64,000 nucleotides of DNA, taken from positions 4,712,001 through 4,776,000 of the forward strand of contig NZ_AP026738.1 of the NCBI RefSeq assembly GCF_002157685.2. The letters run 5' to 3'. Below, one piece after another: positions 1 through 64,000 of the stretch. Source of the stretch: Comamonas thiooxydans. GTDB lineage: Bacteria; Pseudomonadota; Gammaproteobacteria; Burkholderiales; Burkholderiaceae_C. Position 1 is the stretch's first letter; each line of letters opens with the position of its first letter. The notes under the pieces are model-generated. The model was not told the origin of the DNA, did not search any database, and was given only the letters and a program-made list of their open reading frames with translations. The position numbers and the translations under genes are program-made.

Positions 1-1244
1 TGCAGGCGCTTGGCCCAGGCGGGTTGCGCAGCGGATGGGGTTGACTCGGTTGCCGCCTGCGCGGCACCGGCCCCCGACGCCGATCCGGCGTCATCGGGCC
101 GGAAGGCAGCGGCGACGCGCTCCTTCATCGAGCGCGCGCCCTCAGCCACCTTCTGCCCGGTCGCCTGCGCGCCGGTCTTGGCGACATTGCCGACACCAGC
201 GGCAGCGCCCTTGAGGCCGCCGCCGGCGGATGCAGAACCCGCCTGAAACGCTGACCGTGCGCTGCTAGCCGCTCCGGTAGCGGCCCGCGCTCCGCTGCCG
301 GCCAGCTTGGCGACAGCAGGCGCCATGCGCGCTCCAGCGGCTACCGCGCCGCCGACGCCCGTGGCTGCGGCGCCGACGGCCACGACAGCGCCGGCCGCGC
401 CCAGCGCCGCGCCGGCCATTGCGCCCGCGCCGAGCTGCGGGCCGCCAGACACAAGGCCCGTGGCGATGCCTGGCCCGAAGATGCCGAGCGCGAGCATGGC
501 GAGCGAGGCCAGCATCACGACCAGCGCATGGTCGATGGATGGCTCGTTCGGTGTCGTCTGGAACTCCGCGAACAGACCCGTGCCGATGCCGACGATGACG
601 GCGAGCACCAGCACCTTGATGCCCGAGGACACCACGTTGCCCAGTACCTTCTCGGCCAGAAACGCGGTCTTGTTCCACAGCGCGAACGGCACCAGCACGA
701 AGCCGGCGAGCGTGGTCAGCTTGAACTCGATCAGCGTGATGAAAAGCTGGATCGCCAGCACGAAGAAGCACAGCAGGACGATCAGCCACGCGAGGAACAT
801 CACGACGATGGGCGTGATGTTCACGAACACTTCGGGAAAGCCCGCCATGTCGCCGATCTGTTTCAGGATCGGCGCCCCGGCGTCGATGCCGACTTTCGCC
901 AGCCGGCCCGGTTGCAGGAAGTTCTCCATGCTCAGGGTCGAACCACTGGCCGTCAGGCCCAGGCCCGCGAATGAGCGGAAAACGATGCCCGTCAACCAGT
1001 TGAAATTGCCGATGATGTAGGCGAAGGCGCCCACATACAGCACTTTGCGGATCAACTTGACGATCACGTCCTCACCCTGGCCGGTGGCATGACTCATCGC
1101 CCAGAACAGCCCGGCGAGCGTCATGTCGATGACGATCAGCGTGGTGGTCAGAAACGCCACCTCGCCATGCAGCAAGCCAAAGCCCGAGTCGATATAGCGC
1201 GAGAAGGTATCGAGGAAGCGGTCGATGATCGTTACGTCGTTCAT
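1..1244 (-). CDS. trbL: TrbL/VirB6-like mating-pair membrane protein (3' end outside window)
   Basis: Polytopic inner-membrane component of the P-type conjugative type IV secretion system. The visible 414 residues have several hydrophobic segments in the first 250, including a run rich in Val, Leu and Phe near 120-150, followed by a long Ala/Gly/Ser-rich tail typical of TrbL in Tn4371-like elements. The ATG at 1244 overlaps the stop of the upstream trbK-like gene (ATGA), implying translational coupling. The C-terminus runs off the left edge, so the gene cannot be judged complete. Confidence 0.9.
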   Translation of the reverse strand, partial: MNDVTIIDRFLDTFSRYIDSGFGLLHGEVAFLTTTLIVIDMTLAGLFWAMSHATGQGEDVIVKLIRKVLYVGAFAYIIGNFNWLTGIVFRSFAGLGLTASGSTLSMENFLQPGRLAKVGIDAGAPILKQIGDMAGFPEVFVNITPIVVMFLAWLIVLLCFFVLAIQLFITLIEFKLTTLAGFVLVPFALWNKTAFLAEKVLGNVVSSGIKVLVLAVIVGIGTGLFAEFQTTPNEPSIDHALVVMLASLAMLALGIFGPGIATGLVSGGPQLGAGAMAGAALGAAGAVVAVGAAATGVGGAVAAGARMAPAVAKLAGSGARAATGAASSARSAFQAGSASAGGGLKGAAAGVGNVAKTGAQATGQKVAEGARSMKERVAAAFRPDDAGSASGAGAAQAATESTPSAAQPAWAKRL

Positions 1245-1567
1245 GGCGAGTCCTCCTGCCCAGGCAAAGCGATTGCCGCGCTGCCATCGGTGGGTTCATC
1301 GAAGCTGGGCGGGATTGGCGGCAGGTCGGCCAGTGTCTGGTACTCGTCCGGCCCGGCCTGACCAGAGAGAAAGCGCCGCAGGTCGGCTTTGGCTACCTGC
1401 GCGCAAAACGCGCCGTCGTGGTTGCCCGCGCGGCACTGCGCGCGCAGCGCGTGCAGCCGGGACGGATCGGTGGCCAGCGTGTCCACCGACAGCGGTTGCG
1501 GCCGGTCGCAGCCGGCCAGCAGGAGCGCAGGAACAGCGACGGCGAGCAGGACGGGCGCGTGCTTCAT
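1241..1567 (-). CDS. trbK: TrbK/EexN-like entry-exclusion lipoprotein
   Basis: Predicted 108-residue lipoprotein with a signal peptide ending in the lipobox LLAGC (Cys around residue 20). After the Cys come the features of the EexN group: a VDTL-like segment, a Pro-x-Arg, a QC pair and an RRF near residue 68. It lies between trbJ and trbL, where IncP-type systems encode the exclusion lipoprotein that blocks redundant transfer between like cells. It overlaps trbL by four bases and follows trbJ by 11. A second protein of the same pattern is encoded at 9175-9402. Confidence 0.8.
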   Translation of the reverse strand: MKHAPVLLAVAVPALLLAGCDRPQPLSVDTLATDPSRLHALRAQCRAGNHDGAFCAQVAKADLRRFLSGQAGPDEYQTLADLPPIPPSFDEPTDGSAAIALPGQEDSP

Positions 1568-1578
1568 GTCGCACCTCG

Positions 1579-2334
1579 TCAGTGGTTGTAGAAATCGACG
1601 GCTTGCGGCGTGTACGGCGTACCACTGCCCAGGAACCGGCGCGTCACCTCGCGCCCGCGCTCCGTGGCGGCCGCCTGCCGCGCCAGTTCCAGCGCGGCAG
1701 CCCGATCCTGCGTGATCTGGAGCCGCTGTGTCTGGATCGACTGCTTGGCCTGCAAGGCCAGCAACTGGTTCATGGCCTGCATCGCCTGCAGCGCGCCCTC
1801 GGCCGACTGGCTCTTGCCCACGAGGTCGGCCAGCACGCTTTCGTCGTCGCTCAGGTTCTGCGACGCCTGCGCTTGCATCTGCATGGTGGTTTGCAGGCCG
1901 CCCAGCGTGTTCTTCCAACGCTCCTGCGCATCGAGGTACATCTGATTGCCGCTCACCGTGGCGGCGTACTTCTCGGGATACAGGCGCGCGAACTCCCGGT
2001 CGATGCTCGTCACGTCGTAGGCCAGGCCCTTGGCATGCGCGATGAGGCGCTGGGTGGTCGCCAGGTTCGCGCGCAACTGGCCCACCACGCTGGACGGCAG
2101 GCTGGCCAGATTGCGCGCCTGATTGATGAGCATCTGCGCTTCGTGTTGGAGTTGCTGGATCTGGTTGTTGATCTGCTCCAGCGTGCGAACGGCGGTGAGC
2201 GTGTTTTGCACCAGATTGGTCGGGTCGAGCACGATGTCGCCGACGCCGAACAAGGCATGCGCGGGCTGCGCGATGCCGAAGGCGAGCACGCAGACAGCGG
2301 TCAGCGCGGCGAGTTTGGGGGTATGCAATTTCAT
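1579..2334 (-). CDS. trbJ: TrbJ conjugal transfer protein
   Basis: 251-residue exported protein of the VirB5/TrbJ group. It has a cleavable signal peptide (hydrophobic core residues 8-24, AHA cleavage site) and then a long Gln-rich helical region (INNQIQQLQHEAQ near 55-67) typical of TrbJ, a minor pilus and mating-pair component. The ATG overlaps the stop of trbE (ATGA). Family length is about 250 residues, so it appears complete. Confidence 0.9.
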   Translation of the reverse strand: MKLHTPKLAALTAVCVLAFGIAQPAHALFGVGDIVLDPTNLVQNTLTAVRTLEQINNQIQQLQHEAQMLINQARNLASLPSSVVGQLRANLATTQRLIAHAKGLAYDVTSIDREFARLYPEKYAATVSGNQMYLDAQERWKNTLGGLQTTMQMQAQASQNLSDDESVLADLVGKSQSAEGALQAMQAMNQLLALQAKQSIQTQRLQITQDRAAALELARQAAATERGREVTRRFLGSGTPYTPQAVDFYNH

Positions 2335-4790
2335 GGCTGGTTCTCCTGGGGGTGGTCAGCGGTACGGAGGGAACCCGGCGCGAGGCCGGGGAACGAGGGC
2401 AGCAGGTCAGCCGCCCAATCGAGGCCGCGATGGCGCAGCCAGGCGCCCGCGAAGCCGGGCACGCCGGCGTCGGCCAGCACGCGGTCCATGTCTCGCTGGT
2501 CTTGCGGCGTGGAAGCGCCCGCGAAGGCCAGCGTCGCCGGCCCCAGGTCGAGGTCGAACACGCGGTTGCCGAGGCGGGATTGGTAGTAGTAGTCGCGCTT
2601 GGGCTGCGCGGTGGCTACGATCTCGATCTGCCGGCTGTTGAGGCCGAAGCCCTCGTAGATCGTGCGAATCTGCGGTTCGGTCGCTTGCGGGTTCGGCAAG
2701 AAAATCCGACTCGCGCAGCTTTCGATGATGGCCGGCGCGATGGCCGAGTCCTTCACGTCCGCGAGCGACTGCGTGGCGAAGATGACGCTGACGTTCTTCT
2801 TGCGCAGCGTCTTGAGCCACTGGCGGATGCGCGCCGCAAACACCGGGTCATCGAGGAACAACCACGCTTCATCGAGGATCAGCAAGGTGGGCGCACCATC
2901 CAGCCGCTCCTCGAAACGCGCGAACAAATAGCGCAGCACCGCGAGCACAGCGGCCTTGCTGTGCATCAGCTCCTCCATCTCGAACGCCTGCACATCGGCC
3001 GTGCCGAGGCGGTCATGGTCGGCATCCAGCAGCCTGCCGTGCGCGCCGCCCAGGACGTAGGGCGCGAGTGCCTGGCGCAACGTGTTCGATTGCAGCAACG
3101 CCGTCAGGCCCGTGAGCGTGCGCTGCTCCACCGGCGCGCTGGCCAGGCTCCCCAGCGCAGACCAGATGGCCGCCTTCTCGTCCGGGCCGACGGCCGCGCC
3201 TTCGTGCAGCAGGCGGCCTTCCACCCATTCGCTGGCCCAGGTGCGGTAGCCCTCGCGGTCGATGCGTGCGAGCGGCTGGAAGGCGATCTCGTCATCCGCG
3301 CCCAGGTCGTAGTGCTCGCCGCCTATGCCCAGGATGGCCGCACGGATCGAACGCCCCATGTCGAAGGCGAAGATGCGCGAGCCGCGATAGCGGCGGAACT
3401 GAATCGCCATCGTCGCCAGCAACACCGACTTGCCCATGCCGATGGGGCCAACCACCAGCGTGTTGCCCACGTCGCCGATGTGCGTCACCAGCCGGAACGG
3501 CGTCGCGCCGTCTGTGCGCGTGACGATCAGCGGCGGGCCATCGAGATGCGCATTGCGCTCCTGGCCGGCCCATACCGCCGACACCGGCATCATGTGCGCC
3601 AGGTTCAGCGTCGAGACGATGGGCTGGCGCACATTCGCATAGGCGTTGCCGGGGATCGAGGACAGCCACGCATCCACGGCGTTCAAGGTTTCGGGGATCG
3701 TCACGAAACCCCGGCCCTGAATCACACGCTCCACCATCCGCAGCTTCTCGTCGGCCACAGTAGCGTCTGCATCCATGACAGTGACGGTCGCCGTCAGGTA
3801 GCCGAAGGCGACTTGATCGCTGCCCAGCTCCTGCAACGCAGCATCCGCATCGGCGGCCTTGTTGTTGGCGTCGGTATCGACCAGCGGGCTTTCCTGCTGG
3901 AAAATCGTTTCGCGCAGCAGCGCGATGACGTTCTTCCTTTTCGCAAACCACTGGCGGCGCAGACGGGTGAGTTCTTTTTCCGCCTCGGCTTTGTCCAGGC
4001 ACAGAAAGCGCGTACTCCAGCGATACGCAAAGCCCAGGCGGTTGAGGTCGTCCAGAATCCCCGGCCAGGTTGAGGTCGGGAAGCCCCGCACCGACACCAC
4101 ACGCAAGTGCTGGTCGCCCAGCATGGGTGCAAAGCCCCCGACCAGCGCGGAGTCCGTCAGCAGCGCGTCGATGTGGAACGGCACTTCGGGAACGCCGACG
4201 CGATAGCGTCGCGTCGAGACGGTCGCGTGCAGGTAGGTCAGCGTCTGGCTGTCATCGAGCCACGCGATTTCCGGCATCACGCCATCGAGCAGGTCGAAGA
4301 TGCGATCCGTTTCAGCGACGAATGCGTGCAGCCGTTCGCGCCAATCCACGCCTTCGGTCGGCCGGTTTTCGTATAGCAGGCCCGCGGCCCGAGCACGGGA
4401 TTCCTCGGATGGCAGGTAGGCCAGCGTCAGGTGATAGCTGCTCTCGAAGTGGTTGCCAGAATCCTCGAAAGCGGCGCGGCGTTCTTCATCGACCAGCCAG
4501 GACAGCGGTTCGGGAAAATCGGAGTGCGGGTAGTCGGCGGCAGGCCGGCGCTCGGCTTCGATGAAAAGCGCCCAGCCCGAACCCAGGCGGCGCAGCGCGT
4601 TGTTCAAGCGCGCCGATGTGGCGATCAGCTCGCCTTGCGTCGCGCTGTCGAGGTCGGGGCCACGAAAGCGCGCCGTGCGCTGGAAACTGCCGTCCTTGTT
4701 CAAGACGACGCCCTGCGCCACCAGCCCGGCCCAGGGCAGCCAGTCGGCGAGCAAGGCCGGGCGCTGGCGGTATTCGGCGAGGTTCAGCAT
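2331..4790 (-). CDS. trbE: TrbE/VirB4 conjugation ATPase
   Basis: 819-residue VirB4-class ATPase that powers pilus assembly and substrate transfer at the inner membrane. Walker A is GPIGMGKS near residue 450 and Walker B is LLILDEAWLF near 635; the N-terminal CagE/VirB4 domain is intact. I chose the ATG at 4790 (protein begins MLNLAEYRQRP), 14 bases after trbD, because the longer open frame to 5132 would overlap trbD entirely and is not protein-like. It overlaps trbJ by ATGA. The length is usual for Tn4371-type TrbE. Confidence 0.95.
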   Translation of the reverse strand: MLNLAEYRQRPALLADWLPWAGLVAQGVVLNKDGSFQRTARFRGPDLDSATQGELIATSARLNNALRRLGSGWALFIEAERRPAADYPHSDFPEPLSWLVDEERRAAFEDSGNHFESSYHLTLAYLPSEESRARAAGLLYENRPTEGVDWRERLHAFVAETDRIFDLLDGVMPEIAWLDDSQTLTYLHATVSTRRYRVGVPEVPFHIDALLTDSALVGGFAPMLGDQHLRVVSVRGFPTSTWPGILDDLNRLGFAYRWSTRFLCLDKAEAEKELTRLRRQWFAKRKNVIALLRETIFQQESPLVDTDANNKAADADAALQELGSDQVAFGYLTATVTVMDADATVADEKLRMVERVIQGRGFVTIPETLNAVDAWLSSIPGNAYANVRQPIVSTLNLAHMMPVSAVWAGQERNAHLDGPPLIVTRTDGATPFRLVTHIGDVGNTLVVGPIGMGKSVLLATMAIQFRRYRGSRIFAFDMGRSIRAAILGIGGEHYDLGADDEIAFQPLARIDREGYRTWASEWVEGRLLHEGAAVGPDEKAAIWSALGSLASAPVEQRTLTGLTALLQSNTLRQALAPYVLGGAHGRLLDADHDRLGTADVQAFEMEELMHSKAAVLAVLRYLFARFEERLDGAPTLLILDEAWLFLDDPVFAARIRQWLKTLRKKNVSVIFATQSLADVKDSAIAPAIIESCASRIFLPNPQATEPQIRTIYEGFGLNSRQIEIVATAQPKRDYYYQSRLGNRVFDLDLGPATLAFAGASTPQDQRDMDRVLADAGVPGFAGAWLRHRGLDWAADLLPSFPGLAPGSLRTADHPQENQP

Positions 4791-4804
4791 CGCGGCGTCC
4801 TCCC

Positions 4805-5077
4805 CTACACGTCCAGCAACGGGCGGTGCTTGATGTGCCGCGCGAACACGGCCATGAACTGCGGATCGACGCGCGCGCCCCACATCGCCAGCGAATGGCC
4901 GACGATCCAGAGCACGACACCGGGAATCCACAGTTGCAGGCCCAGCCCGACAGCGGCGGCCAACGTGCCATTGGCGATCGCCACGGTGCGCGGTGCGCCG
5001 CCCAGCAAGATCAGCTCGGTGAGCGAGCGATGCAGCGGCACCTCGAACCCGGCCGCGAAGGTGTCCGGGGCACTCAT
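4805..5077 (-). CDS. trbD: TrbD/VirB3-like membrane protein
   Basis: 90-residue inner-membrane protein with two adjacent hydrophobic segments (about 32-45 and 48-62), as in VirB3/TrbD, which partners the VirB4 ATPase. The ATG at 5077 overlaps the stop of trbC by four bases, and trbE follows after 14 bases. Position, size and topology support the assignment. Confidence 0.9.
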   Translation of the reverse strand: MSAPDTFAAGFEVPLHRSLTELILLGGAPRTVAIANGTLAAAVGLGLQLWIPGVVLWIVGHSLAMWGARVDPQFMAVFARHIKHRPLLDV

Positions 5078-5451
5078 ACGACGGCCCCGCCGGAGAAGCT
5101 GAAGAACGACAGGAAGAAGCTCGAAGCCGCAAAGGCGATGGATAGACCGAAGACGATCTGGATCAGCTTGCGGAAGCCGCCGGACGTGTCGCCGAAGGCG
5201 AGCGCAAGGCCAGTGGCAATGATGATGATGACCGCGACGATGCGCGCCACCGGCCCCTGGATGGATTCGAGGATGGATTGCAGCGGGCCTTCCCACGGCA
5301 TCGAGGAACCCGCAGCCTGCGCGGTGCCCGCAAGCAGCAACATGAAGGCAGCGAGCATCAAGCCTTGCATGGCCGGGCGAGCCAGACCGTCCAGGCGCGC
5401 GGGCCGGGCAAGCGGATTTACGGAAATACGGAAAGCATCAACGTGCGTCAT
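5074..5451 (-). CDS. trbC: TrbC/VirB2-like pilin precursor
   Basis: 125-residue precursor of the conjugative pilin. It has an extended N-terminal signal (hydrophobic core about 32-43, cleavage near AQAAG) and two transmembrane helices in the mature part (about 68-86 and 97-117) separated by a short Gly/Asp-containing loop, the usual pilin architecture. It overlaps trbB and trbD by four bases each. In IncP systems the pilin is cyclised by the TraF peptidase, which this element encodes at 36187-36783. Confidence 0.9.
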   Translation of the reverse strand: MTHVDAFRISVNPLARPARLDGLARPAMQGLMLAAFMLLLAGTAQAAGSSMPWEGPLQSILESIQGPVARIVAVIIIIATGLALAFGDTSGGFRKLIQIVFGLSIAFAASSFFLSFFSFSGGAVV

Positions 5452-6482
5452 GGAAGTTCTCCAGAGTGGTCAGGGGACAGGGAGGAAAGGTCGGACTGCG
5501 GCAGCAGCTCGGGAAACGGCGCTTCCAGCGCGTCCGCCAGTTGGTAGCCCACGCCGTCGAAACCGACGACGCGGGCGATGCTCTCGATGCGGCGCTTGCG
5601 TCCGCGCCCGGCGATGTGGATGACCACGTTGACCGCTTCCGCGATCAGCGCACGGGGCGGGTTCACCGCCACTTCGAGAATCAGTTGCTCCAGGCGCAGC
5701 AGCGCGCCCAGCGCGGAGCCGGCGTGTACGGTGGCGATGCCACCCGGATGGCCGGTGCCCCAGACCTTGATGAGATCCAGCGCCTCGGCGCCGCGCACCT
5801 CGCCGACCACGACGCGATCCGGGCGCAAGCGCATGGACGAGCGCACCAGGTCGGTCATAGATACGACGCCTGCGCGCGTGCGCAGCGGTACGTGGTCGCG
5901 GGCCGCGCATTGCAGCTCCACCGTGTCTTCGAGCACCAGCACGCGGTCGCCGGTGGCTGCGATCTCGGCCAGTAGCGCATTGGCGAGCGTGGTCTTGCCG
6001 CTGCTGGTGGCCCCGGCGATCAGGATGTTCTGCCGCTCGCGCACGGCGCGAACGAGAAAGCCCGCCTGCGCGCTGGTCATCATTCCGTCGATGACGTACC
6101 GCTCCAGCGGAATCACGCCGATGGCGCGCTTGCGCAGCGCGAAGGCCGGCCCCGGCGCTGCCGGCGGCAAGATGCCCTCGAAGCGTTCGCCGGTTTCGGG
6201 CAGCTCGGCCGACAGCAACGGCTGGCCGCGATGGACTTCTGCGCCAACGTGGGCGGCGACAAGGCGGATGATTCGCTCGCCGTCGGCCTCGGACAGCTCC
6301 ACGCCCATCGGCGCGCGGCCCGAGGACAGGCGATCCACCCATAGCGTCCGGTCGGGGTTGAGCATCACTTCCACCACGTCCGGGTCTTCGAGCGCGGCGG
6401 CGATCAGCGGCCCCATCGCCGTGCGCAGCATCTGAATACGGCGGTCGAGCGAGGTGACGAAGGACGAAGGCGCGGCGCTCAT
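5448..6482 (-). CDS. trbB: TrbB/VirB11 secretion ATPase
   Basis: 344-residue hexameric traffic ATPase of the type IV secretion system. Walker A is GATSSGKTT at about 157-165, followed by the Asp box (VLVLEDTVEL), a Walker B (VVVGEVRG) and the His box (HPGGIATVHAG), all characteristic of VirB11/TrbB. The start overlaps the stop of the CopG-like gene and the stop overlaps trbC. The length is normal for the family. Confidence 0.95.
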   Translation of the reverse strand: MSAAPSSFVTSLDRRIQMLRTAMGPLIAAALEDPDVVEVMLNPDRTLWVDRLSSGRAPMGVELSEADGERIIRLVAAHVGAEVHRGQPLLSAELPETGERFEGILPPAAPGPAFALRKRAIGVIPLERYVIDGMMTSAQAGFLVRAVRERQNILIAGATSSGKTTLANALLAEIAATGDRVLVLEDTVELQCAARDHVPLRTRAGVVSMTDLVRSSMRLRPDRVVVGEVRGAEALDLIKVWGTGHPGGIATVHAGSALGALLRLEQLILEVAVNPPRALIAEAVNVVIHIAGRGRKRRIESIARVVGFDGVGYQLADALEAPFPELLPQSDLSSLSPDHSGELP

Positions 6483-6955
6483 GAGACGCGCTCCTGCGCT
6501 TCGGCAACTGCCGCCGCGTCATCCATGCGCATCCCAAACTCACGATCCTGGGGGTGCAGTTCCTCCACCACGTCACGCACCAGGCTGCGCCCGCGCAGCA
6601 GGTGACGGCCCAACTGCTCCACGAACTGCTCGAACCGCGCCTTGCCCTGGGCACGCGCCGCGTCTTGGTGCACCTCGGGAACTGGCGTGCTGACCGTGAG
6701 GTAGTAGCGGATGAACAGCGCCAGCGTTTCGATCTGGATGTTCTGGTCGCGCCCCATGCGCTCGGCTTGGCGCGAAAGGCGATCCAGCCGCTTGGCAATG
6801 GCCGCCTCGCGCTGGTCGGCGGCATCGGGCGATAGCCACGATGCAAGCGCCGCCGCGACGATGCTGGATTTCGATACGCCTTTCTTGGCGGCCAGCTCGT
6901 CCAGGCGCTTGGCGTGCTCCGGTTGGATGAACAGGTTGAGGCGGTAGTGGCTCAT
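6479..6955 (-). CDS. CopG/ribbon-helix-helix-type regulator
   Basis: 158-residue protein beginning with a short strand (HYRLNLFIQPEHAKRL) and the helix pattern of ribbon-helix-helix DNA-binding proteins (LAAKKGVSKSSIVAAAL, about residues 22-39). The rest is charged and helical with no recognised domain. It lies between traG and trbB with four-base overlaps on both sides, as in other Tn4371-like ICEs. A role in regulating the trb operon or in relaxosome accessory binding is inferred from position only. Confidence 0.8.
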   Translation of the reverse strand: MSHYRLNLFIQPEHAKRLDELAAKKGVSKSSIVAAALASWLSPDAADQREAAIAKRLDRLSRQAERMGRDQNIQIETLALFIRYYLTVSTPVPEVHQDAARAQGKARFEQFVEQLGRHLLRGRSLVRDVVEELHPQDREFGMRMDDAAAVAEAQERVS

Positions 6956-8958
6956 AGCTCGATTCCGTCGTTGGGGTCGAGGGAAGCCAGCCGGGCCGTG
7001 CGCTGCATGGCCGGATCAAGCTGGCGAGGAAGGGGAAGCGGCAGGTCGTCGTCATCGAGCAACCTGAGGTCGGCTGCGGACGCGGCCAGCTCGGGGGCGT
7101 AGGCGACGGTTTCGGAGAGTTCGGGCTGACGGCGCGGGCCGCCGCCGTCGTCGGCACTGCCCAGCTCATCAATGGGAACGGGAGCCGAAGCCGGTACGGC
7201 AGGCACAGCGGGAATCGCCAGCCCGCTCCAGTCATCGGCCCGCGAGGGCGGCACGTCGGTATAACGCCCGGCCGTGAGCACGGGCGGCGGAAGCACGCGC
7301 CGCTTGAAATTGCCGTCTGCGTAGTAGCGCAGCTTCTTGGCCCTGATCGGCGGACTGCTTCCCACCATCACCACGGCTTCGTCGAGCGGAAGCTGCATGA
7401 CCTCGCCCGGCGTCAACAGTGGGCGCGCGGTTTCCTGGCGCGACACCATCAGGTGGCCCAGCCACGGCGCGAGCCGGTGGCCCGCGTAGTTGCGCTGGGC
7501 GCGCAGCTCGGTGGCTGTGCCCAGCGTCTCGGAGATGCGCTTGGCGGTGCGTTCGTCGTTGGTGGCGAACGTCACGCGCACATGGCAGTTGTCGAGGATC
7601 GAATGGTTCTGCCCATACGCCTTGTCGATCTGGTTCAGCGACTGCGCGATGAGGAAGCTGCGGATGCCGTAGCCGGCCATGAAGGCCAGTGCCGTCTCGA
7701 AGAAGTCGAGCCGCCCGAGTGCGGGGAACTCGTCGAGCATCAGCAGCAGCTTGTGGCGGCGCTCGATACCGTCGGAGCCGTCGAGCGATTCGGTGAGTCG
7801 CCGCCCGATCTGATTGAGGATCAGCCGAATGAGCGGCTTCGTCCGCGAAATGTCCGAAGGCGGCACCACCAGATACAGCGACACCGGATGCTCGGCCGCG
7901 ATCAGGTCGGCAATGCGCCAGTCGCAACGCGACGTGACTTCGGCCACCGTAGGGTCGCGGTAGAGGCCCAGGAACGACATGGCCGTGGACAGCACGCCCG
8001 AGCGTTCGTTGTCCGATTTGTTCAGAACCTCACGGGCCGCAGACGCAACAACAGGGTGCGGCCCATCGCCAAAATGCGGCGTGGTCATCATCCGGTGCAG
8101 CGTCAGCTCGAATGGGCAAGCCGGATCGGAAAGGAAGTTAGCGACGCCGCGTAGCGTCTTGTCTTGGCCGGCATAAAGCACATGCAGGATGGCCCCGACC
8201 AGCAGCGCGTGCGAAGTCTTCTCCCAGTGATTGCGCCGCTCCAGCGCGCCTTCGGGATCGACCAGGATGTCCGCGATGTTCTGCACGTCGCGCACTTCAT
8301 GCGCGCCGCGCCGGACTTCCAGCAGCGGGTTGTAGGCTGCCGACTTCGCATCGGTGGGGTTGAACAGCAGGCAGTGCGAGAAGCGCGAGCGCCAACCTGC
8401 GGTGATGCTCCAGTTCTCTCCCTTGATGTCGTGGATGACAGCGGACGCAGGCCAGCTCAACAAGGTCGGCACTACCAGGCCGACACCTTTGCCGCTGCGC
8501 GTGGGCGCGAAGGTCAGGACATGTTCCGGGCCTTCGTGGCGCAGGTACTGGCGTTCGTGCTGGCCGAGGAACACGCCGGCCGGCTGCGTGAGGCCGGCCT
8601 TGCGAATGTCATCCGCGTTCGCCCAGCGTGCCGAGCCGTAGGTCGTGACCAGGCGCGATTGCCGCGAGCGCCAGATCGACATGCCGATGGCGACCAGCAC
8701 GGCCACCAGGCCGCTGCCGCCCGCGATGGCACCGCCAATGTCAAAGACGCGCGGAGCGTAGGCATCGAAGAAGAACCACCACTCGAACAGCCGCCAGGGG
8801 TGATAGACCGGCGTGCCGAAGAAGTCGAACCAGGGCGAGCCAAGGCGTAGCTGATAGCCCAGGGCGGCGGCTGTCCATTGTGTGGCTGCCCACACGCCGA
8901 CGATCACGATGCCGAATACCACGGCGATCTGACCGAACAGCACGTTCGTCCCTTGCAT
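6952..8958 (-). CDS. traG: TraG/VirD4 coupling protein
   Basis: 668-residue type IV coupling ATPase that brings the relaxase-DNA complex to the secretion channel. Two N-terminal transmembrane segments (about 6-26 and 62-85) precede the Walker A APTRSGKG near 145-155; a Walker B-like LLLMLDEFPALGRL lies near 410. The ATG at 8958 is preferred over the upstream in-frame ATG at 9009 because GGGAGG stands about eight bases before it. The ATGA overlap with the CopG-like gene marks it as the first gene of the transfer operon. Confidence 0.95.
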   Translation of the reverse strand: MQGTNVLFGQIAVVFGIVIVGVWAATQWTAAALGYQLRLGSPWFDFFGTPVYHPWRLFEWWFFFDAYAPRVFDIGGAIAGGSGLVAVLVAIGMSIWRSRQSRLVTTYGSARWANADDIRKAGLTQPAGVFLGQHERQYLRHEGPEHVLTFAPTRSGKGVGLVVPTLLSWPASAVIHDIKGENWSITAGWRSRFSHCLLFNPTDAKSAAYNPLLEVRRGAHEVRDVQNIADILVDPEGALERRNHWEKTSHALLVGAILHVLYAGQDKTLRGVANFLSDPACPFELTLHRMMTTPHFGDGPHPVVASAAREVLNKSDNERSGVLSTAMSFLGLYRDPTVAEVTSRCDWRIADLIAAEHPVSLYLVVPPSDISRTKPLIRLILNQIGRRLTESLDGSDGIERRHKLLLMLDEFPALGRLDFFETALAFMAGYGIRSFLIAQSLNQIDKAYGQNHSILDNCHVRVTFATNDERTAKRISETLGTATELRAQRNYAGHRLAPWLGHLMVSRQETARPLLTPGEVMQLPLDEAVVMVGSSPPIRAKKLRYYADGNFKRRVLPPPVLTAGRYTDVPPSRADDWSGLAIPAVPAVPASAPVPIDELGSADDGGGPRRQPELSETVAYAPELAASAADLRLLDDDDLPLPLPRQLDPAMQRTARLASLDPNDGIEL

Positions 8959-9087
8959 TGACTGACCTCCCATCGCGGCACAGGAACGTGCCGCAGGCAT
9001 CAGGATCAATGCCGTGGGAAGTGCCGGTCAAAGACCGTTGTGGCGAGGATTGAGGCCGAATGAGCCAGACTTCTTGCTGTGGCGAAG

Positions 9088-9124
9088 ACAATAAAAACGC
9101 CGCAAGCGCAAGCGCGCTGCGGCG
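9088..9124 (-). terminator. Rho-independent terminator after the EexN-like gene
   Basis: Read on the minus strand, CGCCGCA (9124-9118) pairs with TGCGGCG (9104-9098), and the stem is followed directly by TTTTTATT. It lies about 50 bases past the stop of the 9175-9402 lipoprotein gene and upstream of traG, so traG probably has its own promoter. Confidence 0.7.
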
Positions 9125-9174
9125 TGGTTAGGTAACAGCGAGAAGTTTGTCGCTGCGAAACGACTGCGAGGGGA

Positions 9175-9402
9175 CTACTTGGATTTTTGCTCGGGCCGAT
9201 CCCCGAAAAATCGCCGTTTAGCAGCTTCGGCGGCACGCAAACAAAGTTCGTCGCTGACCTTTGCTCGACCCTCTTTGCATTGCCGTTGAATCTCCTTGAT
9301 GCGCTCGGGATTGGCGACGAGCGTATCCACGGTTTCCGAGGGGTGAGAGGGGCCGCATGCAGTCAAGGTGGCGGCCAACATCAGCAACATCACTTTGTTC
9401 AT
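9175..9402 (-). CDS. Second EexN-family lipoprotein
   Basis: 75-residue predicted lipoprotein with a short signal peptide and the lipobox LTAC (Cys around 16). The mature part repeats the pattern of the trbK-like gene at 1241-1567: VDTL, an NPERI segment, a QC pair, a further Cys and RRF. Such proteins act in entry exclusion. AAAGGA lies nine bases before the ATG at 9402, which fixes this start rather than the in-frame ATG at 9438. It stands alone between a LysR gene and a terminator. Confidence 0.75.
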   Translation of the reverse strand: MNKVMLLMLAATLTACGPSHPSETVDTLVANPERIKEIQRQCKEGRAKVSDELCLRAAEAAKRRFFGDRPEQKSK

Positions 9403-9427
9403 GGTTCCAGTCCTTTCATTGGATGGG

Positions 9428-10342
9428 CTAGGCGTCATTGCCGGTATTTAGGTCATCCCCCGAATCAATGAAGGCCACACGTTCAATGAACCGGATCAGC
9501 ATCTCAGTCGGCGCTGCATCACGTCGCAGAAGATAGGTTGTGAGCATGGTTGGCGTACCAGCTATGCGTCGAGGGACGACGCCAGACTCGCGACTGGAAG
9601 AAATATGCGCCGCACCTGCCAAACCCAAAGCGATGCCGGCGGAAACCAAGGTCATCATCACGTCGAAGGTCGCTACCCTCTGGACGATAAGTGGCTCTTG
9701 TTCGCACTTACGAAGAAGCCGGTCAACCTGACGCGCATGACCCTCGCAGATGGCTGGGTCGCCCAGCACCAATGGGTATCGCAGTACTTCTTGCAGTGGA
9801 ACTCGCTTGAAGGTGAGCACTGGATGGCGAGCCGGCACCGCAACCATTAGTTCGTCCTCCCACGCGGGAGTGGCGATGATGCCATCGCCTGCATCTGCAG
9901 CCATGGAGAAGCCAGCATCGTACAGGTCGTCGTGCAAACCCTTGAGTTGCTGAGCCAGTGGAACTTCAAATAGTCGAATCTCCACTTCGGGATCTTCTTC
10001 ACGGCTACGTGCTAGCAATGCTGGGAGCCGCGATGGTGTGATGCCGTCAGACAACGCGATGCGCAGTTGGCCGTGAAAGCCGTTGGTAACAGACTTGACG
10101 CTATCGCGGGCTTGATCTACTGCCGAGAAGACACGCGGAACATGCTCCAGGAATAGCCGTCCCGCGCGTGTCAGCTGTGTACTGCGAGTCGTGCGCACGA
10201 AAAGACGAGCGCCAAGTTCTTCCTCCAACTCTTTGATGGTGCGCGACAGAGGCGACTGGTCGATATGCAGCCGCTCGGCAGCGCGGGCGAAGTGAAGTTC
10301 TTCAGCCACTGCGAGAAAGCAACGAAGATGGCGAATTTCCAT
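9428..10342 (-). CDS. LysR-family transcriptional regulator
   Basis: 304-residue LysR-type regulator with an N-terminal winged helix-turn-helix (MEIRHLRCFLAVAEELHFAR through residue 60) and a substrate-binding domain (about 90-290). The ATG at 10342 is in the family's canonical position; the longer open frame adds 24 residues with no family character. Nine Gs on the coding strand stand just before the start codon and may set translation. It lies 40 bases after hisI and next to traG, so it could control transfer or the cargo; the ligand is unknown. Confidence 0.85.
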   Translation of the reverse strand: MEIRHLRCFLAVAEELHFARAAERLHIDQSPLSRTIKELEEELGARLFVRTTRSTQLTRAGRLFLEHVPRVFSAVDQARDSVKSVTNGFHGQLRIALSDGITPSRLPALLARSREEDPEVEIRLFEVPLAQQLKGLHDDLYDAGFSMAADAGDGIIATPAWEDELMVAVPARHPVLTFKRVPLQEVLRYPLVLGDPAICEGHARQVDRLLRKCEQEPLIVQRVATFDVMMTLVSAGIALGLAGAAHISSSRESGVVPRRIAGTPTMLTTYLLRRDAAPTEMLIRFIERVAFIDSGDDLNTGNDA

Positions 10343-10382
10343 TCTGCTCCCCCCCCCTACATCATCAAGTGCGACGTTCTGC

Positions 10383-10901
10383 TTACAGAAGTGTCGGGTT
10401 GGGTACATCTCCATAGATCAGTTTGGGATCAAAGGTCTTGCTCGACTCGGTGAATACCAGTTCCTTTCCTGCTTCATGCTCTTTGCCAACTGGAATGCGC
10501 CGGTAAAAGCATGAGCGATAGCCGACGTGGCAACTCGCACCGGAGCCGGATACGCGAACACGTAGCCATACCGCATCTTGGTCATCGTCGATGCGCATTT
10601 CTTCGACTACTTGCACCAAGCCGCTGGTTGCCCCTTTGTGCCACAGCGTTTTCCGCGATCGACTCCAGTAGTGCGCTTCCCCAGTTTGAACAGTCTTCAC
10701 CAAGGCTTCGTGGTTCATGTAGCCCAGCATCAGCACGTCGCCACTGTCGGCATCGGTGGTAATGCAAGCGATCAGGCCATCCTGATCGAACTTGGGCGCC
10801 AGTTCCCGGCCTTCCTCGACCTGTTCAACGGACGTTCTGGCGTGCAACGCCACTGGCGCAGAGGCCTTGGTGGAGCGGGACGTATCAGTATTGGAGTTCA
10901 T
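10383..10901 (-). CDS. hisI: HisI-type phosphoribosyl-AMP cyclohydrolase paralogue
   Basis: 172-residue stand-alone HisI, which opens the adenine ring of phosphoribosyl-AMP in histidine synthesis. Classical HisI binds zinc through three cysteines; here the motif usually written DCD is DDD (residues 105-107), so the first cysteine is Asp106, while Cys124 and Cys131 (ASCH and RSCFY) remain. The first 30 residues are a non-conserved extension. It is the last metabolic gene of the zur operon, 19 bases after the fur paralogue. The altered ligand fits a zinc-sparing isoform, by inference. Confidence 0.9.
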
Positions 10902-10920
10902 GTGTTTTCCTCGTTATGAC

Positions 10921-11355
10921 TTATCCAGTACGGCGGCGATGTTCGCATTGAGGTGTGGTGCAGCGGCCGTAAAGGATGTGGGAATGCTCGACGACCTCGA
11001 AGCCATATTCCGAAGCGATCAACCGCTGTCGCTGTTCCACCGCTTCATCATGGAATTCCTGAACGCGGCCGCAGGTCGTACACACGAGATGGTCATGGTG
11101 CATCCCGTCATCCAGCTCATAAACGGCTCGCCCTGCCTCGAAGTGCGCCTGCTTGAGCAGGCCGGATTGCTGCAACTGTGTGAGCACGCGGTACACGGTA
11201 GCCAGACCGACCTCGTGACCTTGCTTGAACAGCAGGCGATACACCTCTTCGGCTGTCAAATGACGTACATCTGCTTTCTGAAACATTTCCAGGATTTGCA
11301 GCCGAGGCAGCGTGGCCTTCAAGCCTCGGTTTCTGAGTTCGGTTGAATCAGGCAT
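10921..11355 (-). CDS. fur: Fur-family metalloregulator (Fur-like paralogue)
   Basis: 144-residue Fur-type repressor. It has the N-terminal winged helix (VGLATVYRVLTQLQQSGLL near 48-66), the HHDHLVCTTC metal site near 86-95 and a second Cys pair in CTTPQC near the C-terminus. It resembles true Fur more than the two Zur-like proteins of this cargo. The start overlaps the end of pyrC by eight bases, so it is co-transcribed with the zinc genes. It may be an accessory iron regulator or a Fur needing less structural zinc; the sequence does not decide this. Confidence 0.85.
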   Translation of the reverse strand: MPDSTELRNRGLKATLPRLQILEMFQKADVRHLTAEEVYRLLFKQGHEVGLATVYRVLTQLQQSGLLKQAHFEAGRAVYELDDGMHHDHLVCTTCGRVQEFHDEAVEQRQRLIASEYGFEVVEHSHILYGRCTTPQCEHRRRTG

Positions 11356-12745
11356 CAGACTCTCCTCTGGTTTCCTGTGACCACGATTCCAGGAACCGAA
11401 CCGCCGTGCCTTGCGGCTCTCCGGTCAGGGCTTCATCCCGAACGACACAGCACCCTCGCACCACCGTGTGAATGGGCCAGCCCGTGACAGCCTGGCCGTC
11501 ATACGGCGTCCAGCCGCTGACACTGGCGATCCAGTCGTTGTGGATAACACGCTGTGCCCGTAGATCAACGATGCTGAAATCCGCGTCGTAGCCCAGCGCG
11601 ATGCGCCCCTTGCCCTCGATGCCGAAGATGCGGGCCGGCCCTGCGCTGGTCAAATCCACCAGCCGTTGCAGACTCAAGCGCCCGGTATGCACATGGTCGA
11701 GCATCATGGGCAGCAGCGTCTGTACGCCTGTCATTCCGCTGGGAGATTCGGGGTATGGCCGCGCTTTCTCAACCAGCGTGTGGGGCGCATGGTCGCTGCC
11801 GATGACATCGACAAGACCATTGCGGATCGCCCGCCATAGGGCATCCTGATGATGCTGCTCGCGCACGGGCGGATTCATCTGTGCCAGGCTGCCAAGGCGT
11901 TCATAGCATTCGGGTGCTTGCAAAGTCAGATGGTGGGGCGTGACTTCCACCGTGACACGATGCTTGCGACCAGCCAGGAACGCCATTTCCTCGGCGGTGG
12001 AGACATGCAGGACATGCAGGCGTCGGCCGCACTCGGCGGCCAGCCGCACGATGCGCTGCGTCGCCATCAACGCACTGTCCACATCCCGCCAGACGGGGTG
12101 CTGGCACACGTCCGTGCTTTCCAGGGCAACGTGCTTGCGCTCGCGCAGCCGGGCTTCGTCCTCCGCATGCACGGCCATGCGCCGATGGCCATGGCGCAGG
12201 ATGCGCCGCAGCACCTCTTCGTCGTCTGCCAGGAGATCGCCGAAGGAACTGCCCATGAAGATCTTGACGCCGGCGCAGCCGGGCAAGTTCTCCAGCTCGG
12301 CCAGCTGCTCAGCGTTCACTGCCGATCCGCCGACGTAGAAAGCGTGGTCGCACCACGCGCGTCCCTTGGCGGCGTCCAGCTTGGCTTGCAGGTCGGCTGC
12401 GCTCAGGGTCAGCGGGGCCGTGTTCGGCATCTCGAAGATGGTGGTGACGCCGCCCAGCACCGCCCCGCGCGTGCCCGCCTCCAGGTTTTCCTTGTGCATC
12501 AGGCCCGGTTCGCGGAAATGCACCTGACTGTCGATGACACCGGGCAATACATGCAGGCCGGCAGCATCCAGCGTGGTGTTGGCGCTCCATGTGTCACGAA
12601 GATCGCCAAGCGCAACGATCCGACCTTGCGCGCAGGCCACGTCGATGCGCTCGGCCCCGCTGGGCGTCATGACGGTTGCACCCCGCACCAGAAGATCACC
12701 GTGTCGGCTCGCCGATGGCGTGATGACGTTGCCGGTGACATTCAT
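11348..12745 (-). CDS. pyrC: Dihydroorotase paralogue (amidohydrolase)
   Basis: 465-residue class I-type dihydroorotase (pyrimidine synthesis; allantoinase-like relatives exist). The metal site has the family order: QVH at 74-76 where HxH is usual, Lys161 in GVKIFMGSS as the carboxylated lysine, His193 (AVHAED), His247 (HVLHVST) and Asp318 (GSDHAPH). The first metal His is thus Gln, a variant I also recall in some alphaproteobacterial PyrC. It overlaps thrS by ATGA. A Zur-controlled second dihydroorotase is a known theme in zinc-limited bacteria. Confidence 0.88.
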
Positions 12746-14775
12746 GGGGCAGTCTCCAGCGGGTCAACCACAGCTTCGCCAGCGGTGTGCTGGCGGTTCA
12801 GACGAAGGCACAGGCGGCGTTGCGCCTCGCTGCGTGCAGCGGCGTCCGGTGCCTGCGATGCCCGCAACAGCAGCGCCACGGCATCCATCAAGGGCAACAC
12901 GCCCAGGTCTTGCCCGTCACGGCTGCGGATGGCAATGGAGCCTGTGTCGCGCTCCTTGGCCCCGGCGACCAGCAGAAAGGGGATGCGCTGCAAAGTCTGC
13001 TCGCGGATCTTGTAGCCGATCTTCTCGTTGCGCACATCGGCTTCGCAGCGCAGCCCGGCACTCCGCAGAAGCCGTGCCACGTCCTGTGCGTAGGGGGCAT
13101 GTTCCTCGGTGATCGACAACACCATCACCTGCATCGGCGCCAACCAGGCCGGCAGCTTGCCCGCGTGGTGCTCGATCAGAATGCCGGTGAAACGCTCCAG
13201 CGAACCGAACAATGCACGGTGCAGCATGACCGGGCGCTTGCGCTGGCCGTCTTCATCGACGTACTCGATACCGAAGCGTTCAGGCAGGTTCATGTCCACC
13301 TGGAGGGTTCCGCACTGCCAGTCGCGGCCGATGGCATCACGCAGCACGAATTCGAGCTTGGGGCCGTAGAAGGCGCCTTCGCCTGGATTAATGCGGTAGG
13401 CCAGGCCCATGCCGTCCAGCGCCTGAACCAGCGCGCCTTCGAGCAAGTCCCACGTTGCCTCATCGCCCATGCGGTTCTCAGGACGGGTCGAGAGCTTGAT
13501 GCGCACATCCTCGAAGCCGAACTGGCGGTAGATGTCGAGCACCAGGGCCACGACCTCGCGGCACTCGGCGTCCATCTGCTGCGGTGTGCAGTAGATGTGG
13601 GCGTCGTCCTGCGTGAAGTGGCGCACGCGCAGCAGTCCGTGCAGCGCGCCGGAAGGTTCGTAGCGATGCACCTTGCCGAACTCGCCCATGCGAATCGGCA
13701 GATCGCGGTAGCTTTTGAGGCCGAGGCGATACAGCAGCACGCTGCCGGGGCAGTTCATGGGCTTGAGCGCGAGGGCGCGGCCATCCTCGGTTTCGGTGGT
13801 GAACATATGGTCGCGGTAGTTCTGCCAGTGGCCGGAGATTTCCCACAGGCTGCGATCCATCACGTCGGGCGAATTCACCTCCACATAGCCTGCGTCCTGC
13901 TGTCGGCGGCGCATGTAGGCGATCAACTCCTGGAAAACGGCCCAGCCGCGCGGATGCCAAAACACGGCTCCGGGCGCATCTTCCTGAAAATGGAACAGAT
14001 CCAGTTCGCGGCCCAGCTTGCGGTGGTCGCGCTTCTCGGCCTCTTCGATCCGTCGGAGATAGGCATCGAGCTGCTTCCTGTCGGCCCAGGCTGTTCCGTA
14101 GATTCGCTGGAGCTGTTCGTTCCTGGCATCGCCGCGCCAGTAGGCTCCGGCCAGCTTGGTGAGCTTGAACGCCTTGAGAAAGCGCGTATTGGGCACATGC
14201 GGCCCACGGCACATGTCCACGTATTCCTGGTGGAAATACATGCCCATTTGCTGCTCGTCCGGCATGTCCTCGATCAGCCGCAGCTTGTAGTCCTCGCCGC
14301 GCTGTTGGAAGAGTCCCATGACCTCATTGCGCGGCAGCACGCGCTTGATCACGTCGTAGTCCTGCGAGATCAGCTCCTTCATGCGCGTTTCGATCGCGGC
14401 CAGGTCTTCGGGCGTGAAGGGACGTTCGTAGGCAATGTCGTAGTAGAAGCCGCCTTCGACGACTGGGCCGATGACCATCTTCGCGCTCGGGTAGAGCTGC
14501 TTGACGGCATGGCCGACCAGATGCGCGCAGGAGTGCCGGATGATTTCCAGTCCCTCCTCATCCTGGGGGGTGATAATCTGCAAGGCTGCGTCGTGGTCGA
14601 TGACCGCGCACGCATCAACGAGCTGCTCGTCGAGTTTGCCCGCCACCGTGTTCCGGGCCAGCCCGGCACCAATCGTGGCGGCGACCTCGGCCACGGTGAC
14701 AGGATGGTCGAAATGGCGCTGCGATCCATCCGGCAAGGTCAGCGTGATGGCTTGTTGAGGGAGTGTGATGTCCAT
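12742..14775 (-). CDS. thrS: Second threonyl-tRNA synthetase
   Basis: 677-residue complete ThrRS: TGS domain (1-65), editing domain with HSCAH near 80-84 and CRGPH near 187, class II catalytic core and anticodon-binding domain. The three catalytic zinc ligands known from E. coli are kept (Cys near 341 in MNCPG, His near 392 in DDAHIY, His near 519 in VMLHRA), so this is not a zinc-free form by ligand loss. The residue after MNCPG is Ser where His is usual. It overlaps pyrC and follows the carbonic anhydrase gene by two bases. A zinc-regulated second ThrRS is known in Anabaena. Confidence 0.93.
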
Positions 14776-14777
14776 GT

Positions 14778-15338
14778 TCAGAACTCGTTTTGAATGGCCT
14801 TGTAGCCAAGCACCAGCTCGTTGTTAGTGCGCGCCACGTCTTCGGAAAACTCGCTGGCGGCAGCAGGCACTTGCGGCAGCGATGCAAGATCAGTGTCAGG
14901 GCCGATGCGCTCGGTGGAGCGCACGTAGAACCCCGCAGGCAGATGCACGCCATCGACCACGGCGTTGTAGCGAACCACGCAGCCGTCATCGACCGTGCAG
15001 TTGAACAGCACGCTGTTGAAGCCGATGAAGACGCCGTTGCCGATGGCGCAGGGGCCATGCACGATGGCGCGATGGGCAATGGAAGTGCGCTGCCCGATGC
15101 GCACGCTGGCACCGGACTTGGAATGGATCACCACGCCGTCCTGGATGTTAGAGTGGGCGCCGATCACGATGGGGTCGATGTGCCCATCGGCATCCATCTC
15201 ATCCGCACGGATGACCGCATAAGGGCCGATGAACACGTTTTCCTCGACGACCACGAGGCCGCACAGGATGGCGGTCGGATCGACGAAGGCGCTGGGATGA
15301 ATCTGTGGCAGGTCGCCGCGTGGGTTCTTGCGGATCAT
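14778..15338 (-). CDS. Gamma-class carbonic anhydrase family protein
   Basis: 186-residue left-handed beta-helix protein built of hexapeptide repeats (residues about 15-150). The three candidate metal His are present: His72 (VVIHSK), His89 (SIAHR) and His94 (IVHGP). Gamma enzymes hydrate CO2 and can work with iron or cobalt instead of zinc, which fits its place between yidD and thrS in a zinc-limitation operon. Substrate has not been inferred beyond family. ATGA overlap with yidD. Confidence 0.85.
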
Positions 15339-15592
15339 GGTGGGTTGGGCCGTGATGTTGTTGGTTGGGCGGGTGGCACGGGGTCATGCCCGCCTGGGTG
15401 CAGCGGATGGCAGCGCAGCACGCGCCGCAGTGCCAGCCAGCCTCCCTTGATGGCCCCATGCGTTTGCAAGGCTTCGACGGCGTACTGCGAGCAAGTGGGG
15501 TGGAACCGGCAGCGCGGGCCGAGCATCGGGCTGATGAACAACTGGTAGCCGCGCACCAGCAGCACCAGCATGCGGGCGGGCCAGCGCGTCAT
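15335..15592 (-). CDS. yidD: YidD membrane-protein insertion efficiency factor
   Basis: 85-residue YidD protein with the family core [23 protein letters not shown] split across residues 12-34, the Cys/His motif FHPTCSQYA and RCHPLHPGG. It assists YidC-dependent membrane insertion. It overlaps cysS and the carbonic anhydrase gene by four bases each. Its presence among zinc-enzyme paralogues is unexpected; its conserved Cys and His residues make a metal link conceivable but unproven. Confidence 0.9.
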
Positions 15593-16995
15593 GCCAGTTC
15601 CTTTCCTTTGGGGCGAACCACCATGCCTTTGAGCGTGTCTTCCACGATGAAGCCGGCTGCCTCCAGTTCGCCCCGCAGCGCATCGGCGCGGGCAAAGTCC
15701 CGGCGCTCCCGTGCTTGCTGGCGCTCGTCCAACAGTTCTCGGACACGGTTGGCATTGACCGTCCGCGCCCAGTCCGATGGCGCAAGCGCCTCCATTGCCA
15801 TGCTCGGAGCCTGCTGCAACAAGCCGAGCACACCGGCTGAAACCAGCAGGCGCGACTTGGCCTGTACCCGCGCCGTGTCCGTCGCCGCTTCGTCAAGCTC
15901 CGTGCGCAGTGCGTGCAGGCGGGTCAGCGCCCCAGGAACATTGAGGTCGTTGCGAAGTGCCTCCAGCACCTGTGCATCGGGGGTGGTGTCTGCCAACGCA
16001 GAAACGTGTTCGACTTTCGCTAGGCTGGCATAGAAGCGCGTCAGCGCCTGCCGCGCCGCCGCCAGCCGCTGGGCGCTCCAGTCCAGCGGGCGGCGGTAGT
16101 GGGTGGACAGCAGCGCCAGGCGGATGGCTTCGCCCGACGCCTGTTGCAGCAGGTCGCGCACCAGCAGCACGTTGCCCAGCGACTTGGACATCTTCTGTCC
16201 ATCCACCGTGACGAAGCTGTTGTGTACCCAGGTGCGGCAGTAGAGCGCGCCGTGGGCGCAGGTGCCCTGGGCGACTTCGTTCTCGTGGTGGGGGAATATC
16301 AGATCCTGCCCGCCGCCGTGGATGTCGATGGTGTGGCCCAGGTGCTGGCCGATCATGGCCGAGCATTCGACATGCCAGCCGGGGCGGCCCTGGCCCCAGG
16401 GGCTGTCCCAGCCCGGCTGCTCCGGTGTCGAGGGTTTCCAGAGCACAAAGTCCATCGGGTCGCGCTTGTAGGGCGCCACTTCCACGCGGGCACCAGCCAG
16501 CATGTCCTCGGTGCGCCGCCCCGAGAGCTGTCCATAGGCCGGATACGACGGCACATGGAACAGCACATGCCCTTGTTCGGCGTAGGCGTGGCCCCGTGCC
16601 ATTAGTTCCCGGATCAGGTCGATGATCGCGGGAATGTGCTCAGTGACGCGCGGCTCCAGGTCGGGTGTCAGCACCCCCAGCGCCCGCATATCCTCGTGGT
16701 AAGCGTCGATGTAGCGGCCAGTGATGGTGCCGATGGGCACCCCCTCGGTGGCCGCCGCCGAGTTGATCTTGTCGTCCACGTCAGTGAAGTTGCGGGCATA
16801 GACCACCTCGCGGTAGTCCTGCCGGAGCAGCCGGGCCAGCACGTCGAACACCACGGCAGGCCGTGCGTTGCCGATGTGGGCGAAGTTGTAGACCGTGGGG
16901 CCGCACACGTACATCGTCACCCGGTCGGGCTGCCCGGTGCGTAAGGGTTCTTTCTTGCGCACGAGCGTGTTGTAAAGCTGGATGGGCGGATTCAT
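15589..16995 (-). CDS. cysS: Second cysteinyl-tRNA synthetase
   Basis: 468-residue class I synthetase with the HIGH-type motif (FAHIGNARP near 37-45) and KMSKS (QKMSKSLGN near 268). The four zinc ligands known in E. coli CysRS are retained: Cys31 in MYVCGPT, Cys near 211 in WHVECSAM, and the His and Glu of FPHHENE near 236-240. It is therefore a normal zinc enzyme by motif, duplicated under the zur operon. ATGA overlaps join it to the COG0523 GTPase upstream and yidD downstream. Confidence 0.93.
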
Positions 16996-18083
16996 GCGGT
17001 CGGCTCTCCCGCTTGTGGCAGCGCCTGCCTCAGCGCCTCGAACGTGCGCTCAACCACCTCCCGGTCAACGTCCTGGGTGATGAAGACCAGGCGCGAGCGG
17101 CGGTCTTCGCTCGGCCAGGCGGGCAATGGCACGGGCGGATGGAAGATGTGCTGCACGCCATGCACGACGATCGGCTGCGCGCTGCCCTCCACGTTGAGGA
17201 TGCCTTTCACGCGAAGGATGTTGCTGCCCACGAAGGCCATAAGCAGTTCGAGCCAGTTGGTCAGTACCTCGTCGGGTATCGGGTCATCGACGTGGAAGCA
17301 GAACGCGCGGATGTGGTCATCGTGGCGGTTCACGTCGTGGTGGTCGTGCGCGTGGCCGTGATCGTGATGTACATGTGCGTGTTCATGCGCTGGCGCATAG
17401 GCTTCCTCTCGCAGCCAGCGCGCCACGTCGGGGGTCTTGCCGTCCGCAGAGAACAGCCCGAGATTCAGCACCTTCTGTGGGGCGATTTCACCGCCCCGCA
17501 CCTCCCAGCGCGGGGCGGCCGGGTTGATGCCGTCCAGTCGGCGCAACAGCGTATTGCGTTGCTCGTCAGAGACCAGATCCGCCTTGGTCAGCAGCAGCGC
17601 GTCGGCCACGGCCGCCTGCTTGACGGCCTCCGGGTGCTGGTCGAGGGTGTGCATGCCGGTGGCCATGTCTACGGTCGCGACGATGCCATCGAGCCGGTAT
17701 TTCGGCGCGATTTGCGGATGAGTCATCAGCGTGTGGATGATGGGTGCCGGGTCGGCCAGACCGGTGGTTTCGATCAGCACGCGCCGGAACTGCCGCTGGC
17801 CGTTGCGTGAAAAGCGCCAGGTGATGTCGCGCAGGGTTTTGACCAGATCACCGCGGATGGTGCAGCACAGGCAACCGCTGCTCATCTCCATCACCAGGTT
17901 CTCGGTACTGTGGGCGACCAGCAGGTGGTCAAGTGCCATTTCGCCGAACTCGTTGATGATGACCAGCGCGTCGGCCAGCTCAGGTTTGCGCACCAGATGA
18001 TTGAGCACGGTCGTCTTGCCACTGCCCAGGAACCCGGTCAGCAGGGTGACGGGGATCAGGCTGGAGGGGGATTCGACAGTCAT
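16992..18083 (-). CDS. COG0523 (CobW/ZigA-like) metallochaperone GTPase
   Basis: 363-residue P-loop GTPase: Walker [10 protein letters not shown] at 17-25, the COG0523 metal motif GCLCC at 70-74, a TKAD guanine-specificity motif and a C-terminal CobW_C domain. Between the domains (about 229-255) is a His-rich loop with [17 protein letters not shown], a likely zinc-binding segment. These proteins deliver zinc to client enzymes. The ATG at 18083 overlaps the stop of folE2, fixing the start against the longer frame. It differs from the ZigA-type GTPase two genes upstream. Confidence 0.92.
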
Positions 18084-18994
18084 GCAAAAACTCCTTCGGA
18101 TATCGGAGCCGCCCACGCCACCGCGTCATGCGGGTGCAGGCTCTCCAGGTGCCGGACATGGACGCTGGGGCGGACGTAGCCGCTCAATGCCGCCTCGATG
18201 CGCCGGGCTGCGTCCTCGACGAACATCAGGTTCTGGCCGTTGAGCGCCGCGAACGCCTGTTCGTCGGCGCGCTTTACCGCTGTTTGCACGGGCGTGCCCA
18301 CGGCCTGCTCGATGCGGTCGATCAGCGCCAGCAGCCCGAGCGTGTCGGCGTCGCTGGGCACGTCCACCGTGACCTGCGCCTCGCTGCGCTGGCTGTGCGG
18401 CGTCGCCAGCGTCGCATGCTGGTGCAGCCAGGCCGCCACGTCGGCCGGCTCCACGGGGGACTGCCGGTCGAAGGCTTTCAGAAAGCCCTGTTCGATGATC
18501 TGCCGCGACAGCGCGGCCGAACAGGGACAGGTCGAGGAATAGCCCGCCGTGACCTGCACGCGGCACCTGAACACACCGTCGATGAGGGAAACATCCAGAC
18601 GGACGGGATAGGACTTCCAGCCGGACAGCCCCTGCGTGACCAGCGCCGGACGCCGCACCAACAGCGCAAAGTTCAGGCGCAGCCGTGCGCAACGGCTGTC
18701 GCAATCCTGATGGCTGGCGATCATGTCTTGGAGCAGATGGCACAGGCCCGTTGGCGAGAGCGCTTCGCCCTGGCCCAACGTATCCAGCAGCCGGTACAGC
18801 CGGGACATGTGGATGCCCTTGACATGCGGGGCCGGCAAATCGACCTGCACGTCAGCGCGCGCATGCAGCTCGCGCCGGCAGCCTGGCTCGGCCACGGTGA
18901 TGGGCAGGTCGATGCCCTGCATGCCAACCCATGCCAGCGGACTGAGGCTGGGGGCAATGTCGGTCAGTGAAACGTCGGGAAGCGCTGCATTCAT
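18080..18994 (-). CDS. folE2: GTP cyclohydrolase IB
   Basis: 304-residue FolE2, the type IB enzyme that makes dihydroneopterin triphosphate for folate without needing zinc, and which many bacteria use in place of zinc-dependent FolE under zinc limitation. The conserved [14 protein letters not shown] segment near 152-165 holds the active-site cysteine. The ATG at 18994 (MNAALPDVS) is preferred over the upstream frame start at 19024. It overlaps the COG0523 gene by ATGA and follows zigA by 60 bases. Confidence 0.93.
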
Positions 18995-19054
18995 GCTCAA
19001 AATCCAGTTGGGGTGCGCCCCCACCCGGTTCAGAGCATGGGGAGCGCGGTCAAA

Positions 19055-20266
19055 TCAGTGCCAGTCGGGGAACGGGTTGTGCCAGGTCGTCCACGCCTTC
19101 GGGCCCTGGGCCATTTCTTCGTCGGTCAGCAGACAGGCATCGAAGCGCGCGCGCAGCGCCGCTTCGTCCATGCCCATGCCGATGAGCACCAGTTCCTGGC
19201 GGGCGTCACCCACGTTCTCGTCCCATTTCTCGCGGATCAGAGCGACGGATTCGGGGTCTTGCGGCCAGCGCTCCTGCGGCACCGCAGCCCACCAGTAGCC
19301 GGCCACGCCATGCCGGGCCACCGCACCCGCCTGCGACCAGTTGCCCGCCAGCGTCGGATCGCTGGCAAGCCAGAAGAAGCCCTTGGAGCGAACCACGCCC
19401 GGCCATTCGCTTTCCACCCAATCGAAGAAGCGCTGCGGATGGAATGGCCTGCGCGCCCGATAGACGAAATTGCGGATGCCGTATTCCTCGGTCTCCGGCG
19501 TATGCGTGCCGCGCAGTTCTTGCAGCCAGCCGGGCGCCTTGGAAGCCTCGTCGAAGTCGAACAGACCGGTATCCAGCACGCGGTCGAGCGGCACTTGACC
19601 GAACGCAGCGATCTCGATTCGGGCGCGCGGGTTGAGGCTGCGCAAAATCGCCATCAACCGGTCACGCTCATCGTCGCTGATCAGGTCAACCTTGTTAAGC
19701 ACGATCACGTCGCAAAACTCGATCTGCTCGATCAACAGGTCCACCACCGTGCGCTGGTCTTCCTCGCCCAGCGACTCACCGCGTGACTGAATGCTGTCGC
19801 GCGAGCTGTAGTCGCGCAGGAAGTTGTACGCATCGACCACCGTGACCATCGTGTCGAGCCGGGCCACGTCGCCCAGGCTGCGGCCGTCCTCGCCCTCGAA
19901 GGTGAAGGTCTCAGCCACGGGCAACGGCTCAGAAATCCCCGTGGATTCGATCACGAGTTGGTCGAAGCGGCCTTCTTTGGCAAGACGATCCACTTCAAGC
20001 AGCAAATCCTCGCGCAGCGTGCAGCAGATACAGCCGTTGCTCATCTCCACCAACTTCTCGTCGGTGCGCGAGAGTTCGGCCCCGCCGTCGCGCACCAGCG
20101 CGGCGTCGATGTTGACCTCGCTCATGTCGTTGACGATGACCGCGACGCGCCGGCCCTCACGGTTGTTCAGGATATGGTTGAGCAGGGTGGTCTTGCCCGC
20201 GCCCAGAAAGCCGGACAGGACAGTGACGGGGAGTTTTTTCGTGGGATCTAGGGTTGCGGTTTTCAT
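19055..20266 (-). CDS. zigA: ZigA/YciC-type zinc metallochaperone GTPase
   Basis: 403-residue COG0523 GTPase: Walker [10 protein letters not shown] at 19-27, GCICC at 78-82, NKVD guanine motif near 178 and a C-terminal CobW_C domain with the Trp-rich [11 protein letters not shown] segment. The segment [10 protein letters not shown] at 46-55 is typical of the Zur-regulated ZigA/YciC subgroup, which supports zinc-dependent enzymes under limitation. It lies 42 bases after zur on the same strand and leads the run of enzyme genes. Confidence 0.93.
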
Positions 20267-20308
20267 GTTGATTTCTTCATCTTCATGGGCAATCAGCTTG
20301 ACGAGACG

Positions 20309-20698
20309 TCAATGCGACCCTGCGCAAGCTGCACATTTGCCGTGCAATTCGATGGTCGAACTGCGCAGCGAGAAGGCGTTGTTCTTCGTCCAGCGGCCGA
20401 TGCAGCGACCCAAATCACGCTCAGAGAACTCGTCTACATGGCCACACTGATCGCAGATGGCGAAAGCCCTGAGGCCTTGTTGGCAGTCCACCGCGTGATT
20501 GCAGGGCACGTACGCATTCAAGGTCGCAAGACGGTGTACCAATCCATCGTTGGCCAAACGCTCCAGAGCTCGATAGACCTGCATGGGTGCACTGAAACCG
20601 TGCTCGCGCAATCGTTCAAGAAGCGCATATGCGCTGAGCGGCTCGCTGGCTTGCCGAAGGGCCGTAAGGACTCGTTGCTGGTTGGTGGTCAGTTGCAC
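20309..20698 (-). CDS. zur: Zur-type zinc uptake regulator (first copy)
   Basis: 129-residue Fur-family protein of the Zur branch: winged helix (APMQVYRALERLANDGLVHRL at 37-57), the CDQCG pair near 82-86 and CAAC at the C-terminus for structural zinc, and the HAVDC segment near 68-72. It is the first gene of the long zinc operon and has a palindromic box 56-68 bases upstream, so it probably represses itself and the operon. It shares many residues with the divergent copy at 20967-21410. Confidence 0.9.
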   Translation of the reverse strand: MQLTTNQQRVLTALRQASEPLSAYALLERLREHGFSAPMQVYRALERLANDGLVHRLATLNAYVPCNHAVDCQQGLRAFAICDQCGHVDEFSERDLGRCIGRWTKNNAFSLRSSTIELHGKCAACAGSH

Positions 20699-20753
20699 AG
20701 AACTCTCCGTGGATCGCGATATGCACAGGGATTAACATCGAAATTTATGTAAT

Positions 20754-20766
20754 GTTATAACATAAC
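20754..20766. promoter_or_regulatory. Candidate Zur box upstream of the zur-zigA operon
   Basis: GTTAT-aac-ATAAC is a perfect inverted repeat with a 3-base centre, in an AT-rich stretch otherwise rare here. It matches the GTTATA...TATAAC pattern of proteobacterial Zur operators. It lies 56 bases upstream of the first zur start. Confidence 0.75.
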
Positions 20767-20941
20767 TTAAACTAGAGTGAAAATTGCAATGGCACCAGGT
20801 TGGCTCGTCAATCCGCTCGATCAGGCCATGTGAATGGACTTTGGGATCGCCCCGTTCCCAGGAGCATTGGCGTCATTGAATGCCGCAGCCCGAGGCAAGG
20901 TTTGATATTTCCTCCGTGGGCTAGAAGCGCTAAACTGTTGG

Positions 20942-20958
20942 GCGTTACAACATAACGC
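20942..20958. promoter_or_regulatory. Candidate Zur box upstream of the divergent zur
   Basis: GCGTTAC-aac-ATAACGC has 7-base arms pairing at 6 positions and the same aac centre as the 20754-20766 site. It ends nine bases before the ATG at 20967, so a bound repressor would block both transcription and ribosome access. Confidence 0.7.
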
Positions 20959-20966
20959 TTGAAGCA

Positions 20967-21410
20967 ATGTCGCCCTCTGCCAAGCCGCACTCTCATGAGC
21001 TGACCAAGCACCAGTCACTCGTGCTCAACGCGCTTGCGCGTGAGGAGAATCCTGCGAGCGCATACACGCTACTCGACCATCTGCGAGCGGAGGGATTGCG
21101 CGCGCCGCAACAGGTGTACCGTGCGCTAGACAAGCTGATCGAGTACGGGCTTGTGCACCGCGTGGAAACGCTGAATTCTTTCGTCGCATGCGCTCACCCC
21201 CATGACCACCGGCATGGGCTGGTCGTCTTCGCCATTTGCGATCAGTGCGGGCAGGTGGAGGAGTTCTCAGACCAAGCCATCGAACGTCGTCTCAATGGCT
21301 GGTCGAAAGACCACGCTTTTCGCTTGAGCAAGGCCTCCGTCGAGATGCACGGTACCTGTGGCCGCTGCGACCATCCGCCCGCCGTGGAGTCGGCCCCGCA
21401 CGGCCTATAG
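20967..21410 (+). CDS. zur: Zur-type zinc uptake regulator (second copy)
   Basis: 147-residue Fur-family repressor closely related to the first copy: APQQVYRALDKLIEYGLVHRVET matches its DNA-recognition region (split across 44-66), with CDQCG near 92 and CGRC near 131 for structural zinc, and HPHDHRHG as the regulatory metal site. It is transcribed away from the operon copy and towards the TonB-receptor gene, which converges on it. Two Zur proteins may differ in zinc affinity; this is inference. Confidence 0.9.
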   Translation: MSPSAKPHSHELTKHQSLVLNALAREENPASAYTLLDHLRAEGLRAPQQVYRALDKLIEYGLVHRVETLNSFVACAHPHDHRHGLVVFAICDQCGQVEEFSDQAIERRLNGWSKDHAFRLSKASVEMHGTCGRCDHPPAVESAPHGL

Positions 21411-21439
21411 CCGCGCGGCCCGACCTTCTCAACAATTCG

Positions 21440-23722
21440 TCAGAAATCCACGCGCATGCTGATTGAGGCTGTGCGCCCCGGCGCCGTATAGGCGGCCAAC
21501 CGCGCATCGTTGCCCGTCAACCCGCTCACTGTGGACCAATCGTAGTATTGCCGGTTGAACAAGTTGTAGATCGCCAGGTTCAGTGTGGCCTGCTTGCCGA
21601 TGCGCCAGTAGGCTGTTATATCCATCGTGGCATAGCCGGCGGTCTTGAGTGGCACGGGGGCAGTCGGTCCGGTCTGCGCCAACGCCTCGTTGACACGCCG
21701 CTTTCCCGCCACGAAATTGCTCGTGAGTTGCCCGCCAAAGCGCCCGCCGCGCTCATCCCAGCGCAGCCCGGCAACCAGCCGCGCGGGCTGAATGCTGTTG
21801 AGCGGCTGGTCAGCGGTTTTATCGTTGCCCATCGACCACTGCATGGCGCCGATCAGGCGCCAGCGGTCAGCTGCGTTGAACCAGTGGCTGATCGGTATCT
21901 GCCCCTTGGCCTCGATGCCGTAGATCTCCACCTCTCCGAGGTTGCGCGACTGAAAGCGCCGTATCGCGCGTGGGCCGCCGCTTTGCCCTGGAGGGATGAA
22001 TGCGATCATCTGGGTATCGATGAAGTCGGTGTAGCGGTTGTAGAAGGCCGACAGCTCATACGAACCCATGTTCGACTCACCACGCAGGCCCAACTCCACA
22101 CCCCGGCTGCGCTCGGGCTTGAGGTTGGGGTTGGGGATGAAGTCGTGGATGAATGTCGCCACGGCGGTCTGCCCGGCACGGTTGAGTTGCTCCGGCGTGG
22201 GCATGCGAAAGCCCGTCACGAGGTTGGCATAGGCAACCTGGCGGGGCTGCCACTCGTAGCTCAACCCCAGGCGCGGCGTCCATGCGGTCTTGGATAGAGC
22301 CACCGGGGTGGTACCACCCACGTTGGCGTTAGCGAACAGAGCGTCGGGCTTGGGTGAGATCCGGTAGGTGTCGAAACGCAGACTCGGTGTCAGGCGTAGC
22401 CTGCCGTCGCCGAACGCCATCTCGTCCTGGACAAACAGGCCGAGGCTGCGCACGTCGGCCTCAGGCGCGGTGCGGCGCGGAAAGATCTCGCCATCGATGA
22501 CGCTCGTAGCACCGGTTCCCGCCACAGTGCGCTGCACGGCATTGTTGTAGAGGCTGACCGATTTGGATAGCACATCCATGCCCGTCACCCAACGGTGGGC
22601 CACGCTGCCCGTGTCGGCATGTCCGTCGAATTGCAGGCTACCAGACCACTGAGGCTCGCGGTAGGACATGGTGCTGTCACGCAGCAACGCCGGGGCGGCG
22701 CCCGGAGGTTTGCGTCCTTCGTGCGTGCGTTCTTCGCTGCGGCTGTGCTGGTAGTCGATCTGCGCCGAAAAATTGTCGAACCAGGCGCTGCTGGGTGCAT
22801 AGCGGTAAGCCAGGCCCAGCCGGTCGCGGCGACTGATGTCGTCCGCTTGGCTGCCGGTGATGCGTGTGCCACCTGCAATGGGGCCCATCAGCGACTGCTG
22901 GTCGGTGCGGATCGACTGCTCGTAATGCTCACCCGTGAACGTCAGCGACTGCGCAGAATCGATGTCGAGCACAGACTTGAACAGCAGATTGCGCATCTGC
23001 GTGTCTTGCGGGTTGGGATGTAAGTCACTGTCCGGGTGATTCTTGAGCTGGCGTCCGTCACGCTCCGTGAAGGACAGCAGGTTCTGCGTTGGGCCGGCCC
23101 TAAACGCCAGGTCGGCATGGCCCCAGCGGCCGTTGTCGCGGCCATCATAGCCCGTGGAGGCAGAGCCGGCAAAACCTCTGGAACTGTCCAGGAAGTCCTG
23201 CGGCGACAGCGTGCGGAACAACACCACGCCGGCCAATGCGTCGCTGCCGTACAGGCTGGAGGCCGGCCCCTTGAGTACCTCCACACGACTCAGTGACAGT
23301 GGATCCACGCGAAGTTGGCCGGAGTTGGCTCCCGCCGCTACATAGCCGCCCGGCAGGCGCACGCAATCGAGGAACATGCCCAGGCGTTGGGCACCAATGC
23401 CACGCACCTGGATCGCAGCTTCGCCTCCGCGTCCGCGCGCCTCACGGCTGACCGAGATACCAGGTTCATAGCGGAACATCTCGCTGAAGTCCGTCACTAG
23501 GTTTTCTTGTAGCTGTATCTCGTCGATCACCGACACCGTCGCTGGCGTAGTTAGTGCCGCCGTAGGCCGACGTGTGGCATTGATGACAACGGAAGGCAAT
23601 GTTGCTACTTCGCTAGCAATGGCCTGGGCCGGTGTGCTCGCCGGCGCCTCCTGCGCCCACACCGCGCCTGCGGCTGCCCATACCCCCCACATGGCTGCGT
23701 GCAGCCGCTTCAAACGAAACAT
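21440..23722 (-). CDS. TonB-dependent outer-membrane receptor, haem-receptor type
   Basis: 760-residue receptor: signal peptide (to about 23), plug domain (about 45-165) and a 22-strand barrel ending in Phe. Near 505-535 it carries FRMPTPEQ, then FIH and NPNLKPE, close to the FRAP...His...NPNL signature of HemR/HmuR haem-haemoglobin receptors. I chose the ATG at 23722 (MFRLKRL), which has GAGGATGG upstream; the longer frame runs through the divergent promoter. It is divergent from the CobN-like operon with a Zur box between them, so the ligand may be a zinc or tetrapyrrole complex rather than plain haem. Confidence 0.88.
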   Translation of the reverse strand: MFRLKRLHAAMWGVWAAAGAVWAQEAPASTPAQAIASEVATLPSVVINATRRPTAALTTPATVSVIDEIQLQENLVTDFSEMFRYEPGISVSREARGRGGEAAIQVRGIGAQRLGMFLDCVRLPGGYVAAGANSGQLRVDPLSLSRVEVLKGPASSLYGSDALAGVVLFRTLSPQDFLDSSRGFAGSASTGYDGRDNGRWGHADLAFRAGPTQNLLSFTERDGRQLKNHPDSDLHPNPQDTQMRNLLFKSVLDIDSAQSLTFTGEHYEQSIRTDQQSLMGPIAGGTRITGSQADDISRRDRLGLAYRYAPSSAWFDNFSAQIDYQHSRSEERTHEGRKPPGAAPALLRDSTMSYREPQWSGSLQFDGHADTGSVAHRWVTGMDVLSKSVSLYNNAVQRTVAGTGATSVIDGEIFPRRTAPEADVRSLGLFVQDEMAFGDGRLRLTPSLRFDTYRISPKPDALFANANVGGTTPVALSKTAWTPRLGLSYEWQPRQVAYANLVTGFRMPTPEQLNRAGQTAVATFIHDFIPNPNLKPERSRGVELGLRGESNMGSYELSAFYNRYTDFIDTQMIAFIPPGQSGGPRAIRRFQSRNLGEVEIYGIEAKGQIPISHWFNAADRWRLIGAMQWSMGNDKTADQPLNSIQPARLVAGLRWDERGGRFGGQLTSNFVAGKRRVNEALAQTGPTAPVPLKTAGYATMDITAYWRIGKQATLNLAIYNLFNRQYYDWSTVSGLTGNDARLAAYTAPGRTASISMRVDF

Positions 23723-23759
23723 GGAAATTCCATCCTCATAAAACAAAGTATTTATGAAT

Positions 23760-23772
23760 GTTATAACATCAC
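23760..23772. promoter_or_regulatory. Candidate Zur box between receptor and CobN-like genes
   Basis: GTTAT-aac-ATCAC keeps the left arm and centre of the 20754 site, with one mismatch in the right arm. It stands 38 bases from the receptor start (23722) and 30 bases before the CobN-like ATG (23802), so it could control both directions. Confidence 0.6.
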
Positions 23773-23801
23773 ACTTTGGTTTTGGAGATTGGCAGAGAAA
23801 A

Positions 23802-26800
23802 ATGGGATGGGCTCGTGGCTCAATCAAAACAGTCTGGAACTGGCGCAGCACACTGCTGGCTGCGGTGCTGTTCCTCGTGGCCGCTGCCGCGCTATGGATG
23901 GCCTGGAGCGCCTGGCTGGCGCCCACGCGGGTGGCGCTGGTGCATTACCCGGACTTCCAGGCGGCGCGCCTGCTCAAGGCCAGCCCCGGCGCCTTCACCC
24001 GCGCCGAGGTCCTGCCGCTGGAGCGGCTGAACCAGGCGCGGCGTTATGACCTCGTGTTGGTTTTTGGCCGCGGCCTGAAGCTCGACGATGCACAGGTACA
24101 GCAGCTGCGCGCCGCCACACAGTCAGGAACGCCCGTCTATGTGGACGGTGCCACCAACCCGCAACATGACATGCTCACCAGCCTGCAGGGCATCGATCTC
24201 GATGCCGTCTCGGCCTACCTGCGCGGCGGCGGTCCGGTGAACTATGCGCGCCTGCAGACCTACACCCGCCGCGTGCTGGACGGAAAGCGCTTGTTCGCGA
24301 ACCAGGTGGAGCCACCCCAACCGATGCCGCAGGATGTGTTTTTCCACTTGAGTGACGAAGCGGTCTTTGCGGACTTCGCGAGTTTCGAGCAGTACCTGCA
24401 AAAGCAGGCAGGCTGGAAGCCAGGTCGCCCGCGCCTGGCGTTGCTGACTAGCGTGCCTGGGCCCTTCAACGCCAACCGAGACCATGTGGACGCTGCCATC
24501 CGAGTCTTTGAAGCGCGTGGCTTTGAAGTCGTGCCCATCTCCGCCGTGCGCCAGCGTCTGGCCTTGTTGCGGCAGGCCGATCCGGCCGCCGTGGTGTATA
24601 TGCCCCATGGGAGACTGACTGTGGGGCAAGCCGATGAGGCACGGCAGTGGCTCACTGAGCGCAATATCCCGCTGTTCGCGCCAGTGAGCGTTTTCACCGA
24701 GGAGAGCGAATGGCTGGCCGATCAGCGCAGTTTCGATGGCGGCCTTCTGACGATGTCCGTCACTCTGCCCGAGATCGACGGCGCGACTACGCCGCTGGCG
24801 ATCGCCGCGCAGTTCCGCGACCAGGACGGCTTGCGCGTGTTCCGCGCGCTGCCGCAGCGGCTGGAACGCTTTGCCGATCTGGTGCAGCGCACCGTGGCGC
24901 TCAAGGTCAAGGCCAATGCCGACAAGAAGCTGGCCATCTACTACTACAAAGGCCCCGGCCAAAGCGCGATGACCGCAGGCGACCTGGAGGTCGCGCCCTC
25001 ACTCTACGCTTTGCTCAAGCGCCTGCGGGCCGATGGCTACCGCGTGGATGGACTGCCTGCCACCGAGGCTGATTTTGCTCGTCTGCTGCAACGGCGCGGC
25101 CCCAACATCGGACCCTATGCTAAGGGCGATCTCGCCAAATTCCTGGGCGAGGCCGATCCGGCCTGGGTGCAGACTGGGCAACTGAAGAACTGGTGCGGCC
25201 GGCAGATCGCGCAGCTGTTGTGTGATCAGGTGGCCCGGCAGTTCGGCCCCGCGCCCGGCGCCTACCTGAGCGATAGAGCCGGCGATGAGGGCCGCGTCGC
25301 TGTGGCGCGCGTGTCGCTGGGCAACGTGGTGCTGCTGCCGCAGCCGCTGTCCGGCGTGGGTGACGACACTTTCAAGATCGTGCACGGCACTCAGCTCGCA
25401 CCGCCTTGGCCCTATGTGGCCTCGTACCTGTGGACGCGCGAGGTCTTTGGTGCGGACGCGGTGATGCACTTCGGCACCCACGGCAGCTTGGAGTTCACGC
25501 CCAGCAAGCAAGTCGCGCTGTCCGACAACGACTGGCCCGACGCCTTGATAGGCCAGGTGCCGCATCTGTACCTGTACACCATGGGCAACGTCGGCGAGGC
25601 CATGATCGCCAAGCGCCGCAGCTACGCTACCATCGTCTCGCACCTGACACCGCCGCTGCGCGAAGGCGGCGCACAGTCCGGCTACAAGCAGCTCGCAGAC
25701 CGCCTGCAAACTTGGGGTGCCACTGGCAGCCCCGCGCTCAAGCACCAGTACGCGCAGGACATTCAGCGCCAGGCCGTGACACTGGGCCTGCACCGCGACC
25801 TGTCGTTCGCTGCAGAGCAGCCCTGGAGCGATGCCCAGCTGGAGCAGTTGGCCGACCACATGGAAACTGTGGAGGATGCGCGCATCACCGCCGGTCTGTA
25901 CACACTGGGCAACCCGTATGCGCCGCCCGCGCTGGACGCCACCGCGCGGTTGATGGGCCTGGATGCGGTGGTACAGGCATTGGCCGAATTGGATGTAGCG
26001 CGCGGCACCGTACGGCGTGAGCAACTCGACCATTCAGCGTGGCTGGCGCGCACCTACCGGCCCCACGCTGAGACCTTGGTTGCGCGCGCCGAGCGCGGCG
26101 AAGCAGCTACATCCCTGATGGCCCAGGTGGTGCAGCCCGGCGAGTTGCAACGCGCCCTGGACTGGGAAAAAGCGCAGCGCCGCCCTGGTGACGACGAACT
26201 GGTGCGAGGCTTGATCGCCATGGGTGATTCACGCGCCCGTCGCGCGCCTGCCTCCGAAACAGTGGCCGACGATGGCGCACTGCGCCAGCACCTGGCGCGT
26301 GCGCTGGCAGATCCGAAGAAGCGTGAGTTCCTGGAAGGGTTGCGTTCCGACCAGAAACTCAAGCAGGCGCTGCGTTCGCTGGACCCAGAATCTCTGCAGA
26401 GCGCGCGCACTGTCGCCAAGGCCATTCCCGCTATGGCCCAGGCGCTCGAGATCGCCGCCGACTCCGATGTGAAGCCCTTGCTGTCCGCCATGCAGAACGA
26501 GCCTATGCGCCGCAAGATATTGGGCTGGCTGGTCGACCCGGAGCTTCAGGCGCGCACCGAGGCCGAGGCCGGCCGTGCCACGGAGGTCCTGCAAGCTCAG
26601 GCGCGCGAACACCAGGGCGCGCTGGAAACGGCCGAGGTAACACCCGACGCGCAGGCGGCGCAGCAGCGCATCCAGGGTCTGGATGCGCCTGCACAAGACC
26701 GGCTGCTCGCCGAGCTGCGTTTTTGGCAGCAGGCACCGGCACTGCAGGACTCCTGGCAGGCACGCCGACAGGACGCGGCGGTCGGCATCGCCCATCTCAC

Positions 26801-28586
26801 ACAAGCACTGGAGCGCAGCGCCACCCGACGCGCCGAGGACGAATGGCGCTTCGCCCAGGCCGTGCTTACGTTGCGCGAGCGCCTGCAGGCCATTCCTCAC
26901 TATCGCGGCCAGTTGGCTGAAAGTCCGGCACGCGAGTTGACCGCGCTCACCAATGCACTGGCCGGCGGCTTCACGCCGCCCTCGTCGGGCGGCGACCCGC
27001 TCGTCAACCCGGCAGCGCTGCCCACCGGACGCAACCTGTTCGCCATCGACGCCGAAAAAACCCCGTCCGAACAGGCTTGGACCGTGGGACGGCAATTGGC
27101 TGACCAGATGCTGACCCAGCACCGCGCAGCCCACGAAGGCCAGTGGCCGAGCAAGGTGGCCTTCACGCTATGGGCTGGCGACTTTATCCACACCGAGGGC
27201 ACCAGCGTCGCGCAGATCCTCTACCTGCTGGGCGTGGCGCCGGTGCGCGACCCGTTCGGGCGCGTGTCGGGCCTGCGCCTGATTCCGCGGGAGGAGTTGG
27301 GCCGCCCGCGCATTGACGTGGTGGTGCAGACCTCGGGCCAATTGCGCGACTTGGCAGCCTCGCGTCTGTATCTGATCAACAAGGCCGTGACGATGGCCGC
27401 CCAAGCGCGCGAGCAAGACAATGCCGTCGCCCAGGGCGTACAGGCCGTGGAACGTGCGCTCAAAGAGCGCGGTGCTTCCCCCGCCGATGCGCGCCGCTTT
27501 GCCGCCGTGCGCGTGTTTGGCGGCGTCAATGGCAACTACGGCAGCGGCATCATGGGCATGGTCGAGGCCGGCGACCGCTGGAAGGACCGATCCGAAGTCG
27601 CCCACACCTATCTGGCCAACATGGGTGCAGCTTTCGGCGAGGGCGACCTGTGGGGCGCTTTCCAGAGCGGCGCGTTCGAGGCCGCCCTGGCCGGCACGCA
27701 GGTGGTGGTGCAGCCGCTCGAATCCAACACCTGGGGGCCGATATCACTCGACCATGTCTATGAATTCATGGGCGGGCTGAACCTGGCGGTGCGCGAGGTC
27801 ACCGGGCAGGAGCCGGCCGCGTACTTCAGCGACTACCGTAACCCTTCGCGGCCCACCGTGCGCGAGGCCAAGACAGCCATTGCCGTGGAAGCGCGTGCCA
27901 CGATGCTGAATCCAGCCTATATCGAGGCCATGGCCCAGGGCGGTGCTTCGTCCGCCGAGGTGTTCGCCGAGACGTTCCGCAATCTCTATGGCTGGAATGT
28001 GATGAAGCCCGATGCCATCCCGACCGAGATGTGGGATGCGCTGCACGACACCTATGTCCGTGATACGCACGGTATGGGCACACGCCAGTTCTTCGAGCGC
28101 GCCAATCCTTATGCGCTGCAGGAGATGACGGCGGTGATGTTGGAGACCGCGCGCAAAGGCTACTGGCGGCCCGGTGACGCACGCCTACGCGAGGTGGCCG
28201 GCCTGCATGCCGACCTGGTCGCTCGCTTTGGCGCCAGCGGCACGGGCTTCGTCAACGACAACCGGGCGCTGCGCGGCTTCATCGCTGAGCAGGTGGCCCC
28301 CGAAGCTCGCCAAGCCTATGACGATGCGCTGCAGAACGCCAACGAGGGCGCGGCTATCACTGCTGACAAAGCCACAGTGCTGCGCAAGGCTGATGACCGG
28401 CCGGCGGCCCAGCACGCGGGAGACCAAGCCGCCGAGCAAGGTCGCGCAGCCGGTGAGGCCACGCAGGAACAGTCCATCGCATTGCGTCCTGGGGCCACCG
28501 CCATCGCCGTGCTGGCAGGCGCGCTACTGGTGCTGGGGGCGCTGGTGTGGCGGCTACGCCGCCGCCATTCTGGAGTCAGGGCATGA
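23802..28586 (+). CDS. Membrane-anchored CobN/HmuS-like chelatase
   Basis: 1594-residue protein with the CobN/BchH chelatase fold. Core motifs include GTHGSLEFTPSKQ near 560, GNVGEAM, and the C-terminal half from PLVNPAALPTGRNLF near 1065. Unlike cytoplasmic CobN it has one N-terminal transmembrane segment (about 15-37) and one at the C-terminus (ATAIAVLAGALLVLGALVW) followed by RLRRR, which places the body in the periplasm. A helical segment of about 250 residues (805-1055) precedes the second half. I chose ATG 23802 because the earlier ATG at 23754 overlaps the Zur box. Its stop overlaps the next gene. HmuS of Bacteroidetes, a CobN homologue acting on haem, is the closest known parallel. 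Confidence 0.85.
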   Translation: MGWARGSIKTVWNWRSTLLAAVLFLVAAAALWMAWSAWLAPTRVALVHYPDFQAARLLKASPGAFTRAEVLPLERLNQARRYDLVLVFGRGLKLDDAQVQQLRAATQSGTPVYVDGATNPQHDMLTSLQGIDLDAVSAYLRGGGPVNYARLQTYTRRVLDGKRLFANQVEPPQPMPQDVFFHLSDEAVFADFASFEQYLQKQAGWKPGRPRLALLTSVPGPFNANRDHVDAAIRVFEARGFEVVPISAVRQRLALLRQADPAAVVYMPHGRLTVGQADEARQWLTERNIPLFAPVSVFTEESEWLADQRSFDGGLLTMSVTLPEIDGATTPLAIAAQFRDQDGLRVFRALPQRLERFADLVQRTVALKVKANADKKLAIYYYKGPGQSAMTAGDLEVAPSLYALLKRLRADGYRVDGLPATEADFARLLQRRGPNIGPYAKGDLAKFLGEADPAWVQTGQLKNWCGRQIAQLLCDQVARQFGPAPGAYLSDRAGDEGRVAVARVSLGNVVLLPQPLSGVGDDTFKIVHGTQLAPPWPYVASYLWTREVFGADAVMHFGTHGSLEFTPSKQVALSDNDWPDALIGQVPHLYLYTMGNVGEAMIAKRRSYATIVSHLTPPLREGGAQSGYKQLADRLQTWGATGSPALKHQYAQDIQRQAVTLGLHRDLSFAAEQPWSDAQLEQLADHMETVEDARITAGLYTLGNPYAPPALDATARLMGLDAVVQALAELDVARGTVRREQLDHSAWLARTYRPHAETLVARAERGEAATSLMAQVVQPGELQRALDWEKAQRRPGDDELVRGLIAMGDSRARRAPASETVADDGALRQHLARALADPKKREFLEGLRSDQKLKQALRSLDPESLQSARTVAKAIPAMAQALEIAADSDVKPLLSAMQNEPMRRKILGWLVDPELQARTEAEAGRATEVLQAQAREHQGALETAEVTPDAQAAQQRIQGLDAPAQDRLLAELRFWQQAPALQDSWQARRQDAAVGIAHLTQALERSATRRAEDEWRFAQAVLTLRERLQAIPHYRGQLAESPARELTALTNALAGGFTPPSSGGDPLVNPAALPTGRNLFAIDAEKTPSEQAWTVGRQLADQMLTQHRAAHEGQWPSKVAFTLWAGDFIHTEGTSVAQILYLLGVAPVRDPFGRVSGLRLIPREELGRPRIDVVVQTSGQLRDLAASRLYLINKAVTMAAQAREQDNAVAQGVQAVERALKERGASPADARRFAAVRVFGGVNGNYGSGIMGMVEAGDRWKDRSEVAHTYLANMGAAFGEGDLWGAFQSGAFEAALAGTQVVVQPLESNTWGPISLDHVYEFMGGLNLAVREVTGQEPAAYFSDYRNPSRPTVREAKTAIAVEARATMLNPAYIEAMAQGGASSAEVFAETFRNLYGWNVMKPDAIPTEMWDALHDTYVRDTHGMGTRQFFERANPYALQEMTAVMLETARKGYWRPGDARLREVAGLHADLVARFGASGTGFVNDNRALRGFIAEQVAPEARQAYDDALQNANEGAAITADKATVLRKADDRPAAQHAGDQAAEQGRAAGEATQEQSIALRPGATAIAVLAGALLVLGALVWRLRRRHSGVRA

Positions 28587-29239
28587 GCCTGGACGGCAGC
28601 ATCCTGCTCCTGCTAGCCGCCTGCTGCATGGTCCTCGCGGCCCTGCAGGCCAGCGAATGGCCCCGGCCGCTGCAAGCGGTGATGGTTCTGGCGCTGGCTG
28701 GCGCGCTGGCCGCATCGGGCGAACTGGCTAGCCGCACTAGCACCGCCGAGATTCTGCGCTGGATCGCGTCGCCCCAACGGCGGCAGGACTTGGCGGCACT
28801 GCTATTGACGGAGGCGCTGCTCTTCGGTAGTCAGGCCGTGCGTGCAGCGCAGGGACAGGCCACACGCTGGTGGCGCTGGCTGGGCTGGCTGCCGCCGCCC
28901 TCTGCGCTGCTGTCGCTGTTCTTTGCCCAAGTGGCCGTGATGCTACTGGTCGATGGCTGGGACTACGGCACGCTGGCCTGGCTTTGCTCGCTGGTCTTTG
29001 CCCTGCTGCTGGCCGCCGCCACGGCGCTGCTGCGCTGGGCCTTGCCCGATGCCGCCACACGCGGCGCGCTACGCGTGGGCCTGCATGGTGCACAGGCCGT
29101 TGCCGGGTTGTGGCTGGCACGGCCCACCTTCCAGATCGCCATCGACCCCGTACCGCTGTGGGGTGACCGCTTGGCCATCTTGACCGCTGTAGTCACCGCG
29201 CTGGCCGCTCTGGGCTGGTTGCTGCAGCGGCGACGTTGA
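28583..29239 (+). CDS. Polytopic membrane protein, HmuT-like position
   Basis: 218-residue integral membrane protein with about six hydrophobic segments, rich in Leu, Ala and Trp, ending in LLQRRR. I recognise no enzyme motif. The ATG overlaps the stop of the CobN-like gene (ATGA) and the ExbB-like gene follows after 19 bases, so it belongs to the same complex or pathway. Its place matches the membrane protein between hmuS and hmuU in Bacteroidetes operons. Confidence 0.75.
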   Translation: MSLDGSILLLLAACCMVLAALQASEWPRPLQAVMVLALAGALAASGELASRTSTAEILRWIASPQRRQDLAALLLTEALLFGSQAVRAAQGQATRWWRWLGWLPPPSALLSLFFAQVAVMLLVDGWDYGTLAWLCSLVFALLLAAATALLRWALPDAATRGALRVGLHGAQAVAGLWLARPTFQIAIDPVPLWGDRLAILTAVVTALAALGWLLQRRR

Positions 29240-29258
29240 ATCAATCAAAGAAAAACAC

Positions 29259-29864
29259 ATGGAATCGCTCATACAAACCCTCTCCTGGATCTCAACCGCG
29301 CTGCAGGTGCCGGTGGTGGTCGCCATCCTCTACCTGCTCGTTCGCGGCCTGCTGGCGCTGGGCGGCTTCTACGGCCGCTGGAGCGACCGGCTACGCCGGC
29401 GGCGAAACACCGGTGCATTGGCCACGGTGCCGACGGGTGAACTGCTCGACACGCTGGAGCACGCAACCCCGCGCAAGGCCGACGCGCTACACCAGGCATT
29501 GGCCGCTCTGCGTCAAGCCCCCACCGACCCTGTGTGGCATGAGCGTGTGGTGACGGAATTCGAACTCGCTATCGATCGTCAACTGGCACTGCTTCGCACC
29601 ATGACGCGCATCGGCCCACTGCTGGGACTGATGGGAACTCTGATCCCGCTGGGACCCGCCTTGGTGGCGCTGGCCGCTGGCGACATCGCAGTGCTGGCGC
29701 GCAAGATGGAGGTCGCCTTTGCCACCACCGTGGTCGGTCTCGTGATCGGCGCCATCGGTTTCCTGCTGTATCAAGCCGCGCAGCGTTGGGCGATGGATGA
29801 TTTATCGCTGCTGGAATTCGTTAGCGCACGCCTGCAGGGCACTGAATGGGAGAAAGCGAAATGA
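29259..29864 (+). CDS. MotA/TolQ/ExbB proton channel family protein
   Basis: 201-residue inner-membrane channel subunit. An N-terminal helix (about 10-31), a cytoplasmic loop, then two helices containing MTRIGPLLGLMGTLIPLG (near 108-125) and ATTVVGLVIGAIGFLLY (near 151-168) give the ExbB/TolQ pattern, including the conserved GLMGT. It would form a proton-driven motor with a single-pass partner, here most likely the DUF2149 protein whose ATG overlaps its stop. Confidence 0.9.
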   Translation: MESLIQTLSWISTALQVPVVVAILYLLVRGLLALGGFYGRWSDRLRRRRNTGALATVPTGELLDTLEHATPRKADALHQALAALRQAPTDPVWHERVVTEFELAIDRQLALLRTMTRIGPLLGLMGTLIPLGPALVALAAGDIAVLARKMEVAFATTVVGLVIGAIGFLLYQAAQRWAMDDLSLLEFVSARLQGTEWEKAK

Positions 29865-30241
29865 AACGCCGTCGCTCTCTGTTGCGCGGGGCCGGCTTAG
29901 GCAGTGACAGTGACGACATGGATCCTATGGGTTTCTTGATCAATCTATTTGACGTGGCTCTGGTTTTTTCCCTGGCGTTGATGATCGCGCTGGTATCTAA
30001 CCTGCGCATCGCCGACATGCTCACAACGAAGGACTTCACCATGGTTAAGAATCCCGGCCAGCCAAACATGGAAATCATCACACGTGAGGGTGGCAAGGTC
30101 TCACGTTACGTTGCTGGCGATGCCCAGGACAATCGCACGAACTCGCAACAAGCCCGCCAGGGCCAGCGAGTGGGTACTGCTTACAGGCTGGAAAGCGGAG
30201 AAATCATCTACGTTCCAGACGACGGCATCCTTGGAAAGTGA
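29861..30241 (+). CDS. DUF2149 protein, probable ExbD-like partner
   Basis: 126-residue single-pass protein. Basic N-terminus (MKRRRS), then one transmembrane helix (about 25-47) preceded by DPMGFLINLFDVALVF, in which an Asp sits at the membrane entrance as in ExbD/TolR/MotB; then a periplasmic tail of about 75 residues. DUF2149 genes recur beside ExbB-like and CobN-like genes. The four-base overlap with the ExbB-like gene supports a stoichiometric pair. It ends the operon. Confidence 0.82.
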   Translation: MKRRRSLLRGAGLGSDSDDMDPMGFLINLFDVALVFSLALMIALVSNLRIADMLTTKDFTMVKNPGQPNMEIITREGGKVSRYVAGDAQDNRTNSQQARQGQRVGTAYRLESGEIIYVPDDGILGK

Positions 30242-30325
30242 ATATATTCGCAATAAAAAAGACGGTAGGACACCTCTGTTGGTCAGTTCTAATAATTAGA
30301 GCGAGAAGGCTCCAGGGAGAATTTC

Positions 30326-30368
30326 AGAAAATGATAATCAAATGCAATGTGGTTATATATCATTTTCT
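30326..30368. promoter_or_regulatory. AT-rich inverted repeat with Fur-box-like half
   Basis: AGAAAATGATA (30326-30336) and TATCATTTTCT (30358-30368) are perfect 11-base inverted arms 21 bases apart. The left arm runs into AATGATAATCA, the core of a Fur box (14 of 19 consensus positions over 30327-30345). It lies 55 bases before the CPT-like gene; it could equally be a terminator of the preceding operon. Confidence 0.45.
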
Positions 30369-30422
30369 TTAAATTAAGAAAATTTAAGAATGCCGAATGC
30401 ATTCACAATTTTTACAACATCC

Positions 30423-30905
30423 ATGTCAGATATCATCTTTCTAAACGGAACCTCCAGCTCTGGCAAGTCAACAATCGCACGCGCTCTGCGTGAAAAGCTT
30501 CCTTCTTTCTCCTACTTCGCCTCCGATCAGTTGGCAGAAGCCGGATTCCGTCCGCTCACACGCACTCCTGAAGAACGGGAGCGATTCTTTGCTGGCTTCC
30601 ATTATTCCATTGCAGCTTTTGCCGATGCGGGAAGCCAACTCATCGTTGAGCATATTGTTGAATCTATTGAATGGGCTCAAATGCTCCAACACTTGCTGTC
30701 AAGACATCAAGTGTTCTGGGTTGGCGTCCAAGCTCCGCAGGAGGAGCTGCAACGTCGTGAAATTGCAAGAGGCGACAGAGGAATTGGTGAAGCGCTTTAT
30801 CATCTGCGGACCCATGATTTCGTCTCATACGATCTAAACGTGGATTCGACCAAAGCACCTGAGGAAAATGCGCTGACTATAGTGGGCGCTTGGTCTCAAT
30901 GGTAG
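30423..30905 (+). CDS. Chloramphenicol phosphotransferase-like P-loop kinase
   Basis: 160-residue protein with Walker A GTSSSGKST at 8-16, the IIFLNG start of the CPT family and a helical lid with two Arg (REIARGDR). It resembles the antibiotic O-phosphotransferase of Streptomyces and many related small kinases of unknown substrate, so resistance should not be assumed. It is cargo with lower GC than its neighbours. The ATG at 30423 starts the conserved strand; the upstream ATG at 30390 adds 11 unrelated residues. Confidence 0.75.
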   Translation: MSDIIFLNGTSSSGKSTIARALREKLPSFSYFASDQLAEAGFRPLTRTPEERERFFAGFHYSIAAFADAGSQLIVEHIVESIEWAQMLQHLLSRHQVFWVGVQAPQEELQRREIARGDRGIGEALYHLRTHDFVSYDLNVDSTKAPEENALTIVGAWSQW

Positions 30906-30986
30906 TCTAGCTTCAGTTCTTAGGCAGCGAATGGAAGCGCTTTGCAGATCAAGGATGCGCCAATAGAAATCTGATGGATGTACATC

Positions 30987-31904
30987 TTAGAGGTGATCCC
31001 GGGTTGCCATTTGTCGGCCCACGTAATCTCTAGAAAACTGCCACGCAACACGTCCGGAACGCGTTCCACGCTGCGTAGCCCATTGCAATGCTTCAACCCT
31101 CATTTCCCCTTTCGATTCAAACTTCAGTCCGAATTGGCAAAACCAATGGGCCACTGCATCCAAATACTCGTCCTGGCTGAACGAGTAAAAGTGAAGATGG
31201 AGTCCGAAGCGATCCGACAAGGAGATCTTTTCCTCAATCGAATCGCCAGGATGAATTTCGCCCTGGTCGTCGTTGCTCCATTCACGGTTGTCACTCATGC
31301 GTTCACTGACTATGTGCCTCCGATTGGAGGTTGCATAGACCAGCACGTTAGGCGATGGCCCCGCGACGGAGCCATCAAGCACGGTCTTCAATCCCTTGTA
31401 ACCATGCTCGCCTTCCTCGAACGACAGATCGTCACAGAAAATCAAATATTTTCTTGCGTCATACCGGATTTGATTCACGATATACGGAAGCGCATCCAGT
31501 GATTGCTTTTCAACTTCGATGAGGCGCAATCCCTCGGGATGAAAGGCTGCAAGGCAAGCTCGCACCAAAGAGGACTTCCCTGTCCCGCGCGCACCCGTCA
31601 TCAGCACATTGTTGGCCGGGTGGCCCTGCACGAATTGCGTGGTGTTCTGGTACAGACGCTCACTTTGCCGGTCGATATTGCGCAAATCCGAAAAAGAGAT
31701 CAGTTGTGGCGAGTCGACCGGAACCAGCCGCCCCTGCATGAAGAAGCTGCGCTCGGGCTGCCAGCGGTAGGCCAGTGCTTCTGGAAGGGCGCGGTCGTCC
31801 GGTGACAAGCTTTCAGGCGTGAAACGCTCAAATGCCGCCGACAGACGATTCAGAGCTTGCGCAAGGTTGGTGGCCTGCTCCGGTGTGAAAAGCGGAGAAC
31901 TCAT
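30987..31904 (-). CDS. DUF815 family AAA-type ATPase
   Basis: 305-residue protein with Walker A GARGTGKSS near 104-112, Walker B-like LIFCDDLSFEEGE near 153-165 and the sensor-like VYATSNRRHIVSERM segment characteristic of DUF815 ATPases (relatives of ClpX/DnaA-type AAA proteins). The cellular role of the family is not established. Its start overlaps the stop of the EamA gene by four bases, so the two are co-transcribed. Confidence 0.88.
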   Translation of the reverse strand: MSSPLFTPEQATNLAQALNRLSAAFERFTPESLSPDDRALPEALAYRWQPERSFFMQGRLVPVDSPQLISFSDLRNIDRQSERLYQNTTQFVQGHPANNVLMTGARGTGKSSLVRACLAAFHPEGLRLIEVEKQSLDALPYIVNQIRYDARKYLIFCDDLSFEEGEHGYKGLKTVLDGSVAGPSPNVLVYATSNRRHIVSERMSDNREWSNDDQGEIHPGDSIEEKISLSDRFGLHLHFYSFSQDEYLDAVAHWFCQFGLKFESKGEMRVEALQWATQRGTRSGRVAWQFSRDYVGRQMATRDHL

Positions 31905-32794
31905 GCTGCTTTCCTTTCAGATGCGCCAATCCGCAGCGTCTGAGCGATGAACACTCCGAACAGGGCAACGCCTCCGCCAACAAGGTGATGCCATCCCAAC
32001 CGCTCATTCAGCAGCACGATCGCAAATCCAGCCGTCATGACGGGCAGCACGTTCATGAATACGCTACAACGATTTGGTCCCAGGTGTTCGATGCCTCTGA
32101 TCCAGAAGAATGGCAGGACAACGGAAGCCAGGATGCCTGCATAAAGGATCAGCGGTATGGTCGATGCATCCAGCGAAGCCTGTCCAGCGGGGACCAGAAG
32201 TTGCATTGGAAGCATGAAGAGCAAGGCCGATGTGGCCTGCAAGTAAGTCGATTGCCACGCTGGCAAGGGAATACGCCATTTGCGCAGCAGGACGCTGTAG
32301 AACGCATAACAAAGCGCAGCCCCCAGCATCAACATGTCCCCGACGCGGTAATGGCCCTTGAGCAATTCGGCGGGTGCGCCTCCGCTGATAAGGTAGGCCG
32401 TTCCCCACAGGGCAATGGCACCGCCCAATACCATGCCCAGCGAAGGATGCTCTCCGAGCAGCAGCGAACTGACCAGCATGGTCAGCAATGGGGTCAAGGC
32501 CGTGATGATCGCCATATTGGTCGCTGTCGAGGTGTCTGCTGCCCAGTACGACAGGCATTGGTAGAACGCCATGCTGAGAAAGCCGAGACACATGAGCTTG
32601 GGCCAGGAGCGCCTGACGACGACGCGATTGCACCAGGTGGGGCCAGCCAGGAACAGGCTCATGACGGCAACCGCCAGCGCCAGTCGATAAAACGTGATCG
32701 CCAGCGGGGAAATATTGCCCGCTGCCAGCTTGGAAACAATGACGTTGCCAGCCCAAAGGGCCATGGCAAATAAAGGAAACAGCCAAAATCTCAT
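31901..32794 (-). CDS. EamA/DMT-family exporter
   Basis: 297-residue transporter with ten predicted transmembrane helices in two EamA repeats, as in drug/metabolite exporters of the RhaT/YdcZ type. The ATG at 32794 has AGAGG six bases upstream; the frame extends to 32830 but lacks such a site. The AraC-type gene at 32898 is divergent, which suggests it controls this exporter. Substrate unknown. Confidence 0.88.
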   Translation of the reverse strand: MRFWLFPLFAMALWAGNVIVSKLAAGNISPLAITFYRLALAVAVMSLFLAGPTWCNRVVVRRSWPKLMCLGFLSMAFYQCLSYWAADTSTATNMAIITALTPLLTMLVSSLLLGEHPSLGMVLGGAIALWGTAYLISGGAPAELLKGHYRVGDMLMLGAALCYAFYSVLLRKWRIPLPAWQSTYLQATSALLFMLPMQLLVPAGQASLDASTIPLILYAGILASVVLPFFWIRGIEHLGPNRCSVFMNVLPVMTAGFAIVLLNERLGWHHLVGGGVALFGVFIAQTLRIGASERKAA

Positions 32795-32897
32795 ACCCGG
32801 CCTCTGCGAATTGCATTCAAAGAATTCCATGATGGATTACGCCGGGTTGGCTGTCTTCAGATAAAGTGGCAATCTTTATCTTGAAAGAGTCACTCCC

Positions 32898-33671
32898 ATG
32901 GTGGCAGATCCCCGACATCATCTGCCCTTCGAGACCGCCTCGCGTCCGGTGACCGGTCTGGCGGTGGAATATCCGCGTGGACACGTCATCGCCACGCACA
33001 AGCACAAGCGCTCGCAGTTTCTGTACGCCACGCAAGGCGTGATGGTGATTGGTACCAGTCGCGGACGCTGGGTAGTCCCACCTACGCGCGGCGTCTGGCT
33101 GCAGGCGCATGTAGAACACACCGTCCGCATGCGTGGGCCGGTCAGCATGCGAACCTTGTTCGTGGACCAGGATGCCGCGCCGCATTTACCAACAGAGAAC
33201 TGCGTCGTCAGCGTGTCACCCATGTTGCGCGAGCTGGTACTGGAAGCCTCGCGGATACCGATGGATTACGACCTTGACAGCCGCAATGGACGCCTCATGC
33301 GCCTGCTGCTCGACGAGATTCAGGCGCTCCCAGTCTTGCCTTTTCATCTGCCGTGGCCGGAAGACAAACGTCTGAGTCAGGTTTGCACGCAACTGGCGCA
33401 GCAGCCGGATGTGTCCGCAACAGTCATTGAGTGGGCGGAGCGGCTAGCCATGAGCCAGAAGACGTTTCATCGCCAGTTCAAGCACCACACGGGCATCACC
33501 TTCGGACAATGGCGTCAATTGGCACGCCTGCTGTTGTCACTGGAAAGTCTGGCCGAAGGCACGCCGATCGTGCAGGTTGCGCTTGAACATGGCTACAGCA
33601 GCCAGAGCGCGTACACAGTTATGTTCAAACGCTATTTCGGCATGCCACCATCGACTTTCTATCGGGGGTGA
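32898..33671 (+). CDS. AraC-family transcriptional regulator
   Basis: 257-residue regulator: N-terminal cupin-like AraC sensor (HKHKRSQFLYATQGVMV near 33-49) and a C-terminal double helix-turn-helix with QKTFHRQFKHHTG and the closing signature YSSQSAYTVMFKRYFG. It is divergent from the EamA exporter with 103 bases between the starts, the usual arrangement of an AraC activator and its target. It converges with the relaxase gene. Confidence 0.9.
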   Translation: MVADPRHHLPFETASRPVTGLAVEYPRGHVIATHKHKRSQFLYATQGVMVIGTSRGRWVVPPTRGVWLQAHVEHTVRMRGPVSMRTLFVDQDAAPHLPTENCVVSVSPMLRELVLEASRIPMDYDLDSRNGRLMRLLLDEIQALPVLPFHLPWPEDKRLSQVCTQLAQQPDVSATVIEWAERLAMSQKTFHRQFKHHTGITFGQWRQLARLLLSLESLAEGTPIVQVALEHGYSSQSAYTVMFKRYFGMPPSTFYRG

Positions 33672-33740
33672 CCACAACATGATGGTGGCCGACGCAGTGC
33701 TACTCGGGCAATTCAAATTACGGACATTCATTAACGGCGA

Positions 33741-35726
33741 CTATCCCAGCGAGGGCCCTCTTTGCCGCCCGATTTCCCACGACACCCCACCGCCGCGCAC
33801 CGTTGCAGCGATCTGCTGTCCTAGCCGTTGCTCGACCACCGGCTTCCACGGCACCAGGCTGAATCCCATGCCGTCATCCAGCATGGCGTAGCGCCCGCTG
33901 GCGAGCATGACGCTGCGCCGGTAGATGCCGGCCACGCGCTGCCCATCGGCCACCGGGTGATGCTCCAGGCCGGTGTCGGCGGCAATGTCCTTCGCGGCCT
34001 GCGCCAGTTCCCGATTACGTAATTTGCCCAGCAGGTTGCGCGCGAGGATCACGCGCTGCCCGCGCCGCTCGGCCAGTCCCTGTTCGGCCAGGAAATCGGC
34101 GCGCTGCTGCATGGCCTGCTTGGCCTCTGCACCAAAGCCCACGTCGCCCAGGCCCGAGCCACCGCCGATCAGTTGCTGGTCGAGCCAGGTTGCCCCGATC
34201 ACGCGGGCCTGCCGCTCGATGGGCAGGTGCGATTTCAGCTCCACGGCCACGCCGCCCAGGCGCTGCGCGTCGTACTGACGGCCACGCTCGGGCAGGTCGC
34301 CGGGGACCTTCCATAGCCCCTCGACCACGCGCTCCACGATGCCAGCGCGGCGCAGGGCTTCCAGCCGGCGGACGTGGGTTGCTACCACCTCTTGCGGATC
34401 GCGGCCGGGCACGGCCTGACCCTGCGCGATGGCGAGGTGATGATCGGTGCGGTACAAGCCATCGTTCGCCAGCGCGGCGATGTTCTTATCGGCCGCACGT
34501 ACGTCGGCCGAACCCTTCACCTCCACCACGGCGTCAGCCGGGTAGTTCGCCAACTCGTCACGGGCATTGAGCGCGACGTAGTGGGCCTTGCCGTCCACGC
34601 CGTCGATGACTAGATAGCCCCGGTCGTGCAGTTCGTCGGCCAGCCCTTTCGCGGCGACACGCCCGACGATCGTACGGCCATCGTCGCCCGGCTCGAACAC
34701 CGCCAGCTCGCGCGGCTCGCCGCTCATGGCCCGGTGCATGGTGCGGATGATGTCGCCACGCTCGCCCAGGGCCCGCAAGGTCTTTTCGGCATCGGCATGG
34801 ACGGCCCAGGTGCCGGGCTGCGTCTCGTCGGCCAGGCCCAGCCGCTGCAAGCGTTGCAGGCGGCCGATCAGCAGCAAACGCTGGCGTTGCAGCCATGGTT
34901 CGTTGAAGCGTTCGATCTGCACCCGGCCGTCCTCGCCAGCCTCGCGCTTCAGCGTTCGATCCAGGCTCGTCCACCGTTCCTGCTCCACCTCGCGCTGCAA
35001 GGTCTGCTGGATCTCCAGCTCGGTGCGCGGCCCCAGCCATTCGGTCGCCAGCTCGGACGCTCGATGCCGAAACCCATCGGCAATGTAGTCGCCCGCGATG
35101 ATGAGGTCTTTGCCAGTGTCGTCGCGCCCACGCACGACGATGTGCGTGTGCGGATTGTCGGTGTTCCAGTGGTTGACGGCCACCCAATCGAGGCCCGTGC
35201 CCAGGTCGGCTTCCATGCGGCCCATGAGGTGCCGTGTGTAGGTGCGCAGGTCTTCCACCAGCTCGGCGCCATCCTCGGGCGAGAGGATGAAGCGGAAATG
35301 GTGCCGGTCATCGGCGCAGCGTTCCTTGAAGGCATCGAGATCGGCGGCATCGGTCTGCGGCCCGTAGGCACGGCCAGGTTCGCCGTCGCGGCCCACGCCG
35401 TCGCGCTCGATGTAGCGCAGGTGCTTGGCGAGCGACTGCGGGCTGGCCCGCTGCTGGTTCACCAGCAAGGTCTTGATGGTTACGCGCCGAGATAGGGGCG
35501 TGAGCGTCGCGCCCGCGAACCGCGCCGCCGTATGGCCGCGCCCTAGGCGCGAGCCGGGCCGCTGGCCGGTGGTCTTGCCGCTGCCCGCCGATGCCGGTCG
35601 GCGCACCGAAGACTTGCCGCCGCTGGCCTTGCCGGTCTGCTGGAGCACCTTGGCAATGAAGCCCTGGCCCCGGTTCTTTGGCGCGCTGGGGCGGATGCGG
35701 AAATCGTCGTCGCGGCGGGTGGTCAT
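33741..35726 (-). CDS. Relaxase (VirD2/TraI-like with DUF3363 region)
   Basis: 661-residue relaxase that nicks oriT and pilots the strand. The catalytic Tyr is probably in LAKHLRYIERDG near 99-110, and the metal site is HWNTDNPHTHIVV near 187-199 (three His). The remainder matches the long DUF3363 region of Tn4371 and RSF-like relaxases. The ATG at 35726 is preceded by GGGAGAG; the open frame to 36113 crosses the candidate oriT and is not coding. No MobC-type gene is adjacent. Confidence 0.92.
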   Translation of the reverse strand: MTTRRDDDFRIRPSAPKNRGQGFIAKVLQQTGKASGGKSSVRRPASAGSGKTTGQRPGSRLGRGHTAARFAGATLTPLSRRVTIKTLLVNQQRASPQSLAKHLRYIERDGVGRDGEPGRAYGPQTDAADLDAFKERCADDRHHFRFILSPEDGAELVEDLRTYTRHLMGRMEADLGTGLDWVAVNHWNTDNPHTHIVVRGRDDTGKDLIIAGDYIADGFRHRASELATEWLGPRTELEIQQTLQREVEQERWTSLDRTLKREAGEDGRVQIERFNEPWLQRQRLLLIGRLQRLQRLGLADETQPGTWAVHADAEKTLRALGERGDIIRTMHRAMSGEPRELAVFEPGDDGRTIVGRVAAKGLADELHDRGYLVIDGVDGKAHYVALNARDELANYPADAVVEVKGSADVRAADKNIAALANDGLYRTDHHLAIAQGQAVPGRDPQEVVATHVRRLEALRRAGIVERVVEGLWKVPGDLPERGRQYDAQRLGGVAVELKSHLPIERQARVIGATWLDQQLIGGGSGLGDVGFGAEAKQAMQQRADFLAEQGLAERRGQRVILARNLLGKLRNRELAQAAKDIAADTGLEHHPVADGQRVAGIYRRSVMLASGRYAMLDDGMGFSLVPWKPVVEQRLGQQIAATVRGGGVSWEIGRQRGPSLG

Positions 35727-36186
35727 GGCTTCTCTCCCTGAAAGCTCTGGCGTGTCCGGTCGTGCAAAGCACGCGGGTAGCCCTGTCTTGGCGCGGGCTT
35801 CGCGCCATAAGCGGCACGGCGGCGAAGCCGCGCCGTGCTGCGCCACCCCCACGTGCAGACTGGCTGTGCGGGCCGACAGGTGCCGCCCCCTTTTGTCTTG
35901 CCTTCCGCCTTTGCCCCTCGCTGTCGCTCGGAGCAGCGGCGGCCCGGCGGCGCTGCTGCGCGAGCAGCCAGCGCGCCGGCGAACGCGGACACGGCCGCAG
36001 GCCGGGCGCGTTCGAGGCAAGACGCCTGCACGTTGGACGGCTGCGCCGAAGGCAGCGCGAAGTGCGGTGCCCAATGCGCAGGATTGGCACCCGCACTGCA
36101 CGCGCGACGACACGGCGACGACCAGCAGGACGACACGCCCGATGGCACGATGAGATGCACGGCAACGTGCAGCGAATCGACGGCCA
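35727..36186. other. Non-coding region with candidate oriT
   Basis: 460 bases without a credible gene between traF and the relaxase gene. It holds several GC-rich hairpins, for example GGCACGGCG paired with CGCCGTGC around 35811-35836, and the strong inverted repeat at 36061-36097 listed separately. Origins of transfer usually lie beside the relaxase gene. Confidence 0.6.
36061..36097 (-). other. Candidate oriT nick-site inverted repeat
   Basis: Arms 36061-36075 (AGTGCGGTGCCCAAT) and 36083-36097 (ATTGGCACCCGCACT) pair at 13 of 15 positions around a 7-base centre. Read on the minus strand the centre gives ATCCTGC (36084-36078), identical to the IncP nick consensus ATCCTG^C, which would put the nick between 36079 and 36078. 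Confidence 0.6.
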
Positions 36187-36783
36187 TCATGGGCGGGATT
36201 CCAGCCAGACCGGATGCGCGACGCCGATCACGGCGGATGCGCTGACCGGCCCGAAATACCGGCTGTCGAACGACGCCGGATTGGTGACACTGAGCAGGAA
36301 CAGCTCGCCAGGCCGAAGGCGGCGGCACTGCTGCCAGGATGGCAGCGGGCGGCCCCAGCGGTCGGCAGGCAGCACGGCGGCCGAAGGCACGCCGTTGATG
36401 CGGACGCTGCCGTCAGCGATGCACACCTCTTGCGGCGCCACCGCACCTACGCGCTTGAGCAGCGAGATGCGCGTTGGTAGGTAGCCGCGCTGCGCAGCGA
36501 GCGCGGCAGCCTCGGCGGGCAGCGGCACCAGCACGATGCTGCCCACGGACAACGGACGTGGCGGCGAGCTGGCGCGAGGGTCGAGCGGATCGACGCGATA
36601 CCAGCCGACCGCCACGCTGTCGGACGGGTTGTAGGTCAGGCGCGGCAGTGGATGCACGAAGGACGCCCAGGCCAGCGCAGCGAGGCCGCAGGCGGACAGG
36701 CCCGCCAACACGAGGCGAGCGCGCAAACGTGCGCGGTGCGAGCGAGGATGCGGCGTGGTGCCGGAAGTGGAAACGGCGGTCAT
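36187..36783 (-). CDS. traF: TraF-type conjugal transfer signal peptidase (S26)
   Basis: 198-residue membrane peptidase of the S26 family. A transmembrane helix (about 25-43) precedes the catalytic Ser in NPSDSVAVGWYRV (near 57-61) and the catalytic Lys in RISLLKRVGAVA (near 110). In IncP plasmids TraF processes and cyclises the TrbC pilin. The ATG overlaps the stop of the DUF2840 gene. The relaxase gene follows after a 460-base non-coding region. Confidence 0.88.
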   Translation of the reverse strand: MTAVSTSGTTPHPRSHRARLRARLVLAGLSACGLAALAWASFVHPLPRLTYNPSDSVAVGWYRVDPLDPRASSPPRPLSVGSIVLVPLPAEAAALAAQRGYLPTRISLLKRVGAVAPQEVCIADGSVRINGVPSAAVLPADRWGRPLPSWQQCRRLRPGELFLLSVTNPASFDSRYFGPVSASAVIGVAHPVWLESRP

Positions 36784-37325
36784 GGCAGTGCCCTCCCGGC
36801 GAGCCAAGCGGAGTGCCGCTCGGCGGTGTATTCGGGCAGCGGCAGGCGCGCAGCGAGCCGGTTGGCGAGCGTGCGCCAGTACGCGGGCGAAGCGGCAGCG
36901 GGCGTGATGCCCAGCGCCTCGATGGCGTCGATGCATTCCAGCACGGCGCGCACCTGGTTCTCGCCCTCGGCGTGCAGCACCAGGCGCGCGCCCGGCTGCA
37001 CGCCGGGGATGCGCTGCGCTGCATCGAGCGGCGTGCACGCCTGCATGACCATGAGCTGCCAGCGCACGGTGCCGTAGTCGTTGGCCTGCCAGCGAATGCG
37101 GCAGAACACGGCGTTGGGCATGAACACGGCGAGACTGCGCCAGCGATCGAGCCGCAGCGTGCGCGCCGGTTCGCCAAAGCGCAGATAGAGCTTGAAACGG
37201 TGCTCCAGGAAGGCCAGCGAAACGCGCGTCAGCGGCGTTGAGATAGGCCGCGCCGCACGTGCTGGGAGTGATGGCGACGTTGCAGCCGTGGCCGCGTCAG
37301 CGGCAGGCAAAGCGGATGCGATCAT
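36780..37325 (-). CDS. DUF2840 domain protein
   Basis: 181-residue protein in which residues 30-180 match the DUF2840 pattern (RVSLAFLEHRFKLYLRFGEP, then a Trp-rich centre and ERHSAWLAGRALP at the end). The family is restricted to ICE and plasmid backbones and has no established function. It is coupled by four-base overlaps to traF and to the small gene upstream. Confidence 0.85.
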   Translation of the reverse strand: MIASALPAADAATAATSPSLPARAARPISTPLTRVSLAFLEHRFKLYLRFGEPARTLRLDRWRSLAVFMPNAVFCRIRWQANDYGTVRWQLMVMQACTPLDAAQRIPGVQPGARLVLHAEGENQVRAVLECIDAIEALGITPAAASPAYWRTLANRLAARLPLPEYTAERHSAWLAGRALP

Positions 37326-37606
37326 GGTGTGTTCTCCCTGCGGTGTTCTGGAAACTCCCGCTCCAGCAGCGCGCGCAGCAAGTCGGCCACTGTCACGCCT
37401 TGCGTGAAGGCCGATACCTTGATGCGCGCCCGCATCGCGGGCGTGATGTCGAGGGTCAGGCGGGCCGTGTAGAGGTCGCCCTTACCCAGCGCATCGGCAT
37501 CGCCTTGGCGAATCCACGCCTCGGCGTGCGGATTCGCAGGCGGACGCGCGCCGATGCAGACATGCTTGGCCGTGCGTTTGCTGCTGGGTGGCGGCTTCGC
37601 AGTCAT
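37322..37606 (-). CDS. Small partition-associated protein, probable ribbon-helix-helix
   Basis: 94-residue basic protein. The C-terminal half (LTLDITPAMRARIKVSAFTQGVTVADLLRALLEREF, in segments over 48-83) has the strand-helix-helix pattern of ribbon-helix-helix proteins such as ParG or CopG. The ATG at 37606 overlaps the stop of parA, so it likely serves as the DNA-binding partner of ParA. Confidence 0.75.
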   Translation of the reverse strand: MTAKPPPSSKRTAKHVCIGARPPANPHAEAWIRQGDADALGKGDLYTARLTLDITPAMRARIKVSAFTQGVTVADLLRALLEREFPEHRRENTP

Positions 37607-38241
37607 GTCGGCCACCGCAGAAGTTCGTCCACCAGCGCGGTGATTTCTCGCGCGGCGGTACTGTCGGGCGCCGTCTCGCGGGCAAGCCGACCAGCGGCCA
37701 CGCTGTCGGCGAACACGATGCGCTGATGCACTTCCGAGCGCAGCGCAGGAAGCGGCTGGTCGGCGAGCGCCTGGCGCGCTTCGCGTCCGATCACGGTGGT
37801 GCTCACGCGCCGGTTGATGACGAAGGCCGCGCGTAGCGCAGGCCGGAACACCTGCGCTTCGCGGATCAGCGCCACCATCTCGGCGCTGGCCCACAGGTCG
37901 TAGGGGCTGGGCTGCACGGGGATCAGCACGCGCTCGGCCGCCAGCAGCGCGGAGCGCGCCAGCGCCGCGATGCGTGGCGGGCCGTCGATGACGACGTGAT
38001 CGGCGCGACGGGCCAGTTCTGGCGCTTCCTGGTGCAGCGTTTCGCGTGCGAGGCCCACGGTGCTGAACAGCCGTGGCAAGCCTTGCTGGCTTCTGCGCTG
38101 TGTCCAGTCCAGCGATGAACCCTGCGGGTCGGCGTCCAGCAGAACGACGTGCTGGTCGCGCATCGCCAGCTCACCGGCGATGTGGGTGGCGAGCGTGGTC
38201 TTGCCCACGCCGCCTTTCTGGTTGAGCAGCGCGACGATCAT
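37603..38241 (-). CDS. parA: ParA-type partition ATPase
   Basis: 212-residue Walker-type ATPase: deviant Walker A NQKGGVGKTTLATHI at 7-21, the A' region VLLDADPQGSS at 34-44 and Walker B VIDGPPR near 85. This is the short ParA/MinD-like form found with repA in Tn4371-type ICEs, probably aiding stability of the excised circle. The gene lies downstream of the iterons and repA. Confidence 0.92.
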   Translation of the reverse strand: MIVALLNQKGGVGKTTLATHIAGELAMRDQHVVLLDADPQGSSLDWTQRRSQQGLPRLFSTVGLARETLHQEAPELARRADHVVIDGPPRIAALARSALLAAERVLIPVQPSPYDLWASAEMVALIREAQVFRPALRAAFVINRRVSTTVIGREARQALADQPLPALRSEVHQRIVFADSVAAGRLARETAPDSTAAREITALVDELLRWPT

Positions 38242-38367
38242 GGCCTGGCCCTCCGTGTTGGAAAGCCCGGCTGTTGCTGCTGTGCGTGGTGCCGCTCAGC
38301 GGTTTTCCACCGGCGCGCGGCGCTTCTACTACCAGTTAGAGGTTTTAAGTTAGGGAAGTTAGAAGGG

Positions 38368-38398
38368 CCGCAAACCCGCGCCGTTATTGGGTTTGCGG
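38368..38398. repeat. 10-base hairpin flanking the iterons
   Basis: CCGCAAACCC (38368-38377) and GGGTTTGCGG (38389-38398) are perfect inverted arms around an 11-base loop, seven bases from the iteron array. Just beyond lie several AAGTTAG-like short repeats (38330-38362) in a locally AT-richer stretch that could be an unwinding element. Confidence 0.55.
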
Positions 38399-38404
38399 GC
38401 GATT

Positions 38405-38470
38405 CGTACTCCTGATAGCACGAGAGTCGTACTCCCGATAGCACGATACCCCGTACTCCTGATAGCACGA
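38405..38470. repeat. Three 19-base iterons, candidate replication origin
   Basis: CGTACTCCTGATAGCACGA occurs at 38405-38423 and 38452-38470, and with one change (CCTG to CCCG) at 38428-38446. Spacing is 23 and 24 bases, about two helical turns, as in iteron origins. The array lies just past the 3' end of repA and before parA, so RepA is the likely binder. Confidence 0.75.
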
Positions 38471-38494
38471 GTCTGTCCACAGGCAACGCACCGT

Positions 38495-39352
38495 TTATCC
38501 CCGTGCCATGAACGGCACGGGCCGAAAGGTCAGCAGCTCGGCGCCGTTGTCCGGCATTCGCTCGATGCCCAGGACGTAGCCGGGCATCGACTGCCGCGCG
38601 ACCAGCGCACGCAGGTCGTAGGCGAAATCCGAGAAGCGCGTGGCGCTGCCCGATTTCCGATACAGGTGCCGGAAATCGAATTGCCAGCCGCCCGGCTGGC
38701 GCCCGCCGTGTTTGCGCACCAGCCGGTACAGCCAGCGCTCGATCCCGCCCGTGAGCCGGAAATACGCTGGGTCGATGGACAGCACCAGTGCGGCATCCAT
38801 GACGCCCGCGTAAAACCAGTCCGGCAGGATCAGCTCCAGCCCCAAGGGCGTGCCCTTGGCATCGGCTAGTTCCTTCCACTCGTTGATCCACGAGAAGCGG
38901 TGCAGCCGTCTTCCCGTGGTCTCCCGGATGGACGTGGCCACCGTGGTGGATTGGAGGCGATCCAAGGCCGCCTTGAGGCGTTGGTAGTCGCGCAGCGACG
39001 TACCGCGCCCGATGAAGCGCAGGATCTCGTAGGGCGTGGCCTGCATCAGCCGCGACGGGCGCAAGCCCGCGTCGCGTGCTTCCACGATCTGCGAAGCTGC
39101 CCAAATGAGCACGTCCGCATCCCAAATGGTGGCGATGCCGTGCTCCTGCGTGCCCTCCACGCGGATCGTGATGCCGCTGGCGCGGAAGTCGATCGGCGCC
39201 ACGCGCCGCGACTTCGCTAGCGAGAAGAACGGAAAGGCCATCAAGTCCTGGCTGTCGCGCGGCGCCATGTCGCCCGGCAAGGCGCGGAACAGGTCGAGCT
39301 GTTCGCGCTCTGGCACGGGCCGCTGCCGGGACGGCAGCGCAGGGCTGGACAT
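38495..39352 (-). CDS. repA: RepA replication initiator (RPA family)
   Basis: 285-residue initiator of the RPA type found on IncP-1-unrelated alpha- and beta-proteobacterial plasmids and in Tn4371-like ICEs (segments SLRDYQRLKAALDRLQST and GGIERWLYRLVRKHGG). It would act on the iterons beyond its stop codon and let the excised element replicate. GGATGG precedes the ATG at 39352; the in-frame ATG at 39364 adds four residues and is also possible. Confidence 0.85.
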   Translation of the reverse strand: MSSPALPSRQRPVPEREQLDLFRALPGDMAPRDSQDLMAFPFFSLAKSRRVAPIDFRASGITIRVEGTQEHGIATIWDADVLIWAASQIVEARDAGLRPSRLMQATPYEILRFIGRGTSLRDYQRLKAALDRLQSTTVATSIRETTGRRLHRFSWINEWKELADAKGTPLGLELILPDWFYAGVMDAALVLSIDPAYFRLTGGIERWLYRLVRKHGGRQPGGWQFDFRHLYRKSGSATRFSDFAYDLRALVARQSMPGYVLGIERMPDNGAELLTFRPVPFMARG

Positions 39353-39378
39353 GGCGAAGGCCATCCGCGCGCAAGCGA

Positions 39379-39669
39379 TCAGCGCGCACGGCTGTCCGCC
39401 GAATGCTGCTCGGCGTATTCGGGATCGGATGTGCTCTCGAAACTGCGCTCTGAAGCCCAGGCATCGAGGTCGGCCACGGCGTACATGACGCGGCGGCCGA
39501 ATTTGCGGAACTTGGGGCCACCACCCAGCACGCGCTGTTTCTCCAGCGTTCGCGGCGACAGGCGCAGGTAGTCGGCGGCTTCGTCGTTGGTGAGGTAACG
39601 CTGCGGCTGCGCAGCGGTGGTCGAGGCAGTGGCGGAAGCGGCGGCAGGCCGCAAGGGAGCGGGACGCAT
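39379..39669 (-). CDS. AlpA-like helix-turn-helix protein
   Basis: 96-residue DNA-binding protein with an excisionase/AlpA-type motif (YLTNDEAADYLRLSPRTLEK near 28-47, then GGGPKFRKFGRRVMYAVADLD in two parts near 52-72). Such proteins often serve as recombination directionality factors or repA regulators. GGAGGT stands eight bases before the ATG at 39669. It lies just upstream of repA. Confidence 0.82.
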   Translation of the reverse strand: MRPAPLRPAAASATASTTAAQPQRYLTNDEAADYLRLSPRTLEKQRVLGGGPKFRKFGRRVMYAVADLDAWASERSFESTSDPEYAEQHSADSRAR

Positions 39670-39752
39670 GGTGTGTACCTCCATAGCTTTCAAAGCTCCG
39701 GCCACACAGCGCAACCGGATGGAGGCAGTCTCAGAAAACGAGGCCCTTCTGC

Positions 39753-40514
39753 TCAGGGTCGTTTTGCATCCTCATCAAAACGACCCTTCTCAAGCGGCGC
39801 AAGCTGTGCTAAGCGGTGATAGCCGCCGCGCATCAGCGCATCGCCGCGCCGCGCCAGGCGGCGCACCTTGGAGCGCAAGCCGCCATCGCTGTACCAACCG
39901 GCTGCGGCGTCCACGCCGAACAAGCCTTCGGCCACGTCGCGCAAGGATGCGCCCGCCAGGGTCGCGTCGAGCGCCTGCAAGGTGTGCAGCTCCAGCAGCG
40001 CGGAAGGTGCTGGTCTGGGTGTGGTAGCGGCGAAGGTCGCGCCGCGTGCATGAGCGCGCACAGGCACGGCAGTGCCGCTCCGCTGGGCATAGGCCACGGC
40101 CATGCCATCTTCGAGGCCAGCCGCGAGCGCGAAGCGCAGGCACTGGCCGGGGCTGCACGCGATCAGCGCCAGTCCCTTGCCATCGTGGAGAAGTTGCTTG
40201 TGGCCGGGGATACGCCAGAACGTGAAGGGCTCGGCATCCACAGGCGGATCGGCATCGGGGTAGAGCTGCACCACATCAGCTTGGCGGGGCTGCCATGCCG
40301 GATGCGCGTCGCGCGCATCCAGCGCCGGGTCTTCCAGCACGCGCAAGCCCCAGCGATGCGCCGCATCGGGGCGGCGTGCACGGCGCAGCCAGTCGAGCCG
40401 GTATTCGGGGTGCCTGCGCAGGTACTCCCAAGCCAGCGCAAGCGCATCCAGCCAGAGGACATAGAGGTAAGCCGCAGTGGGATACCAGTGCGCGACATGA
40501 TGAGGATTGACCAT
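39753..40514 (-). CDS. DUF2285-domain regulator
   Basis: 253-residue protein combining an N-terminal segment rich in Trp and Tyr (the DUF6499-like AYLYVLWLDALALAWEYLRR at 17-36) with a C-terminal DUF2285 domain (residues 150-245; LRDVAEGLFGVDAAAGWYSD). These proteins are probable transcription factors of ICE backbones. The ATG at 40514 opens the family's conserved region. A 330-base non-coding region rich in inverted repeats lies upstream. Confidence 0.8.
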   Translation of the reverse strand: MVNPHHVAHWYPTAAYLYVLWLDALALAWEYLRRHPEYRLDWLRRARRPDAAHRWGLRVLEDPALDARDAHPAWQPRQADVVQLYPDADPPVDAEPFTFWRIPGHKQLLHDGKGLALIACSPGQCLRFALAAGLEDGMAVAYAQRSGTAVPVRAHARGATFAATTPRPAPSALLELHTLQALDATLAGASLRDVAEGLFGVDAAAGWYSDGGLRSKVRRLARRGDALMRGGYHRLAQLAPLEKGRFDEDAKRP

Positions 40515-40844
40515 GACCAAAGCTCCCGTCGAACAGCAGGAACGTCGCCACGGCGTCAAACATGCGGGAGCATTAAATCAAGGTGAAAATCCGGTTAAGC
40601 TGTAACGGTTGGTGTCAAGACTGGTTGGCTCCGGCATATTGCGTAATCCGTCCGAATGCGACGGCCGCATGGCACCAAAAACGTCATGCGGTACTGACAC
40701 CGTGCCGCAAGCCGCATGAGAGATCGTGGCTGATTCCGCCACGCACGCACAGGTTTGGTGCAAGAGTGCTGATTCAGACTGGAAAGGTCTGGAGCAAGAC
40801 CGAAATAGTCTGAATGCGCCCGGCTTGGTCGTAGCGCGAGCGGT
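40515..40844. other. Non-coding region rich in inverted repeats
   Basis: 330 bases without a gene. Perfect arms TCATGCGG (40684-40691) / CCGCATGA (40712-40719) and ATTCAGACT (40772-40780) / AGTCTGAAT (40807-40815) are present, the latter enclosing GGTCT (40786-40790) / AGACC (40797-40801). TGTCAA at 40613-40618 could be a minus-strand -35 box for the DUF2285 gene. Confidence 0.5.
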
Positions 40845-41195
40845 TCAATCGACGACGGAACCGTTTTCCTGCGCCAGGCGCAGATATTCCGACAGCGGGC
40901 GCATCGCCTGGAAATACAAATCTCGCGTCACGGGCAGCTTGTTCGGCCCGACGATGGAAGCCAGGTCGGAAAGTTTCACCGTCCCCAGCTCGGGCATGCT
41001 GATTCCCAGGTCGATCAGGCCGTAGGCCGTGTCACCATCGACGGGATCGAGCGAGGTCAGCAGCCAGGTGGCGTGCGCGTCGGGAGTGAACAGCCGCACA
41101 ACCGGCAACGGGTCGTACGGTTCACCGGCGGCGGCCCGCCGCCCGTTCTCCAGCAGCGCGGCACGCTGCGCATCGGTGTCGAGGGGAGCATTCAT
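40845..41195 (-). CDS. DUF2958 domain protein
   Basis: 116-residue protein of the DUF2958 family (core LFTPDAHATWLLTSLDP at 51-67, then LIDLGISMPELGTV). The family is common on ICEs and plasmids with no established role. A paralogue of equal length, about half identical by eye, is encoded at 49987-50337. The ATG at 41195 fits the family start. Confidence 0.85.
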   Translation of the reverse strand: MNAPLDTDAQRAALLENGRRAAAGEPYDPLPVVRLFTPDAHATWLLTSLDPVDGDTAYGLIDLGISMPELGTVKLSDLASIVGPNKLPVTRDLYFQAMRPLSEYLRLAQENGSVVD

Positions 41196-41429
41196 CGTGG
41201 TGCTCCTGTTCCAACGCGGAAAGTCGGTTTTGCACATCCACGCCAAAGCGTGGAAACACGAAAGCGCAAAGGCTCAATTGTAGAAATCTGCAAAGGAACG
41301 TTGGCGGTTTTCCGGTTCTGCCGGAATCCGCAGAAGCGGATTTCCGTAAAAGCACGAATAAGGGCCAAAAGCATGAATGAGTTAAAGATAACGTGGTTTT
41401 AATTGTGCTGCGAATTGACGCTTCTGTCT

Positions 41430-41720
41430 ATGCAGAGGCGATCCATCCAGCGCGGCCGACCAGCGGGCGCCACCACCTACGATGCCGAGCTGGCGCAAGC
41501 CTTCGGCGCGGCGGTGCGCGCGCTGCGGACGGAGCGCGGCATCGCGCAGGAATCGCTGGCGCACCTCGCCGGCATCGAGCGCTCCCACATGGGCAAGGTC
41601 GAGCGCGGCGAACACATGCCCACGCTGGCGATCATCTTCAAGATCGCCGGCGCGCTTGAATGCAGTACCGCGGTGCTGATGGCCGCGACGGAAGGCCAGC
41701 TCGCGGCTACGAGGACGTAG
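41430..41720 (+). CDS. XRE-family helix-turn-helix regulator
   Basis: 96-residue repressor-like protein with a single Cro/C1-type helix-turn-helix (ERGIAQESLAHLAGIERSHM near 42-61, then GEHMPTLAIIFKIAGAL). It is divergent from the maintenance genes and probably sets the ICE's resting state. The ATG at 41430 precedes a basic RRSIQRGR start. Confidence 0.85.
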   Translation: MQRRSIQRGRPAGATTYDAELAQAFGAAVRALRTERGIAQESLAHLAGIERSHMGKVERGEHMPTLAIIFKIAGALECSTAVLMAATEGQLAATRT

Positions 41721-41765
41721 GGCGGGGCCTCGCGCTCCGCCACAACGGGCGGGGCGCTGCGGCGG

Positions 41766-42080
41766 TTACGCCGCCTGGGGCTTGCTGCGCGACCAGATCA
41801 GGTCGTGCGTGCCGTTCTCTCCTTCGATCAGGCGGGCATAGACCGTTGCCGCGAACGAAGGGTCGTCGAGGGCCACGGACAGGTATTCCCGCCCGGCCTC
41901 GCTGGTCTTCTTCCACGCTGCGCCGATGTCGTGGCTGGCGGCCTGGACGCGGAAGTCAGGGGCTTTCTCGTTGTCGCCCTTGTCGTTGGGAACCAGCTTG
42001 ACCTTGACGTTGAGCGTCAGGGTGCGAAGCGTGCCGGTGAAGCCGTCTTTGTCTGCGGTGAAGGTGCCGATGTTGGCCAT
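41766..42080 (-). CDS. DUF736 domain protein
   Basis: 104-residue protein wholly covered by DUF736 ([20 protein letters not shown] at the start, [20 protein letters not shown] in the middle, ending in a LIWSR segment). The family is widespread on alpha- and beta-proteobacterial conjugative elements, function unknown. The ATG at 42080 is the only start compatible with the family. Confidence 0.88.
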
Positions 42081-42893
42081 GATGTTTTCTCCGTTCGGTT
42101 GAACAAGGTTCGCGCCCATCGCGTCCTTGTTGTGATCCGGCCGGCGGGGGACGGGCTGGCTGCACCGCTTGCGGTCGCAACGCAGTGGAGAGTCGGGAGG
42201 CGAAAAGAATTTGCTGCGCGAGGAAGCCGCGCAGCGGCGGGGAAATTGTTTTCGCCGGACGGTTGCAGCCATGAAGCCCGAGGCGCAGCCGCGCCACCGC
42301 CAGGATTCACAACAACACAAGGACGCCTTGGGCCGAACCGCTCCGAAAGGAGATAGGGCCGACTCGGCATCCCCGCCCGAAGGCTTCGCCGGTGCGCTTC
42401 CTGACGCGGACAAGGTCAACCGTCCGACGACAAGCGAGAACGCCCCTGCCGCACCTTGCGGCGCCGGTCTTGAGGCGTGGCGTGGAAACTTCATGGCGAT
42501 GCCGGGCAGGTTGTCCGTGAACCGTCCTTCGTGACGTGACGGGCAGGAACCGCCAGCGTGGAAGGCGGCACGCATCCGTGCAACCTGCCGCAGCAAGCGT
42601 CAGCGTATTCGCCAGCACCCCGTCCATTGCGGCGGGGTGCTTGCCGGGCCGATCCGGCATCGCCGGTTCGGCGGCATTGAGGGGCGCCAAGCCTGCGCGG
42701 CGGGGATGGGCCGTGTGCCGATCCCCCGGAGGCAAGCAAAGCGCGCAGCGCCGCAGGCGCGAAGGCGTGAGGGATTGAAGCCGAATGACCGTGACGGCGA
42801 AGACGGCACGGGGCGCAGCCCGCAAAGCCCGGCGGCGCTGTGCGCCGACACGCCCCGGCCGTTCTATATTTTGAGAAGGGAACGCAGAACACC
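42081..42893. other. 813-base non-coding stretch
   Basis: No open frame here has family character. Visible structures are a hairpin CTGCGCG/CGCGCAG around 42211-42235, AGCACCCCG (42614-42622) / CGGGGTGCT (42633-42641), and at 42732-42860 a copy of the GCAAGC...GCGCGCAG element shared with the radC leader (see 51148-51451). The 5' part probably holds the DUF736 promoter. Confidence 0.55.
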
Positions 42894-43412
42894 ATGACCA
42901 TCCAGCTCCGACACGAAACCCCGGACGACATCGCGGCCATCGAGGCTCTGACCATTGTCGCTTTCGCCAATGCACCGCACACCAGCCACGCGGAGCAATT
43001 CATCGTGCGCACATTGCGCGACGCAAACGAACTGACGCTTTCCATCGTGGCCGAAGAACAGGGCCAGGTTGTCGGCCATGTGGCCCTGTCGCCGGTGAGC
43101 ATCACCGATGGCCACGGCCACAGGGCCGCAGGCTGGTACGGCTTGGGGCCGATCTCCGTCCTGCCGCAACGACAGGGGCAAGGCATCGGCTCGCGCCTGA
43201 TGGAACAGGCGCTGGCCGAACTGCGGGCCATGCAGGCCGCAGGCTGCGTGCTGTTGGGCGAACCCGCGTACTACGCGCGTTTTGGTTTTCAGGCCCATGC
43301 GGGCCTGCAACTGCCGGGCGTGCCGCCCGGCTACTTCATGGCACTGGCCTTCGATGGGCCTGTGCCCGAGGGCATCGCGCACTACAGCGGTGCCTTCAAC
43401 GCCGCCGCCTGA
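42894..43412 (+). CDS. GNAT-family N-acetyltransferase (YhbS-like)
   Basis: 172-residue acetyltransferase with the acetyl-CoA site GPISVLPQRQGQGIGSRLM near 83-101 and the N-terminal TPDDIAAIEALT. The overall pattern is that of the YhbS group, whose substrates are mostly unknown. It is a lone plus-strand cargo gene between minus-strand backbone genes; a copy of the repeated structured element ends 33 bases before its ATG. Confidence 0.88.
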   Translation: MTIQLRHETPDDIAAIEALTIVAFANAPHTSHAEQFIVRTLRDANELTLSIVAEEQGQVVGHVALSPVSITDGHGHRAAGWYGLGPISVLPQRQGQGIGSRLMEQALAELRAMQAAGCVLLGEPAYYARFGFQAHAGLQLPGVPPGYFMALAFDGPVPEGIAHYSGAFNAAA

Positions 43413-43451
43413 GTGCCAGCGAAGGCGGCGGCGTGATGTTCGGCTTCAACA

Positions 43452-43521
43452 CCGGGCGCGGCCACTGCCGCGCCCGGATTTGCATTTCACCGCGCCCAGG
43501 TCGGAAGGGCCTGGGCGCGGT
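43452..43521. terminator. Two strong adjacent hairpins between convergent genes
   Basis: CCGGGCGCGGC (43452-43462) pairs perfectly with GCCGCGCCCGG (43467-43477), and ACCGCGCCCAGG (43489-43500) with CCTGGGCGCGGT (43510-43521). They lie between the GNAT gene (+) and the small gene at 43533 (-). Neither has a clear T-tract, so termination in both directions is likely but not certain. Confidence 0.5.
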
Positions 43522-43532
43522 GCTGATCGCGG

Positions 43533-43742
43533 TTATTCTTTCGTCTCGATGAGCCACCACACGGCACGCGGCAAGGCGCGGCCCGTGATGGGATGAATGT
43601 CGGTGAGGTCAGCGCGGGCCGACCAGCCCGAGGGCGGGCGGTAGCCGCGCACGTCACCATCGCAGTGCCAGCGGCGGGCGCGTACCGTGCCGGAGGCGTA
43701 GATCGCCGCCATGCGCGAGCGGCTGGTGGTGGTGCGGTTCAT
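43533..43742 (-). CDS. Small hypothetical backbone protein
   Basis: 69-residue basic protein with many Arg and Trp (RARRWHCDGDVRGYRPPSGW at 21-40) and a SARADLTDIHPITGRALP segment. I do not recognise a family. It follows the large ParB-like gene by 63 bases on the same strand and has a plausible start at 43742, so it is probably real and co-transcribed. Confidence 0.55.
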   Translation of the reverse strand: MNRTTTSRSRMAAIYASGTVRARRWHCDGDVRGYRPPSGWSARADLTDIHPITGRALPRAVWWLIETKE

Positions 43743-43805
43743 GTGGGCTTCTCCTTCCAGCGAAGCGCCCCCGTCGAGGCTGGGGGCGCTTGCCATCGGT
43801 GCGGG

Positions 43806-45860
43806 TCAAGCGGCCAGCGCCTCGGCGGGTTCATCCGCCATTGCTTCGGCATCCTCCGGGGCGTCCTGCTCCGGGCCAACCTCCTGCGCGGCATCCTGCG
43901 GGCCTTGGGCCTTGAAGATGGCAGGCATCCAGCCCGTGCCATCGGCCAGCCGCTCGGCTTCGCTGGCAATGTCGGTCTTCTTCAGCTTCGCCAGCCGGGA
44001 AACCTGATCGGGAGCGTACTCGCCCACGGCTTGCAGAACTGCCGCCTTCGGGACGTGCTTGAAATACCCCTCGGCGGTCGGCTGCCACCATGCGGCCATG
44101 TCGAGGCTAACGGCCTGCGCCAGTTCCTCGCCGGGCTGGTGCGGCGTGGCGCGGGGCGTCACCACGTCCACCGTGGAAGCCACGCACACGGCCAGCAGCT
44201 TGACCAGTTCGCCTTGCTCCATCGCCAGCAGCGCGGCGAACAGTTCGGCGCTGTCCTCCGGCAAGGCTTCGCCCGCCACCTGTTGCAGTTCGCGCAGCGC
44301 CACGGCGGCGGCGGAGTGAGGCCAATCCGGGGCCATGCCTTCCAGCCGGTCTTGCGGTTTCAGGCTCACGCCCAGCGGCAAGGAACTACGCTTGAAGCCA
44401 TAGCGGCTTTCCTGCAAGACGGCCTGCACCATGCCATGCACCACGGCAGCCAGCGCAGCTTGCGGATGTCGTGCGACTTCGATTTGCAGCGCGGCGGTAC
44501 GGTGGGCGCTCAAGCGTTGTGCCAGCCGGTCGGACATGGCTGGGGCTTGCGTCTCATCCTCCGTGTCGCCTTCGTCGTCGTTCTCGGCGCTCTCGCCGCT
44601 GAACCCTTGGCGCAGCCGTTCCAGCGTGCGCAGCGCCTTGGCCTCGGCCTCGCGCATCAGGCCGCGATAAATAACGGCCTCGCCGTTGCGGTCGATGGTG
44701 ACGATGGCACCGGCTGCGGCCTTCACGTTCGCGCCGTAGTCCTGCAAGCCATCTTCCAGTGCCTGCAGCTGCTCGCCCAGGGCTTCGCCTTCCTCCTGCA
44801 AAACGTCGGCCTTGTCCTCATCGTCGGCGTCCATCGCAGCATCCACCGCTTCGGCAACCTCCTGCATCTTGGCTTGCAGCTTCTCGATGCGTGCGGCTTG
44901 CCGCTTATTCGGCTCGCGCCGTTCCCTCGGAGCACGCTGGAAGGCGTGCAGATCGGCATGGGTCACGCCCGGCGTGGCATCCACCCACGCCCAACCCTCG
45001 GCGCGGACAGCGGCGGCGATGCGTGCCAGCTTGTCTTGCGCCAGCCGTTCCAGCAGCGCGGCGTCGTTGAGGTACACGCCCGCATCGCCTTCCGCGAACA
45101 GGTCGCGGCGGATGCCGCCGCCTGCGGCTTCGTAGCCGTCCAGCCCGACGAAGCGCACCAGCGGATGCCGGTAAGCGTCGATTTCGCGCTCGGTGAGGCG
45201 TTCGCGCAGCGCGGACGGTTGGCGCTGCCACTGCGGGGCATCGTAGAACGCGGTTTCCTGCGCGGCGTGGTCGTCGGTAATGGACAAGGCCATCAACTGA
45301 TCGAGCGTGACGGCATCGGCCCGATAGTCCGCCATCAGGCGCGGCGAGACATTCGCCAGCTTCAAGCGACGCTGCACCACCAGCGGCGTAACGCTGAAAT
45401 CCGCCGCAATGTCCTCGATGGGTCGGCCTTCGGCCACCAGCGCCGCGAAGGCTTCAAACTGGTCTGCCGGGTGCATGGCTTCGCGCTGCACGTTCTCGGT
45501 GAGGCTGGCGGTGCGGGCCGTGCCATCGGCTACCAGCAGGCAAGGCACCTCCCATTCCTTGCCGATGCGGTGCTTTTTCGCCAGCAGCTTGAGGGCCGCG
45601 AGGCGACGGCCACCGGCCACGACTTCGTAATGCTCGCCATCGGCGGATGCAATCACGATGAGGTTTTGCAGCAGGCCCACGCGCTGGATGCTCGCGGCCA
45701 GTTCAGGGATGGACATGCGCGGGATCTTGCGCACGTTGCGGCCCGTGGGGCGCAGCACCAGCCGCGACAGCGGAACCAGAATCAGGTTCTTGGTCGGGTC
45801 GGCAGCTTCCAGCGCGGGGGCTTGGATGGCGCGGGCTGCGGTTTGGGTGATGGCGTTCAT
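43806..45860 (-). CDS. Large ParB/Spo0J-domain protein
   Basis: 684-residue protein. Residues about 20-220 are a ParB-like nuclease/CTPase and helix-turn-helix region (SRLVLRPTGRNVRKIPRM, then EVVAGGRRLAALKLLAKKHR; DFSVTPLVVQRRLKLANVSP). A long acidic, coiled-coil central part (about 310-460) and a C-terminal region without known motifs follow. Such long ParB proteins are typical ICE accessory genes and lack a ParA partner here, since parA lies about 6 kb away. It may mediate partition or protect transferred DNA; function not established. Confidence 0.85.
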   Translation of the reverse strand: MNAITQTAARAIQAPALEAADPTKNLILVPLSRLVLRPTGRNVRKIPRMSIPELAASIQRVGLLQNLIVIASADGEHYEVVAGGRRLAALKLLAKKHRIGKEWEVPCLLVADGTARTASLTENVQREAMHPADQFEAFAALVAEGRPIEDIAADFSVTPLVVQRRLKLANVSPRLMADYRADAVTLDQLMALSITDDHAAQETAFYDAPQWQRQPSALRERLTEREIDAYRHPLVRFVGLDGYEAAGGGIRRDLFAEGDAGVYLNDAALLERLAQDKLARIAAAVRAEGWAWVDATPGVTHADLHAFQRAPRERREPNKRQAARIEKLQAKMQEVAEAVDAAMDADDEDKADVLQEEGEALGEQLQALEDGLQDYGANVKAAAGAIVTIDRNGEAVIYRGLMREAEAKALRTLERLRQGFSGESAENDDEGDTEDETQAPAMSDRLAQRLSAHRTAALQIEVARHPQAALAAVVHGMVQAVLQESRYGFKRSSLPLGVSLKPQDRLEGMAPDWPHSAAAVALRELQQVAGEALPEDSAELFAALLAMEQGELVKLLAVCVASTVDVVTPRATPHQPGEELAQAVSLDMAAWWQPTAEGYFKHVPKAAVLQAVGEYAPDQVSRLAKLKKTDIASEAERLADGTGWMPAIFKAQGPQDAAQEVGPEQDAPEDAEAMADEPAEALAA

Positions 45861-45940
45861 GGTGATAGCTCCTTGCGGTTAGGAAATGCAGCAGCGAAGA
45901 ACGCGGCAAAGGCTGCTGCCTGCCTCTGCCGCATGGGGAT

Positions 45941-46768
45941 TCAGGCTTTCAACAGGCGCAGGCCATCGGCCAGCATCCAGAGGGCGCGATTGAGGCGCAC
46001 ATCGGAATCAATGCCCTGCACGGGTCGGGTTTGCTGGCGGCGTCCGTTGACGCTGCGGCCATGCAATCCGCCTTTGGTCAAGTTCTCCTGCGTGCGGTTG
46101 AACACGCTCCACAGGTCGGGGCGGCGGTCATCGAACCGGCGCGGCATCAGGATTTGCGATTCAGTGATGGGCGCGGGCTTGTCGGGGTCGTCGTACTTCA
46201 ACGCCAGCGCAGCACGGGCGAACACTTCGGATTCGCCATCGTCCAAGGTGATGCCACGCATCAGGTCGCGCGATTCCTTCACCCGCTCAAAGCCGCTCAA
46301 CACCTCGAAAGCGCCTTCGATGACGGAACCGGCCACGTCGCCTTTGTGGGGCACGCGCACATCGGCCACGGTGTCACCACACACAAGGCCATTGCTGCAA
46401 ACGAAGCGGAACATTCCGGCCAGCATCTGATAGCTGCTCGTGCCGTCGTGCGAGTTCAGTAGCACGATTTCGTTGGCCTCCGCGCCGTTGATCTGGCTGG
46501 CATGGCGCAGGCGTAGCATGTGTTTGGTGTGCTCGCGCTTGCCTTCATCGCGCACGCGGGTTTGCGTCACCATGAAAGGCTGGAAGCCTTCTTTGCGAAG
46601 CTCGGTCAGGACGGCGGCGGTGGGGATGTAGCTGTACCGTTCGGAACGGCTCTCGTGCGGGGCGTCCGCGAAGATGGACGGGGCCACGCTGCGAATCTGG
46701 TCATCGGACAGCGGGTAGTCGCTGCGCAGCGAAGGGGAACGGGAAGCGAAGCGGGATGCGAGTTGCAT
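45941..46768 (-). CDS. DUF932 domain protein
   Basis: 275-residue protein matching DUF932 (phage/plasmid-like protein family) with YIPTAAVLTELRKEGFQPF near 44-62, HMLRLRH near 81 and GDTVADVRVPHKGDVAGSVI in the centre. Function unknown; the family accompanies ParB-like genes on many mobile elements, as here, where the ParB-like gene follows after 80 bases. The ATG at 46768 is the family start. A 350-450 base structured leader lies upstream. Confidence 0.87.
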   Translation of the reverse strand: MQLASRFASRSPSLRSDYPLSDDQIRSVAPSIFADAPHESRSERYSYIPTAAVLTELRKEGFQPFMVTQTRVRDEGKREHTKHMLRLRHASQINGAEANEIVLLNSHDGTSSYQMLAGMFRFVCSNGLVCGDTVADVRVPHKGDVAGSVIEGAFEVLSGFERVKESRDLMRGITLDDGESEVFARAALALKYDDPDKPAPITESQILMPRRFDDRRPDLWSVFNRTQENLTKGGLHGRSVNGRRQQTRPVQGIDSDVRLNRALWMLADGLRLLKA

Positions 46769-47421
46769 GGTCTTTCTCCTGATAAAAGAGGTTTGCTGTT
46801 CACACCGCACACCGGATTCCAAGATTCGGAGCCCAGCCTTTCGGCTGTTCGGTGCGGTCGGCACGAGGAACCCGGTTGGCCCTGTTGCCACCGTCTTTCC
46901 TGAGTTCATCGCCCGCGACGAAAGGGAGCCCGTGGACGGGGGCCGTCAAGGAGACAAGCGCAGGGTTGGTGCGGCCCGCAGCGCAGCGAGGACACGGCCC
47001 TGCGCGCCTTGACGGCACACGGCCGCGGGCTACAGTCGCGGACAAGGTGATGGAGTCAGGGAAGACGGCTGGACATGGCAACGGCCTTCCCTGTGTGCCG
47101 ACCGCACGGCAAGCGCAAGCGCGCAGGCCCGGATCTGGAAATCCGGGCCGGAGGCGTCAGCCGACCGGAGGGAGGGGACGATGGAAGCCCGACGGGGGCG
47201 AGACGCCGCAGGCGGCTCGATGCGCCACGCGCACGACAGCGCGACCGGCCATCTCCCAGGGGCCGGGGACGCCCAATGGCAGCTCATGGGGCTTGCATCG
47301 ACAGACATGGCAGCCGAACGCGCCAATGCCGAAAGCTCCACCAGATAGATAGCGCACATTTCGGATGGCTCGATTGCAGCCAGATGCCTACCGTGGGATC
47401 TCTAACTTCTGGAGAAACAGC
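46769..47421 (-). repeat. Structured leader region upstream of the DUF932 gene
   Basis: 653 bases without a credible gene. GCCGTCAAGG (46942-46951) pairs perfectly with CCTTGACGGC (47007-47016). At 47110-47165 is a copy of the element also found near 50535, 51331 and 42732: GCAAGC..GCGCGCAGG with a 9-base stem GGCCCGGAT/ATCCGGGCC, then GGAGGCGTCAG. Orientation to the minus-strand gene is the same as at radC. Confidence 0.5.
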
Positions 47422-47730
47422 ATGTCAGATCACACGCACACCGAAGCCGTAACGCCCATGCCGCCACCGCGAGGCATCTTCCTGCCCACGATGACCTGGA
47501 CGACCGACCGCCAGCAAGTCGGCGATGAAATGCAGCGATTGCTGAGGTGGCGCGCGCAGCTCAACGCCGTGGTGAACAAGGCCGCCGGATCGGACGGATG
47601 CGCGACCTGGTACTTGATGGCCGAAACCTCGCGCAATCAACTGGACGGTGACATCGACACCCTCATGGAATGGCTGGCAACTTCACAGCCCGAAACGCTG
47701 GAAGCCCATCCGACCGAGAGCCACCGTTGA
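47422..47730 (+). CDS. Hypothetical protein
   Basis: 102-residue protein, soluble, with a Pro-rich start (TPMPPPRGIFLP at 11-22) and a helical centre with Trp residues (DEMQRLLRWRAQLNAVVNKA at 35-54). I do not recognise the family. GGAGAAAC stands seven bases before the ATG at 47422, which supports translation. It is a lone plus-strand gene at the left edge of the sulfide-module insertion. Confidence 0.6.
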   Translation: MSDHTHTEAVTPMPPPRGIFLPTMTWTTDRQQVGDEMQRLLRWRAQLNAVVNKAAGSDGCATWYLMAETSRNQLDGDIDTLMEWLATSQPETLEAHPTESHR

Positions 47731-47804
47731 CCGAGGCGATTCGGCACAGGCCGGGTCGCCGCATTCAGGGGCGCGAAGGCATCACGCCAAGCCGTCGGGC
47801 ACTG

Positions 47805-47885
47805 ACCCAGCACCTTCTTGACCAGTTCGCACGGATACACCGATGCAATGTCGATGAAGCCCAGGAACATCTCGGCGTAATTGAT
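47805..47885 (-). pseudogene. radC: radC remnant
   Basis: About 27 codons read INYAEMFLGFIDIASVYP and ELVKKVL, matching IEYAEMFRGTIDSASVYP and ELVKEAL of the intact RadC at 50618-51127 at roughly three of four positions. Both flanks lack any further RadC sequence, including the HNHPSG metal motif. It is a fragment left by deletion or by insertion of the adjacent sulfide-response genes. Confidence 0.8.
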
Positions 47886-47900
47886 GCCGATAAAAGCGGC

Positions 47901-47925
47901 AAAGGCCGCCCGGAGGGCGGCCTTT
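47901..47925 (-). terminator. Hairpin terminator after the DUF2892 gene
   Basis: AAAGGCCGCCC (47901-47911) pairs perfectly with GGGCGGCCTTT (47915-47925) across a 3-base loop. It lies 20 bases past the stop at 47946 and on the minus strand is followed by GCCGCTTTTAT. Confidence 0.7.
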
Positions 47926-47945
47926 GTATTGAGGCACTGGTCGGC

Positions 47946-48143
47946 TTACTTGCTTTTCTTCAATGGGCAGGTGTTCAAGCCCAACAGCCGATAGGCCGGG
48001 CAAGCGCCCATCAACCCGGTCAGCAGTGGCACCACCCCAAGCCAACCCCACCAGCCCACGGTATTGGTTGCAGCCAAGGCAATAAGCACGACGCCCACCA
48101 CAATGCGCAGTACGCGGTCAATTCCGCCAACATTCGATTTCAT
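47946..48143 (-). CDS. DUF2892 (YgaP-like) membrane protein
   Basis: 65-residue protein with two transmembrane helices (about 12-28 and 33-50) and the DUF2892 marks NVGGIDRVLRI and CPAYRLLGLNTCP, including two Cys near 48 and 59. In E. coli YgaP this domain anchors a rhodanese; here it is a separate gene 33 bases after the rhodanese gene. The likely role is in sulfide or persulfide handling at the membrane. Confidence 0.88.
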   Translation of the reverse strand: MKSNVGGIDRVLRIVVGVVLIALAATNTVGWWGWLGVVPLLTGLMGACPAYRLLGLNTCPLKKSK

Positions 48144-48176
48144 GAGTTCTCCTATGAAAGATAAAAGGGAAACGAA

Positions 48177-48704
48177 TCAACTGGACAACGCCCTCCGATT
48201 CCAAGGCGCCTTCATCAGCAAGCGCGCCAGGCCACAGAATCCGCTCACGCCCGCGAATACCAGGCCGGCACCGATGAAACCGGACAGTGCGTAAAACCAC
48301 GGCGACAGCGTGGCGCCCAGTGCCGTCCCCGCGAACACCGCTGCGCCAGCGGCGATCTGCACCTGCCGCTGCAACTCCAGCGGCTGGCGAGCGTCGGTGA
48401 CGATGGGCAGGTCGGCGCGCTTCCACGCATCGAGCCCGCCTTCGAGCAGGTAGGTATCGCAGGCCGCACAGCCGTCCAGCAACTGCGCATTCATCAGCGT
48501 GCGAGCACCCGAGCGGCAATGGAAAATGACGGCGCTCGCCCCCTCGAAGCGCATGGCGCCTTGCGCCAATTTCGCCAAAGGGATGTGGCGAGCCTGCGCA
48601 ATGCGCACACGCGCATGTTCGTTGGCGGAGCGAATGTCCACCAGGACAGCACCCTGCGCGAGGAGCGCGCCAGCAGCGTCGGGAGAAAGCGTCTTCAAGG
48701 TCAT
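48177..48704 (-). CDS. ygaP: Rhodanese-domain membrane protein (YgaP-like)
   Basis: 175-residue protein: rhodanese domain (1-105) with active-site Cys63 in FHCRSGAR, then two transmembrane helices (about 118-134 and 138-156) of DUF2892 type. E. coli YgaP has the same order. Rhodaneses carry persulfide sulfur. It follows the ArsR-type regulator gene by 25 bases and should be co-regulated with it. Confidence 0.9.
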   Translation of the reverse strand: MTLKTLSPDAAGALLAQGAVLVDIRSANEHARVRIAQARHIPLAKLAQGAMRFEGASAVIFHCRSGARTLMNAQLLDGCAACDTYLLEGGLDAWKRADLPIVTDARQPLELQRQVQIAAGAAVFAGTALGATLSPWFYALSGFIGAGLVFAGVSGFCGLARLLMKAPWNRRALSS

Positions 48705-48729
48705 CGTGTGGGTTCCAGAATGAAAGGAA

Positions 48730-49041
48730 TCAAGGACAGAAGATGTCCTTCAGCGTGGCGATGAGCTTGGCCACGTTCGGGTCTTCGATGCGGTAGTACA
48801 GCGTCTGCGCCTCACGCCGGTAAGTCACCAGACCTTCCTCGCGCATCCGGGCCAGATGCTGCGAGAGCGCCGATGGACTCAGAGGCACCTGCTCGTTGAG
48901 GGCTCCCACGGTCATCTCACCGTGGACGATCAGCAGACACAACATCACCAACCGGCTGGGGTTTCCCACCGCCTGTAGCAATGCCGCTGCCTGCTCGGCG
49001 CTGTCCTGCAACAGCTCAATGTCGGATTTGCGCTGGGTCAT
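48730..49041 (-). CDS. ArsR-family sulfide/persulfide sensor (YgaV/BigR-like)
   Basis: 103-residue winged-helix repressor (PLSPSALSQHLARMREEGLV at 53-72). It has exactly two cysteines, Cys35 (VMLCLL) and Cys102 (IFCP), at the positions used by BigR, SqrR and YgaV to form a polysulfide link; it lacks the CxC metal motif of arsenic sensors. The rhodanese and DUF2892 genes follow, as in ygaVP. The ATG at 49041 opens the family; a palindrome for it lies upstream. Confidence 0.85.
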   Translation of the reverse strand: MTQRKSDIELLQDSAEQAAALLQAVGNPSRLVMLCLLIVHGEMTVGALNEQVPLSPSALSQHLARMREEGLVTYRREAQTLYYRIEDPNVAKLIATLKDIFCP

Positions 49042-49080
49042 GTCTTCAGGGGAAGTTGACGCATATAGTTTAGCATTGTC

Positions 49081-49102
49081 TAATTTAGCTAGCACTAAAT
49101 TA
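49081..49102. promoter_or_regulatory. Operator palindrome between divergent sulfide-response genes
   Basis: TAATTTAG (49081-49088) and CTAAATTA (49095-49102) are perfect arms around six bases, in AT-rich DNA. The site is 40 bases from the ArsR-type start and 83 bases before the plus-strand gene at 49185, the expected place for a shared operator. Confidence 0.7.
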
Positions 49103-49184
49103 TATCTTTCAGGAAAGCCCCTGTCCGCGCGGCAGGACAGGGGGCGCCCATCCACTTCATCAACCCGAAACCAGGAGCTATCCC

Positions 49185-49541
49185 ATGACCGTCCCGCACT
49201 ACAAATCACTCACTCAGACCATCTCGACCAACCTGGCCCAACTGCACAAGACCCAGGCGAGCGTGATGAAAGGCTTTGGCGACATGGGCAAGGCCGCCAT
49301 GGCGGGAGGTGTCATCGACCCCAAAACCAAGGAGCTGATCGCCTTGGCCGTGGGGGTGGCTGCGCGCTGCGATGGCTGCATCGGGTTTCACACCAAGGCG
49401 CTGGCGCGCCTGGGTGCCAGCACCGAGGAAGTCCACGAGGCCCTGGGCGTTGCCATCTACATGGGTGGTGGCCCAGTGGCCATGTACGCGGCCAATGCAG
49501 TGGCCGCATTCAATGAATTTTCCGCACCGGCCCAAGCTTGA
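49185..49541 (+). CDS. Carboxymuconolactone decarboxylase (AhpD-like) family protein
   Basis: 118-residue all-helical protein with the AhpD-type redox site Cys62-Asp-Gly-Cys65 and His69 (CDGCIGFHT), so a thiol peroxidase or disulfide reductase role is more likely than ring-lactone decarboxylation. It starts the plus-strand half of the divergent sulfide-response cluster and is 16 bases before the DsrE-like gene. Confidence 0.88.
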   Translation: MTVPHYKSLTQTISTNLAQLHKTQASVMKGFGDMGKAAMAGGVIDPKTKELIALAVGVAARCDGCIGFHTKALARLGASTEEVHEALGVAIYMGGGPVAMYAANAVAAFNEFSAPAQA

Positions 49542-49557
49542 GCGAAGGAGAAAACGC

Positions 49558-49932
49558 ATGCTTCAGACAGCAGCCTTTGTTTCAACCTTGTTCCACGGCC
49601 CTGGCAACGCCGACAAGATGACCGTCGCGCTGACTATGGCGCTTAACGCGCGGCTCAAGGGCCATTCGGCTTGCCTGATCCTCATGGCCGAGGGCGTTGC
49701 ACTGGGCGTTCCGGGCACGGCCGACGGCATCAATATTGGTCAGCCCTTCGAGCCCGCGGCCGACCTGCTGAGCAAATACCTGGCCGAAGGTGGCCGGGTG
49801 GCCATTTGCAAGTCGTGCATGCTGCACAATGGCCTTTCTGCCGAACAGATGGACGCGCGCTTCGAGATCATCACTGCTCCCGATGTGGTCGATATGCTGA
49901 TGGGCGCCGTAGGCTCTTTGCAGGTGGCCTGA
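49558..49932 (+). CDS. DsrE-family sulfur-relay protein
   Basis: 124-residue DsrE/DsrF-like protein with the alpha/beta start FVSTLFHGPGNADKMTVALT and a Cys in AICKSCMLHNGL (Cys near 84 and 87) as the likely sulfur carrier. DsrE proteins relay persulfide sulfur. GGAG lies before the ATG at 49558. Cotranscription with the AhpD-like gene is inferred from 16-base spacing. Confidence 0.85.
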   Translation: MLQTAAFVSTLFHGPGNADKMTVALTMALNARLKGHSACLILMAEGVALGVPGTADGINIGQPFEPAADLLSKYLAEGGRVAICKSCMLHNGLSAEQMDARFEIITAPDVVDMLMGAVGSLQVA

Positions 49933-49986
49933 GCCGCAGGCTGACGCCTAGAGCAAGAGGCTGCTCAATGCAGCCCAAATGCGGGA

Positions 49987-50337
49987 TCAGACAGCGATTC
50001 GCCCGGCCAGCCGCGCATCGCACGCATAGACGCTCATCCGCTTCTCGGCGTGGAAAGACAGGTCGCGCTCGATCGGCAAGCCCAGCCGCCCGCGCACCGT
50101 CGCCAGTTCGCCCAGGCTGACCCAGCCGATTTCCGGCGCCCCCAGGCCCAGGTCGCAAAGACCAAAGGCGTGGTCGTGGTCATCGGGATCAATCTCGGTC
50201 AGCAGCCAGGTCGCGCCGGCGTCCGGCGTGAACAGCTTGACCACGGGGGCCGGATCGAAGTCGGGGTTCTCCAAGGATTCGCGGCCGTTGGCCAGCAGCA
50301 CGATGCGCTGCTCGTTAGTGATGAGTGCGTTGTTCAC
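49987..50337 (-). CDS. DUF2958 domain protein (second copy)
   Basis: 116 residues, same length and family as 40845-41195 (LFTPDAGATWLLTEIDPDD, LCDLGLGAPEIGWVSLGEL). The two copies differ at many positions, so they are old paralogues rather than a recent duplication. It is the first gene after a 280-base structured leader like that of radC. Confidence 0.85.
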   Translation of the reverse strand: MNNALITNEQRIVLLANGRESLENPDFDPAPVVKLFTPDAGATWLLTEIDPDDHDHAFGLCDLGLGAPEIGWVSLGELATVRGRLGLPIERDLSFHAEKRMSVYACDARLAGRIAV

Positions 50338-50360
50338 GATGAACTCCTGACAGGATGCCG

Positions 50361-50570
50361 GGCGGAATTGCCCGACCCTTCCGGGGCACGGCGCAGCGCA
50401 AGCAGTCAGGGGTCAACGACGGCCGCAGGCCGCAAGCGTGCAAGTACGCGCAGCCCTTGACGGCGAGAACGCCGTGGCACGATGAAGGGAACAGCAAGAC
50501 CGCCTCCCTCTCACCTCCACGCAACCCGGTTTTCGGCAAGTGCGCAGCACGCGCAGGCCCGCGCGGGCCA
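50361..50570 (-). ncRNA. Structured leader of DUF2958 (candidate radC-type RNA motif)
   Basis: 50361-50503 is about three-quarters identical by eye to 51148-51294 upstream of radC, including GGCGGAATTGCCC, AAGCAGTCAGGGGTC, ACGGCGAGAACGCCGT and AAGGGAACAGCAAGACCGCC. At 50535-50570 follows the GCGCAGGCCC-gcgc-GGGCC hairpin. It lies in the 5' region of a minus-strand ICE gene. The position recalls the known radC RNA motif; I could not confirm the fold. Confidence 0.45.
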
Positions 50571-50617
50571 GAGTTGCACCGCCGGGCACAGCAAAAAGGG
50601 GGCCGAAGCCCCCTCGG

Positions 50618-51127
50618 TCAAATCAGACCGCATTCGGCGAATGACGTAGTGCTGCTTCCCGCGACGATGACGTGATCCAGCGTGCGAACGTCCACCAGCG
50701 CCAGCGCCTCCTTGAGCCGCTGGGTCAGCGCCCTGTCGGCCGCGCTTGGCTCCGGGTTCCCGCTCGGATGGTTGTGCGACACGATGACCGCCGCCGCATT
50801 GAGCCGCAGTGCCTCCTTGACCAGCTCGCGCGGGTACACCGATGCACTGTCGATGGTGCCGCGGAACATCTCGGCGTATTCGATCAGGCGATGCTGCGAA
50901 TCGAGGAACAGCACCGCAAAGACTTCGTGCTCGTAGCCGGCCAGCTTGGCGCACAGGTACTCCTTGACCGCCGCCGGCGAACTGAACGCTTCACCGCGTT
51001 GCATCTTGTGCTCGATGGCCTGGCGCGCAGCCTCCAGAATCTGGTCAGTCGTCGCCAGCAGGTAGCCGCCCTGCGCATCACGCACCATCAGCGAGGCATC
51101 GAACGAGGAAAAGGACAGTTGCGACAT
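50618..51127 (-). CDS. radC: RadC-like JAB-domain protein
   Basis: 169-residue RadC-type protein with the JAMM metal motif SHNHPSGNPEPSAAD near 122-136 and Glu in the upstream IEYAEMFRGTID segment. It lacks the N-terminal helix-hairpin-helix of chromosomal RadC, as is usual for mobile-element copies. A DNA-repair role is doubtful for the family. A second, broken copy is at 47805-47885. Confidence 0.92.
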   Translation of the reverse strand: MSQLSFSSFDASLMVRDAQGGYLLATTDQILEAARQAIEHKMQRGEAFSSPAAVKEYLCAKLAGYEHEVFAVLFLDSQHRLIEYAEMFRGTIDSASVYPRELVKEALRLNAAAVIVSHNHPSGNPEPSAADRALTQRLKEALALVDVRTLDHVIVAGSSTTSFAECGLI

Positions 51128-51147
51128 GATCGTGCTCCGGTTGCTCG

Positions 51148-51451
51148 GGCGGAATTGCCCGGAACCGTCGGGAGCACGGCGCAGCGCAAGCAGTCAGGGG
51201 TCGCAGACGGCCGCCAGGACGCAAGCGCGCACCCGCGCGCGCCGCCCTTGACGGCGAGAACGCCGTGATACGGTGAAGGGAACAGCAAGACCGCCCACAC
51301 CCGCCCACTGCACACAGTTGGCTTTGGGGGCAAGCGGAGCGCGCAGGCCCGAGAGGGCCGGAGGCGTCAGGGATCAAAGCCGAATGGCCGCGATTCGGCA
51401 CGAAGCGCGGGGCGCAGCCCGCGAGCCCGACGGCGGCACGCCGGGACGCCC
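51148..51451 (-). ncRNA. Structured leader of radC (candidate radC RNA motif)
   Basis: The 326-base gap between the DUF1016 and radC genes holds two conserved blocks. The one at 51148-51294 repeats 50361-50503 and contains GGGC/GCCC and ACGGCG-agaa-CGCCGT hairpins. The one at 51331-51451 repeats 42732-42860 (GCAAGC, GCGCGCAG, GGCGT.AGGGAT, AAGCCGAATG, GGGCGCAGCCCGC) with a GGCCC/GGGCC stem. The stem sequence varies between copies while pairing is kept. Confidence 0.5.
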
Positions 51452-51453
51452 GG

Positions 51454-52623
51454 TTATTGCCGGAGCTTCTTGGGCTGCTTCACCACACGCGACTCCAGCA
51501 AGCGCCGCGTGGTTTCCAGCTCTTTCTGCAACAGCTCGGCATCGGGCAACACAGTACGGTAGTTCGCCGCCATCACCTTCGTCGGCAAACCTTCCAAGGC
51601 ATACCGCGCCAGCGCGTGGCCCTTGTCGGCGCAGAGGATCAACCCCACGGGCGGGTTCTCATCGGGATAGGCCCAATGCTCCTTGGCATAGTTGCAATAC
51701 ATGTGCATCTGGCCCACGTCCGCATGGGTCAGGCTGCCCAGCTTCAAGTCGATGATGACCAAGCAACGCAACTTGCGATGGAAAAACAGCAGATCGACCC
51801 GATACCAAGTCTGGTCAATGCGCAAGCGCCGCTGCCGGCCGACGAAGGTGAAGCCTTCGCCCAGCTCCAGCAGAAAATCCTCCAGCCGCTGGATTAACGC
51901 GGCCTCCAGATCGGATTCCGAATACTCGTCCTTGAGGTTCAGGAACTCCAGTACATACGGGTCTTTGATCGCGTCGTCGGGCGTGACGGCATCCTCGGGC
52001 CTCGCCACAGCTCCCTTGACCAGCATCGCCGCCTTATCCTTGGACAAGGCGGTGCGCTCGTAGAACTGGCTGCCAATCTGCCGGTCAAGCTGGCGCACGC
52101 TCCAGCCGCCGCGTAGTGCCTCGGTTTCGTAGAAGCGCCGGGCATGGGTATCCTTGACCACCAGCAGCCGGACATAGGCCGACCACGGCAGCGTGAACAC
52201 TTGCGCCAGCTCGGCGAGGCTCAATTTCCCAGACACCGTCTGGGATTTCTCATCAGGCAGCTCGTTGTCCAATTTCCCAGACAGTGTCTGGGAAATCTCG
52301 GAGACTGGGTATGCGAGGAAGAACCGCCGCATGTTCTCCAGGTTGTTCACGCCAAAGCCCCGCCCAAACTGAGCGGTCAGGTCGGCGGACAGCCGGGCCA
52401 TCAACTGTTCGCCATACCCCGCACGCCGCTTGCCCTGTTGCTCGGCCTCCACGATGCGGCGGCCGATCTCCCAGTAGCTGGCCGTCATCAGCGCATTGAC
52501 GCTGCGCGCCGCCGCCTGGCGGGCAGCGTCGAGCATTTCCACGATACCGCCGTGGATGCCGGCGTAGCCGGCAGGCAAAGCGGCGGGTGCGGCTCCCGCC
52601 GCCGCAGGCGTCTTCTTGGTCAT
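51454..52623 (-). CDS. DUF1016/YhcG-family PD-(D/E)XK nuclease
   Basis: 389-residue protein: N-terminal DUF1016 helical domain (about 15-215) and a C-terminal PD-(D/E)XK nuclease-like domain with RVDLLFFH and LVIIDLKLG near 265-290. The family is linked to phage defence or recombination, without a settled role. Between about 109 and 140 the protein carries two SQT-SGKL repeats encoded by palindromic 28-base repeats. It overlaps the integrase gene by four bases, so it is the second gene of the integrase operon. Confidence 0.88.
   Translation of the reverse strand: MTKKTPAAAGAAPAALPAGYAGIHGGIVEMLDAARQAAARSVNALMTASYWEIGRRIVEAEQQGKRRAGYGEQLMARLSADLTAQFGRGFGVNNLENMRRFFLAYPVSEISQTLSGKLDNELPDEKSQTVSGKLSLAELAQVFTLPWSAYVRLLVVKDTHARRFYETEALRGGWSVRQLDRQIGSQFYERTALSKDKAAMLVKGAVARPEDAVTPDDAIKDPYVLEFLNLKDEYSESDLEAALIQRLEDFLLELGEGFTFVGRQRRLRIDQTWYRVDLLFFHRKLRCLVIIDLKLGSLTHADVGQMHMYCNYAKEHWAYPDENPPVGLILCADKGHALARYALEGLPTKVMAANYRTVLPDAELLQKELETTRRLLESRVVKQPKKLRQ
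52223..52298. repeat. Two palindromic 28-base repeats inside the DUF1016 gene
   Basis: Copies at 52223-52250 and 52271-52298 agree at 24 of 28 positions, 48 bases apart and in frame. The second has perfect arms TTTCCCAGACA / TGTCTGGGAAA around one base; the first has TCCCAGAC / GTCTGGGA around three. Confidence 0.8.
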
Positions 52624-53819
52624 GCTGCCACCTCTGCGGGACGTTGCGCCTCGGTGATCGTCTTGCGCCGGTTCGCCACCAGTTCAGCCGCCTTGCGCAC
52701 CGGATCGTCCTCGGTGTGGACGTAGCGCATGAACATCGCCACGGTCTTGTGCGCCGTCAGCGCCATGCCGACCTTGACCGGGATGCCCGAGTTAGCAATG
52801 TCGGTCGCAGAACGGTGGCGGATACCGTGCGTGCCGACGTGCGTGGCGCCCGCCGCCTTGAGGGCGCGGCTCCAGCCGTTGTAATACTCGCCCGTGGTCA
52901 GATGCTTGCCCGGATGGCTTGGAGACGGCAGCACGTAGGGAATGCCTTCCTGCCGTGGCGCCGTCGAGAGCAGCCGATAGGCTTCCTCGCTCATGGGCTT
53001 GGACATGCCACCCGTCTTGCTGTCCGGCCAGACCACGCGGCGGTTGTCCATGTCCACCCAATCCCATTGGAGCGTCACGATTTCGGAGCGGCGGCCAGCG
53101 AACTCGAATTGCAGACGGATCGCCAGCGGGATGACGTAGTTCTCCAGACCCTCGGCTTCGATGTGCTCCAGTCGCCGAAACAGCTTGCCCATGTCCTCGT
53201 CGCTGATGAGGTGGGTAGCCTTGCCGTTGGGGTACATCGGGACGTGGCGGCAGGGGTTGGTGCCATCAGGCCGGTGGCCCCACACCTCGGCCAGGTTGAA
53301 CATCTTGCGCATCACGCTGAAAGCACGGTTGGCCTCGGCGGGCTTGTGGGCCATCTTCTTCATCGCCGTGGCCACGTCCGGCCGCTTCACGTCCTGAACC
53401 TTCAAACGGCCCAGCATCGGAACGATGCAGCGGTCGATGACGGCCTGATACCCGCGCTGGGTGCTGGGCTTGTTGCGCTGTTTGGAGTAGTCCTCCATGA
53501 ACTTGGTGCACAGCTCCTTGACCGTGGGGGCTGAACGGGCGGCGGCCTTGGCCGCGCTGGGGTCGCCGCCTCGGCGAACCTCGGCCAGCCATTCCTGGGC
53601 CAGCGAGCGGGCCTGTTCGACCGTCAGTTCCCCATACAGGCCCAGGGCTGGCTTGCGCCGCTCGCCAGCGTTCGTGCGGTACTGGAGCATGAACACCTTG
53701 CGGCCCGCTGGTGTAACCTTGCACAGGAAGCCGGGCACCAGCGTGTCCCGGAGTTCGACGGCCTGCGCTTGGGGTTGTGCCGCATCGACTGCGGACTTGG
53801 TGAGCTTGATTTTCGCCAT
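52620..53819 (-). CDS. int: Tyrosine integrase of the ICE
   Basis: 399-residue tyrosine recombinase: N-terminal arm-binding domain (1-90), core-binding domain (100-190) and catalytic domain with Arg in FAGRRSEIVTLQWD near 240, HGIRHRSATD near 333 and the nucleophile Tyr in MFMRYVHTEDD near 367. It integrates and excises the element at the TTTTTCAT core, which lies 176 bases upstream. It is the outermost gene of the element, as in other Tn4371-like ICEs. Confidence 0.95.
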   Translation of the reverse strand: MAKIKLTKSAVDAAQPQAQAVELRDTLVPGFLCKVTPAGRKVFMLQYRTNAGERRKPALGLYGELTVEQARSLAQEWLAEVRRGGDPSAAKAAARSAPTVKELCTKFMEDYSKQRNKPSTQRGYQAVIDRCIVPMLGRLKVQDVKRPDVATAMKKMAHKPAEANRAFSVMRKMFNLAEVWGHRPDGTNPCRHVPMYPNGKATHLISDEDMGKLFRRLEHIEAEGLENYVIPLAIRLQFEFAGRRSEIVTLQWDWVDMDNRRVVWPDSKTGGMSKPMSEEAYRLLSTAPRQEGIPYVLPSPSHPGKHLTTGEYYNGWSRALKAAGATHVGTHGIRHRSATDIANSGIPVKVGMALTAHKTVAMFMRYVHTEDDPVRKAAELVANRRKTITEAQRPAEVAA

Positions 53820-53994
53820 GATGACTCCTCGGAAAGACCCGATTCCCAGGAGCCTTGTAGGGGCCAGCAGAGGGGAAGCCAGGTCAGGTTTCGGAAAGCA
53901 CCGGCATATGTTGAACTCGCCTAAGTTATTGATAAACCTGCTGTATCGGGCTTCGGCGTAGTCCAGCGAAGTTCGGTGCTGGAGTCATGGTGAA

Positions 53995-54002
53995 ATGAAA
54001 AA
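53995..54002. repeat. att core of the ICE (ATGAAAAA / TTTTTCAT)
   Basis: The octamer matches the attachment core I recall for Tn4371. It lies 176 bases past the integrase start and exactly at the change from ICE to chromosomal genes. It forms the T-tract of the terminator at 53995-54021. The partner copy is outside the window. Confidence 0.75.
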
Positions 54003-54021
54003 GGCCTCCAGATGGAGGCCT
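53995..54021 (-). terminator. Terminator of the BKACE gene, carrying the att core
   Basis: On the minus strand AGGCCTCC (54021-54014) pairs perfectly with GGAGGCCT (54009-54002) across a 4-base loop, and TTTTTCAT follows. It lies 45 bases after the stop of the gene at 54066. Confidence 0.85.
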
Positions 54022-54065
54022 CTCGCGCATGTCGGTTCAGATTCGGCAAAGCCGGCTCCAGAGGA

Positions 54066-55124
54066 TCAGGAGGTCTTCCTGAGGAAACCTTGATTGGCAC
54101 CGGGCCGGTTGGGCGCAAAGCCGTTGGCGGCCAGGCTTTCCTCCACGCTGTCGTAGAACACGCCGATCTTGCTGATCTCGCGCGCCTCCTTAGCGGTGGC
54201 GACAGGACGACCGAATTCGCGCGAGATGCGCACCAGCTGCTCGATCTGCGAGACGGTGCTGGCCTTCTCGGTACGCGCCTGGTTCCACAGGCAGTCTTCA
54301 GTGCCGCAGCGCACATGCACACCGGCGGCAATGCCCCACATGTTCACGGGCAGCACGTTGCGCACATTGCTTTCCACGGTCAGCACGGCGCCATCGGGCA
54401 CGGCGCGCACGAAGTTGGCCAGGCTGTACAGGCTGGGCGTATCCATGCCGCCGGCAATCGCCACCCAGTTCATCACCAGCGGGCCCATGTAGAAGCCGCG
54501 GCGCATCAGGCGCTCCACCGATTCGAAGCTGTTGAGGTTGTAGCACTGGAAGGCGCTCTGGATGCCGGCCTTGGTCAGGCGGCGCACATGCTCCTCCACC
54601 CAGCCCGGCTGGGCCGGCACGGTCATTTCCTTGTAGGCATTGAACAACGTGGGATTGGCGCGCGAGGTGCCCGCAAAATCCGCGTCTTCGGCCTGGTCTG
54701 TCACATTCATCTGCGAGGTGTTCACCGTCACGGTCACCTGATCGGGTACGGGGTCCAGATCGGCCAGCATGTGGCGGGTGTCGTCGGAGAGCCATTTGGC
54801 CGCCTGGCCTTCGTCTTCGGGAGCAAAGCTGATGGAGCCGCCGACCTGGATGATCATCTCGGGCACGGCCTTGCGCACGCCGGCGATCAGTTCGTTGAAC
54901 TTGGACAGGCGCTTGCTGCCCTTGCCGTCAAGCTCGCGCACATGCAGGTGCAGCACCGTGGCGCCCGCGTTATAGCAGTCCACGGCTTTCTGGATCTGCG
55001 CCTCCATGGTGACGGGAATGTCTTCGGGAAAATCCGAAGGCAGCCAGCCCGGGGCATAGGGCGCCGCCGTGATGATCAGGGGTTGCTGGTTTTCGGGGAA
55101 CAGATGGCCGTCGAGAAAGTTCAT
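54066..55124 (-). CDS. BKACE-family 3-keto-5-aminohexanoate cleavage enzyme
   Basis: 352-residue TIM-barrel protein of the BKACE family (beta-keto acid cleavage, acetyl-CoA dependent, zinc enzyme). Visible family marks are ITAAPYAP near 19-26, ATVLHLHVRE near 54-63 with the HxH metal pair, and EDCLWNQARTEK near the C-terminus. The exact keto acid is not predictable. The ATG at 55124 has GGAG eight bases upstream. It is the first chromosomal gene; the ICE sits in its terminator without touching the coding region. Confidence 0.9.
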   Translation of the reverse strand: MNFLDGHLFPENQQPLIITAAPYAPGWLPSDFPEDIPVTMEAQIQKAVDCYNAGATVLHLHVRELDGKGSKRLSKFNELIAGVRKAVPEMIIQVGGSISFAPEDEGQAAKWLSDDTRHMLADLDPVPDQVTVTVNTSQMNVTDQAEDADFAGTSRANPTLFNAYKEMTVPAQPGWVEEHVRRLTKAGIQSAFQCYNLNSFESVERLMRRGFYMGPLVMNWVAIAGGMDTPSLYSLANFVRAVPDGAVLTVESNVRNVLPVNMWGIAAGVHVRCGTEDCLWNQARTEKASTVSQIEQLVRISREFGRPVATAKEAREISKIGVFYDSVEESLAANGFAPNRPGANQGFLRKTS

Positions 55125-55405
55125 GACATGTCTCCAAGTGGATGCGGGCTTCGACGCACAGCCACAGCCGCGGCTTGCCCGCTCTGTGCAATGCCGCCAG
55201 GCATTCAAAAGACATGGGCAACACCGGGCAGCAGGCACCGGATCGTCGAAATTGAAAGCCATTTCACTGTAGGAGAGCTGTCTGCAAAGCGTTTGCCCTA
55301 GGACGCTCAAAGCTTGGCAAAGTGCGCCAGAGCACGCGGGCGCCCCGATACGCCCTTGCATCGGACCGCCCGCCAGCCTGCCGCCTTGCTATCGCAGCCG
55401 CCCGC
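55125..55405. other. Intergenic region upstream of the BKACE gene
   Basis: 281 bases with no gene; presumably the promoter of the BKACE gene and the 3' end of the VOC transcript. I see no clear operator. Confidence 0.5.
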
Positions 55406-55885
55406 CTATCCGCGCCATGCAGCCTCGATGGTGGCGATATCGATCTTCCTCATCTCCATCATGGCTTCAAAAGCCCGTTTCGCGGCGGCGCGGTCCGGGT
55501 CGGCAATGGCCGTGGTCAGCACACGGGGCGTGATCTGCCATGACAGCCCCCAGCGGTCCTTGCACCAGCCGCACTGACTCTCCTGGCCACCGTTGCCGAC
55601 GATTGCGTTCCACAGGCGATCCGTTTCCTCCTGATCGTCCGTCGCGACCTGAAACGAAAACGCCTCGTTGTGCTTGAAGACAGGGCCACCGTTCAGGCCC
55701 AGGCAGGGAATGCCCATGACCGTGAATTCGACCGTCAGAACATCGCCCTGCTTGCCGGACGGGTAGTCGCCCGGCGCATGGTGAACCGCGCCCACGGCGC
55801 TGTCGGGAAAAGTCTGGGCGTAGAACCTGGCGGCTTCCAGTGCCTCGCTTTCGTACCAGAGACAAATCGTGTTTTTGCTGACCAT
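55406..55885 (-). CDS. VOC-superfamily PhnB/3-demethylubiquinone methyltransferase-like protein
   Basis: 159-residue vicinal-oxygen-chelate fold protein (ICLWYESEALEAARFYAQTF near 7-26; NGGQESQCGWCKDRWGLSWQ near 103-122). Often annotated as 3-demethylubiquinone-9 3-methyltransferase, but it has no SAM-binding motif, so that name is probably wrong. AGGAGAG lies eight bases before the ATG at 55885. Function unknown. Confidence 0.85.
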   Translation of the reverse strand: MVSKNTICLWYESEALEAARFYAQTFPDSAVGAVHHAPGDYPSGKQGDVLTVEFTVMGIPCLGLNGGPVFKHNEAFSFQVATDDQEETDRLWNAIVGNGGQESQCGWCKDRWGLSWQITPRVLTTAIADPDRAAAKRAFEAMMEMRKIDIATIEAAWRG

Positions 55886-56349
55886 CTTGGCTCTCCTGAA
55901 CAGGAACTGATGAATGTCTGCAAACCCGCAGACCGCGAACCCCTCTCTATCGATGCGCCGGTGCATTGGCGGCGTAGGCGTCTGTGCATTGAAGCCGCAT
56001 TTCTCCAGCACTTCAATCCCCATGTCGGGCGGTGCAGGGCCATCCCCCCCGATATGGCCATGGCGCCTCTGCTCTCACGAAGACACCGGAAATGGATCGG
56101 GCTGCATCAGCCCTGCCGGTTTCAAGGCCGGCCGAGGCCGCCTCCGGAACCACGCCAGTCCTGCCCTGCTGTCGCAGATCCGGGCTCATAAGCCACTTTT
56201 CGGCATCGGCCCAGCCTTGCCTCGCCCGCGCACACCAGAGCAATCGAATCTGCTTTAGATCAAGCCAATGCATTTTATTTTTGTCTAGTCATATAATTGA
56301 CTACACATATACAAGACTGACTCCTTGAACCCTACGATTTGTTGACGTC
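55886..56349. other. Promoter region of the Mo-hydroxylase genes
   Basis: 464 bases with no credible gene between divergent transcripts. The last 90 bases are AT-rich and contain the palindrome described at 56283-56306; the rest shows nothing I can name. Confidence 0.5.
56283..56306 (+). promoter_or_regulatory. Operator palindrome enclosing a TATAAT -10 box
   Basis: GTCTAGTCA (56283-56291) and TGACTACAC (56298-56306) pair at 8 of 9 positions around TATAAT (56292-56297), a perfect -10 hexamer, 53 bases before the start of the 2Fe-2S subunit gene. A repressor bound here would block the promoter. Confidence 0.6.
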
Positions 56350-56958
56350 ATGAAATTCACTCTGAACGGCCAGGAAGTGGACGCGCAAAGCGCCACTGCC
56401 GACACACCTCTTTTGTATGTGCTGCGCAACGACATGCAGCTCAACGGCCCCAAGTTCGGCTGCGGCCTGGGCGAATGCGGTGCCTGCGCCGTGCTGATCG
56501 ACGGCAAGGTGGCGCGCTCCTGCTCCGTGCCCCTGAAGGCCGTCGACGGCAAAAAGGTCACCACGCTGGAAGGCCTGTCGCCTGACGCCAGCAAGGCCGC
56601 CAACGCGCAGGCCCTGCAGGACCGCGCCGTGCTGGATGTCAGCGCCGCCGAGACAAAGGCGCCTGCCACCGCACGCACCTACACCCTGCATGTGGTGCAG
56701 CAAGCCTTTGTCGACGCACAGGCTGCGCAGTGCGGCTATTGCACCAACGGAATGATCATGGCGCTGGTCGCCCTGTTCAATCAGCAGCCCAAGGCCAGCG
56801 ACGAAGAAATCAGGCATGCCCTGTCCGGCCATCTGTGCCGCTGCGGCACCCATGTGGAAATCATGCAGGCCGCCGCCCGCGCCCGCGAGCTGATTGCCAA
56901 GGGCCACAGCCCGGCCCTTCCCGCCGCCGGCGCATCCACCACCGCAAAGGCTGCCTGA
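56350..56958 (+). CDS. 2Fe-2S subunit of a molybdenum hydroxylase
   Basis: 202-residue xanthine-oxidase-family small subunit. The plant-type 2Fe-2S site is in GCGLGECGACAV near 38-49 with a further Cys near 59, and the second cluster uses CGYCTNGM near 129-136 and CRCGTH near 161-166. It passes electrons from the Mo site to the cytochrome c subunit. It is followed after two bases by the Mo subunit gene. It resembles isoquinoline oxidoreductase alpha and nicotinate dehydrogenase NicA. Confidence 0.92.
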   Translation: MKFTLNGQEVDAQSATADTPLLYVLRNDMQLNGPKFGCGLGECGACAVLIDGKVARSCSVPLKAVDGKKVTTLEGLSPDASKAANAQALQDRAVLDVSAAETKAPATARTYTLHVVQQAFVDAQAAQCGYCTNGMIMALVALFNQQPKASDEEIRHALSGHLCRCGTHVEIMQAAARARELIAKGHSPALPAAGASTTAKAA

Positions 56959-56960
56959 TC

Positions 56961-59255
56961 ATGAAATTCTTCACCAAAGACAATCACGCTCAACTGACCC
57001 GTCGCCAGCTGCTCAAGGCCGGCGGCATGCTAATGGTCGGCTCCGTGGCAGGCGGCCATATGCTGATGGCCCAGACCGCCCCCGAAGCGGCTGCCAAGGG
57101 CGCGTTCCCCATTCCTTCGGCCAAGCTGGTGGACAGCTTCATCGCAATCGGTGCCGACGGCTCCGTCACGGCCTACAACGGCCACGTGGACCTGGGCACG
57201 GGCGTGCGTACGGCTCTGGGCCAGTTGGTGGCCGACGAGCTGTATGTGGACTTTGCCGCCGTGACCATGGTGCTGGGCCACACTGCCCGCACCCCGGACC
57301 TGGGCCCCACCATTGCCAGCAACACCATCCAGGTGTCGTCCCTGCCCATGCGCCATGCCGCAGCGCAGGTGCGCCAGCTGCTGATCAAGCTGGCCAGCGA
57401 GAAATCCGGTGTTCCCGCTGACCGCATCACCACCCAGAAAGGCGTTGTCATCGCCGGCGGCAAGCGCTACGGCTATGGCGAACTGGTTCAGGGCCAGGAT
57501 CTGCAGATCGAGGTCGACGACAAGATCGAGCTGCGCAAGTCCGGCTTCGAGTACATCGGCAAGTCCGTGCAGCGCGTGGACATCCCCAACAAGGTGCTGG
57601 GCGCGCTGACCTATATCCATGACCTGCGCGTGCCCGGCATGCTGCACGGCCGCGTGATCCGCCCTCCCTACACCGGCGCCGATGCCACGGCGCCCCTGGG
57701 CTCCAGCCTGGTGTCGGTGGACGAGAAGTCCATCGCCCATCTGCCCGGCATCGTCAAGGTCGTGGTCAAGGGCGACTTCGTGGGTGTGGTGGCCGAGCGT
57801 GAAGAGCAGGCCATTGCCGCCATGCGTCAGCTCAAGGTCACCTGGAAGGAATGGAACGGCCTGCCCGATATGTCGCTGAGCGGCCTGCACCAGACCCTGG
57901 TGGACCACGCCAAGACCGACCGCGTGCTGCAGGAAGACGAGGGCGCACTGCAGGCCATCGAGCAGGTCAAGACTGCACTGACCCGCGACTATGTCTGGCC
58001 CTATCACGCTCACGGCTCCATCGGCCCGTCCTGCGCGATTGCCGAAGTGGGCAACGGCCAGATTCAGGTCTGGACCGGCTCGCAAAACCCTCACGACGTG
58101 TGCAAGGACATTGCCAAGCTCATGGACGTGAATGCCGACAACATCAACGTCACCCGCCTCGAGGCCTCTGGCTGCTACGGCCGCAACTGCGCGGACGACG
58201 TCTGCTCGGATGCCGTGCTGATGTCTGCCGCCGTGGGCAAGCCTGTGCGCGTGCAGCTGATGCGCGAGCAGGAAGCCGGCTGGGAACCCAAGGGCACAGG
58301 CCAGCTGATCCGCGTGCGCGGCGGCCTGGACGAGCAAAACAATGTGGCCGCCTACGAGCTGCGCACCTGCTACCCCTCGAACAACGCCACGGCGCTGGCC
58401 CTGATCCTGACGGGCAAGGTCTCCGCCAAGATCGAGGCTCAGCAAATGGGCGACCGCACTGCCATTCCGCAGTACGAGTACCCCAAGATGCGCGTGATCT
58501 CCCAGGACGCCGTGCCCATCGTGCGCGCCTCCTGGATGCGCGGCGTCTCGGCCCTGCCCAATGTGTTCGCTCATGAGTCATGGATCGACGAATGCGCCTA
58601 CCTGGCCAAGGCCGACCCCATCGAGTACCGCCTGCGCTACCTCAAGGACCCGCGTGCCGTGGCGCTGATTGCCGAAGCCAAGAAGCAGTGCAACTGGCAG
58701 GAAGGCCCGGCGCGCCGCAATGCGGCTGCCGACGATCAGCGCCTGGTCAAGGGTCGCGGCTTTGCCTATGCCCGCTACTTCCACAGCAAGTTCCCCGGCT
58801 ATGGTGCGGCCTGGGCGACCTGGGTGGTCGATGTGACCGTGGACCGCGAAACCGGCGAAGTCAAGGTCGACAAGGTCTTTGTCGCCCAGGACACCGGCGC
58901 CATGGTCAACCCCGCTGGCGTGCGTCATCAGGTGCACGGCAACGTGGTGCAGTCCACCAGCCGCGTGCTCAAGGAATTCGTCACCTTCGACAAGAGCGGC
59001 GTCACCTCCGTGGAATGGGGCGGCTACCCCATCCTGCGCTTCGACGAGCTGCCCGAGATCGACTCGCTGCTGGTCGAGCGCCCCAACGAGGCGCCCATGG
59101 GCGCCGGCGAATCGGCCTCCGTGCCCAGCGCCGCCGCCGTGGCTAACGCCATCTTCGACGCCACCGGCGTGCGCCTGCTGGAAGTGCCGTTCACGCCCAG
59201 CCGCGTGCTGGCCGCGCTCAAGGCCGCCAAGAGCGGCGGCGCCTCGTCCAAGTGA
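56961..59255 (+). CDS. Molybdopterin-binding subunit of a molybdenum hydroxylase
   Basis: 764-residue large subunit of the IorB/NicB type. A twin-Arg signal (TRRQLLKAGGMLMVGS near 13-28) indicates Tat export, so oxidation occurs in the periplasm. The catalytic Glu is in PMGAGESASVPS near 712-723. No cytochrome domain is fused; it is encoded separately downstream. The substrate, an aldehyde or N-heterocycle, is not predictable. Confidence 0.92.
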   Translation: MKFFTKDNHAQLTRRQLLKAGGMLMVGSVAGGHMLMAQTAPEAAAKGAFPIPSAKLVDSFIAIGADGSVTAYNGHVDLGTGVRTALGQLVADELYVDFAAVTMVLGHTARTPDLGPTIASNTIQVSSLPMRHAAAQVRQLLIKLASEKSGVPADRITTQKGVVIAGGKRYGYGELVQGQDLQIEVDDKIELRKSGFEYIGKSVQRVDIPNKVLGALTYIHDLRVPGMLHGRVIRPPYTGADATAPLGSSLVSVDEKSIAHLPGIVKVVVKGDFVGVVAEREEQAIAAMRQLKVTWKEWNGLPDMSLSGLHQTLVDHAKTDRVLQEDEGALQAIEQVKTALTRDYVWPYHAHGSIGPSCAIAEVGNGQIQVWTGSQNPHDVCKDIAKLMDVNADNINVTRLEASGCYGRNCADDVCSDAVLMSAAVGKPVRVQLMREQEAGWEPKGTGQLIRVRGGLDEQNNVAAYELRTCYPSNNATALALILTGKVSAKIEAQQMGDRTAIPQYEYPKMRVISQDAVPIVRASWMRGVSALPNVFAHESWIDECAYLAKADPIEYRLRYLKDPRAVALIAEAKKQCNWQEGPARRNAAADDQRLVKGRGFAYARYFHSKFPGYGAAWATWVVDVTVDRETGEVKVDKVFVAQDTGAMVNPAGVRHQVHGNVVQSTSRVLKEFVTFDKSGVTSVEWGGYPILRFDELPEIDSLLVERPNEAPMGAGESASVPSAAAVANAIFDATGVRLLEVPFTPSRVLAALKAAKSGGASSK

Positions 59256-59278
59256 CTCCACCGATAAAGAACATAGAT

Positions 59279-60574
59279 ATGCGAACGTTCCAAAAGATTC
59301 TGACGGGTGGTGCGGCTGTAGTGGTCGTGCTGGCTGCCGCCGGCCTGGCACTCACCCATCAGGGCGAGATTGCGCCCCAGTCAGCCATTCCCGCTGCCGA
59401 CTTCACGCCCCAGCAGATTGCCAAGGGCAAGCTGCTGGCCGCCATGGGCGACTGCGCCGTCTGCCACACGGCTGCCAACGGCAAGACCAACGCGGGCGGT
59501 CTGGCCATGCCCAGCCCCTTCGGCACCATCTACACCAGCAACATCACGCCCGATCTGCAGACCGGCATCGGCAGCTGGAGCTATGAAGCCTTCGAGCGCG
59601 CCATGCGCCACGGCGTGGACCGCGAAGGCCAGTACCTCTACCCCGCCTTCCCCTACACGGCCTTCAGCCGCGTGACGGATGAGGACATGAAGTCCTTGTA
59701 CGCCTTTCTGATGAGCGAGCCCGCCGTGGAAAACCAGCCGCCCAAGACGGCGCTGAACTTCCCCTACAACGTGCGCCGCGGCATTGCGGCCTGGAACTGG
59801 CTCTACCTCAAGCCCGGCGTCGTCAAGGACGATGAAAAGCAGGCTCCCGAGTGGAATCGCGGTGCCTATCTGGTCGAAGGCCTGGGTCACTGCAGCGCCT
59901 GCCACACCCCGCGCAACGGCCTGGCCGCTGAAAAAACGGGTGAGTTCCACCTCACCGGCGGCAGCGCCGAAGGCTGGGATGCTCCCGCCCTGACGGACAA
60001 GACGGCCTCGCCCCTGCCCTGGACCAAGCAGGATCTGGTCGACTATATGAAGACCGGCTTCTCGGCCCGTCACAGCGTGGCAGCCGGCCCCATGGCTCCT
60101 GTGGCCCACGGCCTGTCGCAGCAAAGCGATGCCGACCTCGACGCCATTGCCACCTATCTGATGAGCTACCGCAAGGCCGACACTGCCCCTGGCGATGCCA
60201 AGGCACTCATCGAAGAGAAGACCGCCAAGCCCAAGCTGGCACTCGATGCCGAAGGCTACCGCCTGTACCAGGGCGCCTGCATGGCCTGCCACAAGGCAGA
60301 CCCCTCGGGCAGCAGCTTCGGCGTGCGCCCCCAGCTGGCCCTGAGCACCAGCCTGCACTCCGCATCGCCCGACAACGCCATCATGGCCGTGCTCGAAGGC
60401 GTGCAGCATCCGGCCCATGCCGATCTGGGCACCATGCCGGCCTTCCGCCATGCGCTCAGCGATGCACAGATCGCCACGCTGCTCAACACCATGCGTGCCC
60501 AGTACGGCGTGGACGAGTGGAAGGACCTGCCTGCCAAGGTAGGCCAGCTGCGCAAGCAGACCCAGGCGCATTGA
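59279..60574 (+). CDS. Tri-haem cytochrome c subunit
   Basis: 431-residue membrane-anchored cytochrome with an N-terminal anchor (about 8-27) and three haem sites: CAVCH near 59, CSACH near 205 and CMACH near 334. It is the electron acceptor of the Mo hydroxylase, as in membrane-bound aldehyde and nicotinate dehydrogenases. The gene starts 23 bases after the Mo subunit. A terminator follows. Confidence 0.93.
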   Translation: MRTFQKILTGGAAVVVVLAAAGLALTHQGEIAPQSAIPAADFTPQQIAKGKLLAAMGDCAVCHTAANGKTNAGGLAMPSPFGTIYTSNITPDLQTGIGSWSYEAFERAMRHGVDREGQYLYPAFPYTAFSRVTDEDMKSLYAFLMSEPAVENQPPKTALNFPYNVRRGIAAWNWLYLKPGVVKDDEKQAPEWNRGAYLVEGLGHCSACHTPRNGLAAEKTGEFHLTGGSAEGWDAPALTDKTASPLPWTKQDLVDYMKTGFSARHSVAAGPMAPVAHGLSQQSDADLDAIATYLMSYRKADTAPGDAKALIEEKTAKPKLALDAEGYRLYQGACMACHKADPSGSSFGVRPQLALSTSLHSASPDNAIMAVLEGVQHPAHADLGTMPAFRHALSDAQIATLLNTMRAQYGVDEWKDLPAKVGQLRKQTQAH

Positions 60575-60632
60575 CAGCAGGCGCTGCCAAAGCGCTGCAC
60601 AGCTCTGCACAAGCCGGCCTTCCCTGTCCTTC

Positions 60633-60652
60633 AGGCCTCGGAAGGCCTTTTT
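60633..60652 (+). terminator. Terminator after the cytochrome c gene
   Basis: AGGCCT (60633-60638) and AGGCCT (60643-60648) form a self-complementary stem across CGGA, followed by TTTTT. It lies 58 bases past the cytochrome stop and before the XdhC gene, so partial read-through to XdhC is possible. Confidence 0.6.
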
Positions 60653-60742
60653 GCGCGTGATCATTTACGGGTAGCGCCGCTACCCGGTTCCCGCCTGATG
60701 CTTCAAAATTGCGGCGAGCGAGAGAAACAGAGAAAGCAAGCA

Positions 60743-61816
60743 ATGGACAATATCGACGTCTTGGTACTCAAGGCACTGCGTGACTGGCGCTCGGCCGGTC
60801 AGCACGCCTTGCTGGCCACCGTGGTGCGCACCTGGGGCTCGTCCCCGCGCCCGGTGGGCTCCATGATGGCCTTGCGCGAGGACGGACGCGCCATTGGCTC
60901 GGTATCCGGCGGCTGCATCGAGGACGACTTGATCGCTCGCCACACCAAGGCCCTGAACCAGAACCTGGGCATTCCGGACGGCCCGCCGCAGCTGGTGCGC
61001 TATGGCGTGAGCGCCGACGAAGCCCACCGCTTCGGCCTGCCCTGCGGCGGCACGCTGGAGCTGCTGCTGGAATTCAACCCCGATGCGGCCAGTCTGCAGC
61101 AGCTGGTGGCCGAGCTTGAAGCAGGATCACTGGTGAAACGCAGCGTCGACTGCAGCAGCGGCGAAGTCAGCCTGCAGACGGCCGAGTACCCCGATGTGCT
61201 GGAGTTCGACGGCCAGCAACTCGTCAACCACCTCGGCCCCGGCTACCGCATGCTGCTGATCGGCGCAGGTGCCCTGGCCGAATACCTGGCCACCATGGCC
61301 TTGTTCAACGGCTTCACGGTCACCGTCTGCGACCCGCGCGAGGAATACATGGGCAGTTGGTCCGTGGCCCAGGTCAACACCGTCACCGACATGCCAGACG
61401 ATGCCGTCACGGCCTTCAGGCCCGATGCGCGCAGCTGCATCGTCGCCCTCACCCACGACCCCAAGCTCGACGACCTGGCCCTGCTCGAAGCCCTGCACAG
61501 CCCGGCCTTCTATGTGGGCGCCATTGGTTCGCGCCGCAACAACCACTCCAGGCGCGAGCGCATGATGGAGCACTTCGGCGAGACCGAAGCCTCGCTGGCC
61601 AGGCTGCGCGGCCCCATCGGCCTCTATATCGGCAGCAAGACTCCGGCAGAGATCGCCGTGAGCGTGATGGCCGAGATTCTGGCCGTGAAGAACGCCGTGC
61701 CGCTGCCCCAGGCCATGTCGGTGGAAGTGGCCAAGCACGAGCATGACATCGCCATGAACGAGGCCAGCACGCATTGCGCCATTCCGGAAATCCTCCAGCC
61801 GGGCTCGGCGCACTGA
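60743..61816 (+). CDS. xdhC: XdhC-family molybdenum cofactor maturation protein
   Basis: 357-residue XdhC/CoxI protein with an N-terminal XdhC domain (TVVRTWGSSPRPVGSMMAL near 27-45, SGGCIEDD near 58-65) and a C-terminal Rossmann domain (LLIGAGALAEYLATMAL, then AIGSRRNNHSR). It inserts or sulfurates the Mo cofactor of the hydroxylase encoded just upstream. The ATG at 60743 starts the family region. Confidence 0.92.
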   Translation: MDNIDVLVLKALRDWRSAGQHALLATVVRTWGSSPRPVGSMMALREDGRAIGSVSGGCIEDDLIARHTKALNQNLGIPDGPPQLVRYGVSADEAHRFGLPCGGTLELLLEFNPDAASLQQLVAELEAGSLVKRSVDCSSGEVSLQTAEYPDVLEFDGQQLVNHLGPGYRMLLIGAGALAEYLATMALFNGFTVTVCDPREEYMGSWSVAQVNTVTDMPDDAVTAFRPDARSCIVALTHDPKLDDLALLEALHSPAFYVGAIGSRRNNHSRRERMMEHFGETEASLARLRGPIGLYIGSKTPAEIAVSVMAEILAVKNAVPLPQAMSVEVAKHEHDIAMNEASTHCAIPEILQPGSAH

Positions 61817-61827
61817 TATCCGGCAGC

Positions 61828-62556
<729 letters not shown>

Positions 62557-62595
62557 GAGCACCAGTGTGAGGGCGTCCGGTCGCCATCGTCTATC

Positions 62596-63402
62596 ATGAA
62601 ATTTCAGCAAGCCATGAAGACCCACCTGATTCAGCCTTCGGCAACCGATATGCCGGCCGTGCAGATCCATTTGCTCGGCCGCGCCGCCTACAGCAGCCGC
62701 GACCCGGTGCGCGTGCATGCGCTGGGCATTGCGCTGCAAAGACAGCAAGGCGTGCACGCCATTGCCTCCGACAGGCGCGAGGACTTCGACACCTGGCCCG
62801 GCACGCTGAGCTATACGCCGCCAGGCGTCGAGGTCTTTTCCGAATCGGCCACCGGCGGTGAATATCTGGTGCTGCGCTATGCCGCCCATGAAGCTGACGC
62901 GCCCAGGCCGTCGCAGCGCATCTCGCGACATGGCCAGCGCGCGGCCTTGCAGATGGCGCTGCATCTGCGTCGGCTGCTGCTCAGCCCCAGGCCGGACGCC
63001 CTGGCCATCGAGCAGGCTGCGCTGCGGTTCATGGCCTGCCAGGAGAGTCGCACCAGCGAGGCCGACGCCCACCCCGGCGCCGGCTACGCGCGCGTGCTGG
63101 ACCGCATTGCCGCCGAGTTCGAGCGGCCGCTGAGCATTGCCGATCTGTCCGCCATGGTGGGCACCAGCCCCTTGCGCTTTCTGCGCGAGTTCACACGGCT
63201 CACGGGCATGACGCCGCATGCCTGGATCACGGAGACCCGGCTGCAGGCGGCCCGCGCCATGATTCAGGCCTCTGATCTGCCCCTCCCGCAGATTGCACTG
63301 GACTGCGGCTTCAACCACCAGTCGCATATGGGCCATGTGTTTCGCAAACACCTGGGCCTGACGCCAGGCCAGTACCGGCAGCAGCAGGGCCCGACCCCTT
63401 GA
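62596..63402 (+). CDS. AraC-family transcriptional regulator
   Basis: 268-residue regulator with a C-terminal AraC double helix-turn-helix (FERPLSIADLSAMVGTSPLR, FTRLTGMTPHAWITETRL, then CGFNHQSHMGHVFRKHLG). The N-terminal part is a weak sensor domain. The ATG could be 62596 or 62614. It may activate the racemase gene or the Mo-hydroxylase set. Confidence 0.88.
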   Translation: MKFQQAMKTHLIQPSATDMPAVQIHLLGRAAYSSRDPVRVHALGIALQRQQGVHAIASDRREDFDTWPGTLSYTPPGVEVFSESATGGEYLVLRYAAHEADAPRPSQRISRHGQRAALQMALHLRRLLLSPRPDALAIEQAALRFMACQESRTSEADAHPGAGYARVLDRIAAEFERPLSIADLSAMVGTSPLRFLREFTRLTGMTPHAWITETRLQAARAMIQASDLPLPQIALDCGFNHQSHMGHVFRKHLGLTPGQYRQQQGPTP

Positions 63403-63520
63403 ATCGCCTGCCTGCGGGCAGGCAGTTCACATACGGTTTCATTGCCGGACACACAAAGTGCGGCCGGCGGCCCGCAGCACGCTTCGAGCAGCATTCAGGC
63501 GGCGTACCATTGCCGCCTGA

Positions 63521-64000
63521 ATGACGACCGCCAAGAAAAAGAAAACGCCTGCGCGCAAGCGCGGCACCGCCTCCAAGACTGCCGGCTACCGCTTCTCCCG
63601 CATCAGGCGCTTTGCCCTGTCTGCGGGCGCTGCGGCACTGGCCAGCTTCCAGATTGCCAGCTGCAGCTTCAATCCCAGTGTCTCCGCCGAGAGACTGCTG
63701 GGCCAGGCGCTGGCAGCCCTGCATATTCCCGCACTGGATGCGCTCGGCCAGACCCTGCAGGCCTTTCGCAAGAACGGCTGGCCGGATCTGGATGACCTGC
63801 GTTCCGGCTCCGGCGCCCACACGCCCAGCGTGGGCGGCAAGGTGGACAAGGCCGATGTCACGGCCACAGCCCAGCCCACGCACTTTGCCCGCTGCCCGCA
63901 GTTCTTTCCCGGCGGCAAGGCTCCGGCACTGCAGCTTCAACCCCGTGAGCGCGAGCTGTGCTTTTCGGGTTTTGCCGTGCTGCACAACGGCAGCACCAAG
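63521..64000 (+). CDS. Start of an EndA/NucA-type non-specific endonuclease (3' end outside window)
   Basis: The frame is open from ATG 63521 to the right edge (160 codons). A Lys/Arg-rich start and a hydrophobic segment (FALSAGAAALASFQIASC, about 31-48) point to export. The segment LCFSGFAVLHNGSTK near the edge matches the N-terminal part of DNA/RNA non-specific nucleases (ββα-metal type). The catalytic DRGH motif would lie beyond the window. Confidence 0.7.
   Translation, partial: MTTAKKKKTPARKRGTASKTAGYRFSRIRRFALSAGAAALASFQIASCSFNPSVSAERLLGQALAALHIPALDALGQTLQAFRKNGWPDLDDLRSGSGAHTPSVGGKVDKADVTATAQPTHFARCPQFFPGGKAPALQLQPRERELCFSGFAVLHNGSTK

Follow-up and report, generated by a model that had tools for sequence, protein, structure and literature searches.

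The locus analysed here, within a 64,000-nucleotide stretch of the Comamonas thiooxydans genome (the window), was confirmed by sequence analysis to hold a TonB-dependent receptor, a membrane-anchored CobN-like protein, a polytopic protein, an ExbB-like channel and a DUF2149 protein together with a Zur-type box. The best explanation, held tentatively (probability about 0.43), is that these genes form a Zur-controlled, redox-free de-chelatase set that would take zinc from an imported zinc tetrapyrrole.

The gene set and its CobN-like protein

A check of open reading frames and motifs in the window bore out the coordinates of the first-pass annotation (Table 1) and its description of a receptor gene divergent from the other four, with Pfam support for every member except the polytopic protein. 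The ATGA overlaps that it had reported were found at two junctions, but the polytopic and ExbB-like genes are separated by a 19-nt gap. The profile search showed no Pfam or NCBIfam match for the polytopic protein, a homologue of which occupies the same slot in L028, L031, L047, L061, L072 and L076. Asp36 of the DUF2149 protein is conserved in 60 of 62 sequences. In a profile comparison it aligned on the membrane Asp of ExbD, yet the match reached only E 0.015 and probability 3, so that kinship with ExbD stays a hint.

Table 1. Positions in the window of the receptor/HmuS-type set, the Zur-type boxes and the neighbouring genes
Feature	Position	Strand	Basis
Dihydroorotase	11348..12745	-	NF006559, 741 vs 482
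Threonyl-tRNA synthetase	12742..14775	-	TIGR00418, 704 vs 384
Hexapeptide-repeat protein, putatively gamma-carbonic-anhydrase-like by look	14778..15338	-	PF00132
YidD-like protein	15335..15592	-	PF01809
Cysteinyl-tRNA synthetase	15589..16995	-	TIGR00435, 483 vs 340
Second COG0523/CobW GTPase with His-rich stretch	16992..18116	-	Pfam cobW and CobW_C
FolE2 GTP cyclohydrolase	18080..19024	-	NF010200, 309.5 vs 215
ZigA zinc metallochaperone GTPase	19055..20266	-	NF038288, 712 bits vs 600
Zur-like Fur-family regulator 1	20309..20698	-	top NCBIfam hit PRK11639 (Zur), 82 bits, under the cut-off of 167
Zur-type box GTAATGTTATAACATAAC before regulator 1	20749..20766	+	pattern match
Zur-type box before regulator 2	20944..20956	+	pattern match
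Zur-like Fur-family regulator 2	20967..21410	+	top NCBIfam hit PRK11639 (Zur), 97 bits, under the cut-off of 167
TonB-dependent receptor, heme/hemoglobin class, HmuR-like	21440..23722	-	PF00593/PF07715, TIGR01786, TIGR01785
Predicted Zur-type operator TGAATGTTATAACATCAC	23755..23772	.	between divergent starts; conserved in relatives
HmuS-type (Arg-type) membrane-anchored chelatase-like protein, 1594 aa	23802..28586	+	PF02514; HmuS 9d26 match
Polytopic membrane protein, HmuT-like by position	28583..29239 (ORF from 28547)	+	hydrophobic segments
ExbB/MotA/TolQ-like proton channel, HmuU-like	29259..29864	+	PF01618, 43.9 bits
DUF2149 protein, HmuV-like, one hydrophobic segment	29846..30241 (likely ATG 29861)	+	PF09919, 95.6 bits

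The open reading frame of the CobN-like protein spans 23754-28586(+). The start at 23802 is preferred because the Zur-type box overlaps the ATG at 23754, because the 97%-identical L029 has an in-frame TGA between its equivalents of the two starts, and because the frame begins past the box in L028, L031, L047, L061, L063, L072 and L076. The protein scored 970 bits with PF02514, and 1182 bits against HmuS 9d26 compared to 367 against ChlH and 342 against CobN; it fell below every curated NCBIfam CobN cut-off shown (best 636.6 vs 1248). By sequence it is therefore of the HmuS type, the heme de-chelatase family. Hydrophobic segments lie at residues 16-34 and 1564-1582, each flanked on its outer side by Arg/Lys, in agreement with the earlier suggestion that membrane segments at both ends leave the chelatase body in the predicted periplasmic position. 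The protein has the PF02514 fold and the cavity His (HFGTHG) in common with cobaltochelatase CobN and magnesium chelatase ChlH but differs in its membrane anchors and sub-cut-off scores; no chelatase AAA+ partner was seen among the annotated neighbours.

The proposed homology to hmuRSTUV also held at sequence level. The likeness to HmuS covers nearly the full length and includes the hydrophobic segment at each end, and all R, S, T, U and V parts occur together, T being assigned by position and hydrophobicity only. Unlike in hmuYRSTUV, the receptor gene is divergent and a Zur-type box and zinc genes surround the set. No HmuY was found at the Comamonas locus; an HmuY-like protein is kept in Bacteroidota relatives.

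Zinc control and the mobile island

The core box GTTATAACATCAC lies at 23760-23772 between the divergent receptor and CobN-like starts, where a GTTAT palindrome had been noticed. The window contains four matches with at most one mismatch to GTTATNNNATAAC against 0.16 expected; of the remaining three, which precede the two Zur-like genes, two overlap. Across the whole genome GTTATNNNATAAC occurs at 31 places and its reversed control at 47; since the control is commoner, the bare pattern is not specific by itself, and the evidence is the clustering and the conservation. The box is kept in 8/9 close relatives, seven at no more than one mismatch and L072 at two; L030 has none at up to two mismatches. 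With the zinc neighbourhood, these results indicate that zinc control of the set, as the first-pass annotation had supposed, is well supported by sequence, and Zur would probably bind the operator at 23755-23772. Both Zur-like proteins score under the cut-off of the Zur model, an observation counted against the main reading.

Next to the set is a block of zinc-starvation genes, and the two ride on a mobile DNA island, among conjugation genes and an integrase. A plasmid scan with positions 15500-31900 returned 24 records, all at 60-80% identity and none covering 80%. A search of the genome for ZnuA was negative.

A receptor, CobN-like and ExbB zinc operon is already in print for Pseudomonas aeruginosa, contrary to the annotation's statement that no zinc role had been described. 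PA1922-PA1925 encodes a TonB receptor, a CobN-like protein, an ExbB/D-like protein and a small protein; it is reported to be Zur-controlled and induced by zinc shortage, to be 45- to 147-fold more strongly expressed when znuA is mutated, and to have a PA1922 promoter that Zur shifted in gels even when no metal was added (PMC4542158, PMC10393844, PMC8531726, PMC11761036, PMC8456098, PMC13083405). The Comamonas locus resembles it in having the receptor, CobN-like and ExbB-like genes and one for a small protein under a Zur-type box. In the order of the L064 genome, 13 loci combine a shorter CobN-like protein with ExbB and DUF2149 and without a detected polytopic homologue; 9/13 have the PA1922-25 gene order, and in 3/13 the receptor is preceded by a Zur-type box without mismatches. 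We take this order to be Pseudomonadales. In the tree described below, six loci of this layout formed a clade separate and distant from the present set. No sequence named PA1923 was found in 341 genomes of that order or among the best 120 matches listed by each protein search, and we infer from gene layout only that PA1923 belongs with the distant clade.

Site 1, the cavity and the receptor

HmuS of B. thetaiotaomicron (hmuYRSTUV, Bacteroidota) is described as a heme de-chelatase (PMC12583661, PMC13227078); a 2025 paper presents it as the first biological de-chelatase to be demonstrated directly, its metal being the iron of heme (PMC12583661). According to that paper, iron removal is NADH dependent and acts on ferrous heme; the heme of the head/neck site (site 1) is Met/His-ligated, with Met-79 as axial ligand and Gln-299 at the same site, and NADH is thought by the authors to reduce it (PMC12583661). 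Its other features are His-Gly-Arg 254-256, a methionine-rich insertion, and the motifs HFG(T/A)HG and SLDHxxEFMGG with their His pair (PMC12583661). The alignment showed that Met79 is replaced by Arg90 and Gln299 by Met318 in the Comamonas protein, whereas His-Gly-Arg is kept as HGR 269-271 and the His538/His1209 pair as H560 and H1318, along with E1321 and both motifs (HFGTHG and SLDHxxEFMGG). The methionine-rich insertion is not matched, the long domain IV insert having only 5 Met in 280 residues; Met-poor inserts also occur in some Met-type rows (L105, 1/81; L099, 0/122). The change of the heme-holding site in a zinc-controlled copy suggests that zinc rather than iron is harvested, although Met318 could serve as a ligand itself.

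At the Met79 position, 51 of 78 loci have Arg, 21 have Met and 6 have His. A zinc link, defined as a ZigA/Zur-like gene or a Zur box, was present in 23/51 Arg-type loci and 1/27 others; these counts and the Fisher tests made on them ignore kinship, and a kinship-aware test had three pairs only, too few to reach significance. The remaining 28/51 Arg-type loci show no zinc link in the DNA available for the locus, which is counted against the main reading. With the cut for a Zur-like neighbour set at 55 bits, three of those counted are weak (L057, 59; L061, 69; L067, 66 bits), and the Fur-like neighbour of the Met-type L101 (28 bits) falls below it. At the Gln299 position, 45 of 47 Arg-type rows have Met and two Leu, in a column comparison that left out L058, L091 and L106 and in which P0035 has no residue at column 90; L091 has Arg90 and retains Gln at 318. 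In a quick tree rooted on long outgroup branches, of which the tree tool warned, the Arg-type rows were basal and heme-type HmuS was nested within them; proteins shorter than 1240 aa were omitted, as was L106, whose tree columns are the same as those of L030. It is doubtful, if conceivable, that the family began as Zur-controlled, redox-free zinc de-chelatases, that the heme-iron form of gut Bacteroidota branched off later and acquired the Met/Gln redox heme site, and that the Comamonas protein is a living member of the older zinc branch, travelling on a conjugative element.

The receptor exceeded the NCBIfam cut-offs of TIGR01786 (402 bits vs 323.75) and TIGR01785 (349.5 vs 316.85), but not that of the ZnuD model (30.9 vs 950). 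Its nearest solved relative by sequence is PhuR 8the (296 bits), to which its predicted structure aligns over 673 residues at 2.5 A and 29% identity. The axial ligands of PhuR are His/Tyr; no claim here rests on them. The FRMPT...NPNLKPE stretch with a His noted earlier was recovered, and this residue, His526, is invariant in 19/19 receptors. The plug of the Comamonas receptor (58-166) contains no His at all. A plug His at column 99 occurs in 7/19 receptors, all from the ten gammaproteobacterial relatives; because 7/10 of these carry it, a receptor with one axial ligand is not general, a point that weighs against the main reading.

Possible functions of the set

With plentiful zinc, Zur, of which the island has two copies, would repress the set. 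When zinc is scarce, the heme-class receptor would import a metal tetrapyrrole, for which a zinc porphyrin is the likeliest candidate. The predicted periplasmic body of the HmuS-type protein may bind this tetrapyrrole in its central cavity between His560 and His1318; protonation of the ring would release Zn2+. The ExbB/DUF2149 pair may use the proton-motive force to power the receptor, the chelatase body or both, and a ZIP-type carrier, proposed because the genome search turned up no ZnuA, would take in the released Zn2+. Zinc needs no reduction, and site 1 here is without the Met ligand (now Arg) and the Gln (now Met). Substrate, direction of catalysis and motor role are what we infer for this scheme, and no zinc-porphyrin receptor was found in the literature searched, which is also counted against it.

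The leading alternative, unlikely in our judgement, is that Zur has come to control an ordinary set for the uptake of heme iron (or of heme/porphyrin), used for example by zinc-starved cells meeting heme-rich surroundings. The receptor models, the closeness to PhuR, the HmuS-like catalytic residues, the HmuY-like protein of Bacteroidota relatives and the plug His of most gammaproteobacterial receptors all fit heme, as does the single His between FRxP and NPNL; against it stand the Arg that defines the type, the loss of Gln299, the zinc links that go with the Arg and not the Met type, and the His-free plug. Next comes, as an unlikely option too, import of zinc on a non-tetrapyrrole carrier (zincophore or peptide) from which the chelatase-like protein strips it. 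The Zur-type box and zinc block agree with this, and Arg at the head/neck interface might bind carboxylates, but the annotated ORFs, a subset of all ORFs, include no zincophore synthesis gene, and the heme-class receptor and the HmuY-like partner in relatives fit poorly.

Import of free Zn2+ or Co2+, with the CobN-like body as a metal-binding chaperone, has been suggested for PA1922-25 and would suit the absence of ZnuA; it is improbable here, since the papers put it forward as a suggestion, the conserved HmuS cavity is left unexplained and the receptor is far from ZnuD. Very improbable is a cobalt-related enzyme, a CobN paralogue that makes or remodels corrinoids in zinc-stressed cells. Databases use the CobN name and cobalt has been suggested in print for P. 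aeruginosa, but the sub-cut-off scores and the anchors at both ends oppose this, and a separate PF02514 protein of ordinary CobN length in the genome scores higher on that model, for which reason a CobN role in cobalamin synthesis was rejected for the present protein.

The literature searched yielded no zinc role for a HmuS-type set, no account of porphyrins as a bacterial zinc source and, by word counts that included the HmuS paper, no mention of the Met79/Gln299 change. If the zinc-tetrapyrrole explanation is true, a widespread zinc-tied sister of HmuS would allow bacteria to mine zinc from porphyrins, residues 90 and 318 would tell the two HmuS types apart, and the CobN-like members of zinc regulons, the unexplained PA1922-25 operon among them, would gain an enzymatic hypothesis.

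Gene set, Zur-type boxes and island setting

Open reading frame, Pfam and NCBIfam checks placed the five genes (TonB receptor, CobN-like, polytopic, ExbB-like and DUF2149 proteins) and the Zur-type box where the first-pass annotation had put them. The ATG at 23754, which opens the longest CobN-like frame, is overlapped by the box, and in the 97%-identical locus L029 an in-frame stop separates the equivalents of the 23754 and 23802 starts; translation therefore most likely begins at 23802. The results also showed that each end of the CobN-like protein carries a single hydrophobic segment, flanked on its outer side by basic residues. The positive-inside rule thus predicts a periplasmic body, in agreement with the earlier proposal and as is likewise held for HmuS, the heme de-chelatase of the hmuRSTUV system.

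Features of the island and its surroundings
Feature	Position	Strand
TrbE-like, TrbB-like (T2SSE), IncP-type TraG	2331-9009	
Zinc-starvation-type block with CysS, ThrS, dihydroorotase, FolE2, two COG0523 GTPases	11348-20266	-
Zur-like regulator 1	20309-20698	-
Zur-like regulator 2	20967-21410	+
TonB receptor	starts 23722, read leftward	-
CobN-like gene	longest frame from 23754, most likely start 23802	+
Relaxase/DUF3363, S26 peptidase, ParA, DUF736, DUF932, tyrosine integrase	33741-53819	
YhcG-type PDDEXK nuclease, adjoining the integrase	51454-52623	-

At up to one mismatch, GTTATNNNATAAC was matched four times in the window (0.16 expected): twice, overlapping, before regulator 1, once before regulator 2 and once between the receptor and the CobN-like gene. 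One island holds two divergent Zur-like genes, each with its own box. The bare pattern is common genome-wide (31 places compared with 47 for the reversed control), and weight was therefore placed on box position and conservation. Nine close relatives were compared, including L029, almost identical in sequence, and L063, a MAG labelled simply as Proteobacteria. The receptor/CobN-like box was present in seven of the nine at up to one mismatch and in L072 at two, and was not found at up to two in L030; its flanks diverge while the box stays. Leftward of regulator 1, with small overlaps or gaps, lie ZigA, FolE2, another COG0523 GTPase carrying a stretch rich in His, CysS, YidD, a hexapeptide protein, ThrS and dihydroorotase, which we take to be the usual zinc-sparing kind of block seen in Zur regulons.

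Conjugation genes lie on one side of this zinc island and relaxase and integrase genes on the other, so that the island appears to be carried as cargo by an integrative conjugative element. The relaxase also occurs in L029. Few relatives have the CobN-like gene, which was found in 2/299 sampled family genomes including its own (E 1e-150) and in none of the three other same-genus genomes listed.

Site-1 residues, cavity and receptor

The head/neck heme of HmuS is reported to be held by Met79 and His254, with Gln299 also strictly conserved (PMC12583661); residue-level alignment equated these with Arg90, His269 and Met318 of the window protein. Over 78 loci the Met79 column held Arg in 51, Met in 21 and His in six (L041, L043, L051, L060, L098 and L103, a third type). 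Among 169 database proteins it held Arg in 161, Met in seven and a gap in one, a ratio biased by their being best matches to Arg-type queries; the site-1 His was present in 169/169. Only columns 90 (by definition of the types), 102, 318 and 1083 separated 47 Arg-type from 21 Met-type rows at the thresholds used, column 318 being Met in 45 and Leu in two of the former and Gln in 21/21 of the latter. The cavity is common to both types: His560 was found in every compared row, His1318 and Glu1321 in each apart from a single row with a gap, and Ser1308 and Trp1311 in nearly all.

HmuS requires ferrous heme and NADH, according to the same source (PMC12583661). Zinc undergoes no redox step, and a zinc enzyme could lose the site-1 redox heme yet retain the demetallating cavity, an arrangement that agrees with the aligned residues. 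Released zinc would require an inner-membrane carrier; ZnuA was not found in the host genome (99.99% complete), in which three ZIP genes lay above the cut-off.

PhuR was the receptor's best solved relative by sequence (296 bits). Many TonB receptors fitted the receptor model (pLDDT 79) with similar Z; PhuR ranked 10 by Z (673 residues, 2.5 Å, 29% identity), but none of the other rows among the 50 compared aligned over as many residues or at as high an identity. His occupied two columns in at least 60% of 19 receptors (window included), 376 (17/19) and 526 (19/19), the latter between FRxP and NPNL. The window receptor's plug (58-166) contains no His, whereas 7/10 gammaproteobacterial receptors (L050, L055, L057, L064, L071, L090, L096) have one at window column 99. 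A single candidate axial ligand in the window receptor would suit a five-coordinate zinc porphyrin, a feature not general for the Arg type.

Zinc links across loci and related systems

Within the stretch covered around each locus, a ZigA-like (>300 bits) or Zur-like (>55 bits) neighbour was found in 17/51 Arg-type loci and 0/27 others. Boxes close to the start of the receptor or of HmuS were present in 13/54 Arg-type rows (0.91 expected), 0/21 Met-type rows (0.86) and 1/6 His-type rows (0.2). A link of either kind was found in 23/51 Arg-type loci compared with 1/27 others, and in 17/22 among Proteobacteria, in statistics that ignore kinship; a kinship-aware pair test of Arg type against zinc link had too few pairs to reach a verdict. 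In a quick tree of 85 rows and 850 columns, built with column 90 excluded and rooted on two CobN and six PA1922-25-layout rows, with a warning of long branches, the deep branches were Arg-type and the Met-type rows nested. The Arg-type L091 falls within the Met clade and adjoins a ZigA-like gene (529 bits, below the cut-off of 600).

HmuY-like proteins were found in 17 Arg-type Bacteroidota rows, and six HmuY proteins from both types were confirmed by Pfam. One candidate ligand column was His in 16/17 Arg-type and 0/17 Met-type rows; three others (His, Met, His) were occupied in 11, 12 and 11 of 17 Met-type compared with 1, 2 and 0 of 17 Arg-type rows. The Arg-type lipoproteins of this family are long in four annotated cases (354-362 aa; e.g. 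L034 8822-9892), and that of L091 has 206 aa.

More HmuS homologues, with presumably distinct functions, are mentioned for other clades in the P. gingivalis HmuS paper (PMC13227078); the words 'zinc', 'Zur', 'Proteobacteria' and 'Pseudomonadota' are absent from the text of PMC12583661, and none of the literature matches listed mentions both PA1923 and HmuS. The P. aeruginosa operon PA1922-25 (receptor, CobN-like, ExbB/D-like, small protein) is described as strongly zinc-regulated, and free-zinc or cobalt transport has been suggested for it (PMC4542158, PMC10393844, PMC8531726, PMC11761036, PMC8456098, PMC13083405). Its gene order was found in 9/13 loci with a shorter CobN-like protein. Three of the 13 (L162, L163, L164; operons receptor-CobN-ExbB-DUF2149) have the box without mismatch, GTTATGATATAAC, some 40 bases ahead of the receptor. 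Six of the 13 formed a distant clade in the tree, PA1923 itself not being among them. Two CobN-like lineages therefore seem to serve zinc, PA1923 being presumed, from the layout of similar loci, to belong to the distant one.
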